Origin: an uncultured Saprospiraceae bacterium
GTDB lineage: Bacteria > Bacteroidota > Bacteroidia > Chitinophagales > Saprospiraceae
DNA length: 64,000 nt
Assembly (NCBI GenBank): GCA_938007965.1
Contig: CALLMH010000023.1
Coordinates: forward strand, 1-64,000
Direction of reading: 5' to 3'
Below the pieces are notes generated by a model. The model saw only the letters and a program-made list of their open reading frames with translations, was not told the origin of the DNA and did not search any database. The position numbers and the translations under genes were made by a program. Positions 1 through 64,000 of the stretch are shown one piece after another. The number at the start of each line of letters is the position of its first letter. Within the stretch, counting starts at the first letter, position 1.

Positions 1-890
1 TCGTCTCCATCTGGATCAGAACCATCTACTGACACATCTTCTAATTCGTCTCCCGCTGGAGTGACTCCTGTCGCAGTCGCTGAGTTCATGATCTCACTTC
101 CATTTGGACAGCCACATGCCTCTACCGTCAACAACACTGCACCAACATCTCCTACTGGCAGATCATCTAAGCCAGTGAGTAAATTATTATTACCCATACC
201 ATCGTAGTCTGCATTCACGGTGAAGTCATCTGATGTCAAGCTCGTTGTGAAGGAGGCACATTGCGTAAATCCTGCCGCAGCTAAATCATCTTCTATCTGT
301 AATGAGTCGATCCCTACGTTTCCGAAGTTCTCTATATTGATCTCATATATTACTTCTGTACAGCCATCTTCTCCTAGATCTACACTTACTACTCGCTTCG
401 CCGCTCCTATTGAGCCCATCTCTTCTAGTGTAATGTCGGTCGTTCCGTCTTCGTCTGGGTTGCCATCATTATCGTCTCCATCTGGATCCGAACCATCTAC
501 TGAGTCGTCACTTATTTGTTGCCCGCCAGGAGAAGTACCCGTTGCCGTCGCTGAGTTCATGATCATAGTCCCATTTGGACATCCACAAGCTTCTACTGTC
601 AATAATATTGCTCCAACATCGCCCGCTTGTATATCATCTAATCCTGTCAAGAGATCATTCGCACCCATTCCATCATAATCTGTGTTGACCGTAAAGTCAT
701 CACTTGTTACGCTTGTCGTAAATGAAGCACACGTTGTGAACCCTGCTGCAGCAAGATCATCCGTGACTTGTACAGAATCTATCGCTACGTCTCCAAAGTT
801 TTCTACATTGATCTCATAGATTACTTCCGTACAGCCATCTTCTCCTAGATCTACACTTACTACTCGCTTCGCTACACCAATGACTGGCAT
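1..890 (-). repeat. Tandem 471-bp (157-aa) DUF11-like repeats, about two copies visible, probably continuing left
   Basis: 'tcgtctccatctggatc(a/c)gaaccatctactga' occurs at 1 and 472. A 42-nt block 'acagccatcttctcctagatctacacttactactcgcttcgc' is identical at 360 and 831. Confidence 0.9.
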
Positions 891-3800
891 CTCTGATACA
901 GTTACAACAACTGTACAGCTATCTACATTTCCACACTCATCGGTAGTATAAAGAGTGACATCATTTGGTCCTACATTGGTAGCATTAAATGTTTCTTGAG
1001 AAATACTTCTTATCAACTGTGAATCATCGCTACAGATATCTGTTGTTCCACAGTCTAAACTATCTACGGTCAAAAATGCGATTCCATTTTGATCTAAACT
1101 GATAGTAAAGTCGGGACAACACATCATATTAGGCGGCGTGGTATCTTCTATAACAAATGTCGCTTCTGTTGTAGATGTATTGCCACAATCATCCGAGACT
1201 GTAAATCTATAAATCGAGGTACCAGTACTTCCACACTCATCATTTTCAGTTACAAGATCATATTCCCATGTAAATGTAGGACTACAGATATCAGTTGCCG
1301 CCGCTCCTCCGTTTGTATCCAACCAAGATTGTAGAGCGGCTACATTGCCAGCTCCATCACATTCTACCGTCATATCCATTGGTGATGGTATAATCACTGG
1401 AGGTGTTGTATCCTCTATCGTAAATACTGCAATAGATTGAGTGGAAGTATTGTCGCAATCGTCAGTTGCGAAGAAACCATAAGTATATATTACTGTACCT
1501 CCACAAAGTTCCTCAGTATCTATTAGTACGCTATCTATATTTATTGTAGCACTACAACCATCAGCGTATACTATTCCAGCATAATTATTTAACCATGCTG
1601 TTAATTCAGCTATATTGCCAGCTCCGTCACATTCCACTATTTCATTCATCGGTTCAGTAATCAGAGATGGAGCTGTTTCATCTACGACCGTTATAGTCGC
1701 CGTGGCTGTTGTCATATTATCACAGCCATCAGTAGCTGTAAAGGTTACCAAGGCAGACCCTGTCTCTCCGCATTGATCTGAGAGTGCAAGGTAATTATTT
1801 GAGTACGTTATAAAGCTACAATCATCTTCTGCCTCTCCATTTCCTTGAGCGGCCAACCAAGCCTCAATAAGTCCAGTCGCATCTGTCGCTGTACACTCTA
1901 TGGTGAGATCTTGAGGTGCAATCTCCCATATAGGTGGTGTATTATCATCTATCGTAAATGTTGCGGTCGTAGTACTAAAGTTTCCGCAGTTGTCTGTCGC
2001 TGTAAATGTCACTGTAACTCCATCTGCACCACACTCAGAATCTATTTCGGAGTAGTCATTTGTCCATACCACACCAGAACAAACATCTGTAGCTTCGGCT
2101 CCTCCATTCGTATTTAACCAACCTAGTAAATCAACACTATTGCTAGCACCATTACATTCGGCAGTTACGTCCATCGCCATAGTTGTTATAGTTGGAGGAG
2201 TGGTGTCTTCTATAGTAAATGTGGCTTGAGCTGTAGAGGTGTTGTTACATCCGTCACTCGCTGTGAATTCATAAGTTTTCGTTCCGTTAGTACCACAGCT
2301 ATCTGTAAATGCTATGAGCTCGAATGTCCATGTTACTGTGCCGCATATATCTGTCGCTGTACCAGTGTTCCCATTAGCAGCTAACCATGCATCAAGATCT
2401 GCAGTATTTCCAGCACCATCACATTCTACTATTTCATCTTCTGGAGCGGTATCTATAGTAGGCGGTGTGGTATCCTCAATAGTAAATGTAGCTAATGATT
2501 CACTTGAGTTTCCACATTCGTCGGTTACTATGAATGCATAGGTCATACTGTTGGTATTCTCGCATCCATCAACACTTGATCTCAATTCATTAGTAAATAT
2601 AAGGTCAGAAGCTGCCGAGCATTCGTCCATGGCCATACTCCCCGCACTATCAGCTAACCAAGTTGCTAAGTCAGCGGCGTTTGTTGGTCCACATTCTACA
2701 GTCATATCCATTCCTGTAGTAGTGATCGTAGGAACCGTCGTATCTACGATAGTCACTGTTGATGTCTCTGTTACTACATTGCCACAATCGTCTGTAGCTG
2801 TGAAAGTATAAGTGGTAACACCTGTATCCGCACATGCCGCTACAAATATTCCTGGGTCATCATTGGTCACTACTACTTCCGAGCACAAGTCCGTCGCTGT
2901 AGCTGATGCTAACCACTCTGCAATGACCACCGCATTGGTAGGATCGCTGCACTCTACAGTAATCGGATTAGGTACAGAAAGTATTGGATCTGTCGTGTCT
3001 TCTATAATAAATCGTATAGTTACAGGAGTTGATGCATTGCCGCATTCATCCGTTGCTACAAAGTCTACTTCATAGAATCCTATATCGTCAGCACATGGTT
3101 CATTTGTCACAAACATTATAGATTCGAAATTATTACTCCACGTTACTGAACCGCAATCTTCTGTTACATCATTATCTGTCAACCCACCATTGTTTTGCAA
3201 CCAAGCCAATAGCTCCGCAGTATTTCCGTCTCCATTGCACTCTACAACAGTATCCGCAGGATCAGAATTGATGACAGGTATTGTAGTATCCGTTATTTCA
3301 AAGTCAGCAAGACACGTAGTTGCATTACCTGCATCATCTGTAGCTGTGAATATGTATGTTGTCGTATTGCTGTTACCGCAGTCACTGATAGTATTCCATA
3401 TAGCGGACGTTATTGTTACGTCTGCATCACAATTATCCGTTGCCATTACTTCCGACAGCCAGTCTGCAAGTTCTATTGCATTGTTCGTGGAGCTGCATTC
3501 TACGAGTTCATCTTCAGGACACACAGTTATCATTGGTGCTTGACAATCTACTATTAGTACATCAAATGAACATGAAACTTCATTACCCATAGTATCGGTA
3601 AGGGTATAAGTCACTGTCGATAGTCCGAGCATAAACTCTACATCGTCTAATCTTGGAAGCGAATCTCCCATAGCTGTCGTAGTTCCAGTAATCGCATAAG
3701 AAAGATCTATGCCTCCGCAGTTGTCATTGAATATTGGGTCGAGAGAAGTATCAGCTGTCCATATACACGCATCCATGTCTGTACACATCGTCACTGTGTT

Positions 3801-6800
3801 ACTAGGACAAGCTATTGATGGCTGCTGACTGTCGACAACGGTTATATCAAAAGATGTGGTTGTCGTATTATTACATCCGTCTGTAGTTTCAAAAACAACT
3901 TCAGTAGTACCCACTGGGAACTCATCTCCTGAAACAAGAATATCTCCAGCGACATTGGCGATCTGAGTGACTGTTACTGGATTGTTACAATCTTCTGCTA
4001 TCGGCGTAGAGAATACTACACTTGTTTCACAATTATCTACATCTACATTGACCGTAATATTAGCAGGAGGATTGATAAAGGTAGGAGGTGTGGTATCGTC
4101 TTCATAGATGATATTACTTGTTGCCATTGCAATATTCCCACAATCATCACTTACTGTAAATGTTACTTCTAGTGATCCTCCACAAGCATTCGGTAGATTT
4201 CCATTATAATCAGTAGATAAAGCGGTAGAACCACATCCATCAGCAGTCGTTGCTTCATCAAGCCATTGTGTGATCTGAGTAGCAATATCTGTATCACCAC
4301 ATGCTATCATGAGATCCGCAGGTGCCACTATGGTCGGTAGCGTTTCATCTGTAATTGTATAGGTTGCAAATGCAGTATCTATATTCCCACATTCGTCAGA
4401 AGCAGTAAATAAGTAAACCGTGCTATTCGTATTTCCACATCCAGAAATTGTATTCCACACTTCATTAGTGATGACAGGCGTACCACATATGTCTGTCGCT
4501 GTTGCTGTAGCTATCCAATCGGCTATAGTCGTCGCCATTGCATCTTCACAATCAACAGTGATATCCATCGGCTCCGTGAGCTCAGGTGTTGTTTCATCTA
4601 TGATGATTACACTTGCGGTAGTTGTTGCTGTATTATTACAGTCATCTGTCACAGTAAATGTATATAGTGTAGAGGATGTATTTCCACAATCGTCAAAAGG
4701 ACTATCAGCGGTAAATGTCCATGAAAGTGGTTCGCTACATCCGTCTGTCGCCATAGCCATACCATTGACTGAAGTCCACGCGTCTATAGCTGTCATATAG
4801 TCGCCATCCATTACACATTCTAGTATCAGATCTTCAGCTGGCGCATTGATGGTAGGAGATATAGCATCTATTATAGTAACAGTAGAATTTGCCGTTACAC
4901 TTCTGCCGCAGTCGTCCGTAGATGTAAATATAACAGTATACACTCCTGTCATACCACAAGCGGCATCTATAGCACCTAGCCCACTATTTGTAATCGTTAC
5001 TGATCCACAATTATCAGTACCTGTAGCCTGTGCTAACCATGTATCTATGATTTCGTCATTGAGCTCTCCTTGGCACTCTAAAGTAATAGCATCAGGAACC
5101 GTCAATGTTGGATCCGTAGTATCTTCTATAGTAAATGTAGCTGCAGTAGTCGAGGTTGTACCACAAGCATCAGTCGCAGTAAATGTGACAAGTGCATCAC
5201 CCGTAGCTCCACATAGATTAGACAGTCCGGTAAAGTTATGTGTCCATGTGATATCTCCACACAGATCAGATGCCGCTGCTCCTCCTTGATTCGCTAGCCA
5301 TGTCAGAAGTGCTTGATTATTTCCTTCTCCATCACACTCTACTGTCATATCCATCGCCTCTGTATCAATCATAGGTGGAGTCGTATCTTCTATGACTACT
5401 TGTGCAGAGCATACTGATGTATTTCCGCTTGCATCGGTCGCTGTAAATGTATAGGTTCTAGTTTCTGTATCCCCACACATATTTTCCGTGAATGTGATTT
5501 CACTTACTATAGTAGGATCAGAACAATTGTCAGTCAATGTACTTGTAGCTGTAGCTATCCAAGCGGCTATCCGCGTATCATTAGTCCCGTCAGCACACTC
5601 TAAAGTGAGATCATCTGCTGGACAAGAAAATACGGGTGCTTCGCAATCTTCAACCACTACATTAAATGAACATGTAACTTCATTACCCATGGTATCCGTC
5701 AGCGTATATGTGACAGTAGAAGTTCCTAGCTGAAATTCAACAGCATCCAATCTAGGTAAGCTGTCTCCCATAGCAGTTGTAGCTCCCGTTACCGCATATG
5801 CAAGATCAAAGCCTCCGCAGTTATCTGCAAATATAGCGTCAGTGCTCATATCAGCTATCCAGAAACATTCGCCTGTATCGTTACATTTTACCACATCGTT
5901 TGATGGGCAGTCGAGGCTCGGTTCTTGAGTATCTACAATGGTGATATCAAAACTATCTTGAGCAGTATTTCCACAAGCATCTTCTGCCTGGAAAACTACT
6001 GTAGTTGTGCCTACTGGGAATTCATCTCCTGAAACGAGTAGCACACCATCTCCATTGGCGATCTGAGTCACAGTTACTGATTCATTACAGTCTGAACCTA
6101 TTGGCGTAGAGAAAACCACATTACTTTCACAATTATCTACATCAACATTGATAATCAAATCATCACTAATATTTACAAAAGTAGGGTCAATAGTATCTGG
6201 TTCTACAATAATCATGGCTGACGTGGTACTCATGGCACCACATGCATCCATCACGGTCCAGGTTACTGTCAGATTTCCTCCACAAAGATCAGGTACAGAC
6301 CCATCGTAGTCGTTCGTGACCGTTGATTCTTGGCAAGTTTCAGTAACAGTTACATCATTCAACCATGCTATAATCGCTGCAGATATGTCATCTCCACAAG
6401 CCACTGATAAGTTACCAGTATTATGAGCAATTGTCGGAGCTGTATTGTCTTCAATTATGAAGTCAGCTGTACCTGTTGTCTCATTCCCACAGTCGTCCGT
6501 AGCTACGAATATGTATGACTCAGTGATTGTTGTCACAGTCCCAACACAGGAAGTAGAAATATTTGGTGTGTTACTGGTTATAGTGACAGAACCTCCACAG
6601 TCGTCTGTACCACTAGCACTCATTAACCAAGCTGCTCTAGCTCCAGTTACGTCTCCATCGCACTCTACTGTATTATTGGCTGTAGGTGTTGTGAGATTTG
6701 GTGCAGTTTCATCGATTATGATCAAGTATGCAAATGCCGTAATTATATTTCCACAATCATCCTCCGCTGTGAAGGTATATTCAGTCGTACTTGTCTCTCC

Positions 6801-9800
6801 ACATTGATCTGTCATTGTACCTGCTGTGAATGTCAATGTGACATCTGTATCACAGTTGTCTATAGCTACTCCATTTCCAAATACAGCTTCCCAGTCAGAA
6901 ATCATCATGGCTCTATCCTCAGCTGTACATTCTACGATTAGATCCGTAGGAGGCACCAAAATGACGGGTTGATCGGTGTCCACTAATGTTATAGTTGCTG
7001 TCTCTGTTATGTTATTTCCACAAGCATCTGTTGCTGTAAATGTCACAATAACTGGCACATTACATGTAGTAGGAAGTGTGGCGTAATCATTAGTTATATC
7101 CACTGAACTACAATCATCAGAAGCTAAGGCCGTAACCAACCAGTTTTCAACTATACCTGCATTATTTGTATTGCCACATTCTAGTGTCAAATCAGTAGGT
7201 GGAGTAAGGTTTGGTTCCATAGTATCTGTAATGGTATATGTACCCAATGTGCTTATGGTATTACCACAGTCATCAGTAGCTGTAAATGTGATGTCAATAC
7301 CAGTCATACCCATACATCCGCTCGGCAATGTACCATCCCAATCATTAGTCCATACGACTGGTCCGCTACAGCCATCGCTAGCTGATGCTCCACCGTTTGT
7401 CCCTAACCATGAAAGGAAGTTGGTCGTATTGTCATCCATACAGTTGACCATCGGGCTAGTTACTGGAGTATCTATTACCGGATCCGAAGTATCTATGGTC
7501 GTATAGGTAGCTGTGCAGCTCGTACTATTGCCTGCGTCGTCTGTCACTACGAATACATAAGTTGTTGTCGATGTACCTCCACAAGCATTCGTCTGTGTAA
7601 GTATATAATAATCTTCGGTAAGATCTGTATCACAGTTATCAGCGCCTACTAATGTAGCTGCCCAAGTTTCAATATCTTCCATACCGCATTCAACCATAAG
7701 TTGATCTGTAGGACACGTATCTATAGTTGGATCTTCGCAATCTGTTATAGTTACCGTGAAGTTACAACTGGTCATATTGTTAGGGTTCGCATCATCTGTA
7801 GATGTTATCGTTACTGTGCTTGATCCCAACATAAATACATAACCTTCTATAACCGCTGGAGTTGATATCGAAGCATCAGGATTGACTACAGTGTAAGTAA
7901 GTGTAGAATTTCCACAGTCACTTGTTATTGCATTAACGGTTGCATCACTCGTCCACGTACAAGTACCTGCATCCGCACATTGGTTTATACTTGGAGGACA
8001 GATTAGGTCTGGATTTTGAGTATCTATTATTATAACATCCGTTGTACAGGTAGATTCATTTCCACAATTGTCAATAGCGGTAAATGTTACTGTTGTTGTT
8101 CCTATTGGAAATTCCGTGTTGGGTGCTGGTGACGTTTGTACTACACTCGCTACACCATTACAGTCTGTGGCTTCTGGAAATGGTAAAACTATATTAGCGC
8201 CGCAGTCATCGACGTCTACAGCAAAAGTAAGTTCTGCTACACAAGTCATAGCAGGTCCTTCGTTATCATCAGCGATGATAATATTAGCCATGGCTGTAGA
8301 GGTAGCTCCACATCCATCTACTACTGTCCAAGTGACTGGTATATTAGCTCCACAAGAATTCAATAGCATAGTAGCATCAAAATCATTCGTAATGGAGAGC
8401 TCGGTCACATCCGAGCAGTTGTCCATAGGTAATACATCGTCTAACCATGTTGCTACAATCAATGAAATATCTTGTCCACAGCTTACCATTAGATCTGAAG
8501 GCGCTGTAAGTGTTGGCGCCATATCATCTGTAACTATGAAGGTTGCAGTCTGACTGGCAGAGCTATTGCCACAACCATCTATCGCTGTAAATATATAGGT
8601 GTAGGTTGTAACAGAATTCGCTCCCATGCAAGACTCTTCGATATTAAGAAGTGCAAAGTCTACTATTGGAGCAGTGTCACAATCATCCATAGCTGTCGCA
8701 GTAGCTGCCCATCCATCAGGATCTAGAACATCGTCACAAGCTGCATTAGAAGCGGCTGTAGGCAATGTCAATATTGGCGCCTCTGTGTCTAATGTTATAA
8801 GGGATGCTACTTCAGAAATACTATTGCCACATGCATCAGTAGCTGTAAAAATGTACTCAGTAGTTGTAGTGCCACCGCAAGTTCCAACCACACCGTTAGG
8901 TAAGAAAGTGATCGTAGGCTCATTGCACATATCGGTAGCCGATCCTCCTCCGTTTGTAGCCACCCATGTATTTATAGCGGCCGTATTATCTACACCACAC
9001 TCCACAAAAAAGTCAGCTGGAGATGCAGTAATAACTGGTTCAGTAATATCATCGAGGGTTATAGTTCGTGTATCCGTGACCATATTTCCACACTCATCTT
9101 CACCAATAAAGGTAATCGTGACTGGAACATTACAAGTCATAGGCATTGCATTGTAATCATTGGTAATTGTAACCATAGAACAATCGTCCGAACCAGTTGC
9201 TGTCGCTAACCAATTTTGGATTATACCTTCGTTATTTGTATTTCCACATTCTAAAGTTAAATTAGAAGGTAATGAAAGAGCTGGTGGTGTAGTATCAGTA
9301 ATGGTATACATCCCCATTGTTGTAACATTATTCCCACAGTCATCTGTTGCTGTGAATGATATTGTAATAGTCGTCATGCCAGCACAACCGGATGGTAACG
9401 TACCGTCCCAATCATTGGTCCATACTACTGGTCCACTACAACCATCACTTGCACTTGCTCCACCATTGGTCCCTAGCCATGACAGGAAGTTTATGGTATT
9501 ATCGTCCATACAGTTCACCATAGGGTTAGTCGCAGGAGTGTCTATCGTCGGATCCGTAGAATCTACCGTATTGTACGTGGCTGTACAGCTAGCGCTATTG
9601 CCAGCCTCGTCTGTTACTATAAATACATATGTCGATGACGAAGTACCTCCACAACCATTTGTTTGTGTAAGTATGAAGAAGTCTTCTGTTAGATCTGTAT
9701 CGCAATTATCAGCACCTACTAAGGTGGCTGCCCAGGTTTCAATATCTTCCATACCGCATTCTACCAATAACTGATCTGCAGGACACGTTTCAATAGTTGG

Positions 9801-12800
9801 ATCTTCACAATCTGATATAGTCACTGAATAAGTACACACAGAGTTGTTCATAGGGTTGGCATCGTCAGTGGCGGTTATCATTACCGAACTAGATCCTAAC
9901 ATAAACGCATATCCATCTAACATCGTAGGAGTAGAAATACTAGCGTCTGGATTTACCACACTATAAGTAAGTGTAGTAGCACCACAATCTGATGCAATGG
10001 CATTAACTGAGGCATCGGCAATCCAAGTACAGGTTCCTGCGTCAGCGCACTCATTGATACTTGGCGGACAAACTACATCTGGATTTTGAGTATCAATAAT
10101 TTCTACGATTGTTTCGCAAGTGGAAGTATTTCCACAAGCGTCCCATGCTTGGAATGTTACTGTTGTAAGACCTATAGGGAACGCAGAATTGACCAATGGT
10201 ATGATCTGTCTTACGCTATCAACTCCATTACAATCTGTAGCGAGTGGTAGAGGCAATGTAATGTTGCTTTCACAATTATCTACATCGACTGCAAATGTCA
10301 GCATCTCCGTACATGATATGCTTGGTCCTTCATTATCATCGGCTATCACTATGTTAGCTGTAGCCGTACTACTAGCACCACATCGATCCACTACTGTCCA
10401 CACTACAGGTATAGTAGCTCCGCATGCATCTATAATCATAGAATCATCAAAGTCACTAGAAACAGATAGCTCTGTGATATTGTAGCAATTGTCTTCAGCT
10501 ACTACATTGTCTAACCAGTCTGCTACTAATAGGGATATATCTTGCCCACATGTGACCATCAGGTCAGCTGGAGGAGTCAGAGATGGTGCCACATTATCGG
10601 TCACTGTATAGTCTGCTGTTTGTGCTGCTGATTGATTTCCACAGTCATCTACAGCTGTAAATATATATGTATAAATAGTCTGACTACTCGTACCCGCACA
10701 CACTTGCTCTGTGTTAATGAGTGCATAGCTAACAGTCGGTGCGGTATCACAATCATCTGTAGCCATAGCGGTGGCTGCCCATGCATCTGGGTCAGGACTA
10801 GCATCACACGCTACTGTAGACGCAGCAGTTGGCAATACTAACGTCGGGTCCGTATTATCAACCACTATTAGATTTGCAACCGCAGATACAGAATTATTAC
10901 ATTGGTCTTCCGCTGTGAAAGTATAAGGTGTAACAGACGTTGCTCCACAACTAGGTTCAGGAGTGCCTGCGCTAAAGCTGATTACAACGGTACCACAACC
11001 ATCAATAAACATGCCGCCTCCATTTGATGTAATCCATGCCATAATCTCTGCATCGTTATCCATACCACACTCTACAATTAGATCTAATGGCTCATTCATA
11101 ACCAACGGCTTCTCTTCGTCTATTACAGTATACATTACTTCACAAGTATCAGATTCTGCAACCGTAGTACCATCTCCAGGATCATTGATTATGATTTGTC
11201 TTGTCAAGATGTATGGATCTCCCAGACATCCTTCTCCACCATTATCGGAATCATTGACAACTATGGTTGGTATACCACACGCATTTACGATTGTTGATAT
11301 CCCATCTATCCCATTGAACCACGCTACTGTACTGCCAGCATTGGGTATATCATTGATACATGGTAGCTCTACTTGTGTCAGTGGACACACTACCTCTAGG
11401 AAGCATTCAGGTGCATCTACTAATGCAGTATCTGTATCCATAACTTGTCCGCCGTTTGGTCCTTTTCCTGAAACATTTCCAGCATTGATTATAGGGTCTA
11501 CTCCAGTCTGAGAGTTGACTTCTACAGTCATCTGCACGGTGATAGTTTCTCCTGGATTGAGACAACCTGTAGTACCATTGAATATGGTATCTATTACTCC
11601 ACCATTATAGCCCATTACTACAGCTGGAGTCTCCGCAGCATCTGTAACCGCTACTGTCATTGGAGCAGATGTGATACCTACAAAAGTACCTCCCAGCTGC
11701 TCTGTCAAGTCATCTTCGAGCTGTATACAAGTAATCTTTTGATTCCCGGGGTTTGTGATCACGAACTCAAAAGTAGCATCGAAGTTACCTTCTGTACCAC
11801 TCTGAGCCGGAACCACACTGATAGTAGATTTCTCTAAGTCTATCTGTGGAATTGGGATAAATGCAGGATCACTGTCATCTTCGTCTGTATCAGGGTCGGT
11901 ATCTTGAGCGTTACCAGTACCATCACCACCATTACTTCCATCTGTATCACTTCCTGGATTACCTCCAGCGTCATTATTAGGGTCATTATCGGCTTGACTA
12001 TCTATATCATTACCTGTGATATCTTGTCCATTAGTATTTTCAAAATACCCAATCTCAGCAATATTTACAAACTGGTCTGCAGCTGCCATTTGTAATTCTA
12101 AAAATATAGTTGTAGTTGCTGATTCTCCAGTGGCCAGTGGGCCAGGTATAGTATCCATGGCAGTACTGCCCATTAGCATCCAATCAGGATTAGCGGCCGC
12201 ATCAAAGATAAATCCACCTGGTATGAAGTCATTCACTTTGATATTTTGAGCGGTTACGTTCCCTTGATTGGTTACCGTAATAGCGAATTCTATCACATCG
12301 CCGTAATCATAAGGTCCTGGCGTAATAATATCTTTGACTAGCGCAAGATCGACGATGGTAATCAGCTCTGGATCTTGATCATCTTCGTCTGTATTCGGAT
12401 TGGTAGATCCAGGTGCACCAGTTCCATTTCCATCAAGACTATTATCTGACCCAGTATTGACAACCCCTCCACCATCGTTTGTAGGATCATTATCGGGTGT
12501 ACTATCAATGTCTTCTTGAGATCGATCTACTCCCAGTGTATCTGTAAATGAAAATATCTCCGAGGTATTGAGGTATGCACCCACTTCTGATGACATTATC
12601 AACTCTAAATCTAAAGGAATCACAGTCATATCCCCAGCCACCAGTGGACCATCTATCAAGTACATCAGTGTATCTGGTGCAGTCTGCATCCAGTCAGGAT
12701 TAGCTGCAGGGTCAAATGCAAACCCAGTTGGTAAAAAGTCATTTATCTTAATATTAGATAAATCTTGGAAACCTTGATTCGCAACAGTAATATTAAAAGT

Positions 12801-15800
12801 AAGTACATCTCCGTAATTATAAGGGCCGGGAGTTGATACTTGTTTTATTAAGGCGGCATCGTAAATACATGGTTGAATATCTAGTATACTATCTGACATA
12901 ACACAGTCTTCATCTATAAGTAATACCGCATCAGCAATAAGGTCAGCAGGCATAGCATTATCAATGATTACAGTCTGCGTGGTATCTCCAGAAAGCGTAT
13001 TTATTTCTATAAGGAATGTCTGTCCAAGTATATCTAACTGTATAGTATCTACTCCACCCAGAAATGCATAAGTATAAACAGCATTAGTCCAATTTATATC
13101 TACGGTTACTTCTCTTGTGTGGGTAGTACCATCAAAGATACAATCACTGACTTCTGAAATCTGTACATCTAGACTACAATCAGGAATAAATCCAGCATCC
13201 ACAGTAGGATTGAATGTACCATTAGGAAGGAAATAGCTACCTGTAAGCCCAGTATCAGGATCTGCATCACTATCTATAGTATCATCTCCACCTATGTCTG
13301 TGGTAGTATATATAAAACCGTCTGGCATTACAAACTCTACTATGTAATTACCAGCTACGAGATCATCAAATATATAAAAACCATTAGCATCTGTCGTAGT
13401 GACCGCTATGTGATTACCTGGTGTAGTATTATTTGCATTATATAGGAAAACAATGACGTCAGGGATACCTGGTTCGCCCATTTCTTGAAGTCCATTTTCA
13501 TTTAAGTCAAACCATACTGTATCACCAATAGCAGTACCCGGCGCACAAACTGCACCTATTAATAATACCTCTTTAGTAGCTGCACAGCCATTATCATCTG
13601 TGTAGGATAAGTTGTATGTAGTGGCACCAGAAGAGACTGGGTCTAGTATAGGTCTTGCTGCCATAGGGTCATCAAGGTTGGTTACTGGGGACCACATGAA
13701 ATTACTTCCGCCTACAGGTCCAGGCAACTCTACATCTTTACCTTCACAAGCTGGCACAGTTGCAGTTCCCTCTATTTCTTGGAATACTGTAACCTGCAAT
13801 GTATCAAATGTAAAACACTCTCCAAATGAAGATCGTAGTGCATAATCCCATATGATATCGCTGCCTGAATTGTTATCAAATTCAAAATCGACCATGGTCG
13901 TATCGATATCTGACAATGCACCCAAATCTGAGCCGTCGATACTAATCCATTCGTAAGCAAGATCTTCTACGGGGCTAGGCCCTATCTCTATTACTGTTTC
14001 CGAACAAACGGAAACATCCATTGCGAAATCATTTTGGATTTCCACTTTAGTTTGGTTGGATACTTCTAGATTACACACACATGCTGAAGATGGGTTTATA
14101 ACGGCTAGAGCATTACAGATTCCGGTAGGTGGAACATCAACTACACCTGTAACTAGAGTCATTCCCCCGCTTGGTATTGTTACACTATTTAAAGTAGTTA
14201 CAACAAGATCGTCTATAAGACTATCTAATAATCCGTTGTCATTTACATCATCCCATAGTTCTATGACCAAATCATTCATAGCTTCTTGAGGAACTAGACC
14301 ATTGTTCATGATCTTGATCTCATACTCTATACTGGCATTAGCTGGCGGCATAGATATAAGTGTCAGGTCAGTAGATAAAATCGATAGGTCTGGTTTATCT
14401 ATACGTATTTGCACTACATCTTCACCACTGAGGACTCCGATGCTGCATTCTTCGTCACCACAAAATGCATTGGTGGTACTGAATGTCTGTATGAGCATAT
14501 CTGATCTACCACAAAGCTGACCTACATCCATAGAAGTCACATCTATAGTAAAGTTGATGATATCTTGATTAGCCAGTCCTTCTACTACTGGCACAGTGAC
14601 ACAAGTTAATCCATTAACGTCTGTAACTATTGGAGCTCCTGCTGGGGCATTATTGACTGGGCTGTAGGACATATCTACATATCCTATACCAGCTGGTAGC
14701 GTTATTTTTATAGTATCCCCATCCATGGTAAGTACTCCTGGATCAGCATCTATTTGTAGTTCTATCTCCACGGTAGCTCCATCGTCATTACATGGATTGA
14801 GAGTCAAATCACTAAGCAGTAGATCTATTTCGTATTCTGGTGTGATATCTTTGATTCGTAACCGCGGACTTCTACTTCTAAGGGGAGCTAGATTGTCTCC
14901 ACATAAATCCGTAGCTGTAGTTGTAAATCGCGCCCTAGAACCAGATTTATAGTCACAGGTAGTGATGGTATTCCACCTTACGAGTATGATATTGAGATTA
15001 TCGAGAGCACCGAGCGAGCCTATGAGACCTACGCTGTCAAGTGTTGTATCTAATGAAGTAACATCAATCCGATAGTTGTTACCCGAATAATTATCTAATT
15101 CATCAACAAATGTCCAGGTAGTATCGCTACCATCAGCAGGTACAGGATAAGCGATCTCGAAAGAACCATCCAGATAATCCATACCGCCAGGAATTTCAAA
15201 ATCAAAGATGATATCATTGACATTACCAAGGGCTGTACTAGAAAATCTATGGATAAAGCAAATTGTATCACAAAGTGCGTATTCTGCAGGGGGAGTTGGT
15301 TTTATAAGCTGTCCTGTATAGGCACTTTCTACAGATATAAAATCTATAAAGCTAGGGTCATTGCAGGTTGCTTCTTGTACTGTAGGGGGATACTCTACAC
15401 AGTCCCATCCTCCAGTGAATGACAAGGTCTGAGGATCACAATTGGTAACATTGACACAGATTTCAAATGAGCGGGACGATGCGCTTTCTGTATTACCCAA
15501 TTGATACACACCGAAATTTGTACTAGGTATTAAGGTACTCATACCATCTGTAGTTTCTGTTACAGATGTAATAACTAGTCCTCCTGTAACAGCATCTATA
15601 TTTAACCAGGAAAAAGGAGCATCGATATTGCTAACATTATTGAGATCGACCGTTACACAAGACATAGGCTCAAATAATTCGACTTCTGAGGACGTAGCTG
15701 ATACAATCAATGTAGGCCCTCCTGTGTAGCCAAAATTTTCGCACGATAGATCCGACTCAATTTTATCTACACAAAATACTTGATCATCTACATCTGTGAG

Positions 15801-18800
15801 CAACTGGGTACATGCTTCGTAGTCTGCTATTTCACTTTGACAGTTCCCTCTAATCCCTGGGTAGAAATAAATATTATAACCTCCGTCAGTACCTTTTTCA
15901 CTTATTTCATCTACGTCGAGAGAAAGTATGTAGTCTTTTACAAAGAAGCAAAGCGTATCCCCTGTCTCAATGAAGAAATTGCCATGAATTCCTCCATTTT
16001 GCATGGCTACTACTTCACGATCAGGACCTAATCGTTGAAAAACTCTAAGACCAAAATCTTCCAGACTGTATTCCAATTCTGGAGGTTTTACAAAGGTGTA
16101 TTTATCCGGTATCCCAGGACTACGAATTTCATTACAGAATTCATCAAACCCAAGTGTACCGTAGTGTAAGTCATATCGAATTACAAATGGAGATATATCA
16201 CATCCTCCAAAATCACGACCTGAAATAACGACACTTTCAAATTCTCTGATCCCAATTTGATTCATGGTCTCAATCAGAAAATTACAACTAAACCGCGTTC
16301 CATCATCGTATACGTCATCGCTTAGATAGAAATCAGGCTGATATACTACCGGTTCAGATTGTACATTAATTAGAGGTTCTTTGGGAGAATAAAAAACACA
16401 CAGAAATAATGAATCACCATCAGCATATTGAAAACCATCAAAATCACTACAAGCGAGCGAAGTCATTGAAGGTACAGAAAGGTCTGTAATGAGTAATTCT
16501 CCATCTGCAAACTGACTTAGTGCATTACATGTAAGTGTCATACCAGAACTCGCATCCCATACAGAATATTCTGCACCAACTATCGTAAAGTTTTCTGTCT
16601 GTACGTCCAACTCTAAAAATGCATAATCCCAAAAATGTGGTGTAGGAGGATCTATGCCATCATTGACTATCCCAGTTATAGTAAGCTTCAATGAATCTCC
16701 TTGGACAAATCTATCACCTTTTGCAGTCGTGGCATCTGCCATGGTAACTCCATCATCGGGGATGAAATCATTATCGGCATCAAGAAAACAGAAATTTGTT
16801 CTTTCTATGTTTAAGTCAACCGCAGTAAGTCCATCACACGGCCCGCAAGGAGGGCAATTATAAATGACATTAAAATCTGTAGTACAATTGACATTGGGTT
16901 CGCAAGCTGCTGCACAAGACGGATCAGCAAAAAAGAAGTTATCCATAGTTATATTAGAAAGCTGTGGACATCCAGTTGGTTTCTCACTACAATCTACATC
17001 GAAGCATATCTCTATACTTCCAAATATGTTTCTATTTATTTGAAATATGACTTCATCTGCCCCACCTGCACCATTATCTGTATTTTGAGTAATGGTCAAT
17101 CCATTATATGGATTTCCCGCATTGTTTAACAATCGTGCACTCGTGATGTCAATTCCACAATCTACACTTAGTCGTGATTCAAAGTATGCATCAGGATATT
17201 CCGCTGTAAACAAAGTACTCATCCAAGTAGTAGAGCCGCTTGTGATTGTGTATTCTATACAACTTGAGCCTGACACATTAGATTCTCCTTCGAAGAATCC
17301 TAGAAGACGAGCATCGAACTGACGGAATTCCACGTCGTCATTATTATTCAATATCGCATCACATGGATCGGACCAAGTCAGCTGTGTCACAAGAGAATAG
17401 TAAATATTATCTACAACACAACTTCTGCAATCGCAACCGTGCTGTAGTTGATAAGTGGCATATACGGTCTCTCCAGGTTCGAGGTTGACATCTTCTAGCA
17501 GGGCATCCGCATTTCTAAATAGATCGGCACCTACTACGCATTGTCCATTTACTCCTGAGCTCCCTTGAGCTACGGTGGTGTTTTGAACTGACCCTGCCGT
17601 GAACGGACCCGTGGGACTGAGGCTCCACATAATACTACTACCGACTATAGATCCTGGATTTCCCCCTTGTCGAATGTCAAATATGATGTCCTTTGCTATT
17701 CCTTCGCCTTCATTGGTAATTGCGAGTGCTAGGGTAGTATTTTCTTCTGACCAGCACGCAGGTCGATCTATTAGTGGTGTATATTCTTCGTAGACTAGAT
17801 CAGGAAGTGCAAACCCATAATCTATACCTGTGGTGGATATATTACTTTCGCTACATACTATGGAAGTACCACAGCCATATCTTGCAGCTCTTCGTATGGG
17901 GTCAGGTGTACCAAGATCACATTCTATTCCTTCCCATACTTCACATATGACTAGAGACTCATTTTCATCAAGTGCTCCATCTCCATTACCACTTCCAGCC
18001 CCTGTGGTATGATCGCTCATAATATCCGCTGATGTTACAATATAAAAGGTAGTATCGCCATTGGTACCATCGGGAGTTAATGACATACCATTAATCAGCA
18101 CATCAACATTGGTAACTGTTCCAGGATTAACTACCCAGTATGTAAAATCTTGGATTGATCCAGAGCCTGCATTAACCATAGGCACCTTTATTGTATCTTG
18201 CACCCCGAGTATGGCATCAAATATGTTACCTGGTCGAATATTCCCAGTGATAAGCGGAGATAAAATACTGAGTTCTGCAGCGAGCACACTTATCTGAGAT
18301 GACGTCTCTGTAGCGAGTGTATTCACTCCTTCACATAATTCATCCCAATCTACATCTACTGTGTAATCTACAGCACTCGCAGTAAAACCACAAACCACTG
18401 ATAGCTCAAGTGTAAAAGTGACAGCTTCACCATCTTCCAAATCGCCAATAGTTAGAATATCCGTAGCCGGATCATAAGAAATTGGATCACCACTAACTGT
18501 CATAAGGGAATTGTAATCTATCAAAACACCATCTGGTAGCGTAAGTGCCGCTACGGCATTTCGAACTATGAAATCATCCCCGTTACTATTTTCTATAGTA
18601 ATGGTGATCTCGTCGGGAGGCCCACAAACAAAAAGTTCGGAAGTGTTGTCTGTTGTAATGGTAATGGGGTCAGAAGGTGCGATAAGCGTAAGTACTGTAG
18701 ACGGGAAATCACTATCTGGCTTTTCGGCACAGTCAAGATCACCGTTGCATCCATATGAAGCCCTCCTAAATAAATCCTCTGGTGTAACGCAACTGGTTAC

Positions 18801-19541
18801 AATCCAGTTTTCGGTAACATCTGCAGTTCCTCCTATGATGAGCGCACCTAAATCAAAACAAGTATATCCAGGTTGCATAATGGGAGATGGAGCTATTGAA
18901 GATCCTCCGACTTCTATACTAAGCAAATCAGCATTTCCATTATCTGCAACACAATAGTATACATTCTCAGCATCAGCCGTACCATTGTTTTCAACTGTAT
19001 TGACAACTTCAAATTCAAATCCAATTACACCGTTAATACCATTGGGAGATGAAGAAGTGATATTGATGTCCGGAGCATCAATCGTGTATTGGATTGATTG
19101 AATAACTTGAGCTTCGACACCTGATACTTGATAATCAAACAATGCTCTTACAATCGGAGTCATATCTAATGCGCCTTCACAACTTAAAGAAAAATCAGCT
19201 GTAAACTCAATTATATCACCTACAAAAAGAGTATCATTGAATGCGAAGTTGATATCATTAGTATTGGTCAAGGTAGGTCCAGCGATCTGTGTGAAGACAC
19301 CAGAAAACGTAAGCCCGTCAGTGCCACTTAAATCTATGCTTACATTACCAGTGTCTATTGAAGATCCTGTGTCGTTTTCTATTGTGACGGAGAGCGAAAT
19401 CTCATCAGCACAAACTTCAATCGGATCTACAAATGATAGACTAACACTTTGCGCATTAGATATTACACAACAAGCGAAAATTAACAGTACACCTAAGTAT
19501 ACATTTCTGATGCAGTTTTGAATTCTATTGATCATTATCAT
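1..19541 (-). CDS. Giant secreted multidomain repeat protein (DUF11-like, SdrD_B-like, HYR/HYR-like modules), C-terminus beyond the window
   Basis: Minus-strand start at 19541 (or 19535) gives MIMINRIQNCIRNVYLGVLLIFACCVISNAQS, a signal peptide. The codon phase at 371-369 (..EDGCTEVIYEINIENFGN..) equals the phase at 19541. The ORF track lists no terminating minus-strand ORF in this frame between 1 and 19541, so the frame is open off the left edge (at least 6513 codons). Confidence 0.93.
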   Translation of the reverse strand, partial: MIMINRIQNCIRNVYLGVLLIFACCVISNAQSVSLSFVDPIEVCADEISLSVTIENDTGSSIDTGNVSIDLSGTDGLTFSGVFTQIAGPTLTNTNDINFAFNDTLFVGDIIEFTADFSLSCEGALDMTPIVRALFDYQVSGVEAQVIQSIQYTIDAPDINITSSSPNGINGVIGFEFEVVNTVENNGTADAENVYYCVADNGNADLLSIEVGGSSIAPSPIMQPGYTCFDLGALIIGGTADVTENWIVTSCVTPEDLFRRASYGCNGDLDCAEKPDSDFPSTVLTLIAPSDPITITTDNTSELFVCGPPDEITITIENSNGDDFIVRNAVAALTLPDGVLIDYNSLMTVSGDPISYDPATDILTIGDLEDGEAVTFTLELSVVCGFTASAVDYTVDVDWDELCEGVNTLATETSSQISVLAAELSILSPLITGNIRPGNIFDAILGVQDTIKVPMVNAGSGSIQDFTYWVVNPGTVTNVDVLINGMSLTPDGTNGDTTFYIVTSADIMSDHTTGAGSGNGDGALDENESLVICEVWEGIECDLGTPDPIRRAARYGCGTSIVCSESNISTTGIDYGFALPDLVYEEYTPLIDRPACWSEENTTLALAITNEGEGIAKDIIFDIRQGGNPGSIVGSSIMWSLSPTGPFTAGSVQNTTVAQGSSGVNGQCVVGADLFRNADALLEDVNLEPGETVYATYQLQHGCDCRSCVVDNIYYSLVTQLTWSDPCDAILNNNDDVEFRQFDARLLGFFEGESNVSGSSCIEYTITSGSTTWMSTLFTAEYPDAYFESRLSVDCGIDITSARLLNNAGNPYNGLTITQNTDNGAGGADEVIFQINRNIFGSIEICFDVDCSEKPTGCPQLSNITMDNFFFADPSCAAACEPNVNCTTDFNVIYNCPPCGPCDGLTAVDLNIERTNFCFLDADNDFIPDDGVTMADATTAKGDRFVQGDSLKLTITGIVNDGIDPPTPHFWDYAFLELDVQTENFTIVGAEYSVWDASSGMTLTCNALSQFADGELLITDLSVPSMTSLACSDFDGFQYADGDSLFLCVFYSPKEPLINVQSEPVVYQPDFYLSDDVYDDGTRFSCNFLIETMNQIGIREFESVVISGRDFGGCDISPFVIRYDLHYGTLGFDEFCNEIRSPGIPDKYTFVKPPELEYSLEDFGLRVFQRLGPDREVVAMQNGGIHGNFFIETGDTLCFFVKDYILSLDVDEISEKGTDGGYNIYFYPGIRGNCQSEIADYEACTQLLTDVDDQVFCVDKIESDLSCENFGYTGGPTLIVSATSSEVELFEPMSCVTVDLNNVSNIDAPFSWLNIDAVTGGLVITSVTETTDGMSTLIPSTNFGVYQLGNTESASSRSFEICVNVTNCDPQTLSFTGGWDCVEYPPTVQEATCNDPSFIDFISVESAYTGQLIKPTPPAEYALCDTICFIHRFSSTALGNVNDIIFDFEIPGGMDYLDGSFEIAYPVPADGSDTTWTFVDELDNYSGNNYRIDVTSLDTTLDSVGLIGSLGALDNLNIILVRWNTITTCDYKSGSRARFTTTATDLCGDNLAPLRSRSPRLRIKDITPEYEIDLLLSDLTLNPCNDDGATVEIELQIDADPGVLTMDGDTIKITLPAGIGYVDMSYSPVNNAPAGAPIVTDVNGLTCVTVPVVEGLANQDIINFTIDVTSMDVGQLCGRSDMLIQTFSTTNAFCGDEECSIGVLSGEDVVQIRIDKPDLSILSTDLTLISMPPANASIEYEIKIMNNGLVPQEAMNDLVIELWDDVNDNGLLDSLIDDLVVTTLNSVTIPSGGMTLVTGVVDVPPTGICNALAVINPSSACVCNLEVSNQTKVEIQNDFAMDVSVCSETVIEIGPSPVEDLAYEWISIDGSDLGALSDIDTTMVDFEFDNNSGSDIIWDYALRSSFGECFTFDTLQVTVFQEIEGTATVPACEGKDVELPGPVGGSNFMWSPVTNLDDPMAARPILDPVSSGATTYNLSYTDDNGCAATKEVLLIGAVCAPGTAIGDTVWFDLNENGLQEMGEPGIPDVIVFLYNANNTTPGNHIAVTTTDANGFYIFDDLVAGNYIVEFVMPDGFIYTTTDIGGDDTIDSDADPDTGLTGSYFLPNGTFNPTVDAGFIPDCSLDVQISEVSDCIFDGTTHTREVTVDINWTNAVYTYAFLGGVDTIQLDILGQTFLIEINTLSGDTTQTVIIDNAMPADLIADAVLLIDEDCVMSDSILDIQPCIYDAALIKQVSTPGPYNYGDVLTFNITVANQGFQDLSNIKINDFLPTGFAFDPAANPDWMQTAPDTLMYLIDGPLVAGDMTVIPLDLELIMSSEVGAYLNTSEIFSFTDTLGVDRSQEDIDSTPDNDPTNDGGGVVNTGSDNSLDGNGTGAPGSTNPNTDEDDQDPELITIVDLALVKDIITPGPYDYGDVIEFAITVTNQGNVTAQNIKVNDFIPGGFIFDAAANPDWMLMGSTAMDTIPGPLATGESATTTIFLELQMAAADQFVNIAEIGYFENTNGQDITGNDIDSQADNDPNNDAGGNPGSDTDGSNGGDGTGNAQDTDPDTDEDDSDPAFIPIPQIDLEKSTISVVPAQSGTEGNFDATFEFVITNPGNQKITCIQLEDDLTEQLGGTFVGITSAPMTVAVTDAAETPAVVMGYNGGVIDTIFNGTTGCLNPGETITVQMTVEVNSQTGVDPIINAGNVSGKGPNGGQVMDTDTALVDAPECFLEVVCPLTQVELPCINDIPNAGSTVAWFNGIDGISTIVNACGIPTIVVNDSDNGGEGCLGDPYILTRQIIINDPGDGTTVAESDTCEVMYTVIDEEKPLVMNEPLDLIVECGMDNDAEIMAWITSNGGGMFIDGCGTVVISFSAGTPEPSCGATSVTPYTFTAEDQCNNSVSAVANLIVVDNTDPTLVLPTAASTVACDASPDPDAWAATAMATDDCDTAPTVSYALINTEQVCAGTSSQTIYTYIFTAVDDCGNQSAAQTADYTVTDNVAPSLTPPADLMVTCGQDISLLVADWLDNVVAEDNCYNITELSVSSDFDDSMIIDACGATIPVVWTVVDRCGASSTATANIVIADDNEGPSISCTEMLTFAVDVDNCESNITLPLPLATDCNGVDSVRQIIPLVNSAFPIGLTTVTFQAWDACGNTSTCETIVEIIDTQNPDVVCPPSINECADAGTCTWIADASVNAIASDCGATTLTYSVVNPDASISTPTMLDGYAFMLGSSSVMITATDDANPMNNSVCTYSVTISDCEDPTIETCPADQLLVECGMEDIETWAATLVGADNCDTDLTEDFFILTQTNGCGGTSSSTYVFIVTDEAGNSASCTATYNTVDSTDPTIDTPATNPMVNCMDDNTINFLSWLGTNGGASASDGCSGPVVWTNDWDGTLPSGCAGMTTITISFTATDDCGNNVTTMGMYTITDTTPPALSLPSNLTLECGNTNNEGIIQNWLATATGSDDCSMVTITNDYNAMPMTCNVPVTITFIGEDECGNMVTDTRTITLDDITEPVITASPADFFVECGVDNTAAINTWVATNGGGSATDMCNEPTITFLPNGVVGTCGGTTTTEYIFTATDACGNSISEVASLITLDTEAPILTLPTAASNAACDDVLDPDGWAATATAMDDCDTAPIVDFALLNIEESCMGANSVTTYTYIFTAIDGCGNSSASQTATFIVTDDMAPTLTAPSDLMVSCGQDISLIVATWLDDVLPMDNCSDVTELSITNDFDATMLLNSCGANIPVTWTVVDGCGATSTAMANIIIADDNEGPAMTCVAELTFAVDVDDCGANIVLPFPEATDCNGVASVVQTSPAPNTEFPIGTTTVTFTAIDNCGNESTCTTDVIIIDTQNPDLICPPSINQCADAGTCTWTSDATVNAITSDCGNSTLTYTVVNPDASISTPAVIEGYVFMLGSSTVTITSTDDANPNNMTSCNFTVTITDCEDPTIDTCPTDQLMVECGMEDIETWAATLVGADNCDTDLTEDYYILTQTNACGGTSTTTYVFVVTDDAGNSTSCTATYTTIDTSDPVIDTPVTSPMVNCMDDNTTNFLSWLGTNGGASASDGCSGPVVWTNDWDGTLPSGCMGMTGIDITFTATDDCGNTISTLGTYTITDTMEPNLTPPTDLTLECGNTNNAGIVENWLVTALASDDCSSVDITNDYATLPTTCNVPVIVTFTATDACGNNITETATITLVDTDQPVILVPPTDLIVECTAEDRAMMISDWEAVFGNGVAIDNCDTDVTLTFTAGTMTDQCGETSTTEYTFTAEDDCGNIITAFAYLIIIDETAPNLTTPTANNTVECDGDVTGARAAWLMSASGTDDCGGSVTITSNTPNISTSCVGTVTTITESYIFVATDDCGNETTGTADFIIEDNTAPTIAHNTGNLSVACGDDISAAIIAWLNDVTVTETCQESTVTNDYDGSVPDLCGGNLTVTWTVMDACGAMSTTSAMIIVEPDTIDPTFVNISDDLIINVDVDNCESNVVFSTPIGSDCNESVTVTQIANGDGVLLVSGDEFPVGTTTVVFQAEDACGNTAQDSFDITIVDTQEPSLDCPSNDVVKCNDTGECFWIADMSTDAIFADNCGGFDLAYAVTGATTAMGDSLPRLDAVEFQLGTSTVTYTLTDTMGNEVTCSFNVVVEDCEAPVFSCPADDLTLECADGTNDTRIAAWIATATSTLTDNCSDPTIVSEITFTENMCGDTETRTYTFTATDASGNTSVCSAQVVIEDTTPPMIDTEAMDMTVECDGEGNNQALLTWLANQGGAAASDLCGDITWTHNFTGLSNLCGATGDALVTFTATDACGTTSTTAATFTIEDTTDPTLTVPDAITLECQGELNDEIIDTWLAQATGTDNCGSVTITNSGLGAIDAACGMTGVYTVIFTSTDDCGRSVTANSTVTIIDAISPTINAPAEDLILECVMDGDYMTAIDAWTSVNGMAMATDGCSEPLSWTFTADSPFDDCGNTSSTLYTFTVTDDCNNTATTTASVIIIDETTPELTEPMDITVDCEDAMATTIADWIATATATDICGTPVITNEVWNTISGCGNTNSTVYLFTASDECGNIDTAFATYTITDETLPTIVAPADLMIACGDTDIATQITQWLDEATTADGCGSTALSTDYNGNLPNACGGSLEVTFTVSDDCGNIAMATSNIIYEDDTTPPTFINPPANITVNVDVDNCETSVVFSTPIAEDCNNPVTVTQIANVAGDILVSGDEFPVGTTEVVFETTDGCNNTTTTSFDITVVDSQQPSIACPSNTVTMCTDMDACIWTADTSLDPIFNDNCGGIDLSYAITGTTTAMGDSLPRLDDVEFMLGLSTVTYTLTDTMGNEVSCSFDVLIVDCQAPMITVCPEDELVECSSTNNAIELADWLSEVMATDNCDADVTITSAIWNTISDCGNSNTTTYIFTATDDAGNATTCLADFEITDTTIPVINSDPADTVVECNGDGNTAELLAWLQNNGGLTDNDVTEDCGSVTWSNNFESIMFVTNEPCADDIGFYEVDFVATDECGNASTPVTIRFIIEDTTDPILSVPNPITVECSDPTNAVVIAEWLASATATDLCSEVVVTNDDPGIFVAACADTGVTTYTFTATDDCGNVVTETSTVTIVDTTVPTITTTGMDMTVECGPTNAADLATWLADSAGSMAMDECSAASDLIFTNELRSSVDGCENTNSMTYAFIVTDECGNSSESLATFTIEDTTPPTIDTAPEDEIVECDGAGNTADLDAWLAANGNTGTATDICGTVTWTFELIAFTDSCGTNGTKTYEFTASDGCNNTSTAQATFTIEDTTPPTITTMAMDVTAECNGASNSVDLLGWLNTNGGAEATDVCSGVVWTNDYSEIDSECGADGVTVTFTATDNCGNFSTTTATFTIDDNTPPIWEIAPQDLTIECTATDATGLIEAWLAAQGNGEAEDDCSFITYSNNYLALSDQCGETGSALVTFTATDGCDNMTTATATITVVDETAPSLITEPMNEIVECDGAGNIAELTAWLNNYAGIVYADGCSATINIDSVLIDTEELCGGTVIYTYGFFATDDCDNTSTQSIAVFTIEDTTPPVIIPSPMDMTVECDGAGNVAALQSWLDTNGGAAATDICSPTFTWEYDLVTENDECGSTGTSIYRFTVSDDCGNTSTTEATFVIEDTTPPNMMCCPDFTISLDQNGIAFLTVDSLDCGTTDICSDDSQLIRSISQETFNATNVGPNDVTLYTTDECGNVDSCTVVVTVSEMPVIGVAKRVVSVDLGEDGCTEVIYEINVENFGDVAIDSVQVTDDLAAAGFTTCASFTTSVTSDDFTVNTDYDGMGANDLLTGLDDIQAGDVGAILLTVEACGCPNGTMIMNSATATGTSPGGQQISDDSVDGSDPDGDDNDGNPDEDGTTDITLEEMGSIGAAKRVVSVDLGEDGCTEVIYEINIENFGNVGIDSLQIEDDLAAAGFTQCASFTTSLTSDDFTVNADYDGMGNNNLLTGLDDLPVGDVGAVLLTVEACGCPNGSEIMNSATATGVTPAGDELEDVSVDGSDPDGD
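890..11130 (-). repeat. Array of about 40 HYR/HYR-like modules (mean about 262 bp)
   Basis: Recurrent translated pattern (minus) 'VECDGAGN..LDAWLAANGN..ATDxCG.VTWT...DxCG..GSxTYxFTATDxCGNxSxxxATFTIEDTTPP', e.g. YAFIVTDECGNSSESLATFTIEDTTPP near 2470-2550. Count is manual and approximate. Confidence 0.85.
3544..11116 (-). repeat. Higher-order repeat of about 2.1 kb (about 8 modules each), four marker copies
   Basis: A distinctive HYR module (..CIWTADTSLDPIFNDNCGGIDLSYAITGT..STVTYTLTD..) begins at 3544, 5644, 7738 and 9808 (spacings 2100, 2094, 2070). Flanking modules also align at the same offset, e.g. 7261/9331 and 8101/10171. Confidence 0.85.
11850..12900 (-). repeat. Two DUF11-like repeats, 504-bp period
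   Basis: 'cctcca...tcattatcgg' aligns at 11962 and 12466 and 'tcttcgtctgta' at about 11881 and 12385. Translated: ..YDYGDVIEFAITVTNQGN..DDIDSTPDNDPTNDGGG.. Confidence 0.8.
13185..13530 (-). other. Single SdrD_B-like domain within the giant protein
   Basis: Minus translation GDTVWFDLNENGLQEMGEPGIPDVIVFLYNANNTTPGNHIAVTTTDANGFYIFDDLVAGNYIVEFVMPDGFIYTTTDIGGDDTIDSDADP..NPTVDAGF. Confidence 0.85.
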
Positions 19542-19634
19542 ATGATATGGTTTAAGCAATGCATGATGACGCATTGCCACTTTATTAGCTGGTCTTAAAT
19601 AGGGAGATCTTCGGAGAAGGGCGAAAAGGTTGTT

Positions 19635-19671
19635 ACAACAATCAAATTTTACTTATCTTTTTGATTGTTGT
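19635..19671. promoter_or_regulatory. 12-bp inverted repeat upstream of the giant gene
   Basis: ACAACAATCAAA (19635-19646), 13-nt spacer, TTTGATTGTTGT (19660-19671); perfect arms, about 95 bp upstream of the start codon. Confidence 0.6.
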
Positions 19672-20003
19672 AGATACAACGAAGATAAAAATAAAATTGT
19701 AAACTACTATAGTAAATAAGATTAAATAGAAGATGATCAACATTTTATATAATTTTTATTATATAATTTATAATACGAAATCATACCTTCAATGAAGACT
19801 TATTCGATTTAATACATCTACAAAAGAGCGAAATCTAAAATATTATTGTTTACCACTATATAAGTAAAATACAAAATATTGAATATTGAAGGGCAGAGTT
19901 ACTAAAGATTGAAATAATTTATTTTGCAGTATTCTATAAATCAGACTAATACAAATGCTAAAATATAGCATATTAAGTGAAAAGAAACTCCACCTGATAA
20001 TCC

Positions 20004-20034
20004 TTGTTTTGTATAAAAAATAAGCCTATCTTTG
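20004..20034 (+). promoter_or_regulatory. Bacteroidota-type promoter for the yceD-like/rpmF pair
   Basis: TTG (20004-20006), 20-nt spacer, TATCTTTG (20027-20034), matching the TTG/TAnnTTTG consensus, just upstream of the ATG at 20063. Confidence 0.65.
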
Positions 20035-20062
20035 CATCCCGTTAAAAAAAGTTCTTTTAACT

Positions 20063-20593
20063 ATGAAAGTTTTAGATCAGTATACTATTCCTTACAAAGG
20101 TATGGGAAATGGAATTCACAATCTTGAGTTCGATATTGACAATAATTTTTTCAGCGCTTTTGAAGCCTCTCACCTAGATAATGGTAAGTTTAAAGTTTCA
20201 ATAGAAATGGATAAGCGATATGACTCAAGCGTATTTATCTTCCAAATAATAGGAAGCACAAATACAAGCTGTGATAGATGTTTGGAATCCATAGATCTTC
20301 CCATGCAAGGTGAATTCAAACTACATGTAAAACATAATGCGGATGGAGAAAGTGATGATGAAATCATGTACATACATCCTGAAACTTCTACATTGAATCT
20401 ATCGCAATTTATTTATGAGTTTACATTGTTATGTATGCCTCTGGTAAAAAAATATGATTGTGAAGAGGAGATAGATCCGCCTTGCAATTTAGATGTTTTG
20501 GACAAGCTCGATCAAGATCAAAATGTAATAATGGAAGAAGAGCCTACAAATGGAATCTGGGATTCTTTAAACGGACTAAAATTAGATAAATAA
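20063..20593 (+). CDS. DUF177/YceD family protein
   Basis: 176 aa with C-x-x-C (CDRCLESIDLPMQGEFKLHV..) and immediately upstream of rpmF, the usual DUF177 context. Confidence 0.85.
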   Translation: MKVLDQYTIPYKGMGNGIHNLEFDIDNNFFSAFEASHLDNGKFKVSIEMDKRYDSSVFIFQIIGSTNTSCDRCLESIDLPMQGEFKLHVKHNADGESDDEIMYIHPETSTLNLSQFIYEFTLLCMPLVKKYDCEEEIDPPCNLDVLDKLDQDQNVIMEEEPTNGIWDSLNGLKLDK

Positions 20594-20644
20594 TAAGATA
20601 CGGAAGTATCAATTGATAACAACTGATATATTAAATAAAGAGAA

Positions 20645-20848
20645 ATGGCACATCCAAAGAGTAAAATTTCGAAGCAAAGAAAGAGAAAAAGAAGAACTCA
20701 CTATAAAGCTGAGATGCCTCAGATTTCTATCTGTAAGGAAACTGGTGAAGCGCATCAATTCCATAGAGCATACTACGTAGGTGATGACTTATACTATAGA
20801 GGTAAAGTCTTCATCAAAGCTGATGAAGAAGTTCTCTTAGAGGACTAA
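20645..20848 (+). CDS. rpmF: 50S ribosomal protein L32
   Basis: MAHPKSKISKQRKRKRRTHYKAEMPQISICKETGEAHQFHRA.. is a typical Bacteroidota L32. Confidence 0.95.
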   Translation: MAHPKSKISKQRKRKRRTHYKAEMPQISICKETGEAHQFHRAYYVGDDLYYRGKVFIKADEEVLLED

Positions 20849-20873
20849 GCACCATCAAAAAAATAAAATTTTT

Positions 20874-20909
20874 AAAAAGCTCCTTGTCTTCGGCATTGGG
20901 GCTTTTTCT
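20874..20909 (+). terminator. Rho-independent terminator after rpmF
   Basis: AAAAAGCTCC..loop..GGGGCTTTTT hairpin followed by T's. Confidence 0.8.
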
Positions 20910-21204
20910 GTTGATTATAAATAGGTCATTAGATTCTGTAAAACCGTATATTTAGTTTTCTGATTTTACCGAATAGAATATTATTGGTACTCATAAATTA
21001 GTCTGCACCATGAGATTTAAGTCTATCAATAAACCAAAATTGATTGAACGCTTATCTGAACGCTTCGAATTATATATGGATATTACTCTCTGATGAGATT
21101 ACAATTTATTTCGTGGGCACCCGCTATTAGGCTCTGATTTTTTCAATTATACAGTATTCAATACAAACAAACCCGAATCCGATAAATCAAATTATCTTCG
21201 CAAT

Positions 21205-22458
21205 ATGAAGTTTCATCAATACAACATAGCTGAGGAGCTTAAAAAAGCGCTTGAAATAGAAGGCTACAAAAAACCTACCGATATACAATATAGAGCTATA
21301 CCTCATATCCTAGCTGGAGAAGATATGTTAGCCATAGCTCAAACAGGGACAGGTAAAACCGCGGCCTTTGCCATCCCTATTCTACATAAGATTCATATGA
21401 TGAATTTTAAAAGCAGACCAAATGGAATCAAGTGTATCGTCATGGTGCCTACAAGAGAGCTAGCAATTCAGATAAATGAAGTTTTTACTAAATTTGGAAA
21501 AAAATTAAAAGCCACAAGTTTTTCTGTATTCGGTGGAGTCGAACAAGGACCTCAAATAGCAAAGCTCGAAAAAGGCATAGACATCCTAGTCACCACTCCC
21601 GGTAGGATGTTTGATCTAGTAAGCCAAGGATATATAAAGCTGAATAGGGTAAAATATCTCGTATTAGACGAAGCGGATCATATGCTTGATCTCGGATTTA
21701 TAAAAGATATTGAGATGCTTATCAAGTGGCTTCCTAAGAGTAGGCAAACCTTATTTATATCTGCGACAATAAATGATAAAATCAAAAAATTGGCCTATTC
21801 ATTGGTCAATAAGCCTGTACGTATACAGATAAGTCCAAAAGATCCAGTCAGTAAGAATGTAGACCACTCTGTTATTTTTGTAGAGATGGATAAAAAACGA
21901 TTTTATCTTGAAAGGTTGGTCAAAGAAAATGAGGGAGACAAAATGCTCGTTTTTGTAAGAACAAAAGTGCGTGCAGAAAGGGTAAAAGCAGCCATGGCTA
22001 GAGTCGGTATAGAAGCTACAACTATGCACGGTGGGATTGATCAAAAAGACAGACTGGCTGTTTTGAAGGAGTTTTCAGAAGGCTCTTCTACCCTACTTAT
22101 CGCCACTGATGTAAGCGCAAGAGGTATAGATATACCAAATATCAACTATGTCGTAAACTATGATCTTCCCGACAAACAAGAAAATTACGTCCATAGAGTG
22201 GGACGTACTGGTAGAGGAAGAAATACAGGACTCGCATTTACATTCTGCAGTAAAGAAGAGAAGCCGATGCTCAAGACCATTCAAAAATATCTTACTAAGG
22301 AAATAAAAGTACTCACAATAAATCCGGATGATGAGAGGGAGATAGTACATCTCACTGATGAGTCAAAAATGACCATGGATGATATCATGAGCAAATTAGA
22401 AGTTCCTTCTCGAGGAAAGCGCAAGAAACGATCGGCAAAAAAGAAACATAAGGAGTAG
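21205..22458 (+). CDS. DEAD-box ATP-dependent RNA helicase
   Basis: Motifs AQTGTGKTAA, PTRELAIQ, TTPGR, DEAD, SAT, HRVGRTGRG; basic C-terminal tail. Confidence 0.95.
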   Translation: MKFHQYNIAEELKKALEIEGYKKPTDIQYRAIPHILAGEDMLAIAQTGTGKTAAFAIPILHKIHMMNFKSRPNGIKCIVMVPTRELAIQINEVFTKFGKKLKATSFSVFGGVEQGPQIAKLEKGIDILVTTPGRMFDLVSQGYIKLNRVKYLVLDEADHMLDLGFIKDIEMLIKWLPKSRQTLFISATINDKIKKLAYSLVNKPVRIQISPKDPVSKNVDHSVIFVEMDKKRFYLERLVKENEGDKMLVFVRTKVRAERVKAAMARVGIEATTMHGGIDQKDRLAVLKEFSEGSSTLLIATDVSARGIDIPNINYVVNYDLPDKQENYVHRVGRTGRGRNTGLAFTFCSKEEKPMLKTIQKYLTKEIKVLTINPDDEREIVHLTDESKMTMDDIMSKLEVPSRGKRKKRSAKKKHKE

Positions 22459-22693
22459 ATGCAAATAATGTGATTGTAAAAATCTATCAACTCAAGATAC
22501 AAGTCTTATAACTACAAATCTAAATCTACATTCAAATCAACATCATAATATTAATCTTGATAAAATTTCAAATTTAATATTATAATTATTTATATATATG
22601 AAAATTATTTATCTATATTTGTGTCATGCATAATAGATAATACATTAAATATATCCATTATGTATAGGTTTCAAGGCCAAAACTACTCACATA

Positions 22694-25600
22694 ATGGGCT
22701 TCAAAAAAGAAAACTACACCCTGAAGGGTCTATGCGCACGCGTATGCCTCTTGATGATGATTACTTGTAATCATGCTTTTGCACAAACTGCTCCTCACTG
22801 CCCGATAAGGGTAGAGTTCGAACCTCGTATCGAGCAGGCATCTAGTGCTGCAAATGATACTCGACAAAACCTATTTCCCTTTTTCACTTCTTGGCAAGAT
22901 ATTGATAACTTACGATTATCAGATGACAACTATATGTCAGTATCACTAGACGGATACAGGAGATCGACTATGGTATTTGGAGACAAGCTGGGATACAATA
23001 TCCCTCCTGGAGCTGAGATTACAGGACTAGAAATAATCATAGAAGGACACACTAGAGGCGAAGGCTTCGGCGAAGGGCTACTCGTACAACTGCTAAATAA
23101 TCAAGGACTAAGAGAAGGAGATAATAAAGCGGGTGATGCCTTGCCTATCGACGCAGATTGGCCGACGACGATAGACAGCACTGACAATGTGTGGAGGTAC
23201 GGAGGTGCTAACGATAACTGGGGGATAGATCTAGACCAGTTCTTGATCAACAATCCAAAGTTAGGATATGCACTCCAAGTAAGAAATAAACTACCCCAAC
23301 CACTAGATGTACTCATAGATAATATACAGATAGTGATCCACTATATTCCTCTGTATGCTATATGCTCAGATCATGCATGTGTCCCATTCTACATCGATGA
23401 ATCAGATGACCCACAGCTAACTTATGAGTGGTACATACCACAAGGGTGGGAATTGATATCTGACTCAGAGAATGATGCCGCAATAAATATAGGACCATCA
23501 TATGCTACACTCGGCGAGTATGAGATTTGCGTAGAGTCATTCTTAGCAAACGATAGTCAGGGGATATGTTGCCGAAAATTCAACTATGAAGATTGTAATC
23601 CTGGGATGATAACTGGACAGGTATTCCTAGATCAAAATGGAGATTTTGCTTTCGACGATGGTGACGCACTCCAATCTGGTGTCCAAGTAAACCTTTTCAA
23701 TCTAGACAATTCTATATCCGCTTCGACAACGACAAACGAAGATGGAGTATATCTATTTCCAGAAGTATTTCAAGGAGATTACTTTATACAGGTCATAGCA
23801 GAAGATGGACTGACTTATGTGATACCCAATATAGGATCAGAAGAAGATGATAGTGATATAACAAATGTATTTGGAGCTGGGACTACAGAATTAATATCCA
23901 TAGAGCCAAATGAACAAATAACCAATATAGATGCTGGATTATCGAGATCGCTAACCATCGGTGATTTCGTGTGGGAAGATCTCAATGGCAATGGTACTCA
24001 ACAGGATAATGAACCTGGAATAGCAGGCGTAACGATAAACTTAGCCAATAATCTGGCGAATACAATCAGTACAATTACTGATGCAAACGGGTTCTACTCC
24101 TTCGTAAATATACCATCAAGTGAATACAATATTTCAACTGAAAATATACCAGGATTCGTACCAACTAAGCTAAATAATGGGGATGCAGAAAACAATAGTA
24201 ATTTCAGTGAGTCACCACTATCACTTTCTTATCTAGACGGTGGAAACATAGACAGTATAGATGCTGGATTCTTAGTATTGAGTTCTATTGGTGATTTCGT
24301 GTGGGAAGATCTCAACAAAAACGGGATACAAGATCAAGGTGAACCAGGAATAAGCGCCGTAAAAATGTATCTGCACGCTGAAGATGGTACCATCACGGAC
24401 TCTACATTAACCGATGAAAATGGGAATTATGAGTTTACTGATATATACCCTGGAGATTATGTAGTTAGTGCTGAGGCGAGCCAATTTTTCACGAGCACTA
24501 CTGCGAATGCAGGATCAGACCCTTCACTAGATAGCGACGGAATATTAGTTGATGGAGATGTACAGACCAACACCATAACGATCATCTCCGGAAGTAATCT
24601 CACTGATATCGATTTCGGATTTTTCATTTTACCCGTAGATATTTCAGGATTTACATGGATTGATGAAAACAATGACGGACAATTCCAACCTGCAGAGTCT
24701 TTTATTGGCAATATTTTGGTGTCCCTATTTGATATAGATGATAATCTGATTGCGGACACATTAAGTGACGCAGGCGGATTTTTTAGTTTCGAAGAACAAC
24801 TCGCAGGTAGCTATTACTTACGTTATGAACTTCCTACTGGCTTTATTTTTACGACAGCTAATATTGGAGATGACCTTTCAGATTCTGATGTAGATGGAAG
24901 TAATGGTGACAGGACCACTCCTACATTTTCTCTGCTACCAGGCCAATCATCCATTGATAATGCGGCAGGATATCAGGCGCTACCAAGTGTCCAAGGAGTC
25001 ACATGGATAGATGCAAATGGTAATGGCCGACGAGATATTGATGATCTCAGATTAAGTGGGATAACTGTAAACCTTAGAGCCGCCAACGGAGACCTTATCG
25101 AAACAAATATTACAAATGAAGAAGGAGTGTATCAGTTCGAGAATATACCCGTCGGTGAATACTATGTCGAATTTATAAAAAGCGAAGATCTACAATTTAC
25201 GATCTTCATCGAAGATGAAATGCTCAACTCTGATGTAAATGAAATTATCGGCACAGGGACTACTTCGGCATTCACATTAATAGGCAATCAGAATCTTGAA
25301 GACATAGATGCTGGATTTTTCTCTTTTGGATCTATCGGTGATTTTGTATGGCAAGATCTAAATAACAATGGAATCCAAGATAGTGGAGAACCTGGTCTAT
25401 CTGGCATCCTACTGACGCTCATCGACAACCAAGGAGCTACTGTCGCAACGATAGAAACTTCCGACGATGGAGAATACACATTTACCGATTTGACACCAGG
25501 TACATATACGATAGAGCTAAGTCAAAATGGAAGCTTCGCACCTACTCTACCAAATCAAGGAGATCCAGAATTAGATTCGGATGCAATAATAGCGGATGGC

Positions 25601-28600
25601 ACAATCGCCCCTTCTAGCATTATCATAAGTTCTGGGGACGAAATCACAAACATTGACTTTGGCTTTATAGAATTACCTGCGACGGTAGGTGGCTTTACTT
25701 GGATAGATGCCGATAATGATGGACAGTTCCAAATAGATGAATCTCTTCTTTCCGATGTTACTGTTTCGTTATTTCTAGCAGATGGAACATTGATCGGAGA
25801 GACTACTACTGACGAGGGTGGGTTTTACTCTTTTGTGGATGTAGCAGCAGGTGATGTCTACCTTCAATTCGAACGACTGGATGCATTTATGTATACCTTG
25901 GCAAATCAGGGAAATGATCTTTCCGACTCTGATGTCACTTCTGAAAATGGCATGGGGACCACAGAAATTTTCTCTCTTCTTCCTGCAGATGAAAACTTCA
26001 CCTATTCCGCAGGATATCAACTTCTTCCTAAAGTAGGTGATTTTGTATGGCTAGATGAAAATGGAAACGGCATTCAAGATAGCGATGAGATAGGAATTAA
26101 TGGAGTCACAGTAAACTTACATGCTATCAATGGAACAATACTAAAAACCACGATCACGGGTATAAATCCTAATGACGGGACTGATGGATATTACTTATTC
26201 GACACATTGAGCCTAGGACAATATTATATCTCATTCGAACCAGTTGATACGCTGAACTATGCTCCTCAAGTAGATACAGATCTTACACTCAACTCAGATA
26301 TTACCGAAGAAAATGGTATAGGATCAACGGCCATTTTCTTACTTCTTGGAAATGATTGCAACTTAGACATCGACGGAGGATACGCTCTAAAAAATAGTAA
26401 TATCAGTGGAGAGGTATGGGTCGATAGTGATGTAGATGGTATTCAGAATATAGATGATCCATTAATAGGAGGGATCATTGTGAGGTTATTTTCAGATGCG
26501 GATATTGAGATCTCATCGACAGAAACAGATACTCTTGGCCAATATTCATTTGTAGGATTAGATGCTGGAGCATATTATGTAGTCTTCGACACTACGAGTC
26601 GATATACGCCTACACTCCCACTGCAAGGGACTGATACAGCACTAGACAGTGACCTAGATGATTCTGAAGCAATAGGGAGCACAGGTATCATAACACTTGT
26701 CAATGGAATCAATCAAGAAAACATAGATGCTGGACTAGTGGACGGAGCGATATCCCTCAATGGATTCACATGGATAGATGATAATAACAATGGCACCAAA
26801 GAGTCCACAGAACTTCCTCTCCCTGGCGTAGAAGTAAAACTCTATGCGGTAGACGGGACGCTACTAGATAGTATGATCGTAGATGAAGATGGAAACTATT
26901 CCTTTTCGACCGTCTTGGAAGGGGAATATTACTTAGTATTTGACAATCAAGACGAATCATTTATCAATGTAGAAGCTAACCAAGGAGATGATAGCATAGA
27001 TGATGATGTTACGAATGCGATAACTTCGGGGAGTACTGACACCATCTCAGTCATCTACTTCGATGAAATACCACCGATCAGTGCAGGGTATTATCAATTG
27101 GCGACTATAGGTGACATGGCATTCATAGATGTGAATGAGAATAATATCAATGATCTAGAACCAGGTCTTGATGATGTGGTGGTCAACTTAATAACCTTAG
27201 ATGGTACTATCGTACAATCAGCGATTACAGCACAAGGCGGAGGTTTCGACTCAGGATATTATCTTATAGAAGGCATCATACCTGGAGCGTATCAACTCCA
27301 GTTTATAAGACCATTATCTTATCAATTTATTACAGGTGATTTTGGTGTTGATGATGAGATAGATTCTGATGTGAACATTACTGAAGCTAATACTGGAACT
27401 ACTGATACCCTATTGATAACATCTGGATCGACAAATACTTCATTAGATGCAGGATTCGTATTCAGAACACTAATGGAGTCTTCGATTGCAGGATCTGTAT
27501 GGGATGATGATAATGCCAATGGCCTGTTCGATATTGGCGAAGAATTAAGAGAAGAAACTTTAGTCTCTTTATTAGACAATACTGGCACCCCTATCGCATC
27601 TCAATTGACCGATGCGAATGGAGCATATATTTTTGATATGCTAACAGAAGGATTCTATAATGTAAGTCTCGATCTCGATTCCGACGAGATATCGACCGTT
27701 CCCAACGTAGGCATGGACGATGAGATAGACTCTGATTTCTTTTTCAATGATCCTTCTGCAGAAACGGGATTATTCTTCGTAGCCAATTCTGAAGACGTCG
27801 AGAACGTAGATCTTGGAATCGTAGATAGAGTAAGAATTGGTAATTTCGTATGGGAAGACCTGAATAATAACGGAACACAAGAAGCAAACGAGCCGGGAAT
27901 ACCTGGCGTATCGGTTACGGTAACAGACAGTTCTAATTCTATATCAAAAACGACAGTGACTGATGAAAATGGGAATTATGAAATTTCTGACATTCCTGCT
28001 GGTACATATCAAGTTTGTATCGCTATCCCTGATGGGTTCTTTGTCGGAAAGAAAGATGCTGGAATAGACCAACTAGACAGCGATGCCAATGAAGATGGAT
28101 GTACGGATATATTCACAATATTGACAGGAATCAATAATGACATAGACTTTGCTTTGACCAGAGGATCTTCGATTTCTGGTATCGCATTTTCTGATCTCAA
28201 TGGAAATGGCATAAAAAACATCTTAGACGAAGGAATAAACGATATTACAATCTACTTATACTCTGGCACAGGAGAATTGCTAGACTCTACCATCACTACT
28301 ACTCAAAACGACACTCTAGGGAGATATAGTTTTACAAATCTTCGAGCGGATGATTATTATCTTGTTTTCAATTTTCCTCCGCCATATATACTATCTGATG
28401 GTAATTCTGCACCTGATGATATAGATTCTGACATCACAAGTCTATTCGAGAGAGGGAGTACAGATATCATCTCATTGGGCGCTGATGAAGACCTGATCAA
28501 TGTGGATGGAGGTGCTTACTTCCCAGCTTGTATAGGAGACAGAGTATGGGAAGATCTGAATAAAAATGGCCTACAAGATGATGGAGAACCAGGAATAGGC

Positions 28601-29926
28601 GGGATCGAAGTGATTATCTTTAGATCATTTGGAGTACCGTTTGATACCGTATTTACGAACTCAGAAGGGATATATAAGTTTACGGAGCTCAGACAAGGTC
28701 TGTATTTCATACAGTTTATGATTCCGCAGACATTTACGATTACTCTTACAGATCAAGGTGTAAATGATGACATAGATAATGACGCCGATGAAACTGGTAC
28801 GACACCTCTGATCTCTCTAGCGAGTGGGGCAGAATTGACATCTGTTGACTGCGGAATATTCCAATCAATGGCTTCACTGAGAAGTGTAGTATGGGAAGAT
28901 TTGAATGGTGATGGTGTGAGACAATCAAACGAAGCTAGAATACCAGACATCAGATTGACACTCTATGATGAAGCCGATGTAGCAGTAGCATCTACGATCA
29001 GTAATTCGTTGGGACTATATGCATTCCAAGAGATTCCAGAAGGAAACTATAAGGTATTTGTTGATCTTGAAAATACAGACTACGCATTCACTTCGATGGA
29101 CATGGCTGGCAATGATCTATTTGATAGTGATATCCACGAAAATGGAGAATCAGATCTATTCACTAGTGCAGAAGTGCTATCAATACCTAATGTAGACGTA
29201 GGCCTACTGGAAATGGGTAGCATCAATGGTACGGCTTGGTTCGATGAAGATCAGAATGGAATCTTCGACTTAGACGAAGTAGTGCTGTCCGATATCAAAG
29301 TACAACTTTATAATGATCAAGATGAATTGATCAATGAACTCATAACAAGCACTGAGGAAGAAGAGAATATCAAATTCACTAATCTAAGGCCAGGTAGATA
29401 TCATCTAGAATATAAAGTCAACAAGACCCTGAGGGCAACTACAGAAATGGGACTTACTGCCCTTGACAATAATAGTGACTTGATACTGCAAGGTGGTAAA
29501 TATAGAAGTCCAGAATTCACCGTGGAATCTAAAAATATAGTCACCCATGTCGATGCAGGATTCATAGCAAATAACAATAATGAATTTTTCACTGAAAAGA
29601 TAGACGCTATCGACATCGAAGAATCTACGGCTGACGAAAAGACTATTGTTGAACCTATAGAACAAATCTCACACAGTGAAGTAGAGGATACGGAACTCAA
29701 GATCTCAATGCACCCAAATCCGGCTACAAACTATATAAAGATAGAGATTCCTCACAAAGAAAATGCTACAGTAAAAATAGTAAACGCCAATAAAGAGGTA
29801 GTGCTATCCGCTTCTGCATCTCAAATGGAACGAATCAATCTACAACATCTTCACCCTGGTATCTACTACGTCACTCTAGAGCAGAACGGGAAAAGTGTAA
29901 CACGAAAATTGATAAAAATACACTAG
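22694..29926 (+). CDS. Secreted 2410-aa protein with about 17 SdrD_B-like repeats and a T9SS type A-like sorting domain
   Basis: Signal peptide; repeats of IGDFVWEDLNxNGIQDxGEPGI..GxYxFxxLxxGxYxVxF..; C-terminus MHPNPATNYIKIEIPHKENATVKIVNANKEVVLS..LHPGIYYVTLEQNGKSVTRKLIKIH. Confidence 0.93.
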   Translation: MGFKKENYTLKGLCARVCLLMMITCNHAFAQTAPHCPIRVEFEPRIEQASSAANDTRQNLFPFFTSWQDIDNLRLSDDNYMSVSLDGYRRSTMVFGDKLGYNIPPGAEITGLEIIIEGHTRGEGFGEGLLVQLLNNQGLREGDNKAGDALPIDADWPTTIDSTDNVWRYGGANDNWGIDLDQFLINNPKLGYALQVRNKLPQPLDVLIDNIQIVIHYIPLYAICSDHACVPFYIDESDDPQLTYEWYIPQGWELISDSENDAAINIGPSYATLGEYEICVESFLANDSQGICCRKFNYEDCNPGMITGQVFLDQNGDFAFDDGDALQSGVQVNLFNLDNSISASTTTNEDGVYLFPEVFQGDYFIQVIAEDGLTYVIPNIGSEEDDSDITNVFGAGTTELISIEPNEQITNIDAGLSRSLTIGDFVWEDLNGNGTQQDNEPGIAGVTINLANNLANTISTITDANGFYSFVNIPSSEYNISTENIPGFVPTKLNNGDAENNSNFSESPLSLSYLDGGNIDSIDAGFLVLSSIGDFVWEDLNKNGIQDQGEPGISAVKMYLHAEDGTITDSTLTDENGNYEFTDIYPGDYVVSAEASQFFTSTTANAGSDPSLDSDGILVDGDVQTNTITIISGSNLTDIDFGFFILPVDISGFTWIDENNDGQFQPAESFIGNILVSLFDIDDNLIADTLSDAGGFFSFEEQLAGSYYLRYELPTGFIFTTANIGDDLSDSDVDGSNGDRTTPTFSLLPGQSSIDNAAGYQALPSVQGVTWIDANGNGRRDIDDLRLSGITVNLRAANGDLIETNITNEEGVYQFENIPVGEYYVEFIKSEDLQFTIFIEDEMLNSDVNEIIGTGTTSAFTLIGNQNLEDIDAGFFSFGSIGDFVWQDLNNNGIQDSGEPGLSGILLTLIDNQGATVATIETSDDGEYTFTDLTPGTYTIELSQNGSFAPTLPNQGDPELDSDAIIADGTIAPSSIIISSGDEITNIDFGFIELPATVGGFTWIDADNDGQFQIDESLLSDVTVSLFLADGTLIGETTTDEGGFYSFVDVAAGDVYLQFERLDAFMYTLANQGNDLSDSDVTSENGMGTTEIFSLLPADENFTYSAGYQLLPKVGDFVWLDENGNGIQDSDEIGINGVTVNLHAINGTILKTTITGINPNDGTDGYYLFDTLSLGQYYISFEPVDTLNYAPQVDTDLTLNSDITEENGIGSTAIFLLLGNDCNLDIDGGYALKNSNISGEVWVDSDVDGIQNIDDPLIGGIIVRLFSDADIEISSTETDTLGQYSFVGLDAGAYYVVFDTTSRYTPTLPLQGTDTALDSDLDDSEAIGSTGIITLVNGINQENIDAGLVDGAISLNGFTWIDDNNNGTKESTELPLPGVEVKLYAVDGTLLDSMIVDEDGNYSFSTVLEGEYYLVFDNQDESFINVEANQGDDSIDDDVTNAITSGSTDTISVIYFDEIPPISAGYYQLATIGDMAFIDVNENNINDLEPGLDDVVVNLITLDGTIVQSAITAQGGGFDSGYYLIEGIIPGAYQLQFIRPLSYQFITGDFGVDDEIDSDVNITEANTGTTDTLLITSGSTNTSLDAGFVFRTLMESSIAGSVWDDDNANGLFDIGEELREETLVSLLDNTGTPIASQLTDANGAYIFDMLTEGFYNVSLDLDSDEISTVPNVGMDDEIDSDFFFNDPSAETGLFFVANSEDVENVDLGIVDRVRIGNFVWEDLNNNGTQEANEPGIPGVSVTVTDSSNSISKTTVTDENGNYEISDIPAGTYQVCIAIPDGFFVGKKDAGIDQLDSDANEDGCTDIFTILTGINNDIDFALTRGSSISGIAFSDLNGNGIKNILDEGINDITIYLYSGTGELLDSTITTTQNDTLGRYSFTNLRADDYYLVFNFPPPYILSDGNSAPDDIDSDITSLFERGSTDIISLGADEDLINVDGGAYFPACIGDRVWEDLNKNGLQDDGEPGIGGIEVIIFRSFGVPFDTVFTNSEGIYKFTELRQGLYFIQFMIPQTFTITLTDQGVNDDIDNDADETGTTPLISLASGAELTSVDCGIFQSMASLRSVVWEDLNGDGVRQSNEARIPDIRLTLYDEADVAVASTISNSLGLYAFQEIPEGNYKVFVDLENTDYAFTSMDMAGNDLFDSDIHENGESDLFTSAEVLSIPNVDVGLLEMGSINGTAWFDEDQNGIFDLDEVVLSDIKVQLYNDQDELINELITSTEEEENIKFTNLRPGRYHLEYKVNKTLRATTEMGLTALDNNSDLILQGGKYRSPEFTVESKNIVTHVDAGFIANNNNEFFTEKIDAIDIEESTADEKTIVEPIEQISHSEVEDTELKISMHPNPATNYIKIEIPHKENATVKIVNANKEVVLSASASQMERINLQHLHPGIYYVTLEQNGKSVTRKLIKIH

Positions 29927-30041
29927 TTTATTCGTTTGAATGTTGATTTATTTATTCGTTTGATTGTCTATCATTTATTCTTTGAGATGTTGATTGACAT
30001 AATAATATCATTGGTTATAGAGTAAAACAGTCTGACTATAT

Positions 30042-31235
30042 ATGAAATACGACTTTGACAAAGTAATAGAGCGAACAAATACCAACGCGGTCAGTGTAGA
30101 GGGGTTTCGGGATTATCTATTTGGAGAATATGACAAGGTCGATTTTTCCGTCCCAGATGATGATCTGATCAAGATGTGGGTCGCGGATATGGAATTCGAG
30201 ACAGCGCCTGAGATCTTAGGTGCAATACGTAAGAGACTAGATCACGGAATATTAGGGTATACTATGATTTTCGATGAATCGTACCATCATTCTTTGATAT
30301 CGTGGATAGATAATAGGCATGGGTACAAATTTCAACCACAACACATCGTATCCTCTAGAGGAGTGATCCCAGCATTGTTCTATCTGGTCAAAAAGCTATG
30401 TGCCCCTAAAGAAAAAGCTCTAATCATGACACCGTCTTATGCATTCTTTAAGCATGCAGCAGATGCAAATGAGACAGAAACGATATATACAGACTTGATA
30501 AGTAATCAAGGAGACTTCTTCATGAATTTTGAAGATATCGAAGCTAAAACGGCTGATAAAAGTGTCACTACACTCATATTCTGTAATCCACATAATCCTA
30601 CAGGGAGAGTATGGACTGTCGAAGAACTAAGACAACTAGGTGAGATATGCTTTACCAATGGAGTGACGATCATCTCAGATGAGATCCACTGTGACATCCT
30701 AAGAAGTGGCGTCACATTCACCCCAATGCAAAAAGTATTTCCAGATTCTACAGATATCGTGACTTGCGTATCTGCAAGCAAGACATTCAATCTAGCGGGA
30801 TTACTACTCGCAAACGTAATCATACCCAACGAGGAATTACGCAATCAATGGAATAATGATCATCTCCCCATCGAAAATCCACTGAGTGTAGCGGCTTACC
30901 AAGCGGCTTATTCTCTAGGGCAACCATGGCTAGATGAACTGACATTATATTTGGATGAAAATTTCAGACTGGTCAAAGAATTTCTAACCAAAAATCTACC
31001 AAAATCAAAATTCAAGATTCCAGATTCTACTTATCTCGCTTGGATTGATGTGTCAGCATATATTACTGATATTGATGATCTAACCCTACACTTCGCTCAG
31101 AATGCAGGCATACTTTTAGAGGGCGGTAAGATGTTTGTCGCAAATGCAGACGGCTACATCCGTCTCAATCTTGCTTGTCCAAAGAGTCGTGTACTAGAAG
31201 GTCTCAACCGGATTTCAAAATGCCTAAACAATTAA
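30042..31235 (+). CDS. MalY/PatB family PLP-dependent aminotransferase (cystathionine beta-lyase-like)
   Basis: WVADMEFETAPEI, NPHNPTGRVW, SDEIHCDI, SASKTFNLAGL signatures. Confidence 0.9.
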   Translation: MKYDFDKVIERTNTNAVSVEGFRDYLFGEYDKVDFSVPDDDLIKMWVADMEFETAPEILGAIRKRLDHGILGYTMIFDESYHHSLISWIDNRHGYKFQPQHIVSSRGVIPALFYLVKKLCAPKEKALIMTPSYAFFKHAADANETETIYTDLISNQGDFFMNFEDIEAKTADKSVTTLIFCNPHNPTGRVWTVEELRQLGEICFTNGVTIISDEIHCDILRSGVTFTPMQKVFPDSTDIVTCVSASKTFNLAGLLLANVIIPNEELRNQWNNDHLPIENPLSVAAYQAAYSLGQPWLDELTLYLDENFRLVKEFLTKNLPKSKFKIPDSTYLAWIDVSAYITDIDDLTLHFAQNAGILLEGGKMFVANADGYIRLNLACPKSRVLEGLNRISKCLNN

Positions 31236-31244
31236 AATCTAAAA

Positions 31245-32003
31245 ATGAACTTGAACTTAGCAGTACTCATAGACGGAGACAATATCCCTTCCGCACATGT
31301 TAAAGAAATGATGGAAGAGATCGCCAAATATGGCAACCCAACTATAAAACGAATCTATGGAGACTGGACTAAGCCGCACTTGACCAAATGGAAGAATCTA
31401 TTGTTAGAAAATGCCATTACCCCGATTCAGCAATATGCATATACCACAGGTAAAAATGCAACCGACTCTGCAATGATCATAGACGCTATGGATATCCTCT
31501 ACTCTGATAAAGTGAATGGATTCTGCCTCGTATCTAGTGATAGTGACTTCACACGACTAGCAACTAGACTGCGAGAAGCTGGAATGCAAGTGATCGGTAT
31601 TGGAGAGAAGAAAACCCCAAATCCATTTATAGTAGCTTGTGATAAATTCATCTACATCGAAATCATACGCAACCAATCTAAATCCTCTGAAAATGTAACA
31701 GACGAAATACCTAGTGAAGAAAACATAGATAAAATCACCCCAAAAGTAATCAAACTAATATCAACTACGATATCTGATCTATCAGACGAAGACGGATGGG
31801 CATTTCTCGGGGACGTAGGTAGCCTACTGCAGAAAAAACAGCCTAACTTCGACTCTAGAAATTATGGATTCGACAAACTTACCCCGCTGATAAAGTCAAC
31901 CGGAAAATTTGAAATAGATCAACGAGAAAATCCAAAAAGAAGAAATAAACTTATCTTTGTTAAGAATAAACCGAAACGAAAAAATCGATCAAGAAAGAAG
32001 TAA
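31245..32003 (+). CDS. NYN-domain protein (LabA/DUF88-like) with probable C-terminal OST-HTH/LOTUS domain
   Basis: LAVLIDGDNIPS..KRIYGDW..DSAMIIDAMDILYSDKVNGFCLVSSDSDFTRLATRLREAGMQVIGIG; basic tail. Confidence 0.88.
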   Translation: MNLNLAVLIDGDNIPSAHVKEMMEEIAKYGNPTIKRIYGDWTKPHLTKWKNLLLENAITPIQQYAYTTGKNATDSAMIIDAMDILYSDKVNGFCLVSSDSDFTRLATRLREAGMQVIGIGEKKTPNPFIVACDKFIYIEIIRNQSKSSENVTDEIPSEENIDKITPKVIKLISTTISDLSDEDGWAFLGDVGSLLQKKQPNFDSRNYGFDKLTPLIKSTGKFEIDQRENPKRRNKLIFVKNKPKRKNRSRKK

Positions 32004-32118
32004 GAAAGCGTAATCTGAATTTTCGGATATCCCTACTGTAAGAGAACTGAGGTCTCTAACTATGGCAAAGTTGTACCATTATTATGCCTCTTGGACATTT
32101 TGTTTGTAAAGAAAGTCT

Positions 32119-33672
32119 TTATGCACTATCTTTTTTTGTAGGTAGGTTTTTTGCCCACTCTATGTACTTACACATGTCGGATTGTAATCTGACTATTGAC
32201 TTTGCCTTTGCCTTGTTTCTGATTTCATTATAATTTTCTGATCTATATTCCGAAAGGCTCATCAGCTGCTCTTGTAGTTTTTTTCTTTCTTCTTTTGATT
32301 TAGAATTATTGATTTCTTTCCTTATCAGGTCCAATGAATCCAAGTACTGTTGCTCCTTCATATCATAGATCATCCGATCATCAAGAATAGATATTGGAGC
32401 TATGAATATACCTTTCTGTATGGCAAGCGCATCTAAAGATTTTAATTCCTCCAATGAAATGTTTTCATATTCTCCGATATCATTGATTTCTTGATATCTA
32501 TTTTCCCACGTAGTATATTCGGATCTTGTCAAGATATCTGTAAGCAAGTTTTTATAACTATTTTTTGAATATAAACCAGGATGTTTATTAGCATTGAATA
32601 AATCAAAAATGGCATTGCTATGCTTCCACCACGACTTCCTATCGGACTCCGCGATGATTTCGAAGATATGAGCATTCAGCGCATCCGATAATTCGGCTGT
32701 AGGACTATATAGGCGTATATTATCTATCATACTTACAAGTCCAAAAAACCTTTCTGACTCCTCTATCATGTCGGCTGCAGATAGCTTCCACTCATCGAAC
32801 ATCGTCTTCTCCGACTTACTAGATAGATAGTCGATCTCTAGTTTTTTTCGCACTTCTGGTAATAGAGCTTCTAGGTAGTCACGCTGATCACTATATGTAT
32901 CAAATGACATCAATTGGGCCCTAACCTCTTCCCCATATGCCGTTAAAATCTCGTTTCTAGGCTTAATCTTCGCTCCAAAATAATCCCAGTCCTTGATCAA
33001 TCGATTATATGGTACTATTAAATGACTGATTTCATTCACAGTCGCCCTATATTCTTTATATGCCAGCTTATTATCCTTGTTGCTCTTTATATCTTCTTGG
33101 TATTTAAACCAAGCTTTCGTTCTCACCTCCTCATAACTCAGTTCTTGATCGACACCTTCTTCCCTTTTTTTGCCAAAGACTTCATCTAAAAATTTCTCAT
33201 TATCATCAAAATACAGTTCAATCCCTTGATCTATCATTTTCAAAAATTCAATCTTACCTTGCTCCAGTGTGAGACCTTTACTGAGTTTATTAGCTAATAA
33301 TCCTGGCCCTAAGCGATCATAATCTATCAGTATATATCCTATCCGGGATTCCATATCATATGCTGATAATGGAATATTTAAATTGTAACGATTGATAGAT
33401 GATTTTTCATTTTTTAAACCTTCACTCAACAATATTTCGTCCAATGCATGAGTGATATCATATTTATTGAGCCTAGATTTTCGTTTAGCGTCTTCAGCGG
33501 GTTCTTTCAGCAAGTTTGTATTTTCTATAGAGAAAGGGTGTGTAATCTCGTATTCGATGTAATCCAACGACTCTGATGGAATCCGTACTTGTGGCGGATT
33601 ATAATAGAATACCACCCCAATAATCAATAAGACAATGGCTACGAAAAGAAATTTATGAGATCGACTAATCAT
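32119..33672 (-). CDS. Hypothetical 517-aa protein with N-terminal membrane anchor
   Basis: Long ORF, N-terminal hydrophobic helix FLFVAIVLLIIGVVFYY; no family recognised. Confidence 0.75.
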   Translation of the reverse strand: MISRSHKFLFVAIVLLIIGVVFYYNPPQVRIPSESLDYIEYEITHPFSIENTNLLKEPAEDAKRKSRLNKYDITHALDEILLSEGLKNEKSSINRYNLNIPLSAYDMESRIGYILIDYDRLGPGLLANKLSKGLTLEQGKIEFLKMIDQGIELYFDDNEKFLDEVFGKKREEGVDQELSYEEVRTKAWFKYQEDIKSNKDNKLAYKEYRATVNEISHLIVPYNRLIKDWDYFGAKIKPRNEILTAYGEEVRAQLMSFDTYSDQRDYLEALLPEVRKKLEIDYLSSKSEKTMFDEWKLSAADMIEESERFFGLVSMIDNIRLYSPTAELSDALNAHIFEIIAESDRKSWWKHSNAIFDLFNANKHPGLYSKNSYKNLLTDILTRSEYTTWENRYQEINDIGEYENISLEELKSLDALAIQKGIFIAPISILDDRMIYDMKEQQYLDSLDLIRKEINNSKSKEERKKLQEQLMSLSEYRSENYNEIRNKAKAKSIVRLQSDMCKYIEWAKNLPTKKDSA

Positions 33673-33935
33673 ACAATTGATTTAAGAATGAACGTATACA
33701 TAGGTAGATGATATTATCTAAGAATTGGCGTATCTCCAAGATGAGCTTAAAATTATAATTCCCTTGGCAAGTATTCCCTATTAACTCATTATTAGCAGAT
33801 TATCCCCATGCTAAAGCATAAAAAATATAGTCAAACTACAATGAAGAAAATAACCTAGAACGGTGAGTAGTGATGTGTATTCCGAAAAAATCCAAATAAG
33901 ATGAATCAAAACATAGTCTAATAAAAAAATAGATT

Positions 33936-33943
33936 TATATTTG
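33936..33943 (+). promoter_or_regulatory. TAnnTTTG-type -7 element of the tRNA-Met gene
   Basis: TATATTTG about 30 nt before the tRNA; no clear -33 TTG. Confidence 0.4.
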
Positions 33944-33973
33944 CAGCCGCTTAGAAGATCACTAAGCATCTAT

Positions 33974-34047
33974 GGCGTGGTAGCTCAGCTGGTTAGAGCG
34001 CGTGATTCATAATCCCGAGGTCGGCGGTTCAAGCCCGCCTCACGCTA
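33974..34047 (+). tRNA. tRNA-Met (anticodon CAT)
   Basis: Cloverleaf: acceptor GGCGTGG/TCACGCT, D-stem GCTC/GAGC, anticodon loop TTCATAA, T-stem GGCGG/CCGCC with loop TTCAAGC. Confidence 0.9.
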
Positions 34048-34055
34048 CGAAAAAG

Positions 34056-34090
34056 AAGTCCCATTCTCAATGAGTTTGGGGCTTTTTTCG
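34056..34090 (+). terminator. Terminator downstream of tRNA-Met
   Basis: AAGTCCCA..TGGGGCTTTTTT hairpin plus T-run. Confidence 0.65.
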
Positions 34091-34342
34091 TGTAAATTAT
34101 TTTTTAGAATTTATTCCGCAATTGTAAAACCGACAAACAATTAATTATGCTTACCCTTTTATAGCTACTATTACAAATCTATAAAATTCTACTTATTCTT
34201 CCATGTTTGTTTTTACTAAGAGTTTCTATATTTCTCCGTTTGTCCACCGCGGTAATACTCTTTAGAAAAGAAAACACAAGTATACTTGCATCTCTATTTA
34301 AAAGCTTCTAAATTAGTAATTTACAAATCAAATTACACCATC

Positions 34343-34903
34343 ATGAAAAATTACATATACCTCTTCTTCTTTATCTTTTCTCTATGCAGCACAGGTTGTC
34401 TAAGAGTCACTGATCCAGAACCAGAACCAGAACCAGAGATTCCTGAATTGACTCCTGCCACTATGGAGGGAAAACATACACTTAGCTTTTTACTTGATGG
34501 AGAGGTATGGGTGAGTGATAGAGGGTGGGGAGATTTGACCAGTCAAGTATCTGTTTCTGGCAGGAATTTTAGTATCGACGCAAGAAAAAGACAAGAGTTT
34601 TTAAGTGATCGCTTTTCTTTAGGGATTATATTATAAGACTTTACACCTAATTTTTACACTTCAGAAAATACAACATTCCACGCAATTTTTTCGGGAAGAC
34701 TAACTGATCTTGATTGCCAATCTCGCTATAGTGAAATAGAATCTGATCCATATAATGGAGTAGATATAACATGGATAGATAATAATAACAACCAAATGGC
34801 TGGGACATTTCACTTCCGATTAGCAAATACGTCAGAAGAGTGTACTGATACTATTTATATCACAGATGGCCGCTTCGATATACAATTTCAGGCAACTGAG
34901 TGA
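34343..34903 (+). pseudogene. Lipoprotein gene interrupted by an in-frame TAA
   Basis: Lipobox-like SLCSTGC after the signal peptide. Frame stops at TAA 34634-34636 but stays open in the same frame to TGA at 34901 (DFTPNFYTSENTTFHAIFSGRLTDLDCQSRY..GTFHFRLANTSEECTDTIYITDGRFDIQFQATE). Confidence 0.7.
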
Positions 34904-35289
34904 TTACGATAAGGTTGATATGATTTTAGTTGTTGTTTTACAACATTTAATTTCCACATCATATATCACAGAAAAATTATACTTTTTTAAACCGAAGTAA
35001 TATCAACAGATATTACTATAAATTCAATTATTAATGCATTTATTGCTACTTCCTCTTTCTAAGATCGCCAAATCTTAAGCTCAAGGAATAGTAAGTTTAT
35101 GCACCTGACGGGCGCACTCTAATACTATTTATTTGATCGTGGTGTTTGGCGACACCTAGAATGGGCAGAAAAGTTAGATGCACCTTTTTTAATTTCTGAA
35201 GTCGCCAAAATGAAATATTAATTTCCCTTTATTCTACTATTTATTATAGAAACAACATTCACCTCATGTAAAACAACTCAATCCTTAAC

Positions 35290-35536
35290 TTCAAAGTGTT
35301 CTGAATCGAAAACAGCATACACTTCCTTGTCGGTCATTTACTTTATATCAATACCTTTTAATCCTTGGGCCTGTATTTGAGTTATGTAGCTTGTCACCGT
35401 TTTTATGATGCTTGGAAAGTGCTCTTGATATCCATCTAAGGGATTTCCCTTCTTCGTAAAGCTTTATAAATTTTTTAATACTAAAAAATTGATATTCAAC
35501 TATATAGATGGATTGTATAATACGGCGAGAATACAT
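35290..35536 (-). pseudogene. Possible IS21-type IstA N-terminal relic, frameshifted
   Basis: FIKLYEEGKSLRWISRALS then, in a shifted frame, TVTSYITQIQAQGLKGIDIK and MTDKEVYAVFDSEHFE, resembling an IstA-like HTH region. Confidence 0.4.
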
Positions 35537-35623
35537 TCAACCTTTAATGGTAAATCACCTCTTATGGTGTATAGAGAAAAAACAAACTATCTTTATGCAG
35601 CATAATCTATCTTACTGCCCGCT

Positions 35624-35797
35624 ATGGAGAGGAAGTCCAGACAATCAGTAATCGCAAATCTACTCAAAGAAAAGAATGATACTAGAATCGTCCAAGAGTT
35701 CGCTGGCTATCGAAGAACAGGAAGTACAGAAGCATATAAAAGAACAGGATTAGAAGAGCTGAAGAGTAGTATTGAAAGACTTCATCCGAGGCAGTGA
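35624..35797 (+). pseudogene. C-terminal fragment of a tyrosine recombinase/integrase
   Basis: MERKSRQSVIANLLKEKNDTRIVQEFAGYRRTGSTEAYKRTGLEELKSSIERLHPRQ* resembles the integrase C-terminus (..QVFAGHK..STEAYKQ..); no N-terminal or catalytic domain upstream. Confidence 0.6.
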
Positions 35798-35826
35798 ATT
35801 AAAAATACTACAAAAGCGTTATCTTT

Positions 35827-36045
35827 ATGAATCAGAAAACAGAAAAAATGGAAGGAATACTATATCTAACAGACGATCAGAATAAGAAGCGATTTGTACA
35901 GATCGATATTGACAAGTATGGATCAATTGTTGAGGATATATTGGATAGACTTACTATTGAATCAAGAAAAAATGAGGAATCTTATTCACTTGAAGAAGTA
36001 ATTAAAGAGCTAGAAACAAAAGGAAATCTAGACAAATATGTATAA
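35827..36045 (+). CDS. Putative antitoxin of type II TA module
   Basis: 72-aa ORF overlapping the downstream RelE/ParE-like gene by 8 bp. Confidence 0.75.
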   Translation: MNQKTEKMEGILYLTDDQNKKRFVQIDIDKYGSIVEDILDRLTIESRKNEESYSLEEVIKELETKGNLDKYV

Positions 36046-36289
36046 GGTTCAAATTACTAAATCAGCCTTAAAAGAACTCTCCAAGTTACCATCAAAAGAA
36101 GCATTGAAAATTACACGAAGGATCAATGATCTAAAAGATGATCCTAGACCAAATGACTGTGTCAAATCAACAGGCAGCACTAATGAGTATAGGATCAGAA
36201 TTGGAAATTATCGAGTTTTGTACACTATCGAAGACAATGTTTTATTAGTCCAAGTATTTAAGGTTCGAAATCGAAAAGATGCGTATTAA
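36038..36289 (+). CDS. RelE/ParE family toxin
   Basis: MYKVQITKSALKELSKLPSKEALKITRRINDLKDDPRP..GSTNEYRIRIGNYRVLYTIEDNVLLVQVFKVRNRKDAY is a typical RelE fold sequence. Confidence 0.9.
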   Translation: MYKVQITKSALKELSKLPSKEALKITRRINDLKDDPRPNDCVKSTGSTNEYRIRIGNYRVLYTIEDNVLLVQVFKVRNRKDAY

Positions 36290-36471
36290 AAAGAGTTGCC
36301 TACTCCCTGCTGTCGGCTCCTCACAGGCTGTTTTACTGTCTGGCTAGCAGCTCTTAGTTCCTTACTCCGTTTACTCCTTCGTCGTTCTCTTCGATCGATC
36401 ACTAAATGGATATTTTTAACTTAACAACTGTCCTAAATTGGGGAAGGTTACAAAATGGGGAAGGTTACACC

Positions 36472-36852
36472 TCATCCAGATTTCTTCATTTCGCTCCGAC
36501 GCATAGGCATACTATCAATAATCATAAATAATTCTTCGGCTGTATATGGTGTATTACGTGATCTTTTTATTGTCCCGTCTAATCCAATGAGAATAATATC
36601 AGACTTACTCAATTCGCCTTCTACAGATTTAGTAAAAACATAATCCGTAGATTTTAACAATATAATTTTACGTTCCGCCATTTCTTTTTTCTGCACAGCA
36701 AGCATTTTGATCTGCTTTGCGAATAGCTTAGTATCTTCAGAAGTATTTACTAATACGATCCTATTTCTCCATTTGAAATCATCAAGATTGTCGTTTTGGG
36801 CCATAGTAGTAGTGGTAAAAATTACAAATAGGAAAAATAATAATGCTCTCAT
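36472..36852 (-). CDS. DUF4174-like secreted protein
   Basis: Signal peptide; FKWRNRIVLVNTSEDTKLFAKQIKML..DIILIGLDGTIKRSRNTPYTAEELFMIIDSMPMRRSEM. Confidence 0.75.
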   Translation of the reverse strand: MRALLFFLFVIFTTTTMAQNDNLDDFKWRNRIVLVNTSEDTKLFAKQIKMLAVQKKEMAERKIILLKSTDYVFTKSVEGELSKSDIILIGLDGTIKRSRNTPYTAEELFMIIDSMPMRRSEMKKSG

Positions 36853-36937
36853 AGTTTACTTAAAGCGTACATTAATACATTGTTCATTTTTTTTATAGGG
36901 AAGTAGTTTTTTGTGATACCTCCCTACGATTCATCCT

Positions 36938-36977
36938 AAAAAAATGGGAGTTACACTTTCATGCACCTCCCATTTTT
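36938..36977. terminator. Bidirectional hairpin terminator
   Basis: AAAAATGGGAG..CTCCCATTTTT flanked by A-run and T-run. Confidence 0.75.
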
Positions 36978-37029
36978 ATGTTACGTGTGATCTGATTGCA
37001 AGCACGCGCGTTATTGTGTATAATATTAT

Positions 37030-37794
37030 CTAGTTCGCAGTACTTCTTTCGTAACTAAATCCACCTAGATTAGAATTATTACCCCCTGACCAAGAAATGA
37101 ATTTTATATCGATATAGATATCATCTTCTATTAAATGGAGCACCAAATCCTTTCCTTCATTCTGCTTAGGTTGACCGAGATCTCTGAAGAATCCGAAATT
37201 CAAACTTGATAGATTAGCCGTAGTTCCTTCTGCCCACTCTGTCCCCGCAGGACTTGTTTCTTTAATAGACATAGCCTCTACAGCTACATTATATATCTGC
37301 CCGCCATCGTTATCTCTCGTGATGATTACATTATCAGTAATCTTATCTTGGTTGGCAGCCTGTGTAGGGTCTACGCCATCTTCCTTAGTAAATACTATTT
37401 TTTGCCCACTCCAAACTGTGAAACTTGGTACTACAGATTCGTCTACATCGACGACATTGATTGTGATATCACTTGAGCCCTCTACATCGTCACCAGATAC
37501 AGAATAGTCGGCAGTTATTGTGGTATTGGTCTCGAAATCAAATAGTGATGCATCACCAACTAGTATATCCCCATTTGAATCAATAGTAATAGCCCCTGGC
37601 ACATTTTCGTTTGACAAACTGTAAGTGAGTTGATCTACATTACTATCCACATCCACAGTACCGATCTTGACTCCAGCAGCAGGATTCTCATCTACATCTG
37701 CAGAGAATGATGATGGTGTGATAAAAGCGTCTTCTCCACATGATAAAATCAACATAGAAAAGGCAAGAAGTAAATTAATTTTTAAAATTCTCAT
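37030..37794 (-). CDS. Lipoprotein with a cadherin-like repeat
   Basis: Lipobox MLILSC; DVDENPAAGVKIGTVDVDSNVDQLTYSLSNEN..ITIDSNGDILVGDASLFDFETNTTITADYSVS..DITINVVDVDE. Confidence 0.8.
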   Translation of the reverse strand: MRILKINLLLAFSMLILSCGEDAFITPSSFSADVDENPAAGVKIGTVDVDSNVDQLTYSLSNENVPGAITIDSNGDILVGDASLFDFETNTTITADYSVSGDDVEGSSDITINVVDVDESVVPSFTVWSGQKIVFTKEDGVDPTQAANQDKITDNVIITRDNDGGQIYNVAVEAMSIKETSPAGTEWAEGTTANLSSLNFGFFRDLGQPKQNEGKDLVLHLIEDDIYIDIKFISWSGGNNSNLGGFSYERSTAN

Positions 37795-38008
37795 AATATA
37801 TTTTTTGTACTAACAACATTCATGTAGCACTGTTTCGAAAAAGGCACAATAATATGCTTCCCGCTTCATATTTATATTTTTCGAATTTCTTTTAAGAGAA
37901 TTCTATGCAGTTAATGTCCCCGTCCCGTCAACTTCCGTTCGCATTCATTTGTTACCTTCACATTATATTTTTAAATAATACGTCATTAATAATCATCAAA
38001 TACAATAC

Positions 38009-39103
38009 TTGAGAATGAAAAACAGCTTAACCATACTATTTACGATACTGACGATAAGTCTCGCAATGACCCAAGAATCAAAATGGCCAAAAGTCGACCC
38101 TTCTAATATGGATGCAGAGTACTATCCAGCTGAAGCTGCATGGAGAAACTACTTATCTGGTGAAGATAGAACCATATCACCTAAGGTCAAATTAATCTAC
38201 AGCCGTCCGTTGAAAAAAGAAAGAGAGATCTTCGGCAAGCTCGTACCTTATGGTAAAGAATGGAGATTAGGAGCCAATGAAGCAACAGAGATCACATTCT
38301 ACCAGTCAGTAGGAATCGGAGGCACTACGGTAAATCCAGGCACCTATACCGTATTCGCTACACCTACTATGAAAGAATGGACAGTTAGCTTCTCTTCTCA
38401 AAGAGGAATCTGGGGTGGAGAAAAAAGAGATCAATCTAAAACCGTAGCCAGTATAAAAGTTCCAGTGACTCAAGATACAGAATCGCTAGAAGCACTCTCG
38501 ATCACTTTCCGAGAGATGGACGAGCAGACAGCTCACATGTCTATTCAGTGGGACAAGACAAGAGTAGAAGTCCCAATCGCTTTCAATCCAGTAATATTCT
38601 CAGGACTGGATGCAAGTCCGATGGATATGGCCCACTACCCTAGTAAGTCTGCATACACAAATTATATGGAAGGCGAAGAGGCTAACATCAAACCTAAGGT
38701 ACAGGTCGTATACAGCAGACCTTATAAAAAAGGTAGAAAAGTCTTCGGTGAATTACTGAAAACTGGAGATATCTGGAGAGTCGGAGCCAATCAATCTACT
38801 GAAATCACATTCTTTCAAGATGTAAAAGTGGGTAATCTAGAGCTCAAAAAAGGTAGATATGCCCTGTATGCTGAAATCAAGGATGGTTCTTGGGATATGA
38901 TTTTTTCAAAAGATCTACCAGCATGGGGAGCTGCAAACAGAGATGAATCCAAAGATATAGGTAGAACGAATATCAGTCTCTCTTCTGATACTGAAGTGCT
39001 GGAGAACCTTACAATTATCTTCGAAGAAAAAAGTGATAAATTAGTACATATGGTAATCGGATGGGATACTACTAGGGCTGAAATGCCTATTACACTCAAG
39101 TAA
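38009..39103 (+). CDS. Secreted protein with two tandem DUF2911 domains
   Basis: Two internal copies of 'PKVxxxYSRPxKKxRxxFGxLxxxGxxWRxGANxxTEITFxQ..W.xxFS..xWGxxxRDxSK'. Confidence 0.85.
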   Translation: MRMKNSLTILFTILTISLAMTQESKWPKVDPSNMDAEYYPAEAAWRNYLSGEDRTISPKVKLIYSRPLKKEREIFGKLVPYGKEWRLGANEATEITFYQSVGIGGTTVNPGTYTVFATPTMKEWTVSFSSQRGIWGGEKRDQSKTVASIKVPVTQDTESLEALSITFREMDEQTAHMSIQWDKTRVEVPIAFNPVIFSGLDASPMDMAHYPSKSAYTNYMEGEEANIKPKVQVVYSRPYKKGRKVFGELLKTGDIWRVGANQSTEITFFQDVKVGNLELKKGRYALYAEIKDGSWDMIFSKDLPAWGAANRDESKDIGRTNISLSSDTEVLENLTIIFEEKSDKLVHMVIGWDTTRAEMPITLK

Positions 39104-39261
39104 AGCACCGTCGTGTGTAGTCCTAAAACCTCAACTTTGAACTAGAAAATCAAAGATAGACGTCATAAGAGAGTTAGTTGATGTACTTCGACTAACTCTT
39201 TTTCTTTTGACCTGACCATTAATTCTATAGATTTTGACTTGCTCCTCGGTAAAACTATATC

Positions 39262-40635
39262 TTGCGCAGCGAAATGAATATCCTAACTAAATACAATCAA
39301 GACTTCAGACTAAACCTAAAACTGGCACTCCCTATCATAGCTGGTCAACTAGGTCAGATTACTGTCTACCTTGCCGATAATATCATGGTGGGTAAGTTGG
39401 GTGCAGTATCTCTGGCTGCGGTCTCATTTGCAGTGGCGCTTATAGCTGTGCCTATCGTAATAGGGATGGGTATATCATTTGCTCTCCCACCACTTGTGTC
39501 GGAGGCAGATGGCGCCAACGAAAAGAGAAAGATATCTCAATATTTTAAGCACAGTTTTATTATTAATATTAGTATAGGTTTGATCTCCTGTGCAATTATG
39601 ATGCTGTGCCTACCCTATCTAAGTCTACTCGGACAAGAACCCGAAGTAGTTGAGATAGCGCGAGGATACATCTACTACTCCGCTTGGGCTATGATCCCAT
39701 TGATGATATTTCTCACATTGAGATCTTATGCAGATGGCATGTCTGAGACCATGCCGCCTATGATCGCTATGATCATGGGCAACGTAATCAATATAGTGCT
39801 CAATTATATACTCATCTATGGTAAGTTTGGGATGCCAGCCCTAGGGGTCGATGGTGCCGGTTTGTCCAGTATGATCGCACGTATTTCTATGATTATTATT
39901 TTAGTCCTGATATTATTTAGATGGAAGGATCTATGGAGTCATATCCAAGAATGCGATTTTTCTACATATCAGATTCCAATATTTAAAAAGATATTCAATC
40001 TAGGAATCCCTACCTCATTACAGATGTTTTTTGAAATCTCAGCATTTTCTGGGGCAGCCATCATCATGGGTATGGTCAGTAGTAATGCCCAGGCGGCGCA
40101 TCAGATAGCGATCAATTTGTCGTCTATCACATTTATGATCTGTTCGGGGCTGGCTATGGCATCTACGATCAGAGTAGGCAATCAATTGGGCAAAAAAGAC
40201 TTCTCAGCACTTCGCAATGCAGGCATATCTGTATTTCTGCAAGTAGCGCTGATTATGGGCGTATTCAGTATCATATTTGTAGTATTTAGAAACTTGATGC
40301 CGCTCATTTATATTGATGACGAAGTGGTCATCGGGATCGCTTCTACGCTATTGATATATGCCGCTATATTCCAAATCCCCGATGGGATTCAAGTGGCGGC
40401 TCTCGCCTCACTCCGTGGAATCCAAGATGTAAGAAAACCAACACTTATCACTTTCTTTTCCTACTATATTTTTGGGATTCCGATCAGTTATTTTGCGGCT
40501 CTTCATTGGGGCATGGGTGCCACTGGTGTTTGGCTAGGTTTATTGGTGGGTTTATTTATATCAGCCACTTTACTGACAGCGAGATTTGATAAATTGTCCA
40601 AAAAGCAACTTATCGATAATGTAGAAGCAGCTTAA
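39262..40635 (+). CDS. MATE family efflux transporter
   Basis: LPIIAGQLGQITVYLADNIMVGKLGAVSLAAVSFA, multiple TM helices. Confidence 0.93.
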   Translation: MRSEMNILTKYNQDFRLNLKLALPIIAGQLGQITVYLADNIMVGKLGAVSLAAVSFAVALIAVPIVIGMGISFALPPLVSEADGANEKRKISQYFKHSFIINISIGLISCAIMMLCLPYLSLLGQEPEVVEIARGYIYYSAWAMIPLMIFLTLRSYADGMSETMPPMIAMIMGNVINIVLNYILIYGKFGMPALGVDGAGLSSMIARISMIIILVLILFRWKDLWSHIQECDFSTYQIPIFKKIFNLGIPTSLQMFFEISAFSGAAIIMGMVSSNAQAAHQIAINLSSITFMICSGLAMASTIRVGNQLGKKDFSALRNAGISVFLQVALIMGVFSIIFVVFRNLMPLIYIDDEVVIGIASTLLIYAAIFQIPDGIQVAALASLRGIQDVRKPTLITFFSYYIFGIPISYFAALHWGMGATGVWLGLLVGLFISATLLTARFDKLSKKQLIDNVEAA

Positions 40636-40695
40636 TCAATAATCTTACACTTGGCATTCGGATAATAGATCTCATGATCAATCTACAATTACTTA

Positions 40696-41157
40696 TTACC
40701 CTAATAACTCATTCATCTCAGTATTTTCTTTAGTTTTCGCATGATCTGATGCACTCATTCCATTTGCATCTTTAAGCGACTTGTCCGCACCATTTTTTAA
40801 TAGTGCCTTCGCTATTTCTATCTGACCAAACATAGCTGCATATATCAGAGGCGTAGCACCATTGAAGTTGATCGCATTTACATCTGCACCAGCTTCTATC
40901 AGCATGTGTACGATTTCTAGATTCCCTTTATAAGTCACACCCATGAGTGCAGTATTGCCTGCTCTATCCTTCTGATCTATAGCTACATTAGCACCAATTA
41001 ATAGTCTAGTAACTTCCACATTCTGAGCATAGGTAGCGAGTACTATAGCTGGAAAATCTCTTTCATCTTTTTGGTCGATAGAAGTCGGATTTTTCTCTAT
41101 TTCAAGTTTGATGTTTTTGATATCATTTGCCTTGATATATTCATGAATGGATCCCAT
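40696..41157 (-). CDS. Ankyrin-repeat protein
   Basis: DRAGNTALMGVTYKGNLEIVHMLIEAGADVNAINFNGATPLIYAAMFGQIEIAKALLKNGAD. Confidence 0.92.
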   Translation of the reverse strand: MGSIHEYIKANDIKNIKLEIEKNPTSIDQKDERDFPAIVLATYAQNVEVTRLLIGANVAIDQKDRAGNTALMGVTYKGNLEIVHMLIEAGADVNAINFNGATPLIYAAMFGQIEIAKALLKNGADKSLKDANGMSASDHAKTKENTEMNELLG

Positions 41158-41219
41158 ATAATGTATTTAATTTAGAAGGTTTTGGATAAGCGTGCAATAT
41201 AAGACTAAGTCACCAAAAA

Positions 41220-42239
41220 TCACCTCGTTCTCTTACCTAAGTAGTCAATCACCAAACTCGTAGACACTTTGTAATTAGCCGTGATTTGCATTCCTATGAC
41301 TTCGGCAGTTACACTAAGAGTAGGCCTTAGTGTCTCGTCCTTCTTTACTTGATCTAGCCGATGAAGAAGGCGTAGATATTGACTCCCTCTTATGTATTTT
41401 AGATAAGCCAATGGTTTATCCTGCCCATATAGATGATGATCTAGTGAGCATAATTCTACTTTGGTGAGGTTTATATCTTTTCTATTGGTTACTTCGACTG
41501 TATTACTACGGTCAGATGTTGTAATCTTATCTGACGACTCTTCAAATCTATATGATGATCCGTCCTCGTTTCTAATACAAATGGCAGTCTTCATATATTT
41601 TCCTTTTATTTCTATTGTAGCGTACGAGACCTGCCTATCATCATTGTCGAGAGAAACAAGTGTTGCTTCCTTAAATCCAAATAACTTCCTATCATAATGA
41701 CCCGTGACGATCAATCTCGACTTTAATTCGAAGAGGCGTATCCTTCGTTTCAGTTGTGCATGAGCTAGTACGATATCATATTCATCTCGAAAAGTCGATA
41801 TGAGGTCTTTAATTTTGGATTTAGAATACGTGGTTTCATATGGAACCCCTAGAATCCTCAATCCTCCAATAGAAGTGGATACATTAGAAATCTCATTGCT
41901 AAATTTTAATTTTTCAGAATATTTGAGAACCTGATCATAATATACGTGCTCATCATGATTACCACTGATGAAGCATGATGGAATATTTAGCTGTTCGAGT
42001 ATGGACAGAAATATCATAAATGCATGATGAAAACCATGCCCACAAGATCCATCTCCCGTCACATCTCCTGCGACGAGGACCAGATCGGCTTCTTCCTCTA
42101 TTACTATTTGTAGATACTTATGGATACTTGCATACCTAGATATCTTAGTGGATTCAAGCGTTGCCGATTCTACTTCCCTATACGTCACACCTCTGAGATG
42201 TTGTTCCCAATTAAGATCACTTAGTACTACTACATTCAT
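41220..42239 (-). CDS. Metallophosphoesterase
   Basis: VLSDLNW..LVLVAGDVTGDG..CFISGNHDEH..DIVLAHAQ..LIVTGHYD. Confidence 0.85.
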   Translation of the reverse strand: MNVVVLSDLNWEQHLRGVTYREVESATLESTKISRYASIHKYLQIVIEEEADLVLVAGDVTGDGSCGHGFHHAFMIFLSILEQLNIPSCFISGNHDEHVYYDQVLKYSEKLKFSNEISNVSTSIGGLRILGVPYETTYSKSKIKDLISTFRDEYDIVLAHAQLKRRIRLFELKSRLIVTGHYDRKLFGFKEATLVSLDNDDRQVSYATIEIKGKYMKTAICIRNEDGSSYRFEESSDKITTSDRSNTVEVTNRKDINLTKVELCSLDHHLYGQDKPLAYLKYIRGSQYLRLLHRLDQVKKDETLRPTLSVTAEVIGMQITANYKVSTSLVIDYLGKRTR

Positions 42240-42541
42240 CAGATAAGTGCGGATAGTCTCTGTTTCAAATCTTGAAGTGTATGCATTCCTTTCCCTTCAT
42301 ACTTCCGCTTGCCATTCTGATAGATCATTACCGTAGGGATACTCATTACTTTGAGTTTTTGAGATAGAGATTGATTTTTGTCCACATCGATCTTGATGAT
42401 TCTTACTTTATCACCCATCTCTTCTTTGAGGTCGTCTATGATTGGCGCAAACTGCTTACATGGACCACACCAGTCAGCATAAAAGTCAATCAGTAAGGGT
42501 GTATCACTATTGATTAGATTTTTGAACGAGGATTTAGCCAT
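42239..42541 (-). CDS. Thioredoxin
   Basis: LIDFYADWCGPCKQFAPIIDDL..IPTVMIYQNGK. Confidence 0.93.
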   Translation of the reverse strand: MAKSSFKNLINSDTPLLIDFYADWCGPCKQFAPIIDDLKEEMGDKVRIIKIDVDKNQSLSQKLKVMSIPTVMIYQNGKRKYEGKGMHTLQDLKQRLSALI

Positions 42542-42630
42542 ATGTCGATTTTATTCTCAAAAATACTGAACTTGTTCTTTTGAGTTCTATTTATCAATAT
42601 ATTTATCACGAATTACACTAAATATTTCAA

Positions 42631-43230
42631 ATGACTAGATATCTTCTCTATTTCGTTTTATTATCAACCATAGCTTCTTGTTCGTCACGGGCACGCCTAG
42701 AAATGAAAAAAAGAGACCTCCCTAAAGAACAAATTTCTCAGAATTATACCAATATCAGTAAAGATCAATTTTGTAAAGATGGGCCTGTTGTGAGATTCGT
42801 CAATTTCACTTTCGATAAAAAAGACTCTCTGAGATTAGTGGTAGATATCACTACTAGCCTCGGTGAAGAGCGACTTAATGGAGACCTCACTATATTATTA
42901 GACGAATATGAGATGGATTATTCTGGTCAGCTAGAAGCAAAGCAATATCTAGAAACGCTAGAAATAGAATCTCAATCAAGATACCCAAATCACTTCATTG
43001 GACGTCAAAGTCTAGTCAATATATTAATCCGTTCTGCAGCACCCAAATCTGTACGGAAAAGGTCACAAAAACAATATTGGAACACCCTATCACTTACGAT
43101 CGAGCCCGAAGACGCAATGATGATGTTTGCCTCTTCTGATATTATATTTTCGGTAAAAACAGAAAGATGCGAATTGATGATCTACCCGTCGCACGATCAA
43201 GTATCTGAATTGAGAAAATTCTTGAACTGA
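42631..43230 (+). CDS. Hypothetical lipoprotein
   Basis: Signal peptide with lipobox LSTIASC; 199 aa. Confidence 0.7.
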   Translation: MTRYLLYFVLLSTIASCSSRARLEMKKRDLPKEQISQNYTNISKDQFCKDGPVVRFVNFTFDKKDSLRLVVDITTSLGEERLNGDLTILLDEYEMDYSGQLEAKQYLETLEIESQSRYPNHFIGRQSLVNILIRSAAPKSVRKRSQKQYWNTLSLTIEPEDAMMMFASSDIIFSVKTERCELMIYPSHDQVSELRKFLN

Positions 43231-43379
43231 TGATATTATAAATGAGAATATGCTATTCTAGGGATATTACCCTGGGGTTATTTAGAAGTAAGAACAATAT
43301 TAAAATTATATCACTTACAAGGAGCATTAATTTGTGGCAGAATTTAAATCGACCTTAGCTGGCTTAGGTATTTGGAATT

Positions 43380-43689
43380 CATTTTGGCGTTAAGAACTTG
43401 CAACTGTCTGAGTGTAAGCGAGTTTTGCAAGTTTAGTCAAAATGTGATCCTAATAGCGTTAAAAGTCAGGTAAAGTCTTGATATAAGAGATTGCTTGTTT
43501 AGCAAACACTCGTTTTTTGTTTCGTTTTTGGGTCAAGCAAAAAATGAAAGCCCGAACGGCGAGTGGAAGTTTAGGTTGAAATTTATTACCTCTTATTTAC
43601 GTAAAATCAAGCGTAAACGGGGTATTCATTCAGCATTAAGCCGAATGAAGGGCTATATAAATATGGATATTCAGATCTAATGAATATCC
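43380..43689. repeat. Cluster of inverted repeats in intergenic DNA
   Basis: CATTTTG..ACTTGCAA..TTGCAAGT..CAAAATG (43380-43444); TTTTTG(GGTCAAG)CAAAAA near 43525-43545; GGATATTCA(GATCTAA)TGAATATCC (43665-43689). Confidence 0.65.
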
Positions 43690-43751
43690 CTACCCTAAAC
43701 TAAAACCAATTACGATCCTATATATTTGAGACCCAAGAATCATCACAACAC

Positions 43752-46655
43752 CTAAAACGCGACCATTACACGAGTAGTCATCACTGGAATTTCATCTTTT
43801 ATGATGCGCAGAAAATATACTCCCGCACTCAGATCCAAATCATTCACGAAGACACGATTATTGACAAAGATTACTTCTTCAGCCTTTACAAGATTACCAT
43901 TAGGAGATATCCATAACAACTCTACTGGTCCATCTAATTGATGATGGATCACACATGCATTCAAAATAGGATTAGGAAATACTTTCGACTCTAAAAATAA
44001 ATCAATACCACTACAATCTTCATCGATTCCATTATCCGGGATATCTTCAGCACCAGGATTGATATCAGCATTATCATCATCGCAGTCAGTATTGTCCACT
44101 ATATAATCCATCGGCGGTATCTCATAGCAGATTTCTATCGACTCTTCAGCGTCACCATATCCATCCCCATCATTATCAAGGTAGAAAGTGTATAGCTGTA
44201 GATCCTCATCTATCAGTCCATCACAGTTATTATCTGCATCGTCACATATCTCTTCTGAAGCTGGATTGATGCTCGCATCTTGATCATCACAGTCGCCGTT
44301 ATCTACCACATATCCTGACGCTGGAAAGTCATAACACGTCTCTATACTTACAGCTGCATCCCCGTACGTATCATTATCTGCATCTAGATAGTAGGTATAC
44401 AATGTCAGGCCTTCATCTATCTGTCCGTCACAGTTATTATCTATATCGTCACATATCTCTTCCGCATCTGGATTGATGCTCGCATCTTGATCATTGCAGT
44501 CTGTATCATTATCTACATATCCTTCTGGAGCGAATACATGACAGGTTTGCGTATCTCGACTGGCTTCACCGAATCCGTCCTGATCTTCATCAAAGTAGTA
44601 AGAATACTGCTGTAGCCCTTCATCTATATCACCATCACAATCATTGTCTTGTTCATCACATAACTCTGGCGCTCCCGGATATACTGTGGGATCATTATCA
44701 TTACAATCTTCGTATGCCCAGAAACCGTCCTGATCCACATCTCTGAAGAATAAAGATTCAGCTTTTGCGAATACATCGTTAGCGACTTCGATACCAATCT
44801 TTCGTCCAGGTATATCGTCGGCGGGAGGATGTATGCCACCCCATATACGCGAAAGACTGGTCTGGTCAGAAGCGTCTCTATATGTGGCCCATTGGAGTGT
44901 AAAATCTTGAGACGGTCCATCTTCGAAAACTAGGAACTCATTCTTTTTCACCTCGAATGTACCCATACCTCCAGGGAAAAATTCATCGCCAGTAAACATC
45001 GTCAAGATCTCAGCAGCGGCCCTCGAAAAAGTCGAATGCCCAGATACATAACCCGCAAAAGGTGGAGTTACAAAGGATGGTCTTTGATAAGGCCACCATT
45101 CTTCCGCTAAAATCCAACCCACACCAGCTACATCAGATAGAGGATCTATAATATAATCCGGTCCTCGCCACGCCTTAATTTTTATTTTACCGAGATTCTG
45201 ACCTTGTGGACCCATCAAGGGATCACCCTCTTCGATGATTTCAGTAGAACCCTCGATAAGTTCCAGTCCCGCAGGATCATAATTATCGCGTGATTGGTCT
45301 GTACACTGGCCCTTAGTCGCCATATATCGTATAGCTGACACTGGTCTTAGATAATCATAGTACCCCTTGACACTCCATGTCGATATAGCTGAATCATGCA
45401 TAGCGGCTCCTAGCATAAAGTAGCTTTTGATGTCCCATTCTAGATCATCTATAATAGGGCCTACACCTCCATATCGCTTTTCTAGCATTGGGTGACTGTT
45501 CACATAATTCAACAATGAAAACCAATGTCCTGGTGGGGTCTCACTGTCTGGCCCGTCTGCCCAGAATTCTGCCAGCACCCGAGTATAATCTCCTCTCGGC
45601 ACCATCTGTGGCTCGTATGGCTGACCAGTTACAGGATTAATATCATGCCCCATACTCGCATCTCCACCTTCGAAGTAATCGTAGTATTCATAATATTGAT
45701 CTTGCTCAGGAAGCGCACCTGCATTACCTAATGATGCTGGCGAGATGTCGATCATTACATTATCAGAGGGATCCAAGTGTGACGACCACTCTACTACCAT
45801 ATTGAATCCTTTCTTATAGTCTTCTGAGGCCGAATTGTCTAGTGGATCTATATACGGTGGAGGTCCTGGATCATGATAGAATGTATATGTCTGTCCATCT
45901 CTCTCAGCCATGGTCTTTTTTGATTCGGGTATTGCAAAGTTTGTCACTTCACCCCATTCTGGGCTCAAAAAATCAGGCGTATTAAATGGAATTTCATTTC
46001 CTGATTGATCAATAAATACATCAAGTGTCAGTTGCTGCCATCTATTTGGGTCTTGTATATTTGGGTTGCCTGAAGAAGCCATTACCAATGGAGGATTAAC
46101 AGGCACATAATACTGATTCGTGTATGCCATCAACTCATTAGATCCATCTTGAAATCCATAGTTTATCATTTGAAAAGCTATATAGTTTCCAAGTGCGGCA
46201 GCATTACCATTACTATAATCAAAACTGGTAAATGATCTATCATAGCCTAGATTATTCATCATGATATTGAGTCTTAATCTTGCATTGAATCCCTCTGCCG
46301 AATTAGAAAATCTATTTGTAAGCAGTCTGTACATCGCAAAACTGATCGCCTCATCCAATTGGTCAGAAGAATCATCATCCCATTCGAAGTTATCGAAATC
46401 AAAATCGAAGCCGTCTACGACATTACCTACAAAATACGGCTGAGCTTCATCATCTGATAGTGCCCATATATCATACATCATAGCAGATGTGTGCCATAGA
46501 TTACGCGCATGTACAGTAGGTCTTGCAAAGTCGTTCCTGATGGATTCTAGAAGAATTTCATTCCAATCATGAGCAATGGTAGTGTTCTGAGCGGATATAT
46601 TCGCTGAGAATAAAACACTTATAATTAATATAAAACATGTAATAAATTGACGCAT
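43752..46655 (-). CDS. Secreted vanadium-dependent haloperoxidase/PAP2-like protein with about four MopE-like repeats and a T9SS-like sorting domain
   Basis: FAGYVSGHSTFSRAAAEIL motif; repeats DxDxDGxxxxxxDCNDxDxxxxPxAxExCDxxDNxCDGxIDE; C-terminus KVFPNPILN..LSAGVYFLRIIKDEIPVMTTRVMV. Confidence 0.88.
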   Translation of the reverse strand: MRQFITCFILIISVLFSANISAQNTTIAHDWNEILLESIRNDFARPTVHARNLWHTSAMMYDIWALSDDEAQPYFVGNVVDGFDFDFDNFEWDDDSSDQLDEAISFAMYRLLTNRFSNSAEGFNARLRLNIMMNNLGYDRSFTSFDYSNGNAAALGNYIAFQMINYGFQDGSNELMAYTNQYYVPVNPPLVMASSGNPNIQDPNRWQQLTLDVFIDQSGNEIPFNTPDFLSPEWGEVTNFAIPESKKTMAERDGQTYTFYHDPGPPPYIDPLDNSASEDYKKGFNMVVEWSSHLDPSDNVMIDISPASLGNAGALPEQDQYYEYYDYFEGGDASMGHDINPVTGQPYEPQMVPRGDYTRVLAEFWADGPDSETPPGHWFSLLNYVNSHPMLEKRYGGVGPIIDDLEWDIKSYFMLGAAMHDSAISTWSVKGYYDYLRPVSAIRYMATKGQCTDQSRDNYDPAGLELIEGSTEIIEEGDPLMGPQGQNLGKIKIKAWRGPDYIIDPLSDVAGVGWILAEEWWPYQRPSFVTPPFAGYVSGHSTFSRAAAEILTMFTGDEFFPGGMGTFEVKKNEFLVFEDGPSQDFTLQWATYRDASDQTSLSRIWGGIHPPADDIPGRKIGIEVANDVFAKAESLFFRDVDQDGFWAYEDCNDNDPTVYPGAPELCDEQDNDCDGDIDEGLQQYSYYFDEDQDGFGEASRDTQTCHVFAPEGYVDNDTDCNDQDASINPDAEEICDDIDNNCDGQIDEGLTLYTYYLDADNDTYGDAAVSIETCYDFPASGYVVDNGDCDDQDASINPASEEICDDADNNCDGLIDEDLQLYTFYLDNDGDGYGDAEESIEICYEIPPMDYIVDNTDCDDDNADINPGAEDIPDNGIDEDCSGIDLFLESKVFPNPILNACVIHHQLDGPVELLWISPNGNLVKAEEVIFVNNRVFVNDLDLSAGVYFLRIIKDEIPVMTTRVMVAF

Positions 46656-47270
46656 AAGTAGTTTGTATCAGATGTATTTACAATATTGTCTTCTATGCTT
46701 TCCATAATTTACGCTTTCATTCTAGATTTTACTAGATCGCTTGAATGTCCTGCTTTGTCAATTTTTAGTATGACCTTGACAAACCAAAATATTAGAATCC
46801 GAGAAATTACCAACAGAAATGCATATTCTTATATAATTACCTTTAATGCAAAAATAATAAATAGAATCATAAAATATCCGCTAAACGACAGTTAAAGTCA
46901 ATTTTGATATTAAATAGTCATAGCATACATATTCGATTGTTTCACAACGAAGTAATTTAAAAACTAGATTCAAAAATGATTTGTAATTGTCCCATAGACG
47001 TGTATGGGATTTAAAACTTGAGATTCGAGATAAGAGCTGTTTTCTAGATTCATAACCATCAGCTAACGAGAAGCCTTTGGCCTGATGCTCAAGAAAGAGC
47101 AGACAAATTGTGTTTCAACTGACCTAAAAATAAATTGAAATTATGTTCTTAAATCTAATTCAGCTCGCTAAGAGAATATATTTCATAGAAGTCCAATCAG
47201 GATGCAAAACATCTACTCAAAAGGTAACAAAGATATAGAAGTAACACTAAGATGTACATGGGCAATGGAC

Positions 47271-47309
47271 CAAAAAAGACCCCACAAAAATTTAATTCTG
47301 TGGAGTCTA
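47271..47309 (-). terminator. Terminator downstream of groL
   Basis: Minus strand: AGACTCCACA..TGTGGGGTCT hairpin followed by T-run. Confidence 0.7.
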
Positions 47310-47373
47310 TTATATTCTAGAAATCTCGATTACAAAGAATCTCGACATCTTAAAATTTCAGCTTTGCCGATTT

Positions 47374-49026
<1,653 letters not shown>

Positions 49027-49107
49027 TTAATAATAAATGTGGAATCTATAAAGACTCCAAGATTCAAGAAATAGAAGTAAGCTACCTTCAAGCAGCTTAT
49101 TTTGTTC

Positions 49108-49371
49108 TTAGATGATTACCAAGATATCGTCTTCTCTCATAATGAGATATTCTTTTCCTTTGTAACTGATCTCTTGTCCAGCATACTTACCGTACAATAC
49201 TGTATCACCTTTTTTTACAGTCATTTTTACACCGTCTTTTCCTGGACCTACTGCAACGATTTCTCCTTTTTGAGGCTTTTCTTTTACAGTGTCAGGTATG
49301 ATAATTCCACCCGCTGTTTTTTCTTCTGCAGCTGCAGCTTTTACTACTACTCTATCATTGATTGGCTTCAT
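49108..49371 (-). CDS. groS: 10 kDa co-chaperonin GroES
   Basis: [45 protein letters not shown]. Confidence 0.97.
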
Positions 49372-49896
49372 AGATAAAATGTGTTTTATATTGATTAAAG
49401 AAATTTATTTTTACGGTTGTCTTATTGCAGAATTAGTGCCACACATCTTTTTACTGTCATTATTGCCGAGAACAGGATAATTAAGCGACAACAACAGCCA
49501 TATAGCGCATCAGGACAATAAAGATTGTTGTCATTTTGTCATATGTAAATTCACCCCTGTTTTATATATCTTGATGCTTGGTAGAAATCAAAAAAGCAAA
49601 AACCTTAGAATAGCCAGATACAATGACGGTATACCTATCGATCTGCGACTATCTAACTCCGAATGAAAACAAGCTATTCTTGACTTCTTATTGACATTAT
49701 CGTCCATGCTTTGATCGTGATAATTTGCTAAATTGCCAGAATCGTATATTTCCAAAAATCATTTTATCAGCTTTACACTATAATTCATTTTTATGTTTGT
49801 GTACTTTGTCATGCACACATGATGTATATTTGTATGTCGATGTAGAGAAATATTCATCTATGTTTTTAATACGCAACTAATAAGAAAATAGAAAAA

Positions 49897-51003
49897 TTGC
49901 ATATCGCTATCACTACATTATGGTTTCCTCATGATAAAAATCCGCTCTATGGTATTTTCATTCATACCCAAGCGCAGGCACTCGCCAAACATGCAGAAGT
50001 AACTGTATTGGTAACTCGAAGAAAACTAATCCCCTATCACAAGAAATATAAAGTAGGAAAAGTAAACGTAGTAGAGCGAGGAGGGCCATATCTGCCAAAC
50101 ACAAGCGAATCTCGACTTGATAATTGGTCGAAATATTACGAAAAAATGTTTGATGAAGTCAATAAAGAAAAAAAGATAGATCTCATCCACTGTCACGACT
50201 ATATAGCGCTATATCCTACGCGGAAAATCAATAAAAAAAATAACATACCATATATAGTAACGATTCATAATACTGATTTCCTACGAGGGACGGTAGGCGA
50301 TTGGAGATCATCGTATATCTCTGATGCATTCCTCAATAGTGAAAAAGTAATTGCCGTCGGCGAAACTCTAAAACAAAAATTATATGACTATACTCATGAA
50401 GATCAGATAGTGAACATTCCAAATATCGTAGATACAGAACTGTTCTCTTATCATACACCAGCACCTACGCCTCCATTCAAGTTTCTATATGTAGGAATCT
50501 ATGAAGAAAGAAAGAGGGTAATGCAAATGATCAAAGCATTCCACAAGCTGGATAGAGAAAATAGTCAGTTAACTTTTATAGGGTATGGTTCATTAGAAAA
50601 GCAAATGAAGAGCTATATCAACAAACACAACCTGCAAAACCGAGTACACGTCATAGCTCCAAAATCTAATGATGAATTGCCTATGTACTACCAATCTCAT
50701 CACTGCTATATATCTATATCTACTTGGGAGACATTTGGGATCACGGTAGCTGAAGCCATGAGCTGCGGATTACATATACTATACAGTAGGTCGGGAGGAC
50801 CAGAGCACTTCGTAGCTCCTGAAGGTTGTATGCTCGTAGAAGATGTAACCCCCTCAGCATTGGCAATGCAGATGCAAGAGATGATATCTAACTATGATCC
50901 GAAGAAATCAGTGCACATAAGAAATCATGTAGAGCAAAACTTGTCATCTGAGTATGTAATAGATAAGCTCTTGGAGATCTATAGTAAAATCATAAAAAAC
51001 TAA
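49897..51003 (+). CDS. Glycosyltransferase family 4-like
   Basis: TTG start; FKFLYVGIYEERKRVMQMIKAF..TWETFGITVAEAMSCGLHILYSRSGGPEHFV. Confidence 0.9.
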   Translation: MHIAITTLWFPHDKNPLYGIFIHTQAQALAKHAEVTVLVTRRKLIPYHKKYKVGKVNVVERGGPYLPNTSESRLDNWSKYYEKMFDEVNKEKKIDLIHCHDYIALYPTRKINKKNNIPYIVTIHNTDFLRGTVGDWRSSYISDAFLNSEKVIAVGETLKQKLYDYTHEDQIVNIPNIVDTELFSYHTPAPTPPFKFLYVGIYEERKRVMQMIKAFHKLDRENSQLTFIGYGSLEKQMKSYINKHNLQNRVHVIAPKSNDELPMYYQSHHCYISISTWETFGITVAEAMSCGLHILYSRSGGPEHFVAPEGCMLVEDVTPSALAMQMQEMISNYDPKKSVHIRNHVEQNLSSEYVIDKLLEIYSKIIKN

Positions 51004-51011
51004 ATTAAGTA

Positions 51012-51818
51012 TTGAATAATAAGTTGTCTAAAATATCGAGCATATTGAATAGGTTACATTTTTGTATGAGCGTTCCAGCTTCTATTATGCAAGGTGTATT
51101 ACTATTTAGAAATTATTCGAAATTTAGTATTGCAATAAGAAAAGGTAGTAGAGGAAAAAAAATATTACAATCTCAACATGTATATAAGATTAAAATAAAA
51201 ATGGAAAGCGGCAATCCGCTTATCCATTATAGGATCCAGGATGTTCCTTTGATATTTGAGATTTTTCAAAATAAAATTTATAACATAAAGCGTGTCACAC
51301 AAAATCGAGGACATATAATTGATCTCGGTGCCAACATAGGCCTGACATCTTTGTATTTCTCAGGAGTATATGGCTCTACTAATCCAATAATCAGTGTCGA
51401 ACCATCTAGACAAAACAACAAGTTACTAGAACTTAATCTTGATCTATATACCCATATCACGACTATACCGACGGCAGTTAGCAATACAGACGGGGTCGCA
51501 TCTTTTTATGATGATGGACTGGGATACAATTCCAAATTAGACGATAGTGGTGATTCGACGTATGAGATATCGACAATCAGCATGGCTACCTTGATATCTA
51601 ATCAAAAGATAGAAGAAATTGAAGTTCTAAAAATAGACATAGAGGGTGCAGAAGAGGTACTCTTCGAAGGTGATATTGATTGGTTGAGAATCGTAAAAAA
51701 CGTCATCATAGAGATACATAATCCAGATTTTGTAGACACTCTTGCACAGGTACTTATGCACTACGGCTTGAAATTCGTAGAAAAAAGAGATTCCGTATAT
51801 TTATACTCAAAGAGATAA
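51012..51818 (+). CDS. FkbM family methyltransferase
   Basis: HIIDLGANIGLTSLYFSGVYG..IISVEPSRQN..EVLKIDIEGAEEVLFEGD. Confidence 0.9.
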   Translation: MNNKLSKISSILNRLHFCMSVPASIMQGVLLFRNYSKFSIAIRKGSRGKKILQSQHVYKIKIKMESGNPLIHYRIQDVPLIFEIFQNKIYNIKRVTQNRGHIIDLGANIGLTSLYFSGVYGSTNPIISVEPSRQNNKLLELNLDLYTHITTIPTAVSNTDGVASFYDDGLGYNSKLDDSGDSTYEISTISMATLISNQKIEEIEVLKIDIEGAEEVLFEGDIDWLRIVKNVIIEIHNPDFVDTLAQVLMHYGLKFVEKRDSVYLYSKR

Positions 51819-51821
51819 TAG

Positions 51822-52562
51822 ATGACCAATAAAGATCAATGGAAAGCAAATAAATTCGTCTTCAAAAAAGGGAAATTAATCGCTTCTCGGGATACTCGTC
51901 AAGTAGGTGTTGCCTCTAGACTGATTGCGGATCGGGTTGCTCATTTTTATGATTTGAATATTCCGAAATATGCAAAAGGCCACCTCTTAGACCTTGGATG
52001 TGGACAAGTACCACTCTATGAAGCTTACAAGAAATACATCACCGAGAATACTTGTATAGACTGGGAAAATGCACTAGAAGAAAATCAATTTATCGACAAA
52101 TACTGCGATCTCAATCACCCGCTTCATCTTGCCAGTAGTCAATATGATACCATCATCTTATCTGATGTCCTAGAGCATATCCAAAAACCTCAACTCTTAT
52201 GGGAGGAAATGTACAGAGTGATGAAAACTGATGGCACATTGCTGCTTAATGTACCATTTTACTATTGGATACATGCTGACCCATATGATTACTTCAGATA
52301 TACTAAATATGCGCTGCGTGCGATGGCCGAAGAAGTAGGATTTGATATCATAAGTATCGAAACCGTAGGTGGATGCCCTGAGATTCTAGCTGATATCATT
52401 TCGAAATTGATCGTGACGATTCCATTAATAGGGAAATTCTCCGCCAAGATTATTCAATACATAACCTCATTATTTATCCGAACGAAAGTCGGAGCAAAAG
52501 TATCTCTCCGGACTGCGAACAGATTTCCTCTGGGCTATGCCATGGTTGCGAAAAAGAGATAG
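51822..52562 (+). CDS. Class I SAM-dependent methyltransferase
   Basis: GHLLDLGCGQVPLYEAYK..YDTIILSDVLEHIQKPQLLWEEMYRVMKTDGTLLLNVPF. Confidence 0.92.
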   Translation: MTNKDQWKANKFVFKKGKLIASRDTRQVGVASRLIADRVAHFYDLNIPKYAKGHLLDLGCGQVPLYEAYKKYITENTCIDWENALEENQFIDKYCDLNHPLHLASSQYDTIILSDVLEHIQKPQLLWEEMYRVMKTDGTLLLNVPFYYWIHADPYDYFRYTKYALRAMAEEVGFDIISIETVGGCPEILADIISKLIVTIPLIGKFSAKIIQYITSLFIRTKVGAKVSLRTANRFPLGYAMVAKKR

Positions 52563-52582
52563 ATACTTAACCTGATGATTTA

Positions 52583-53500
52583 CTATTCCATTATTTTCTT
52601 GAAGGTATCCATATTTTTATGTTCACTTAGGTGATTTATGATCGGTTGTAACTCTTGGACATTAGTGACTTTGTATAGATGCTCAAATTGATACTTCATC
52701 ACACCCCAGTAATTGACATTTGAGATGTCCCAATGATACATTGAGTATAAGTAGTCATCTCCATACCTGAAGTGCGGAAGCCAAGCCAATAAGGTAATCA
52801 ACCCATCCTCTAATGACTTACGAATCTGATAATCCTCCTCAAATGATAGGTATTCGGCCGCTGCGATCAGTACGAATACAAATCCATTGAGCACCATCGA
52901 AGGTTTGGCAGTATCGTATTCTTCTACCCAGCACTTTATGGCATCTGAGCTTATCATGACTCCACCTTTATTTCTAGGGTTGAGACAGGGTAGTAATGCA
53001 CTCTTACTCCACCCTAGATACTTAGTATCCTGAGTTACATGAAAGACTCTCAAGAAAAAAGAAGAAACCTTCGCCTGTATGATACCTGAGATAACATCTC
53101 CTTCTAGATCAAACTTACTATAGCCTCCTTTGACTATAAAATGAGGTAAGCCATCCACATATCGAGCTTGCTTACCGATATTGGTTACATATTGTATCAA
53201 TATACGCTCATCCATCTGTCCTTCATTCATCATATCATTGTAGTCTATAATAGCATACATCACGTCTATGATAAACTGTCTCCTCTTGCCATAATGCTTG
53301 CGAGCTTTCTTCATGTCAAAATACGCAAAACTATGATACACCTCAGAGAATGAGACCTCGTACGTTGGCAATTCAGGATAAACCACTTTATCCTTCAATA
53401 TTTTATAGGGATATTTTCCGTACTTCGACCGCAGACGCATCGCCTTCGCCTTGATACGAATCGAATTAAATATATAACTGGGGATTAAAAATCTATTCAT
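52583..53500 (-). CDS. D-glucuronyl C5-epimerase-like protein
   Basis: NKGGVMISSDAIKCWVEEYDTAKPSMVLNGFVFVLIAAAEYL..SMYHWDISNVNYWGVMKYQFEHLYKVT resembles the glucuronyl C5-epimerase C-terminal family. Confidence 0.65.
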   Translation of the reverse strand: MNRFLIPSYIFNSIRIKAKAMRLRSKYGKYPYKILKDKVVYPELPTYEVSFSEVYHSFAYFDMKKARKHYGKRRQFIIDVMYAIIDYNDMMNEGQMDERILIQYVTNIGKQARYVDGLPHFIVKGGYSKFDLEGDVISGIIQAKVSSFFLRVFHVTQDTKYLGWSKSALLPCLNPRNKGGVMISSDAIKCWVEEYDTAKPSMVLNGFVFVLIAAAEYLSFEEDYQIRKSLEDGLITLLAWLPHFRYGDDYLYSMYHWDISNVNYWGVMKYQFEHLYKVTNVQELQPIINHLSEHKNMDTFKKIME

Positions 53501-54921
53501 CTTTTTAGTTTCAGTCTTACCATCTGTAAATCATTCTTTATCAATATAGAGTCAGACTCAATTACAGAATATCTACGAAGTCCGATATCCAAATAGTCGG
53601 TTATTTTGTCTGTATTTGATTGTTTCTCCGCATTGGTAGTATTGAGCGTATGAAGAGTCGTAACCGATTCCACACTATCAAATACTGTAGTCATATAATT
53701 ACGATCTGCCAATCTAGAGATGTCCGTCTGCATCTTAAATGAGCCATAGAATGGATTTACATATCGAATGACATTCGTCCATCCAGAATGATCAAACATG
53801 ACTAACCCACCATCGTAGTTTTCATATATTTTATTGGCTACTGAGGCATGAAGGCTAGCTTCCCTATGCATATATATCTGCACTCCGATGCTTACTGCAA
53901 ATACTACCCCATAAAAAGAATAAATCAACCATACGGGAAGCGCTACATCTCTAAAAAACCACCCTATCGAGATTACATAAAACGGAAGGATCGGCAATAA
54001 GAATCTACTCATCACTATCGTACCTGTCAACGGACCACTGTAGGCGATCGCATTGTATCCATATAGCAAGTAAAGAAGCAAAAAGGCCAAAATAGATAGC
54101 AATATCGGATATCTGTACCTCCCTTTATATAGCATCAAAAACACCACACCTAATGGCATCAACACTACAGTCAGTAGGGCGTATAGTACGAAATTATCCA
54201 ATACGTTTTGAAACGAAAACCCCGCCCCGAGGATATAATAAAATGGATCATCATACGCCCACCAAGCTGAGATCAATCTAGGTAAGAACCCAATAATCCC
54301 GCCTAATGCATAATATACAAACCATCGCCTATCTTGAATAAAATGGATCAAACAAATACCTCCCAAAAGCAAAACATTGGTCTCTCGAAACCAAAATGAA
54401 AACGCAGCAATAAATGTCAAAAAAAACCACTTCTTCGCCGACTCTTCTCGACCAAACAATAAATAAATAAACAAACATACAAGTCCCAAACTCGGCATCC
54501 CGCTCATAAATGAATGAGCAAAAATCAAGGTCGCTGGATAAAGAAGCGCAAGTCCAATGCATGGTATAAATAGCCCTTCTCTGCGAAGCGACTTATATAA
54601 TAGTGTCATACTACCAAGCAATAAAAATAGGCTGCCTAAAAATGCCCATTTTATGCCGAAGCATTTGGTCCATAGTGCTATCCAAAATGCATTGCCCATG
54701 GTGTAATGGCTATTTTTGTATTCGAAATATTCATTGGTAAATGGATCTACGTATCCAAGATATGGTATACCATCTTGGATCGCTAAAGCCGAATTAATAT
54801 ACGTATATTCATCAGAGATTAGCCCTCCTTGAGGAAGGGTAAATAAATACACTATCCCCGTCACCAAGAGTAGCCCGTAGAATAATATGTCATTCATCTT
54901 ATAGGATAATCCACTTTTCAT
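53497..54921 (-). CDS. Multi-pass membrane glycosyltransferase (ArnT/PMT-like)
   Basis: GGLISDEYTYINSALAIQDG near the N-terminus, many TM helices; overlaps both neighbours by 4 bp. Confidence 0.8.
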   Translation of the reverse strand: MKSGLSYKMNDILFYGLLLVTGIVYLFTLPQGGLISDEYTYINSALAIQDGIPYLGYVDPFTNEYFEYKNSHYTMGNAFWIALWTKCFGIKWAFLGSLFLLLGSMTLLYKSLRREGLFIPCIGLALLYPATLIFAHSFMSGMPSLGLVCLFIYLLFGREESAKKWFFLTFIAAFSFWFRETNVLLLGGICLIHFIQDRRWFVYYALGGIIGFLPRLISAWWAYDDPFYYILGAGFSFQNVLDNFVLYALLTVVLMPLGVVFLMLYKGRYRYPILLSILAFLLLYLLYGYNAIAYSGPLTGTIVMSRFLLPILPFYVISIGWFFRDVALPVWLIYSFYGVVFAVSIGVQIYMHREASLHASVANKIYENYDGGLVMFDHSGWTNVIRYVNPFYGSFKMQTDISRLADRNYMTTVFDSVESVTTLHTLNTTNAEKQSNTDKITDYLDIGLRRYSVIESDSILIKNDLQMVRLKLKR

Positions 54922-55589
54922 TTACCGCTTAATAACCGTTTGATGAGGAATATCGTTGATTGTATGATGATCATTGGTTTACCCATTTTGTACGCTTTGA
55001 TATATTGACTGAGCGTCTGATCATATTTTCTTGCTGACTTTAGCTTACGAGTGCCTATTGGTGTATGAGACTCATATTCGATATCTGTTTCCGCATTACC
55101 AATCTCATCATATAGATGTGCATCACTACCCGCTACCATAGGTTTTCCATACTTCTGAGCGAGTATAATGGCAAGTTCATTATTAACGTCACTGGCTCTT
55201 GCATTGATTACTTCTATGTAGTCGATTTTATCAAAATCCACCAAACTGAGATCGTGATCTACGTAAGGATGGACTAGTATTGTCTGACCTCCTTGAGCAT
55301 GAATCTCATCGCATACCGCGGCGAATTCTCGACTTTTTATTTCTTCAGATATGTGTATTCCTGTGATATCTCCCGCAGTGGTTCTGATCTCTGCACCTAC
55401 TATGACTTCAAAATTAGGATCAGTATTGAGCGCTTTCGTTTCTAATCCACCAGCGACTGTGTTATGATCACAGATTACTACCCCATTGAGACCTTTCTTT
55501 TTTGCAATTTGCAATATTTTGGCTGGTTTCATCATGCTATCATAGGAGTGATGCGTATGTATGTGAAAATCATATCTCATCGAAACCAC
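54918..55589 (-). CDS. PHP domain phosphoesterase
   Basis: YDFHIHTHHSYDSMMKPAKILQIAKKKGLNGVVICDHNTVAGG..ILVHPYVDH..VAGSDAH. Confidence 0.92.
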   Translation of the reverse strand: MVSMRYDFHIHTHHSYDSMMKPAKILQIAKKKGLNGVVICDHNTVAGGLETKALNTDPNFEVIVGAEIRTTAGDITGIHISEEIKSREFAAVCDEIHAQGGQTILVHPYVDHDLSLVDFDKIDYIEVINARASDVNNELAIILAQKYGKPMVAGSDAHLYDEIGNAETDIEYESHTPIGTRKLKSARKYDQTLSQYIKAYKMGKPMIIIQSTIFLIKRLLSGK

Positions 55590-56716
55590 TTTTTGTAATA
55601 GTGCATAGGTATATTAGCCAGTTGAAACATATTAGGTTTTATGTCTCTCCAAGAGATATCTTTGTGGGATGAAAACATGTCTGTAAATACTCGACCCACA
55701 CTTGAAGGTTTTGCAAATATATGGAATAACTCACCATTCAGGATCCACTGATATTTTTTGGTACTGTATCGCCCTGATTTGGGTAGAGGCTGACCTTCTG
55801 CATCTTTTGCCCATATGAGCGGGAAGTCTACCCCATTAGCCACCGCTAGGTCCAATGATCCCCAAAATTTAGCATTGATTTCTAATAGTAAGTACTTATC
55901 TTTCCTTCTATCTTTTTTGAACTCGACCATGGCCACCCCATCCCATTTGAGATGATCCAGTATTTTTTTGCCTAGCATTTCCATATCATCATCATAGTAC
56001 CCTTCTGCAGCTACACTATACCCTCCACTAGGCGGATATTCTCTTATCCTGTGGTGAATAAAGTGGTTCATACAAACTCCATCTCTATAATAAGCAAAGA
56101 ATCCATATCCATCTCCGACCACTCTTTCTTGTGCGATCAGTACTTTGCCCGGATGCTCATTAAAGTATGCTGACGCAAGTGATTTTGCTTCTGATATCGT
56201 CTCTGGGTATTTCAGAAAGCTATCACCTGATTCTTCGGCACTTTTCAGCACCTCGACAGTCTTCCCAGATAATAGCTCTATATCCTCCGCACTTCCCAGA
56301 AACGAACTATACGGCACAGGTATATTGAGTGATTGCGCTACCTTATGTACCCACTGTTTATTGCTTGCATTTATCAGTAATTCAGCATTAGCGATCCGAA
56401 TATGCGTACACTTTTCTATCTCTTGTTTGATCTCCGCACAAAGCTGAAATGATAGATAATCACTTGGAATTATGGTGAGGTATTCTTTATCTCTGAGAGT
56501 CGAGAGAATCTCCTGTTTATACTTGACTGCATCTAACTTGGGATTAGTCAGGATGATTTTACCATTGGTATATTTAGAAAAAAAACAAATTGATCTCTTA
56601 TGATAAGCTGTGACATCAAGGTGATAATCTCCTATCCTGCCTAGTGACCTTACGATTGCCAGTGTCTTTTTATGGCCTCCATCAAGGATTAAGATATTTT
56701 GCTTTTCTTTTTTCAT
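55577..56716 (-). CDS. ATP-grasp (carboxylate-amine ligase-like) protein
   Basis: NIPVPYSSF..VLIAQERVVGDGYGFFAYYRDG..WDGVAMVEFKKD..YLLLEINAKFWGSLDLAVANGVDFP. Confidence 0.88.
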   Translation of the reverse strand: MKKEKQNILILDGGHKKTLAIVRSLGRIGDYHLDVTAYHKRSICFFSKYTNGKIILTNPKLDAVKYKQEILSTLRDKEYLTIIPSDYLSFQLCAEIKQEIEKCTHIRIANAELLINASNKQWVHKVAQSLNIPVPYSSFLGSAEDIELLSGKTVEVLKSAEESGDSFLKYPETISEAKSLASAYFNEHPGKVLIAQERVVGDGYGFFAYYRDGVCMNHFIHHRIREYPPSGGYSVAAEGYYDDDMEMLGKKILDHLKWDGVAMVEFKKDRRKDKYLLLEINAKFWGSLDLAVANGVDFPLIWAKDAEGQPLPKSGRYSTKKYQWILNGELFHIFAKPSSVGRVFTDMFSSHKDISWRDIKPNMFQLANIPMHYYKKWFR

Positions 56717-57062
56717 CTATTTCAAGAGGTGAAAGTAATCAATATTAAACCACTTCAAAAATACTCTATGACCGAATCACCAAATCGCTTGTATTTCTTG
56801 ATATCTTTTAAATAGTGATACTGAAAAAATAACGTTAATCAAGATAATCATATAAAGATGAGTAAAGAAACAAAAGCTCAATATAATCAATTACGAGTCA
56901 TGGAGGCAGAAAAAAACATGTGATAACATAAGATCATCAATGTCACTTTTTCATAAGAGGTCAAACGGAAACCCTATCATTAAATACGTATGTAAATCCT
57001 ATTTTACTAAAAGGATTAACTCAATTTTGATTAATTTACGACCAAAGAATAAATAGTAACCA

Positions 57063-57758
57063 ATGTCCACAAATCTAAAATTGAATATAAAATCATGGTC
57101 AGAAGAAGACAGACCACGAGAAAAGTTGATGCTCAAAGGAAGAGAAGCATTATCCGATGCTGAATTACTAGCCATCCTCATCGGATCTGGTAATACTGAG
57201 ATGTCCGCCGTCGGTCTATCACAGCTCATCCTAAGTTCTGCCGATAATAACTTACATGAATTGGGTAAAAAAGATTTGGCAGATTTTATGGTATTCAAAG
57301 GTATAGGCGAAGCAAAAGCCATCACTATCGCCGCAGCACTCGAAATCGGAAGGCGAAGACAAATAACAGACCCCAAAGAACAACCCAAGATACTATCTAG
57401 TCACGATGCATATAAGTGTATCGCGCCCATCATAGCGGACAATAATTATGAAGAATTCTGGATATTATTACTGAATCGTGGTTCCAAATTAATAAAGAAA
57501 TTAAAAATCAGTAGTGGTGGAGTGAATGCAGTATTGGCAGATCCAAGATTGATATTCAAGCCTGCGATAGAGAACCTAGCTTCGGTGATCATCCTCGTAC
57601 ATAATCATCCAAGTGGCAATCTACGACCTAGCCGCGAAGATCTCAACATCACCAAAAAATTGCAAGAGGGTGCTAAGTTACTAGACTTCTCTATCCCTGA
57701 CCATCTTATCATAACTCAAGATGGATATCTGAGTTTTGCAGATGAAGGTCTGATGTAA
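57063..57758 (+). CDS. radC: DNA repair protein RadC (JAB/MPN domain)
   Basis: EEDRPREKLMLKGREALSDAELLAILIGSG..VILVHNHPSGNLRPSREDLNITKKLQEGAKLLDFSIPDHLIIT. Confidence 0.95.
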   Translation: MSTNLKLNIKSWSEEDRPREKLMLKGREALSDAELLAILIGSGNTEMSAVGLSQLILSSADNNLHELGKKDLADFMVFKGIGEAKAITIAAALEIGRRRQITDPKEQPKILSSHDAYKCIAPIIADNNYEEFWILLLNRGSKLIKKLKISSGGVNAVLADPRLIFKPAIENLASVIILVHNHPSGNLRPSREDLNITKKLQEGAKLLDFSIPDHLIITQDGYLSFADEGLM

Positions 57759-57961
57759 GGAATCTATATTTGAGTATAGATACAATTTAACTTTCCATTT
57801 TAGAGGACACAATAAATATTTTGTCAATGTCATCATAAGGCCATATAGCAAAAAAGCCTTGATGCACATATTCTGTTAAATCAGCAAAACTACATCGCGA
57901 AATACACCTTTTGAAATAATATTTTCGCTATCCAATTAACATTCATTACTTTTATATCCAA

Positions 57962-58417
57962 ATGAGCAATAAAATAAAAGAACGCATGACATTAAAGCAA
58001 TTAATAAAGCTAGAAAACAAGGCCAAGGAGGTTTGGGTGATCAGTCCTACTTTACATTATGATACGGAGAACAAAGAATTCTCGGAATTGGTTAGTGTAA
58101 ACTTAGACGAGAAGACGAAATACAGATATATAGTCCCTGCAACGAAGACTGTAGAAAAAAACTTGAAGCTTTATAAAAAAATATATAACGTCTCTGAAGT
58201 GGAGATTGCAGCTAATTTCTTAATTCTTCCTGATACAGAATTTATCCCCTTTATGGAAGAAACAGCAATCTATAATGCATCGACAAAAGCGATAGCATGT
58301 GCAGCACCTGCGACAGAAGATAGTAATGATGTCATCAAATTCAATGAGACTACTTCTAAGACTATGGCGAAAGCATTCAAAGCGATCTGGAAAAAATATA
58401 AGAGAACAAATCCATAG
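57962..58417 (+). CDS. Hypothetical protein (151 aa)
   Basis: ORF with ATG and adjacent terminator; no family recognised. Confidence 0.65.
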   Translation: MSNKIKERMTLKQLIKLENKAKEVWVISPTLHYDTENKEFSELVSVNLDEKTKYRYIVPATKTVEKNLKLYKKIYNVSEVEIAANFLILPDTEFIPFMEETAIYNASTKAIACAAPATEDSNDVIKFNETTSKTMAKAFKAIWKKYKRTNP

Positions 58418-58430
58418 AAAGAATAATGAC

Positions 58431-58486
58431 TATAGAATAAGGATATTCGTAAATAACGAATATCCCTATTCTATAACATTTTTTCT
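58431..58486 (+). terminator. Long hairpin with following T-run
   Basis: TATAGAATAaGGATATTCGT-aaata-ACGAATATCCcTATTCTATA (58431-58475), one mismatch in about 20-bp arms, then ACATTTTTTCT. Confidence 0.75.
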
Positions 58487-58667
58487 AACTACTTCTGAAA
58501 AGAAGTGACGCCCATTTGCTTTGCAAGCCATTCTGACTAAAGCATGGTTCTGTTTTTAACGAAAATTAGTCTCCGAAAACTACACTGACTAAGGCCAATT
58601 TAACTTGTTGCAGAAAAATAATGCTATTTTGTCAAGATATCATCGTAGAAACTCACTCCAAAAATAA

Positions 58668-60077
58668 TCACCCTTCCTCAGCTAGGATCTGGGTTTGATA
58701 CTTCTTATAATCTTCCCCTTTTTCTTTCGCTATTTTGATGGCTTTCTCGAGGATATTCTTAGCATCTTTAGTTTTATCTCTATCCGTATATAGCGATGCC
58801 AGCAATTCGAGGTATATAAGAGATTTTGGATTGAGTTGAATTGCCGACTTCATCAATGATGTAGCTTTTTTCAATTCTTTATCATCTATGTTATTACTAT
58901 TTGAGATATAGCGCGCGACGATATACATCATATGATGATCTTTTCCATGATCTTTTAGATATTGATCTGATAGTGCTAACACTTTTTCGGTACTCTGATC
59001 GGCCATTAGGCGATTAATAAAGTAATGTGTTGCCTTTGTTTTACTATTTTCAGGATCAAGATTATCATACAAAGAGATAGCCTCTTCAAGCGTAGGTCTA
59101 GGTACTGCATTGTGTAGTGTACGATATGTAAGTACTTCGAGTGTCCGTCTCACAATAGATTCACCGAACTGTGCTATAAAGTCCTCTTTATGATCACATA
59201 TGTATCTGTATTCTTCTGAGAATGTACTCGACACGAAGTCCATGATAAACTTCCTATTCTCCTCTGTACCCCAATCAGCCTGAGTCGCAAGGTACTTAGT
59301 CGCTGCACTTCGACTACTTCCATCCATAAATTCTAATCTAAGATAGGCTTCCTGTTTCAGTACTTCAGGTGGCATATCTCCTTCTCCTAATACTGCCAAC
59401 ACCTTTTCCGAAGATTCTTCTACAGTTTCATAGCTGTCTAAAATCTTAGCACGCCTTGTGGCTTGCGATATGGATATATTACCCGTTGCAGTATCGATGG
59501 GTTTTTTCGGTTCCTTTCGAGATGAGGTCTTTTTATTTTTGATTTTTGGAGCTGCTGAAACTACATCCGTAGACTTAGGTGTTTTTTTCTTTATTTTGGA
59601 AACACCAGTTACAGTACCGTCTTTTCTCCTTACTGCTGTAGCGTCTGATACGAAGTAACTATTAGGGTCTAGTGCCGCCTGGCCTGCACTCAGCAATTCT
59701 GATATAGTAAGCTCTTTATCAACTTGATATTTTATCAATCCATCAGGGTCTAAGATAAACATCGTCGGTAGAAACACCACATCATACTTCTTTCTGAGTT
59801 CTGCCGCCTTAGTAGGGTTTTGCATATTGACCCTATAATTGATAAAGTGCTCGTTGAAGAATCTAGCCACATCTTTATCTTTGAATTTTTCTTCCATATG
59901 CTTACAAGGAACACACCAATCTGCATATGTATCGATGAATACATTCTTATTACGCTCTTTAGCTATACTCATGATTGCTGCGAGATTACCATCCGTAAAT
60001 CGAATCTCTTCCTGCGCAGATATCAATCCACTGCAGCATATCAACATTACAAATAATATGGATTTAATTGTAGTCAA
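58668..60077 (-). CDS. Secreted thioredoxin-family protein with TPR-like C-terminus
   Basis: Signal peptide; NVFIDTYADWCVPCKHMEEKFKDKDVARFFNEHFI; C-terminal LNPKSLIYLELLASLYTDRDKTKDAKNILEKAIKIAKEKG. Confidence 0.88.
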   Translation of the reverse strand: MTTIKSILFVMLICCSGLISAQEEIRFTDGNLAAIMSIAKERNKNVFIDTYADWCVPCKHMEEKFKDKDVARFFNEHFINYRVNMQNPTKAAELRKKYDVVFLPTMFILDPDGLIKYQVDKELTISELLSAGQAALDPNSYFVSDATAVRRKDGTVTGVSKIKKKTPKSTDVVSAAPKIKNKKTSSRKEPKKPIDTATGNISISQATRRAKILDSYETVEESSEKVLAVLGEGDMPPEVLKQEAYLRLEFMDGSSRSAATKYLATQADWGTEENRKFIMDFVSSTFSEEYRYICDHKEDFIAQFGESIVRRTLEVLTYRTLHNAVPRPTLEEAISLYDNLDPENSKTKATHYFINRLMADQSTEKVLALSDQYLKDHGKDHHMMYIVARYISNSNNIDDKELKKATSLMKSAIQLNPKSLIYLELLASLYTDRDKTKDAKNILEKAIKIAKEKGEDYKKYQTQILAEEG

Positions 60078-60131
60078 GTATTAATTAGATTAAATTATTT
60101 TAGGAGTTCATTATAATCTGAGCCTGTTCTC

Positions 60132-61310
60132 TTATGCTTTCTTCTTTTCTAGTACTTTCAACATCATTTCGAGAGACTTAGATTTTTCGCCCGATTTTTC
60201 AGCATTTTTCAATCCTTTAGTGAGCACCTTCTCGGCACCTTCATAATCCTCGAGCAACATCAGCGTTTTGGAATACGCTAAGGCACTATTTACTGATTTT
60301 GACTTCTTGAAGTACTTCTTTGATATATTTTTTGCAGTTTTTAGCATCTCAATATCATCTCCAAAGATCTTATGAATTGTAAGGATGATCCCATTTATTT
60401 GCTCTACATCTCCATTGAGATAGATTTTCGTTATATCCTTGGCTGCGGATGCATACATTGATTTATCTTTCATACTTTTTGCATAAGCCATCTTAGCCAT
60501 CAACTCGTACGTTTCGGATCCTGTAGTAAGCGCCTTAGACTTTGTTATTGCTTCATCGAGCAGCGTTTCTGTTTCATATTCTACGGCTTTGTTTACCGTC
60601 TTATTGCACGCTGACTTCACCTTCTTATCGAACTCTGCTTCGCCGATGAGCGCTATGATACCTGACTTATTCTCCACCATCATATCGAATATCTTAGAGT
60701 CCGCATCTACTGTTGCAATGTGGTAAAATTTAAGTTTTTGCTCTTCTGTAATTTCTGGATTAGACTTCAAATAACTATTAGATATCCTTAGACTAGGCTT
60801 ATTTGCTCTATTTAGTGCTTTCACATAGCTGTATACCACATTATACGATCTATCTCCATCGTCATACTTTTCTTTGTATTTGCCACTAGTATCGTAACCT
60901 TTGATCGCTTGCTTGGCCATAGCGATCAGTTGATCTCCTTTCTGTCCACCTTTGATCTTTTTCACTACGTTACCTTCCCCATCTAGAAAAAACATGGTAG
61001 GATAAGCTGACACAGGATATTTACTATCGAATGTTCGTCCATTTTTGGATTCCATATCTAATTTGAGATTGATAAAATTTTCATTGTAAATCTCTCCGAC
61101 ATCCGACTTTACAAATTCATGTTTTGCCATTCGTTTACATGGACCACACCACTCTGCGTACGAATCTACGAACATGAGTTTATCTTGTTCTTTTGCCATT
61201 TCCAAAGCTTCTTGCCACTTGACTTTTACGAACTCTATGCCCTGAGCATAATTAGAAAATGAAATAGAAAATAAAAAAATGAAAATTATAAAACGTTTCA
61301 TAGATATCAT
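60132..61310 (-). CDS. Secreted thioredoxin-family protein, paralog of the downstream gene
   Basis: Signal peptide; LMFVDSYAEWCGPCKRMAKHEFVKSDVGEIYNENFINLKLDME..YPTMFFLDGEG. Confidence 0.88.
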   Translation of the reverse strand: MISMKRFIIFIFLFSISFSNYAQGIEFVKVKWQEALEMAKEQDKLMFVDSYAEWCGPCKRMAKHEFVKSDVGEIYNENFINLKLDMESKNGRTFDSKYPVSAYPTMFFLDGEGNVVKKIKGGQKGDQLIAMAKQAIKGYDTSGKYKEKYDDGDRSYNVVYSYVKALNRANKPSLRISNSYLKSNPEITEEQKLKFYHIATVDADSKIFDMMVENKSGIIALIGEAEFDKKVKSACNKTVNKAVEYETETLLDEAITKSKALTTGSETYELMAKMAYAKSMKDKSMYASAAKDITKIYLNGDVEQINGIILTIHKIFGDDIEMLKTAKNISKKYFKKSKSVNSALAYSKTLMLLEDYEGAEKVLTKGLKNAEKSGEKSKSLEMMLKVLEKKKA

Positions 61311-61785
61311 ATTAATTAAAAAAGCAATATAAAGATAAGTCGAGAATTTGGATTCTCATAATGGGATATTTCTGCCTATTGTGTATGCTGCAAATAGAAC
61401 GTAAAAATATAGTTCTCAGTTCGTGGTTTTATTAGTAAACGTAGATTTAACAAGATGGTAACGTGTATTAATAAATATAATTAATCGCCTTCTGTATCAA
61501 ATCAAATATTGCCTTATATAACGAATCCTAGATTCACAAAAAAACGATCTCAGCACCAAAGCCAAATATTTATAAAAAACTATCAATTTAATCTTCTTGT
61601 ACAGTAGAGAGAACAAATTTATATGAATAACTTTCAACCCCTATTGTTCGCTATCCGTATTGATAAAGACAAACCTTTTCAATTCCGCTTAATCCCGTCT
61701 CCATTTATTTAGGTAAAAACGATAAACAAATCTATTTTATTTTATATCTTGAAGGCACACATTAATCACTCGAAATCTAGATAAT

Positions 61786-63219
61786 TTGAAAGTATTATTT
61801 GCTTCGGCAGAATGTTACCCAATCGCTAAAGTAGGAGGTCTCGCCGACGTCGTCGGTGCTCTACCCAAATATCTCAACAATCAAGGGCATGAAGTAGTAG
61901 TGGCAATGCCTAAATATGACCTTCCATGGATAAATAACCAATCTCTAGAATCAATACAATCCGGAACAATCCAGATCCTAAATAAAAAATATGAATACGA
62001 CTTAGAGCTACTCGACCGATCTATATTAGGCTTCGAAGTCATGTTCGTAGATATTCCAGAATTATTTTTCCGTAAAGGGGTCTATTCAGATGATAAGAGT
62101 AACTACTTCACAGATGAGCCAGAAAGATACACTTCATTTGCAAAGGTGCTTTTGAATTGGGTCCTTTCTCAAAGCGATCGACCTGATATCGTACATTGTC
62201 ATGATCATCATACATCACTGATTCCATTTATGATGACAAAGTGTCATAAATATGAAGTATTGTCAAGCATACCTACGGTACTAACTATTCATAATGAAAA
62301 GTATAGAGGAAGATTTTCGTGGCAAAAGGAATACTTACTACCCGAATATTCTACTAAAAACAGAGGCTTGTTAGACTGGGATGGAATGATCGACCCGCTG
62401 GCATGTGGTATCAAGTGTTGCTGGCAGATGACAACGGTATCTCCGTCATATATGGAAGAATTACTATCCGCTCCTGGCGATCTAAGACCACTTTTTCAAC
62501 AAGAAAAATCAAAAGCTCGCGGGCTCATCAATGGCATAGATAGCGATTACTGGAATCCCAAGAAGGATATAATGATAGCCCATCAGCTTAAGAGAAGCAT
62601 CAATGTATACAAATCAAAAAATAAACAAACACTTTGTAAGCAAATGGGTCTTAACCCTAATCTCCCATTGATCTCATTTATCGGAAGATTAGCAGCCGAA
62701 AAAGGGGCAGACTTAATTCCAGACACCATCCTTAAAATCTACAAGAAATCAACTCCCATCAATATCATCATCCTGGGTACTGGAATGGCAGAACTCGAAC
62801 AAAAACTTAACCATATAGGTAACCAATATAGAAATACACTATCTATCAACATCATGTATAATGAAGCTATGGCACATCAGATATATGCTGGATCTGACTT
62901 CTTACTTATGCCCTCTAGAGTAGAACCTTGCGGACTTAATCAGATGTACGCTCTTAGATACGGTACTATACCAATAGTCAGGTCTACTGGTGGATTAAAG
63001 GATACCGTCATAGACATCAAATATAAAAAAGGCAACGGAATCCGATTTGAAGAAGCCAATATAGAATCTATAGCGAAAGCTTGTAATCGCGCCTTTCGAT
63101 TATTCAATAATAAATCGAAGATGTCAGATACCATCGAAAATACTCTCGCTTCCAATTTTAGCTGGGACGCATCGGCAAATAACTATATAAATCTATATCA
63201 AGAACTGATTAAAAATTAA
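61786..63219 (+). CDS. glgA: Glycogen/starch synthase
   Basis: TTG start; MKVLFASAECYPIAKVGGLADVVGALPKYL..PSRVEPCGLNQMYALRYGTIPIVRSTGGLKDTV. Confidence 0.95.
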   Translation: MKVLFASAECYPIAKVGGLADVVGALPKYLNNQGHEVVVAMPKYDLPWINNQSLESIQSGTIQILNKKYEYDLELLDRSILGFEVMFVDIPELFFRKGVYSDDKSNYFTDEPERYTSFAKVLLNWVLSQSDRPDIVHCHDHHTSLIPFMMTKCHKYEVLSSIPTVLTIHNEKYRGRFSWQKEYLLPEYSTKNRGLLDWDGMIDPLACGIKCCWQMTTVSPSYMEELLSAPGDLRPLFQQEKSKARGLINGIDSDYWNPKKDIMIAHQLKRSINVYKSKNKQTLCKQMGLNPNLPLISFIGRLAAEKGADLIPDTILKIYKKSTPINIIILGTGMAELEQKLNHIGNQYRNTLSINIMYNEAMAHQIYAGSDFLLMPSRVEPCGLNQMYALRYGTIPIVRSTGGLKDTVIDIKYKKGNGIRFEEANIESIAKACNRAFRLFNNKSKMSDTIENTLASNFSWDASANNYINLYQELIKN

Positions 63220-63222
63220 TAT

Positions 63223-64000
63223 ATGCAACCAACAAAAGATATAAATCAAAGATGTGTAAGTCTCATACTTGGTGGAGGTGTAGGGTCTAGACTGTACCCG
63301 CTCACAAAAGAAAGATCTAAGCCCGCTGTGCCGATTGGTGGGAAGTATCGACTGATCGATGTACCTATTTCCAATTGCCTCAACTCAGGCCTAAGAAGAA
63401 TATATGTACTGACACAATATAACTCCGCCTCCCTAAATAAACATATCAAAAACACATTCAATTTTGATCGGTTTTCTTCAGCATTTGTGGATGTATTAGC
63501 CGCCGAGCAGACGAAAGAAAACTACAATTGGTTCCAAGGTACGGCAGATGCAGTTCGTCAATCACTTAGGAATATTCAAAACGACGAAGCAGACTATATA
63601 CTTATACTTTCCGGAGATCAGTTGTACCATATGGATTTCGAAGAATTCATCAGAAAACATATAGAAAACAATGCTGACGTCTCTATTGCTACCATCCCAT
63701 GTAACGCAAAGCAGGCGCCCGCATTTGGAATCATGAAAGTAGCGGCAAGTGGCAAGATTGATGACTTCATAGAAAAGCCAGCCGCTGAATTACTTCCAAA
63801 TTGGGAATCAGAAGTCAGTGATGACCTCAAAAATCAAGGTAGAAACTATCTTGCATCTATGGGGATATATATCTTCTCTAGAAAGGTGCTAGAAGATATG
63901 TTGAACAAATACGATAAAGCCATAGATTTCGGAAAAGAAATAATCCCTAATAGTCTTACAGATAAGCTAAATGTATACGGCTATAAGTACGATGGGTTCT
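63223..64000 (+). CDS. glgC: Glucose-1-phosphate adenylyltransferase, truncated by window edge
   Basis: MQPTKDINQRCVSLILGGGVGSRLYPLTKERSKPAVPIGGKYRLIDVPISNCLNSGLRRIYVLTQYNSASLNKHI..; not in the ORF track because it runs off the right edge. Confidence 0.95.
   Translation, partial: MQPTKDINQRCVSLILGGGVGSRLYPLTKERSKPAVPIGGKYRLIDVPISNCLNSGLRRIYVLTQYNSASLNKHIKNTFNFDRFSSAFVDVLAAEQTKENYNWFQGTADAVRQSLRNIQNDEADYILILSGDQLYHMDFEEFIRKHIENNADVSIATIPCNAKQAPAFGIMKVAASGKIDDFIEKPAAELLPNWESEVSDDLKNQGRNYLASMGIYIFSRKVLEDMLNKYDKAIDFGKEIIPNSLTDKLNVYGYKYDGF

Follow-up and report, generated by a model that had tools for sequence, protein, structure and literature searches.

A 64,000-nucleotide stretch of DNA from an uncultured Saprospiraceae bacterium (the window) carries on its minus strand a gene whose protein has at least ~9,000 amino acids, is probably exported through the T9SS and is, in our judgement, likely to be a surface-anchored adhesive filament. 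In this reading, Sec and T9SS would export the protein, PorU would fix its base to the cell, a stalk of HYR-like domains would hold a binding head outward, and the stalk would vary through the gain and loss of eight-domain cassettes. Export and architecture are well supported, and we infer surface anchoring and the length of the fibre. Giant bacterial surface proteins are a known class, and UniProt contains more than 41,000 proteins of at least 5,000 amino acids, most of them eukaryotic (PMC11573180). The first-pass annotation rightly placed this protein among the larger bacterial ones, yet such a size is not rare here, as the same genome encodes a relative of 7,993 amino acids.

The minus-strand frame is open from an ATG at 19541 to base 3, with 6,513 codons and no stop, just as the first-pass annotation had reported, and a GTG at 19580 is a possible earlier start. 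Over the same stretch the two other minus-strand frames contain 584 and 620 stops, and the chance of a stop-free frame of this length, given the base composition, is ~10^-189. The frame also has unequal G+C at the three codon positions (50/44/28%), and its N- and C-terminal blocks, compared with those of relatives, show dN of 0.17–0.29 while dS is saturated or, at 1.8, near-saturated, which together indicate that the frame is coding. On these grounds a frameshift or chance frame was rejected; the open frame is a real gene. It had been described as missed by the ORF track, and it is indeed absent from the default list, but only since the default omits frames left open at a sequence end; a list that permits such frames includes it. 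Similarly, no C-terminus is in sight within the window, as had been stated, but the cause is the contig edge, base 1 of the window being base 1 of its contig (C23).

Extending the frame leftward located the C-terminus on a second contig of the same assembly, C4. The reverse complement of C23:1-141 is identical to C4:1-141, without another full match among the 113 contigs, so that the overlap is confined to these two contig ends. On C4 the frame remains open for 2,561 codons, 47 of them within the overlap, up to a stop at C4:7687. The joined protein has at least 9,028 amino acids (957 kDa, pI 4.05, 3.6% cysteine), in agreement with the earlier expectation that it would exceed 6,513. We infer that the exact 141-base overlap is the mark of a k=141 assembly graph between adjoining contigs; k141 appears in the contig names of some relatives. 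Since the longest exact repeat within the joined gene is just 44 bases, the break probably reflects another, nearly identical copy of the DUF11 unit at this point, or else a strain variant. The figure of 9,028 amino acids is a minimum at the junction, where the assembler left the contigs unmerged and at least one extra DUF11 repeat, each unit being 157 amino acids long, may be absent. The DUF11 block, at 780 amino acids, is nearly as long as in two orthologues (~776 aligned columns in G061 and ~785 in G017), suggesting that few or no units are missing.

Relatives in other assemblies support both the frame and the join. An N-terminal alignment scan found 15 loci, all in Bacteroidota and nearly all labelled Saprospiraceae, and the stop-free frames of relatives extend over 7,918 (CALFDU010000115.1), 9,227 (JAHDCU010000009.1), 8,204, 7,774 (contig edge), 7,255 and 6,676 (contig edge) amino acids, free of the in-frame stop for which an independent assembly was to be checked. 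Three of these proteins (G061, 7,918 amino acids; G067, 9,227; G017, 7,255) contain the head, an SdrD_B/DUF11 middle, the stalk, the DUF11 block and the base in one frame, unbroken in single contigs, so neither the frame nor the join is an artefact of the present assembly; both are real. Identity between G061 and the window protein is 67% in the head, 76% in the middle, 69% in the DUF11 block and 42% in the base, and a genome of the same genus (G001) has the head and base, on two contigs, at 65% and 75%. No conserved gene neighbourhood was found in the flanks examined.

Table 1 Features of the giant gene within the window (aa, residues of the encoded protein).
Feature	Position	Strand	Remarks
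Giant ORF	3..19541	-	6,513 codons in window, continues on C4; joined 9,028 aa
Signal peptide, aa 1-30	19452..19541	-	judged by eye
N-terminal head, aa 31-2000	13542..19451	-	conserved in orthologues; predicted Ig-like beta-sandwich string
SdrD B-like domain PF17210, aa 2004-2118	13188..13532	-	112 bits
DUF11 PF01345, aa 2398-2514	12000..12350	-	better of two stretches; Pfam scan
Stalk, 39 tandem HYR-like domains, aa 2808-6217	891..11120	-	Pfam and own profile
Eight-domain cassette 1, aa 2808-3497	9051..11120	-	spacing/register analysis
Eight-domain cassette 2, aa 3498-4187	6981..9050	-	spacing/register analysis
Eight-domain cassette 3, aa 4188-4891	4869..6980	-	spacing/register analysis
Eight-domain cassette 4, aa 4892-5599	2745..4868	-	spacing/register analysis
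Final seven stalk domains, aa 5600-6217	891..2744	-	register degraded
DUF11-type repeats, aa 6221-6513 of ~780-aa block	3..881	-	cross contig edge

Within the joined protein (window portion in Table 1), a signal peptide recognised by eye, with positive residues, a hydrophobic core and an SNAQ end, is followed by the head, the SdrD_B/DUF11 region, the HYR stalk, the DUF11 block (to about residue 7000) and a base of ~2,000 amino acids (about 7000-9028), which holds the sorting domain and nine further HYR-like domains. The base also has a P-domain and a dockerin segment under its threshold, both of them weak or minor matches. An acidic linker, DGSDPDGDDNDGNPDEDGTTD, lies between DUF11 units at joined residues 6349, 6506 and 6662 (one of them a variant) and recalls calcium-binding loops. 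In the Pfam scan the stalk domains exceeded the curated cut-off for HYR (PF02494) or HYR_4C (PF23237), and a structural model of the stalk was confident and all-beta (pLDDT 87.5), its nearest solved structures being tandem cadherin domains and an RTX-adhesin extender (6xi1), at TM 0.38-0.46. The earlier description of the protein as filament-like is borne out by this long tandem array of beta-sandwich domains and its model. Sequence searches of the stalk and base against solved structures (PDB) found nothing except the weak dockerin segment in the base, and no catalytic or lectin domain was recognised in the giant protein.

The stalk repeats a set of eight different domains in a fixed order. 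Mean identity among its domains is 30-34% at spacings from 1 to 19, except at 8 (48.8%) and 16 (38.2%), and none of 2,000 shuffles attained the identity seen at spacing 8. The same spacing stands out in three orthologues (G061, 41%; G067, 73%; G068, 73%) and in the paralogue on contig C52 (47%), and nearly every domain of these proteins best matches the same phase in the window protein, showing that the eight-type order predates the split of both orthologues and paralogue. Among orthologues that keep the register, the stalk has from 27 to 55 domains. A simple account is that the register is kept as recombination pairs only copies eight domains apart, which alone are sufficiently similar; a structural cause is conceivable. 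HYR runs with a four-domain period occur in two other giants (G002:C3 and G001:C28, with 51% and 49% identity at offset 4).

Cysteine numbers per domain type are mostly kept as well, running in order 4, 4, 4, 5 or 3, 5, 6, 4, 4. In an alignment of 18 cassettes, three cysteines of type 3 never vary and two more are jointly present in 12 rows and jointly absent in 6, a pair behaving as a disulfide would, and type 4 has five invariant cysteines; the odd counts in these neighbouring types suggest one inter-domain bond. It is conceivable, as a tentative extension, that the cassette is a structural unit locked by a disulfide between types 3 and 4 once per cassette, giving the fibre a period of ~35 nm, and that the ~2,000-residue head is a new binding module that also sits on proteins far shorter than this one, in no fewer than eight families of the order.

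Other giants indicate that the stalk is replaceable. One orthologue of 8,204 amino acids (G065, 3709-28323) keeps the head and DUF11 middle and has no HYR-like domain and only 1.0% cysteine, its whole stalk type having been exchanged; in G017 and G069 HYR-like domains occur in short runs only. In the second, 7,993-residue giant of the same genome (C52, joined stretch 8528-32509, minus strand), 60 HYR-like domains follow one another, for the most part in the eight-type register of the window protein, and a type A sorting domain is present. In DNA sequence, G061 is 65% identical to the window gene in the main stalk blocks, and this paralogue is closer, at 71-73%. Recent gene conversion between the paralogue and the window gene was considered and rejected, the longest exact match between them being 23 bases.

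The head matched nothing in Pfam, whether as residues 1-2000 of the window protein or as the 590-1590 region of 16 relatives, and had no relative by sequence in the PDB. Its model is all-beta and of moderate confidence (pLDDT 73, pTM 0.47). A specific function could not be taken from this model, as Foldseek returned just general Ig-like strings (for example PrgB, 8beg) at TM 0.17-0.25. Of 398 genomes of the order, 66, from eight families, had matches to a profile of residues 590-1590, and 13 genomes matched most of the profile. Many partial matches sit in ORFs of ~1,700-2,200 amino acids, out of a full range of ~1,700-9,200, as if the head also occurred without a long stalk. A literature search on HYR domains with T9SS, on Saprospiraceae giants and on higher-order repeats in adhesins yielded nothing relevant, and the head and the eight-domain block look undescribed, giant fibres as a kind being already known.

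Export through the T9SS is probable from several features. The end of the joined protein bears the type A sorting domain that a search for type A or B domains had been meant to find (TIGR04183, 29.3 bits against a cut-off of 23, residues 2484-2559 of 2561 in the C4 frame); PF18962 scored 17.9 bits on the same C-terminus, below its cut-off of 27. SprA (1,999 bits) is encoded on the same contig, 58 kb from the giant gene (C23:77690-85030), and PorU (1,213 bits) in the same 4.19-Mb genome, where nearly 150 type A sorting domains and 23 of type B exceed the cut-off, a large secreted repertoire; the two components and the number of type A domains point to a T9SS with much cargo. Together with the apparent signal peptide, the sorting domain and these components uphold the original view of a secreted protein.

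Two other genes in the window were noted. In the secreted product of the first (22694-29926, plus strand), which has 2,410 amino acids, 17 domains are SdrD B-like and a type A sorting domain scores 54 bits. The product of the second (43752-46655, minus strand), of 967 amino acids, combines a domain resembling vanadium chloroperoxidase with four metal-binding motifs of the MopE type; it also carries a weak type A sorting domain and is perhaps a secreted haloperoxidase.

These features can be combined into a proposed mechanism. The giant protein would enter Sec via its signal peptide and be carried across the outer membrane through SprA by the T9SS, whereupon PorU would remove the type A C-terminal domain and fix the base to the surface. 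The base and DUF11 block would lie near the cell, and the stalk would keep the head off it by roughly 150 nm or more, at ~4 nm per domain. This head-out orientation is suggested by the C-terminal position of the sorting domain, by the architecture and by T9SS biology as described in two reports (PMC10202324, PMC9143113). The conserved head would then bind a surface, a polymer or another cell; adhesion is consistent with the data and is proposed from the architecture, T9SS biology and the likeness of the stalk model to cadherin and RTX domains. Between species, the length of the stalk would shift by the gain or loss of whole cassettes.

Among known systems, the RTX-adhesin extender of Aeromonas hydrophila (6xi1) is the nearest bacterial structure to the stalk model, and there too a run of beta-sandwiches keeps an adhesive end at a distance from the cell. 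The two differ in that RTX adhesins are secreted by the type I route and have linkers made rigid by calcium, whereas the present protein has T9SS export, domains with four to six cysteines each and a repeat of higher order; identity is only 13-14%. The stalk domains are like those of HYR/HYR_4C proteins, but here an eight-type order is kept across species, and the head and base fall outside those families. With the Sdr/MSCRAMM adhesins of staphylococci the protein has in common one SdrD B-like domain; it differs from them in having a single such domain, a T9SS sorting domain where they carry a wall anchor, and a score of 59.6 bits, far under the MSCRAMM cut-off of 2,500.

That the giant is a gliding adhesin, driven along the cell by the machinery of gliding as SprB and RemA are in Flavobacterium johnsoniae, is an unlikely alternative. 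RemA is of the type A kind, so the type A domain does not rule out a gliding role, and a GldJ relative adjoins PorU, although its 343 bits fall under the cut-off of 458. SprB is a comparable giant, a 6,497-residue filament on the Bacteroidota surface exported by Sec and T9SS (PMC9870892, PMC12635249), and a review describes a gliding adhesin that requires PorV for secretion, as does type A cargo (PMC10202324). Unlike SprB, however, our protein has a type A and not a type B sorting domain, no PorP/SprF alongside, a different head and the eight-domain HYR cassette stalk. None of the 11 PorP/SprF matches in the genome lies on C23 or C4, no type B match was found on either contig, and Pfam scans of the window protein and the C4 part contained no SprB repeat family. 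Membership of the SprB family was rejected, as the type B domain (TIGR04131) is absent and the cluster has no cognate PorP/SprF gene.

There is a similarly small chance that the giant is released or built into the extracellular matrix, or acts as a scaffold gathering secreted enzymes, instead of being a cell-anchored adhesin. The type A domain leaves release into the medium open, and the base contributes its P-domain and, near the C-terminus, a weak dockerin-type I segment (Pfam E 0.0085; PDB 4uyp, E 0.0016). This dockerin match is, however, under its Pfam cut-off, no cohesin partner was identified, and a single long stalk with a conserved head fits a tether better.

That the giant is a prey-capture structure seems very improbable. 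Predators that catch other bacteria occur among Saprospiraceae and their relatives, and T9SS hooks have been reported in one predatory relative, Aureispira, but head, stalk and base match no solved structure except through the weak dockerin segment, and the literature on ixotrophy yielded passing mentions only. Least credible by far is an assembly artefact in which two genes were joined via a common repeat, for while the contigs were left unmerged and related genomes contain many relatives of the base, the overlap is exact and in frame, the exact repeats within the gene and with its paralogue are short, and in orthologues from other assemblies a single frame spans the head, stalk, DUF11 block and base.

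Descriptions of giant T9SS proteins usually present them as strings of similar domains. In the proposed filament the stalk instead shows a higher-order repeat, eight distinct domains whose fixed order and register are kept despite differences in copy number. The cassette system offers a route to studying how a filament changes length in steps of ~2.1 kb and whether the register is structural or a mere by-product of recombination among like copies. The head is a large, conserved and unnamed extracellular module, present at least in part in about one-sixth of the genomes sampled from the order. Saprospiraceae are common in sludge and on marine particles, and the head provides a concrete target for finding what they hold on to.
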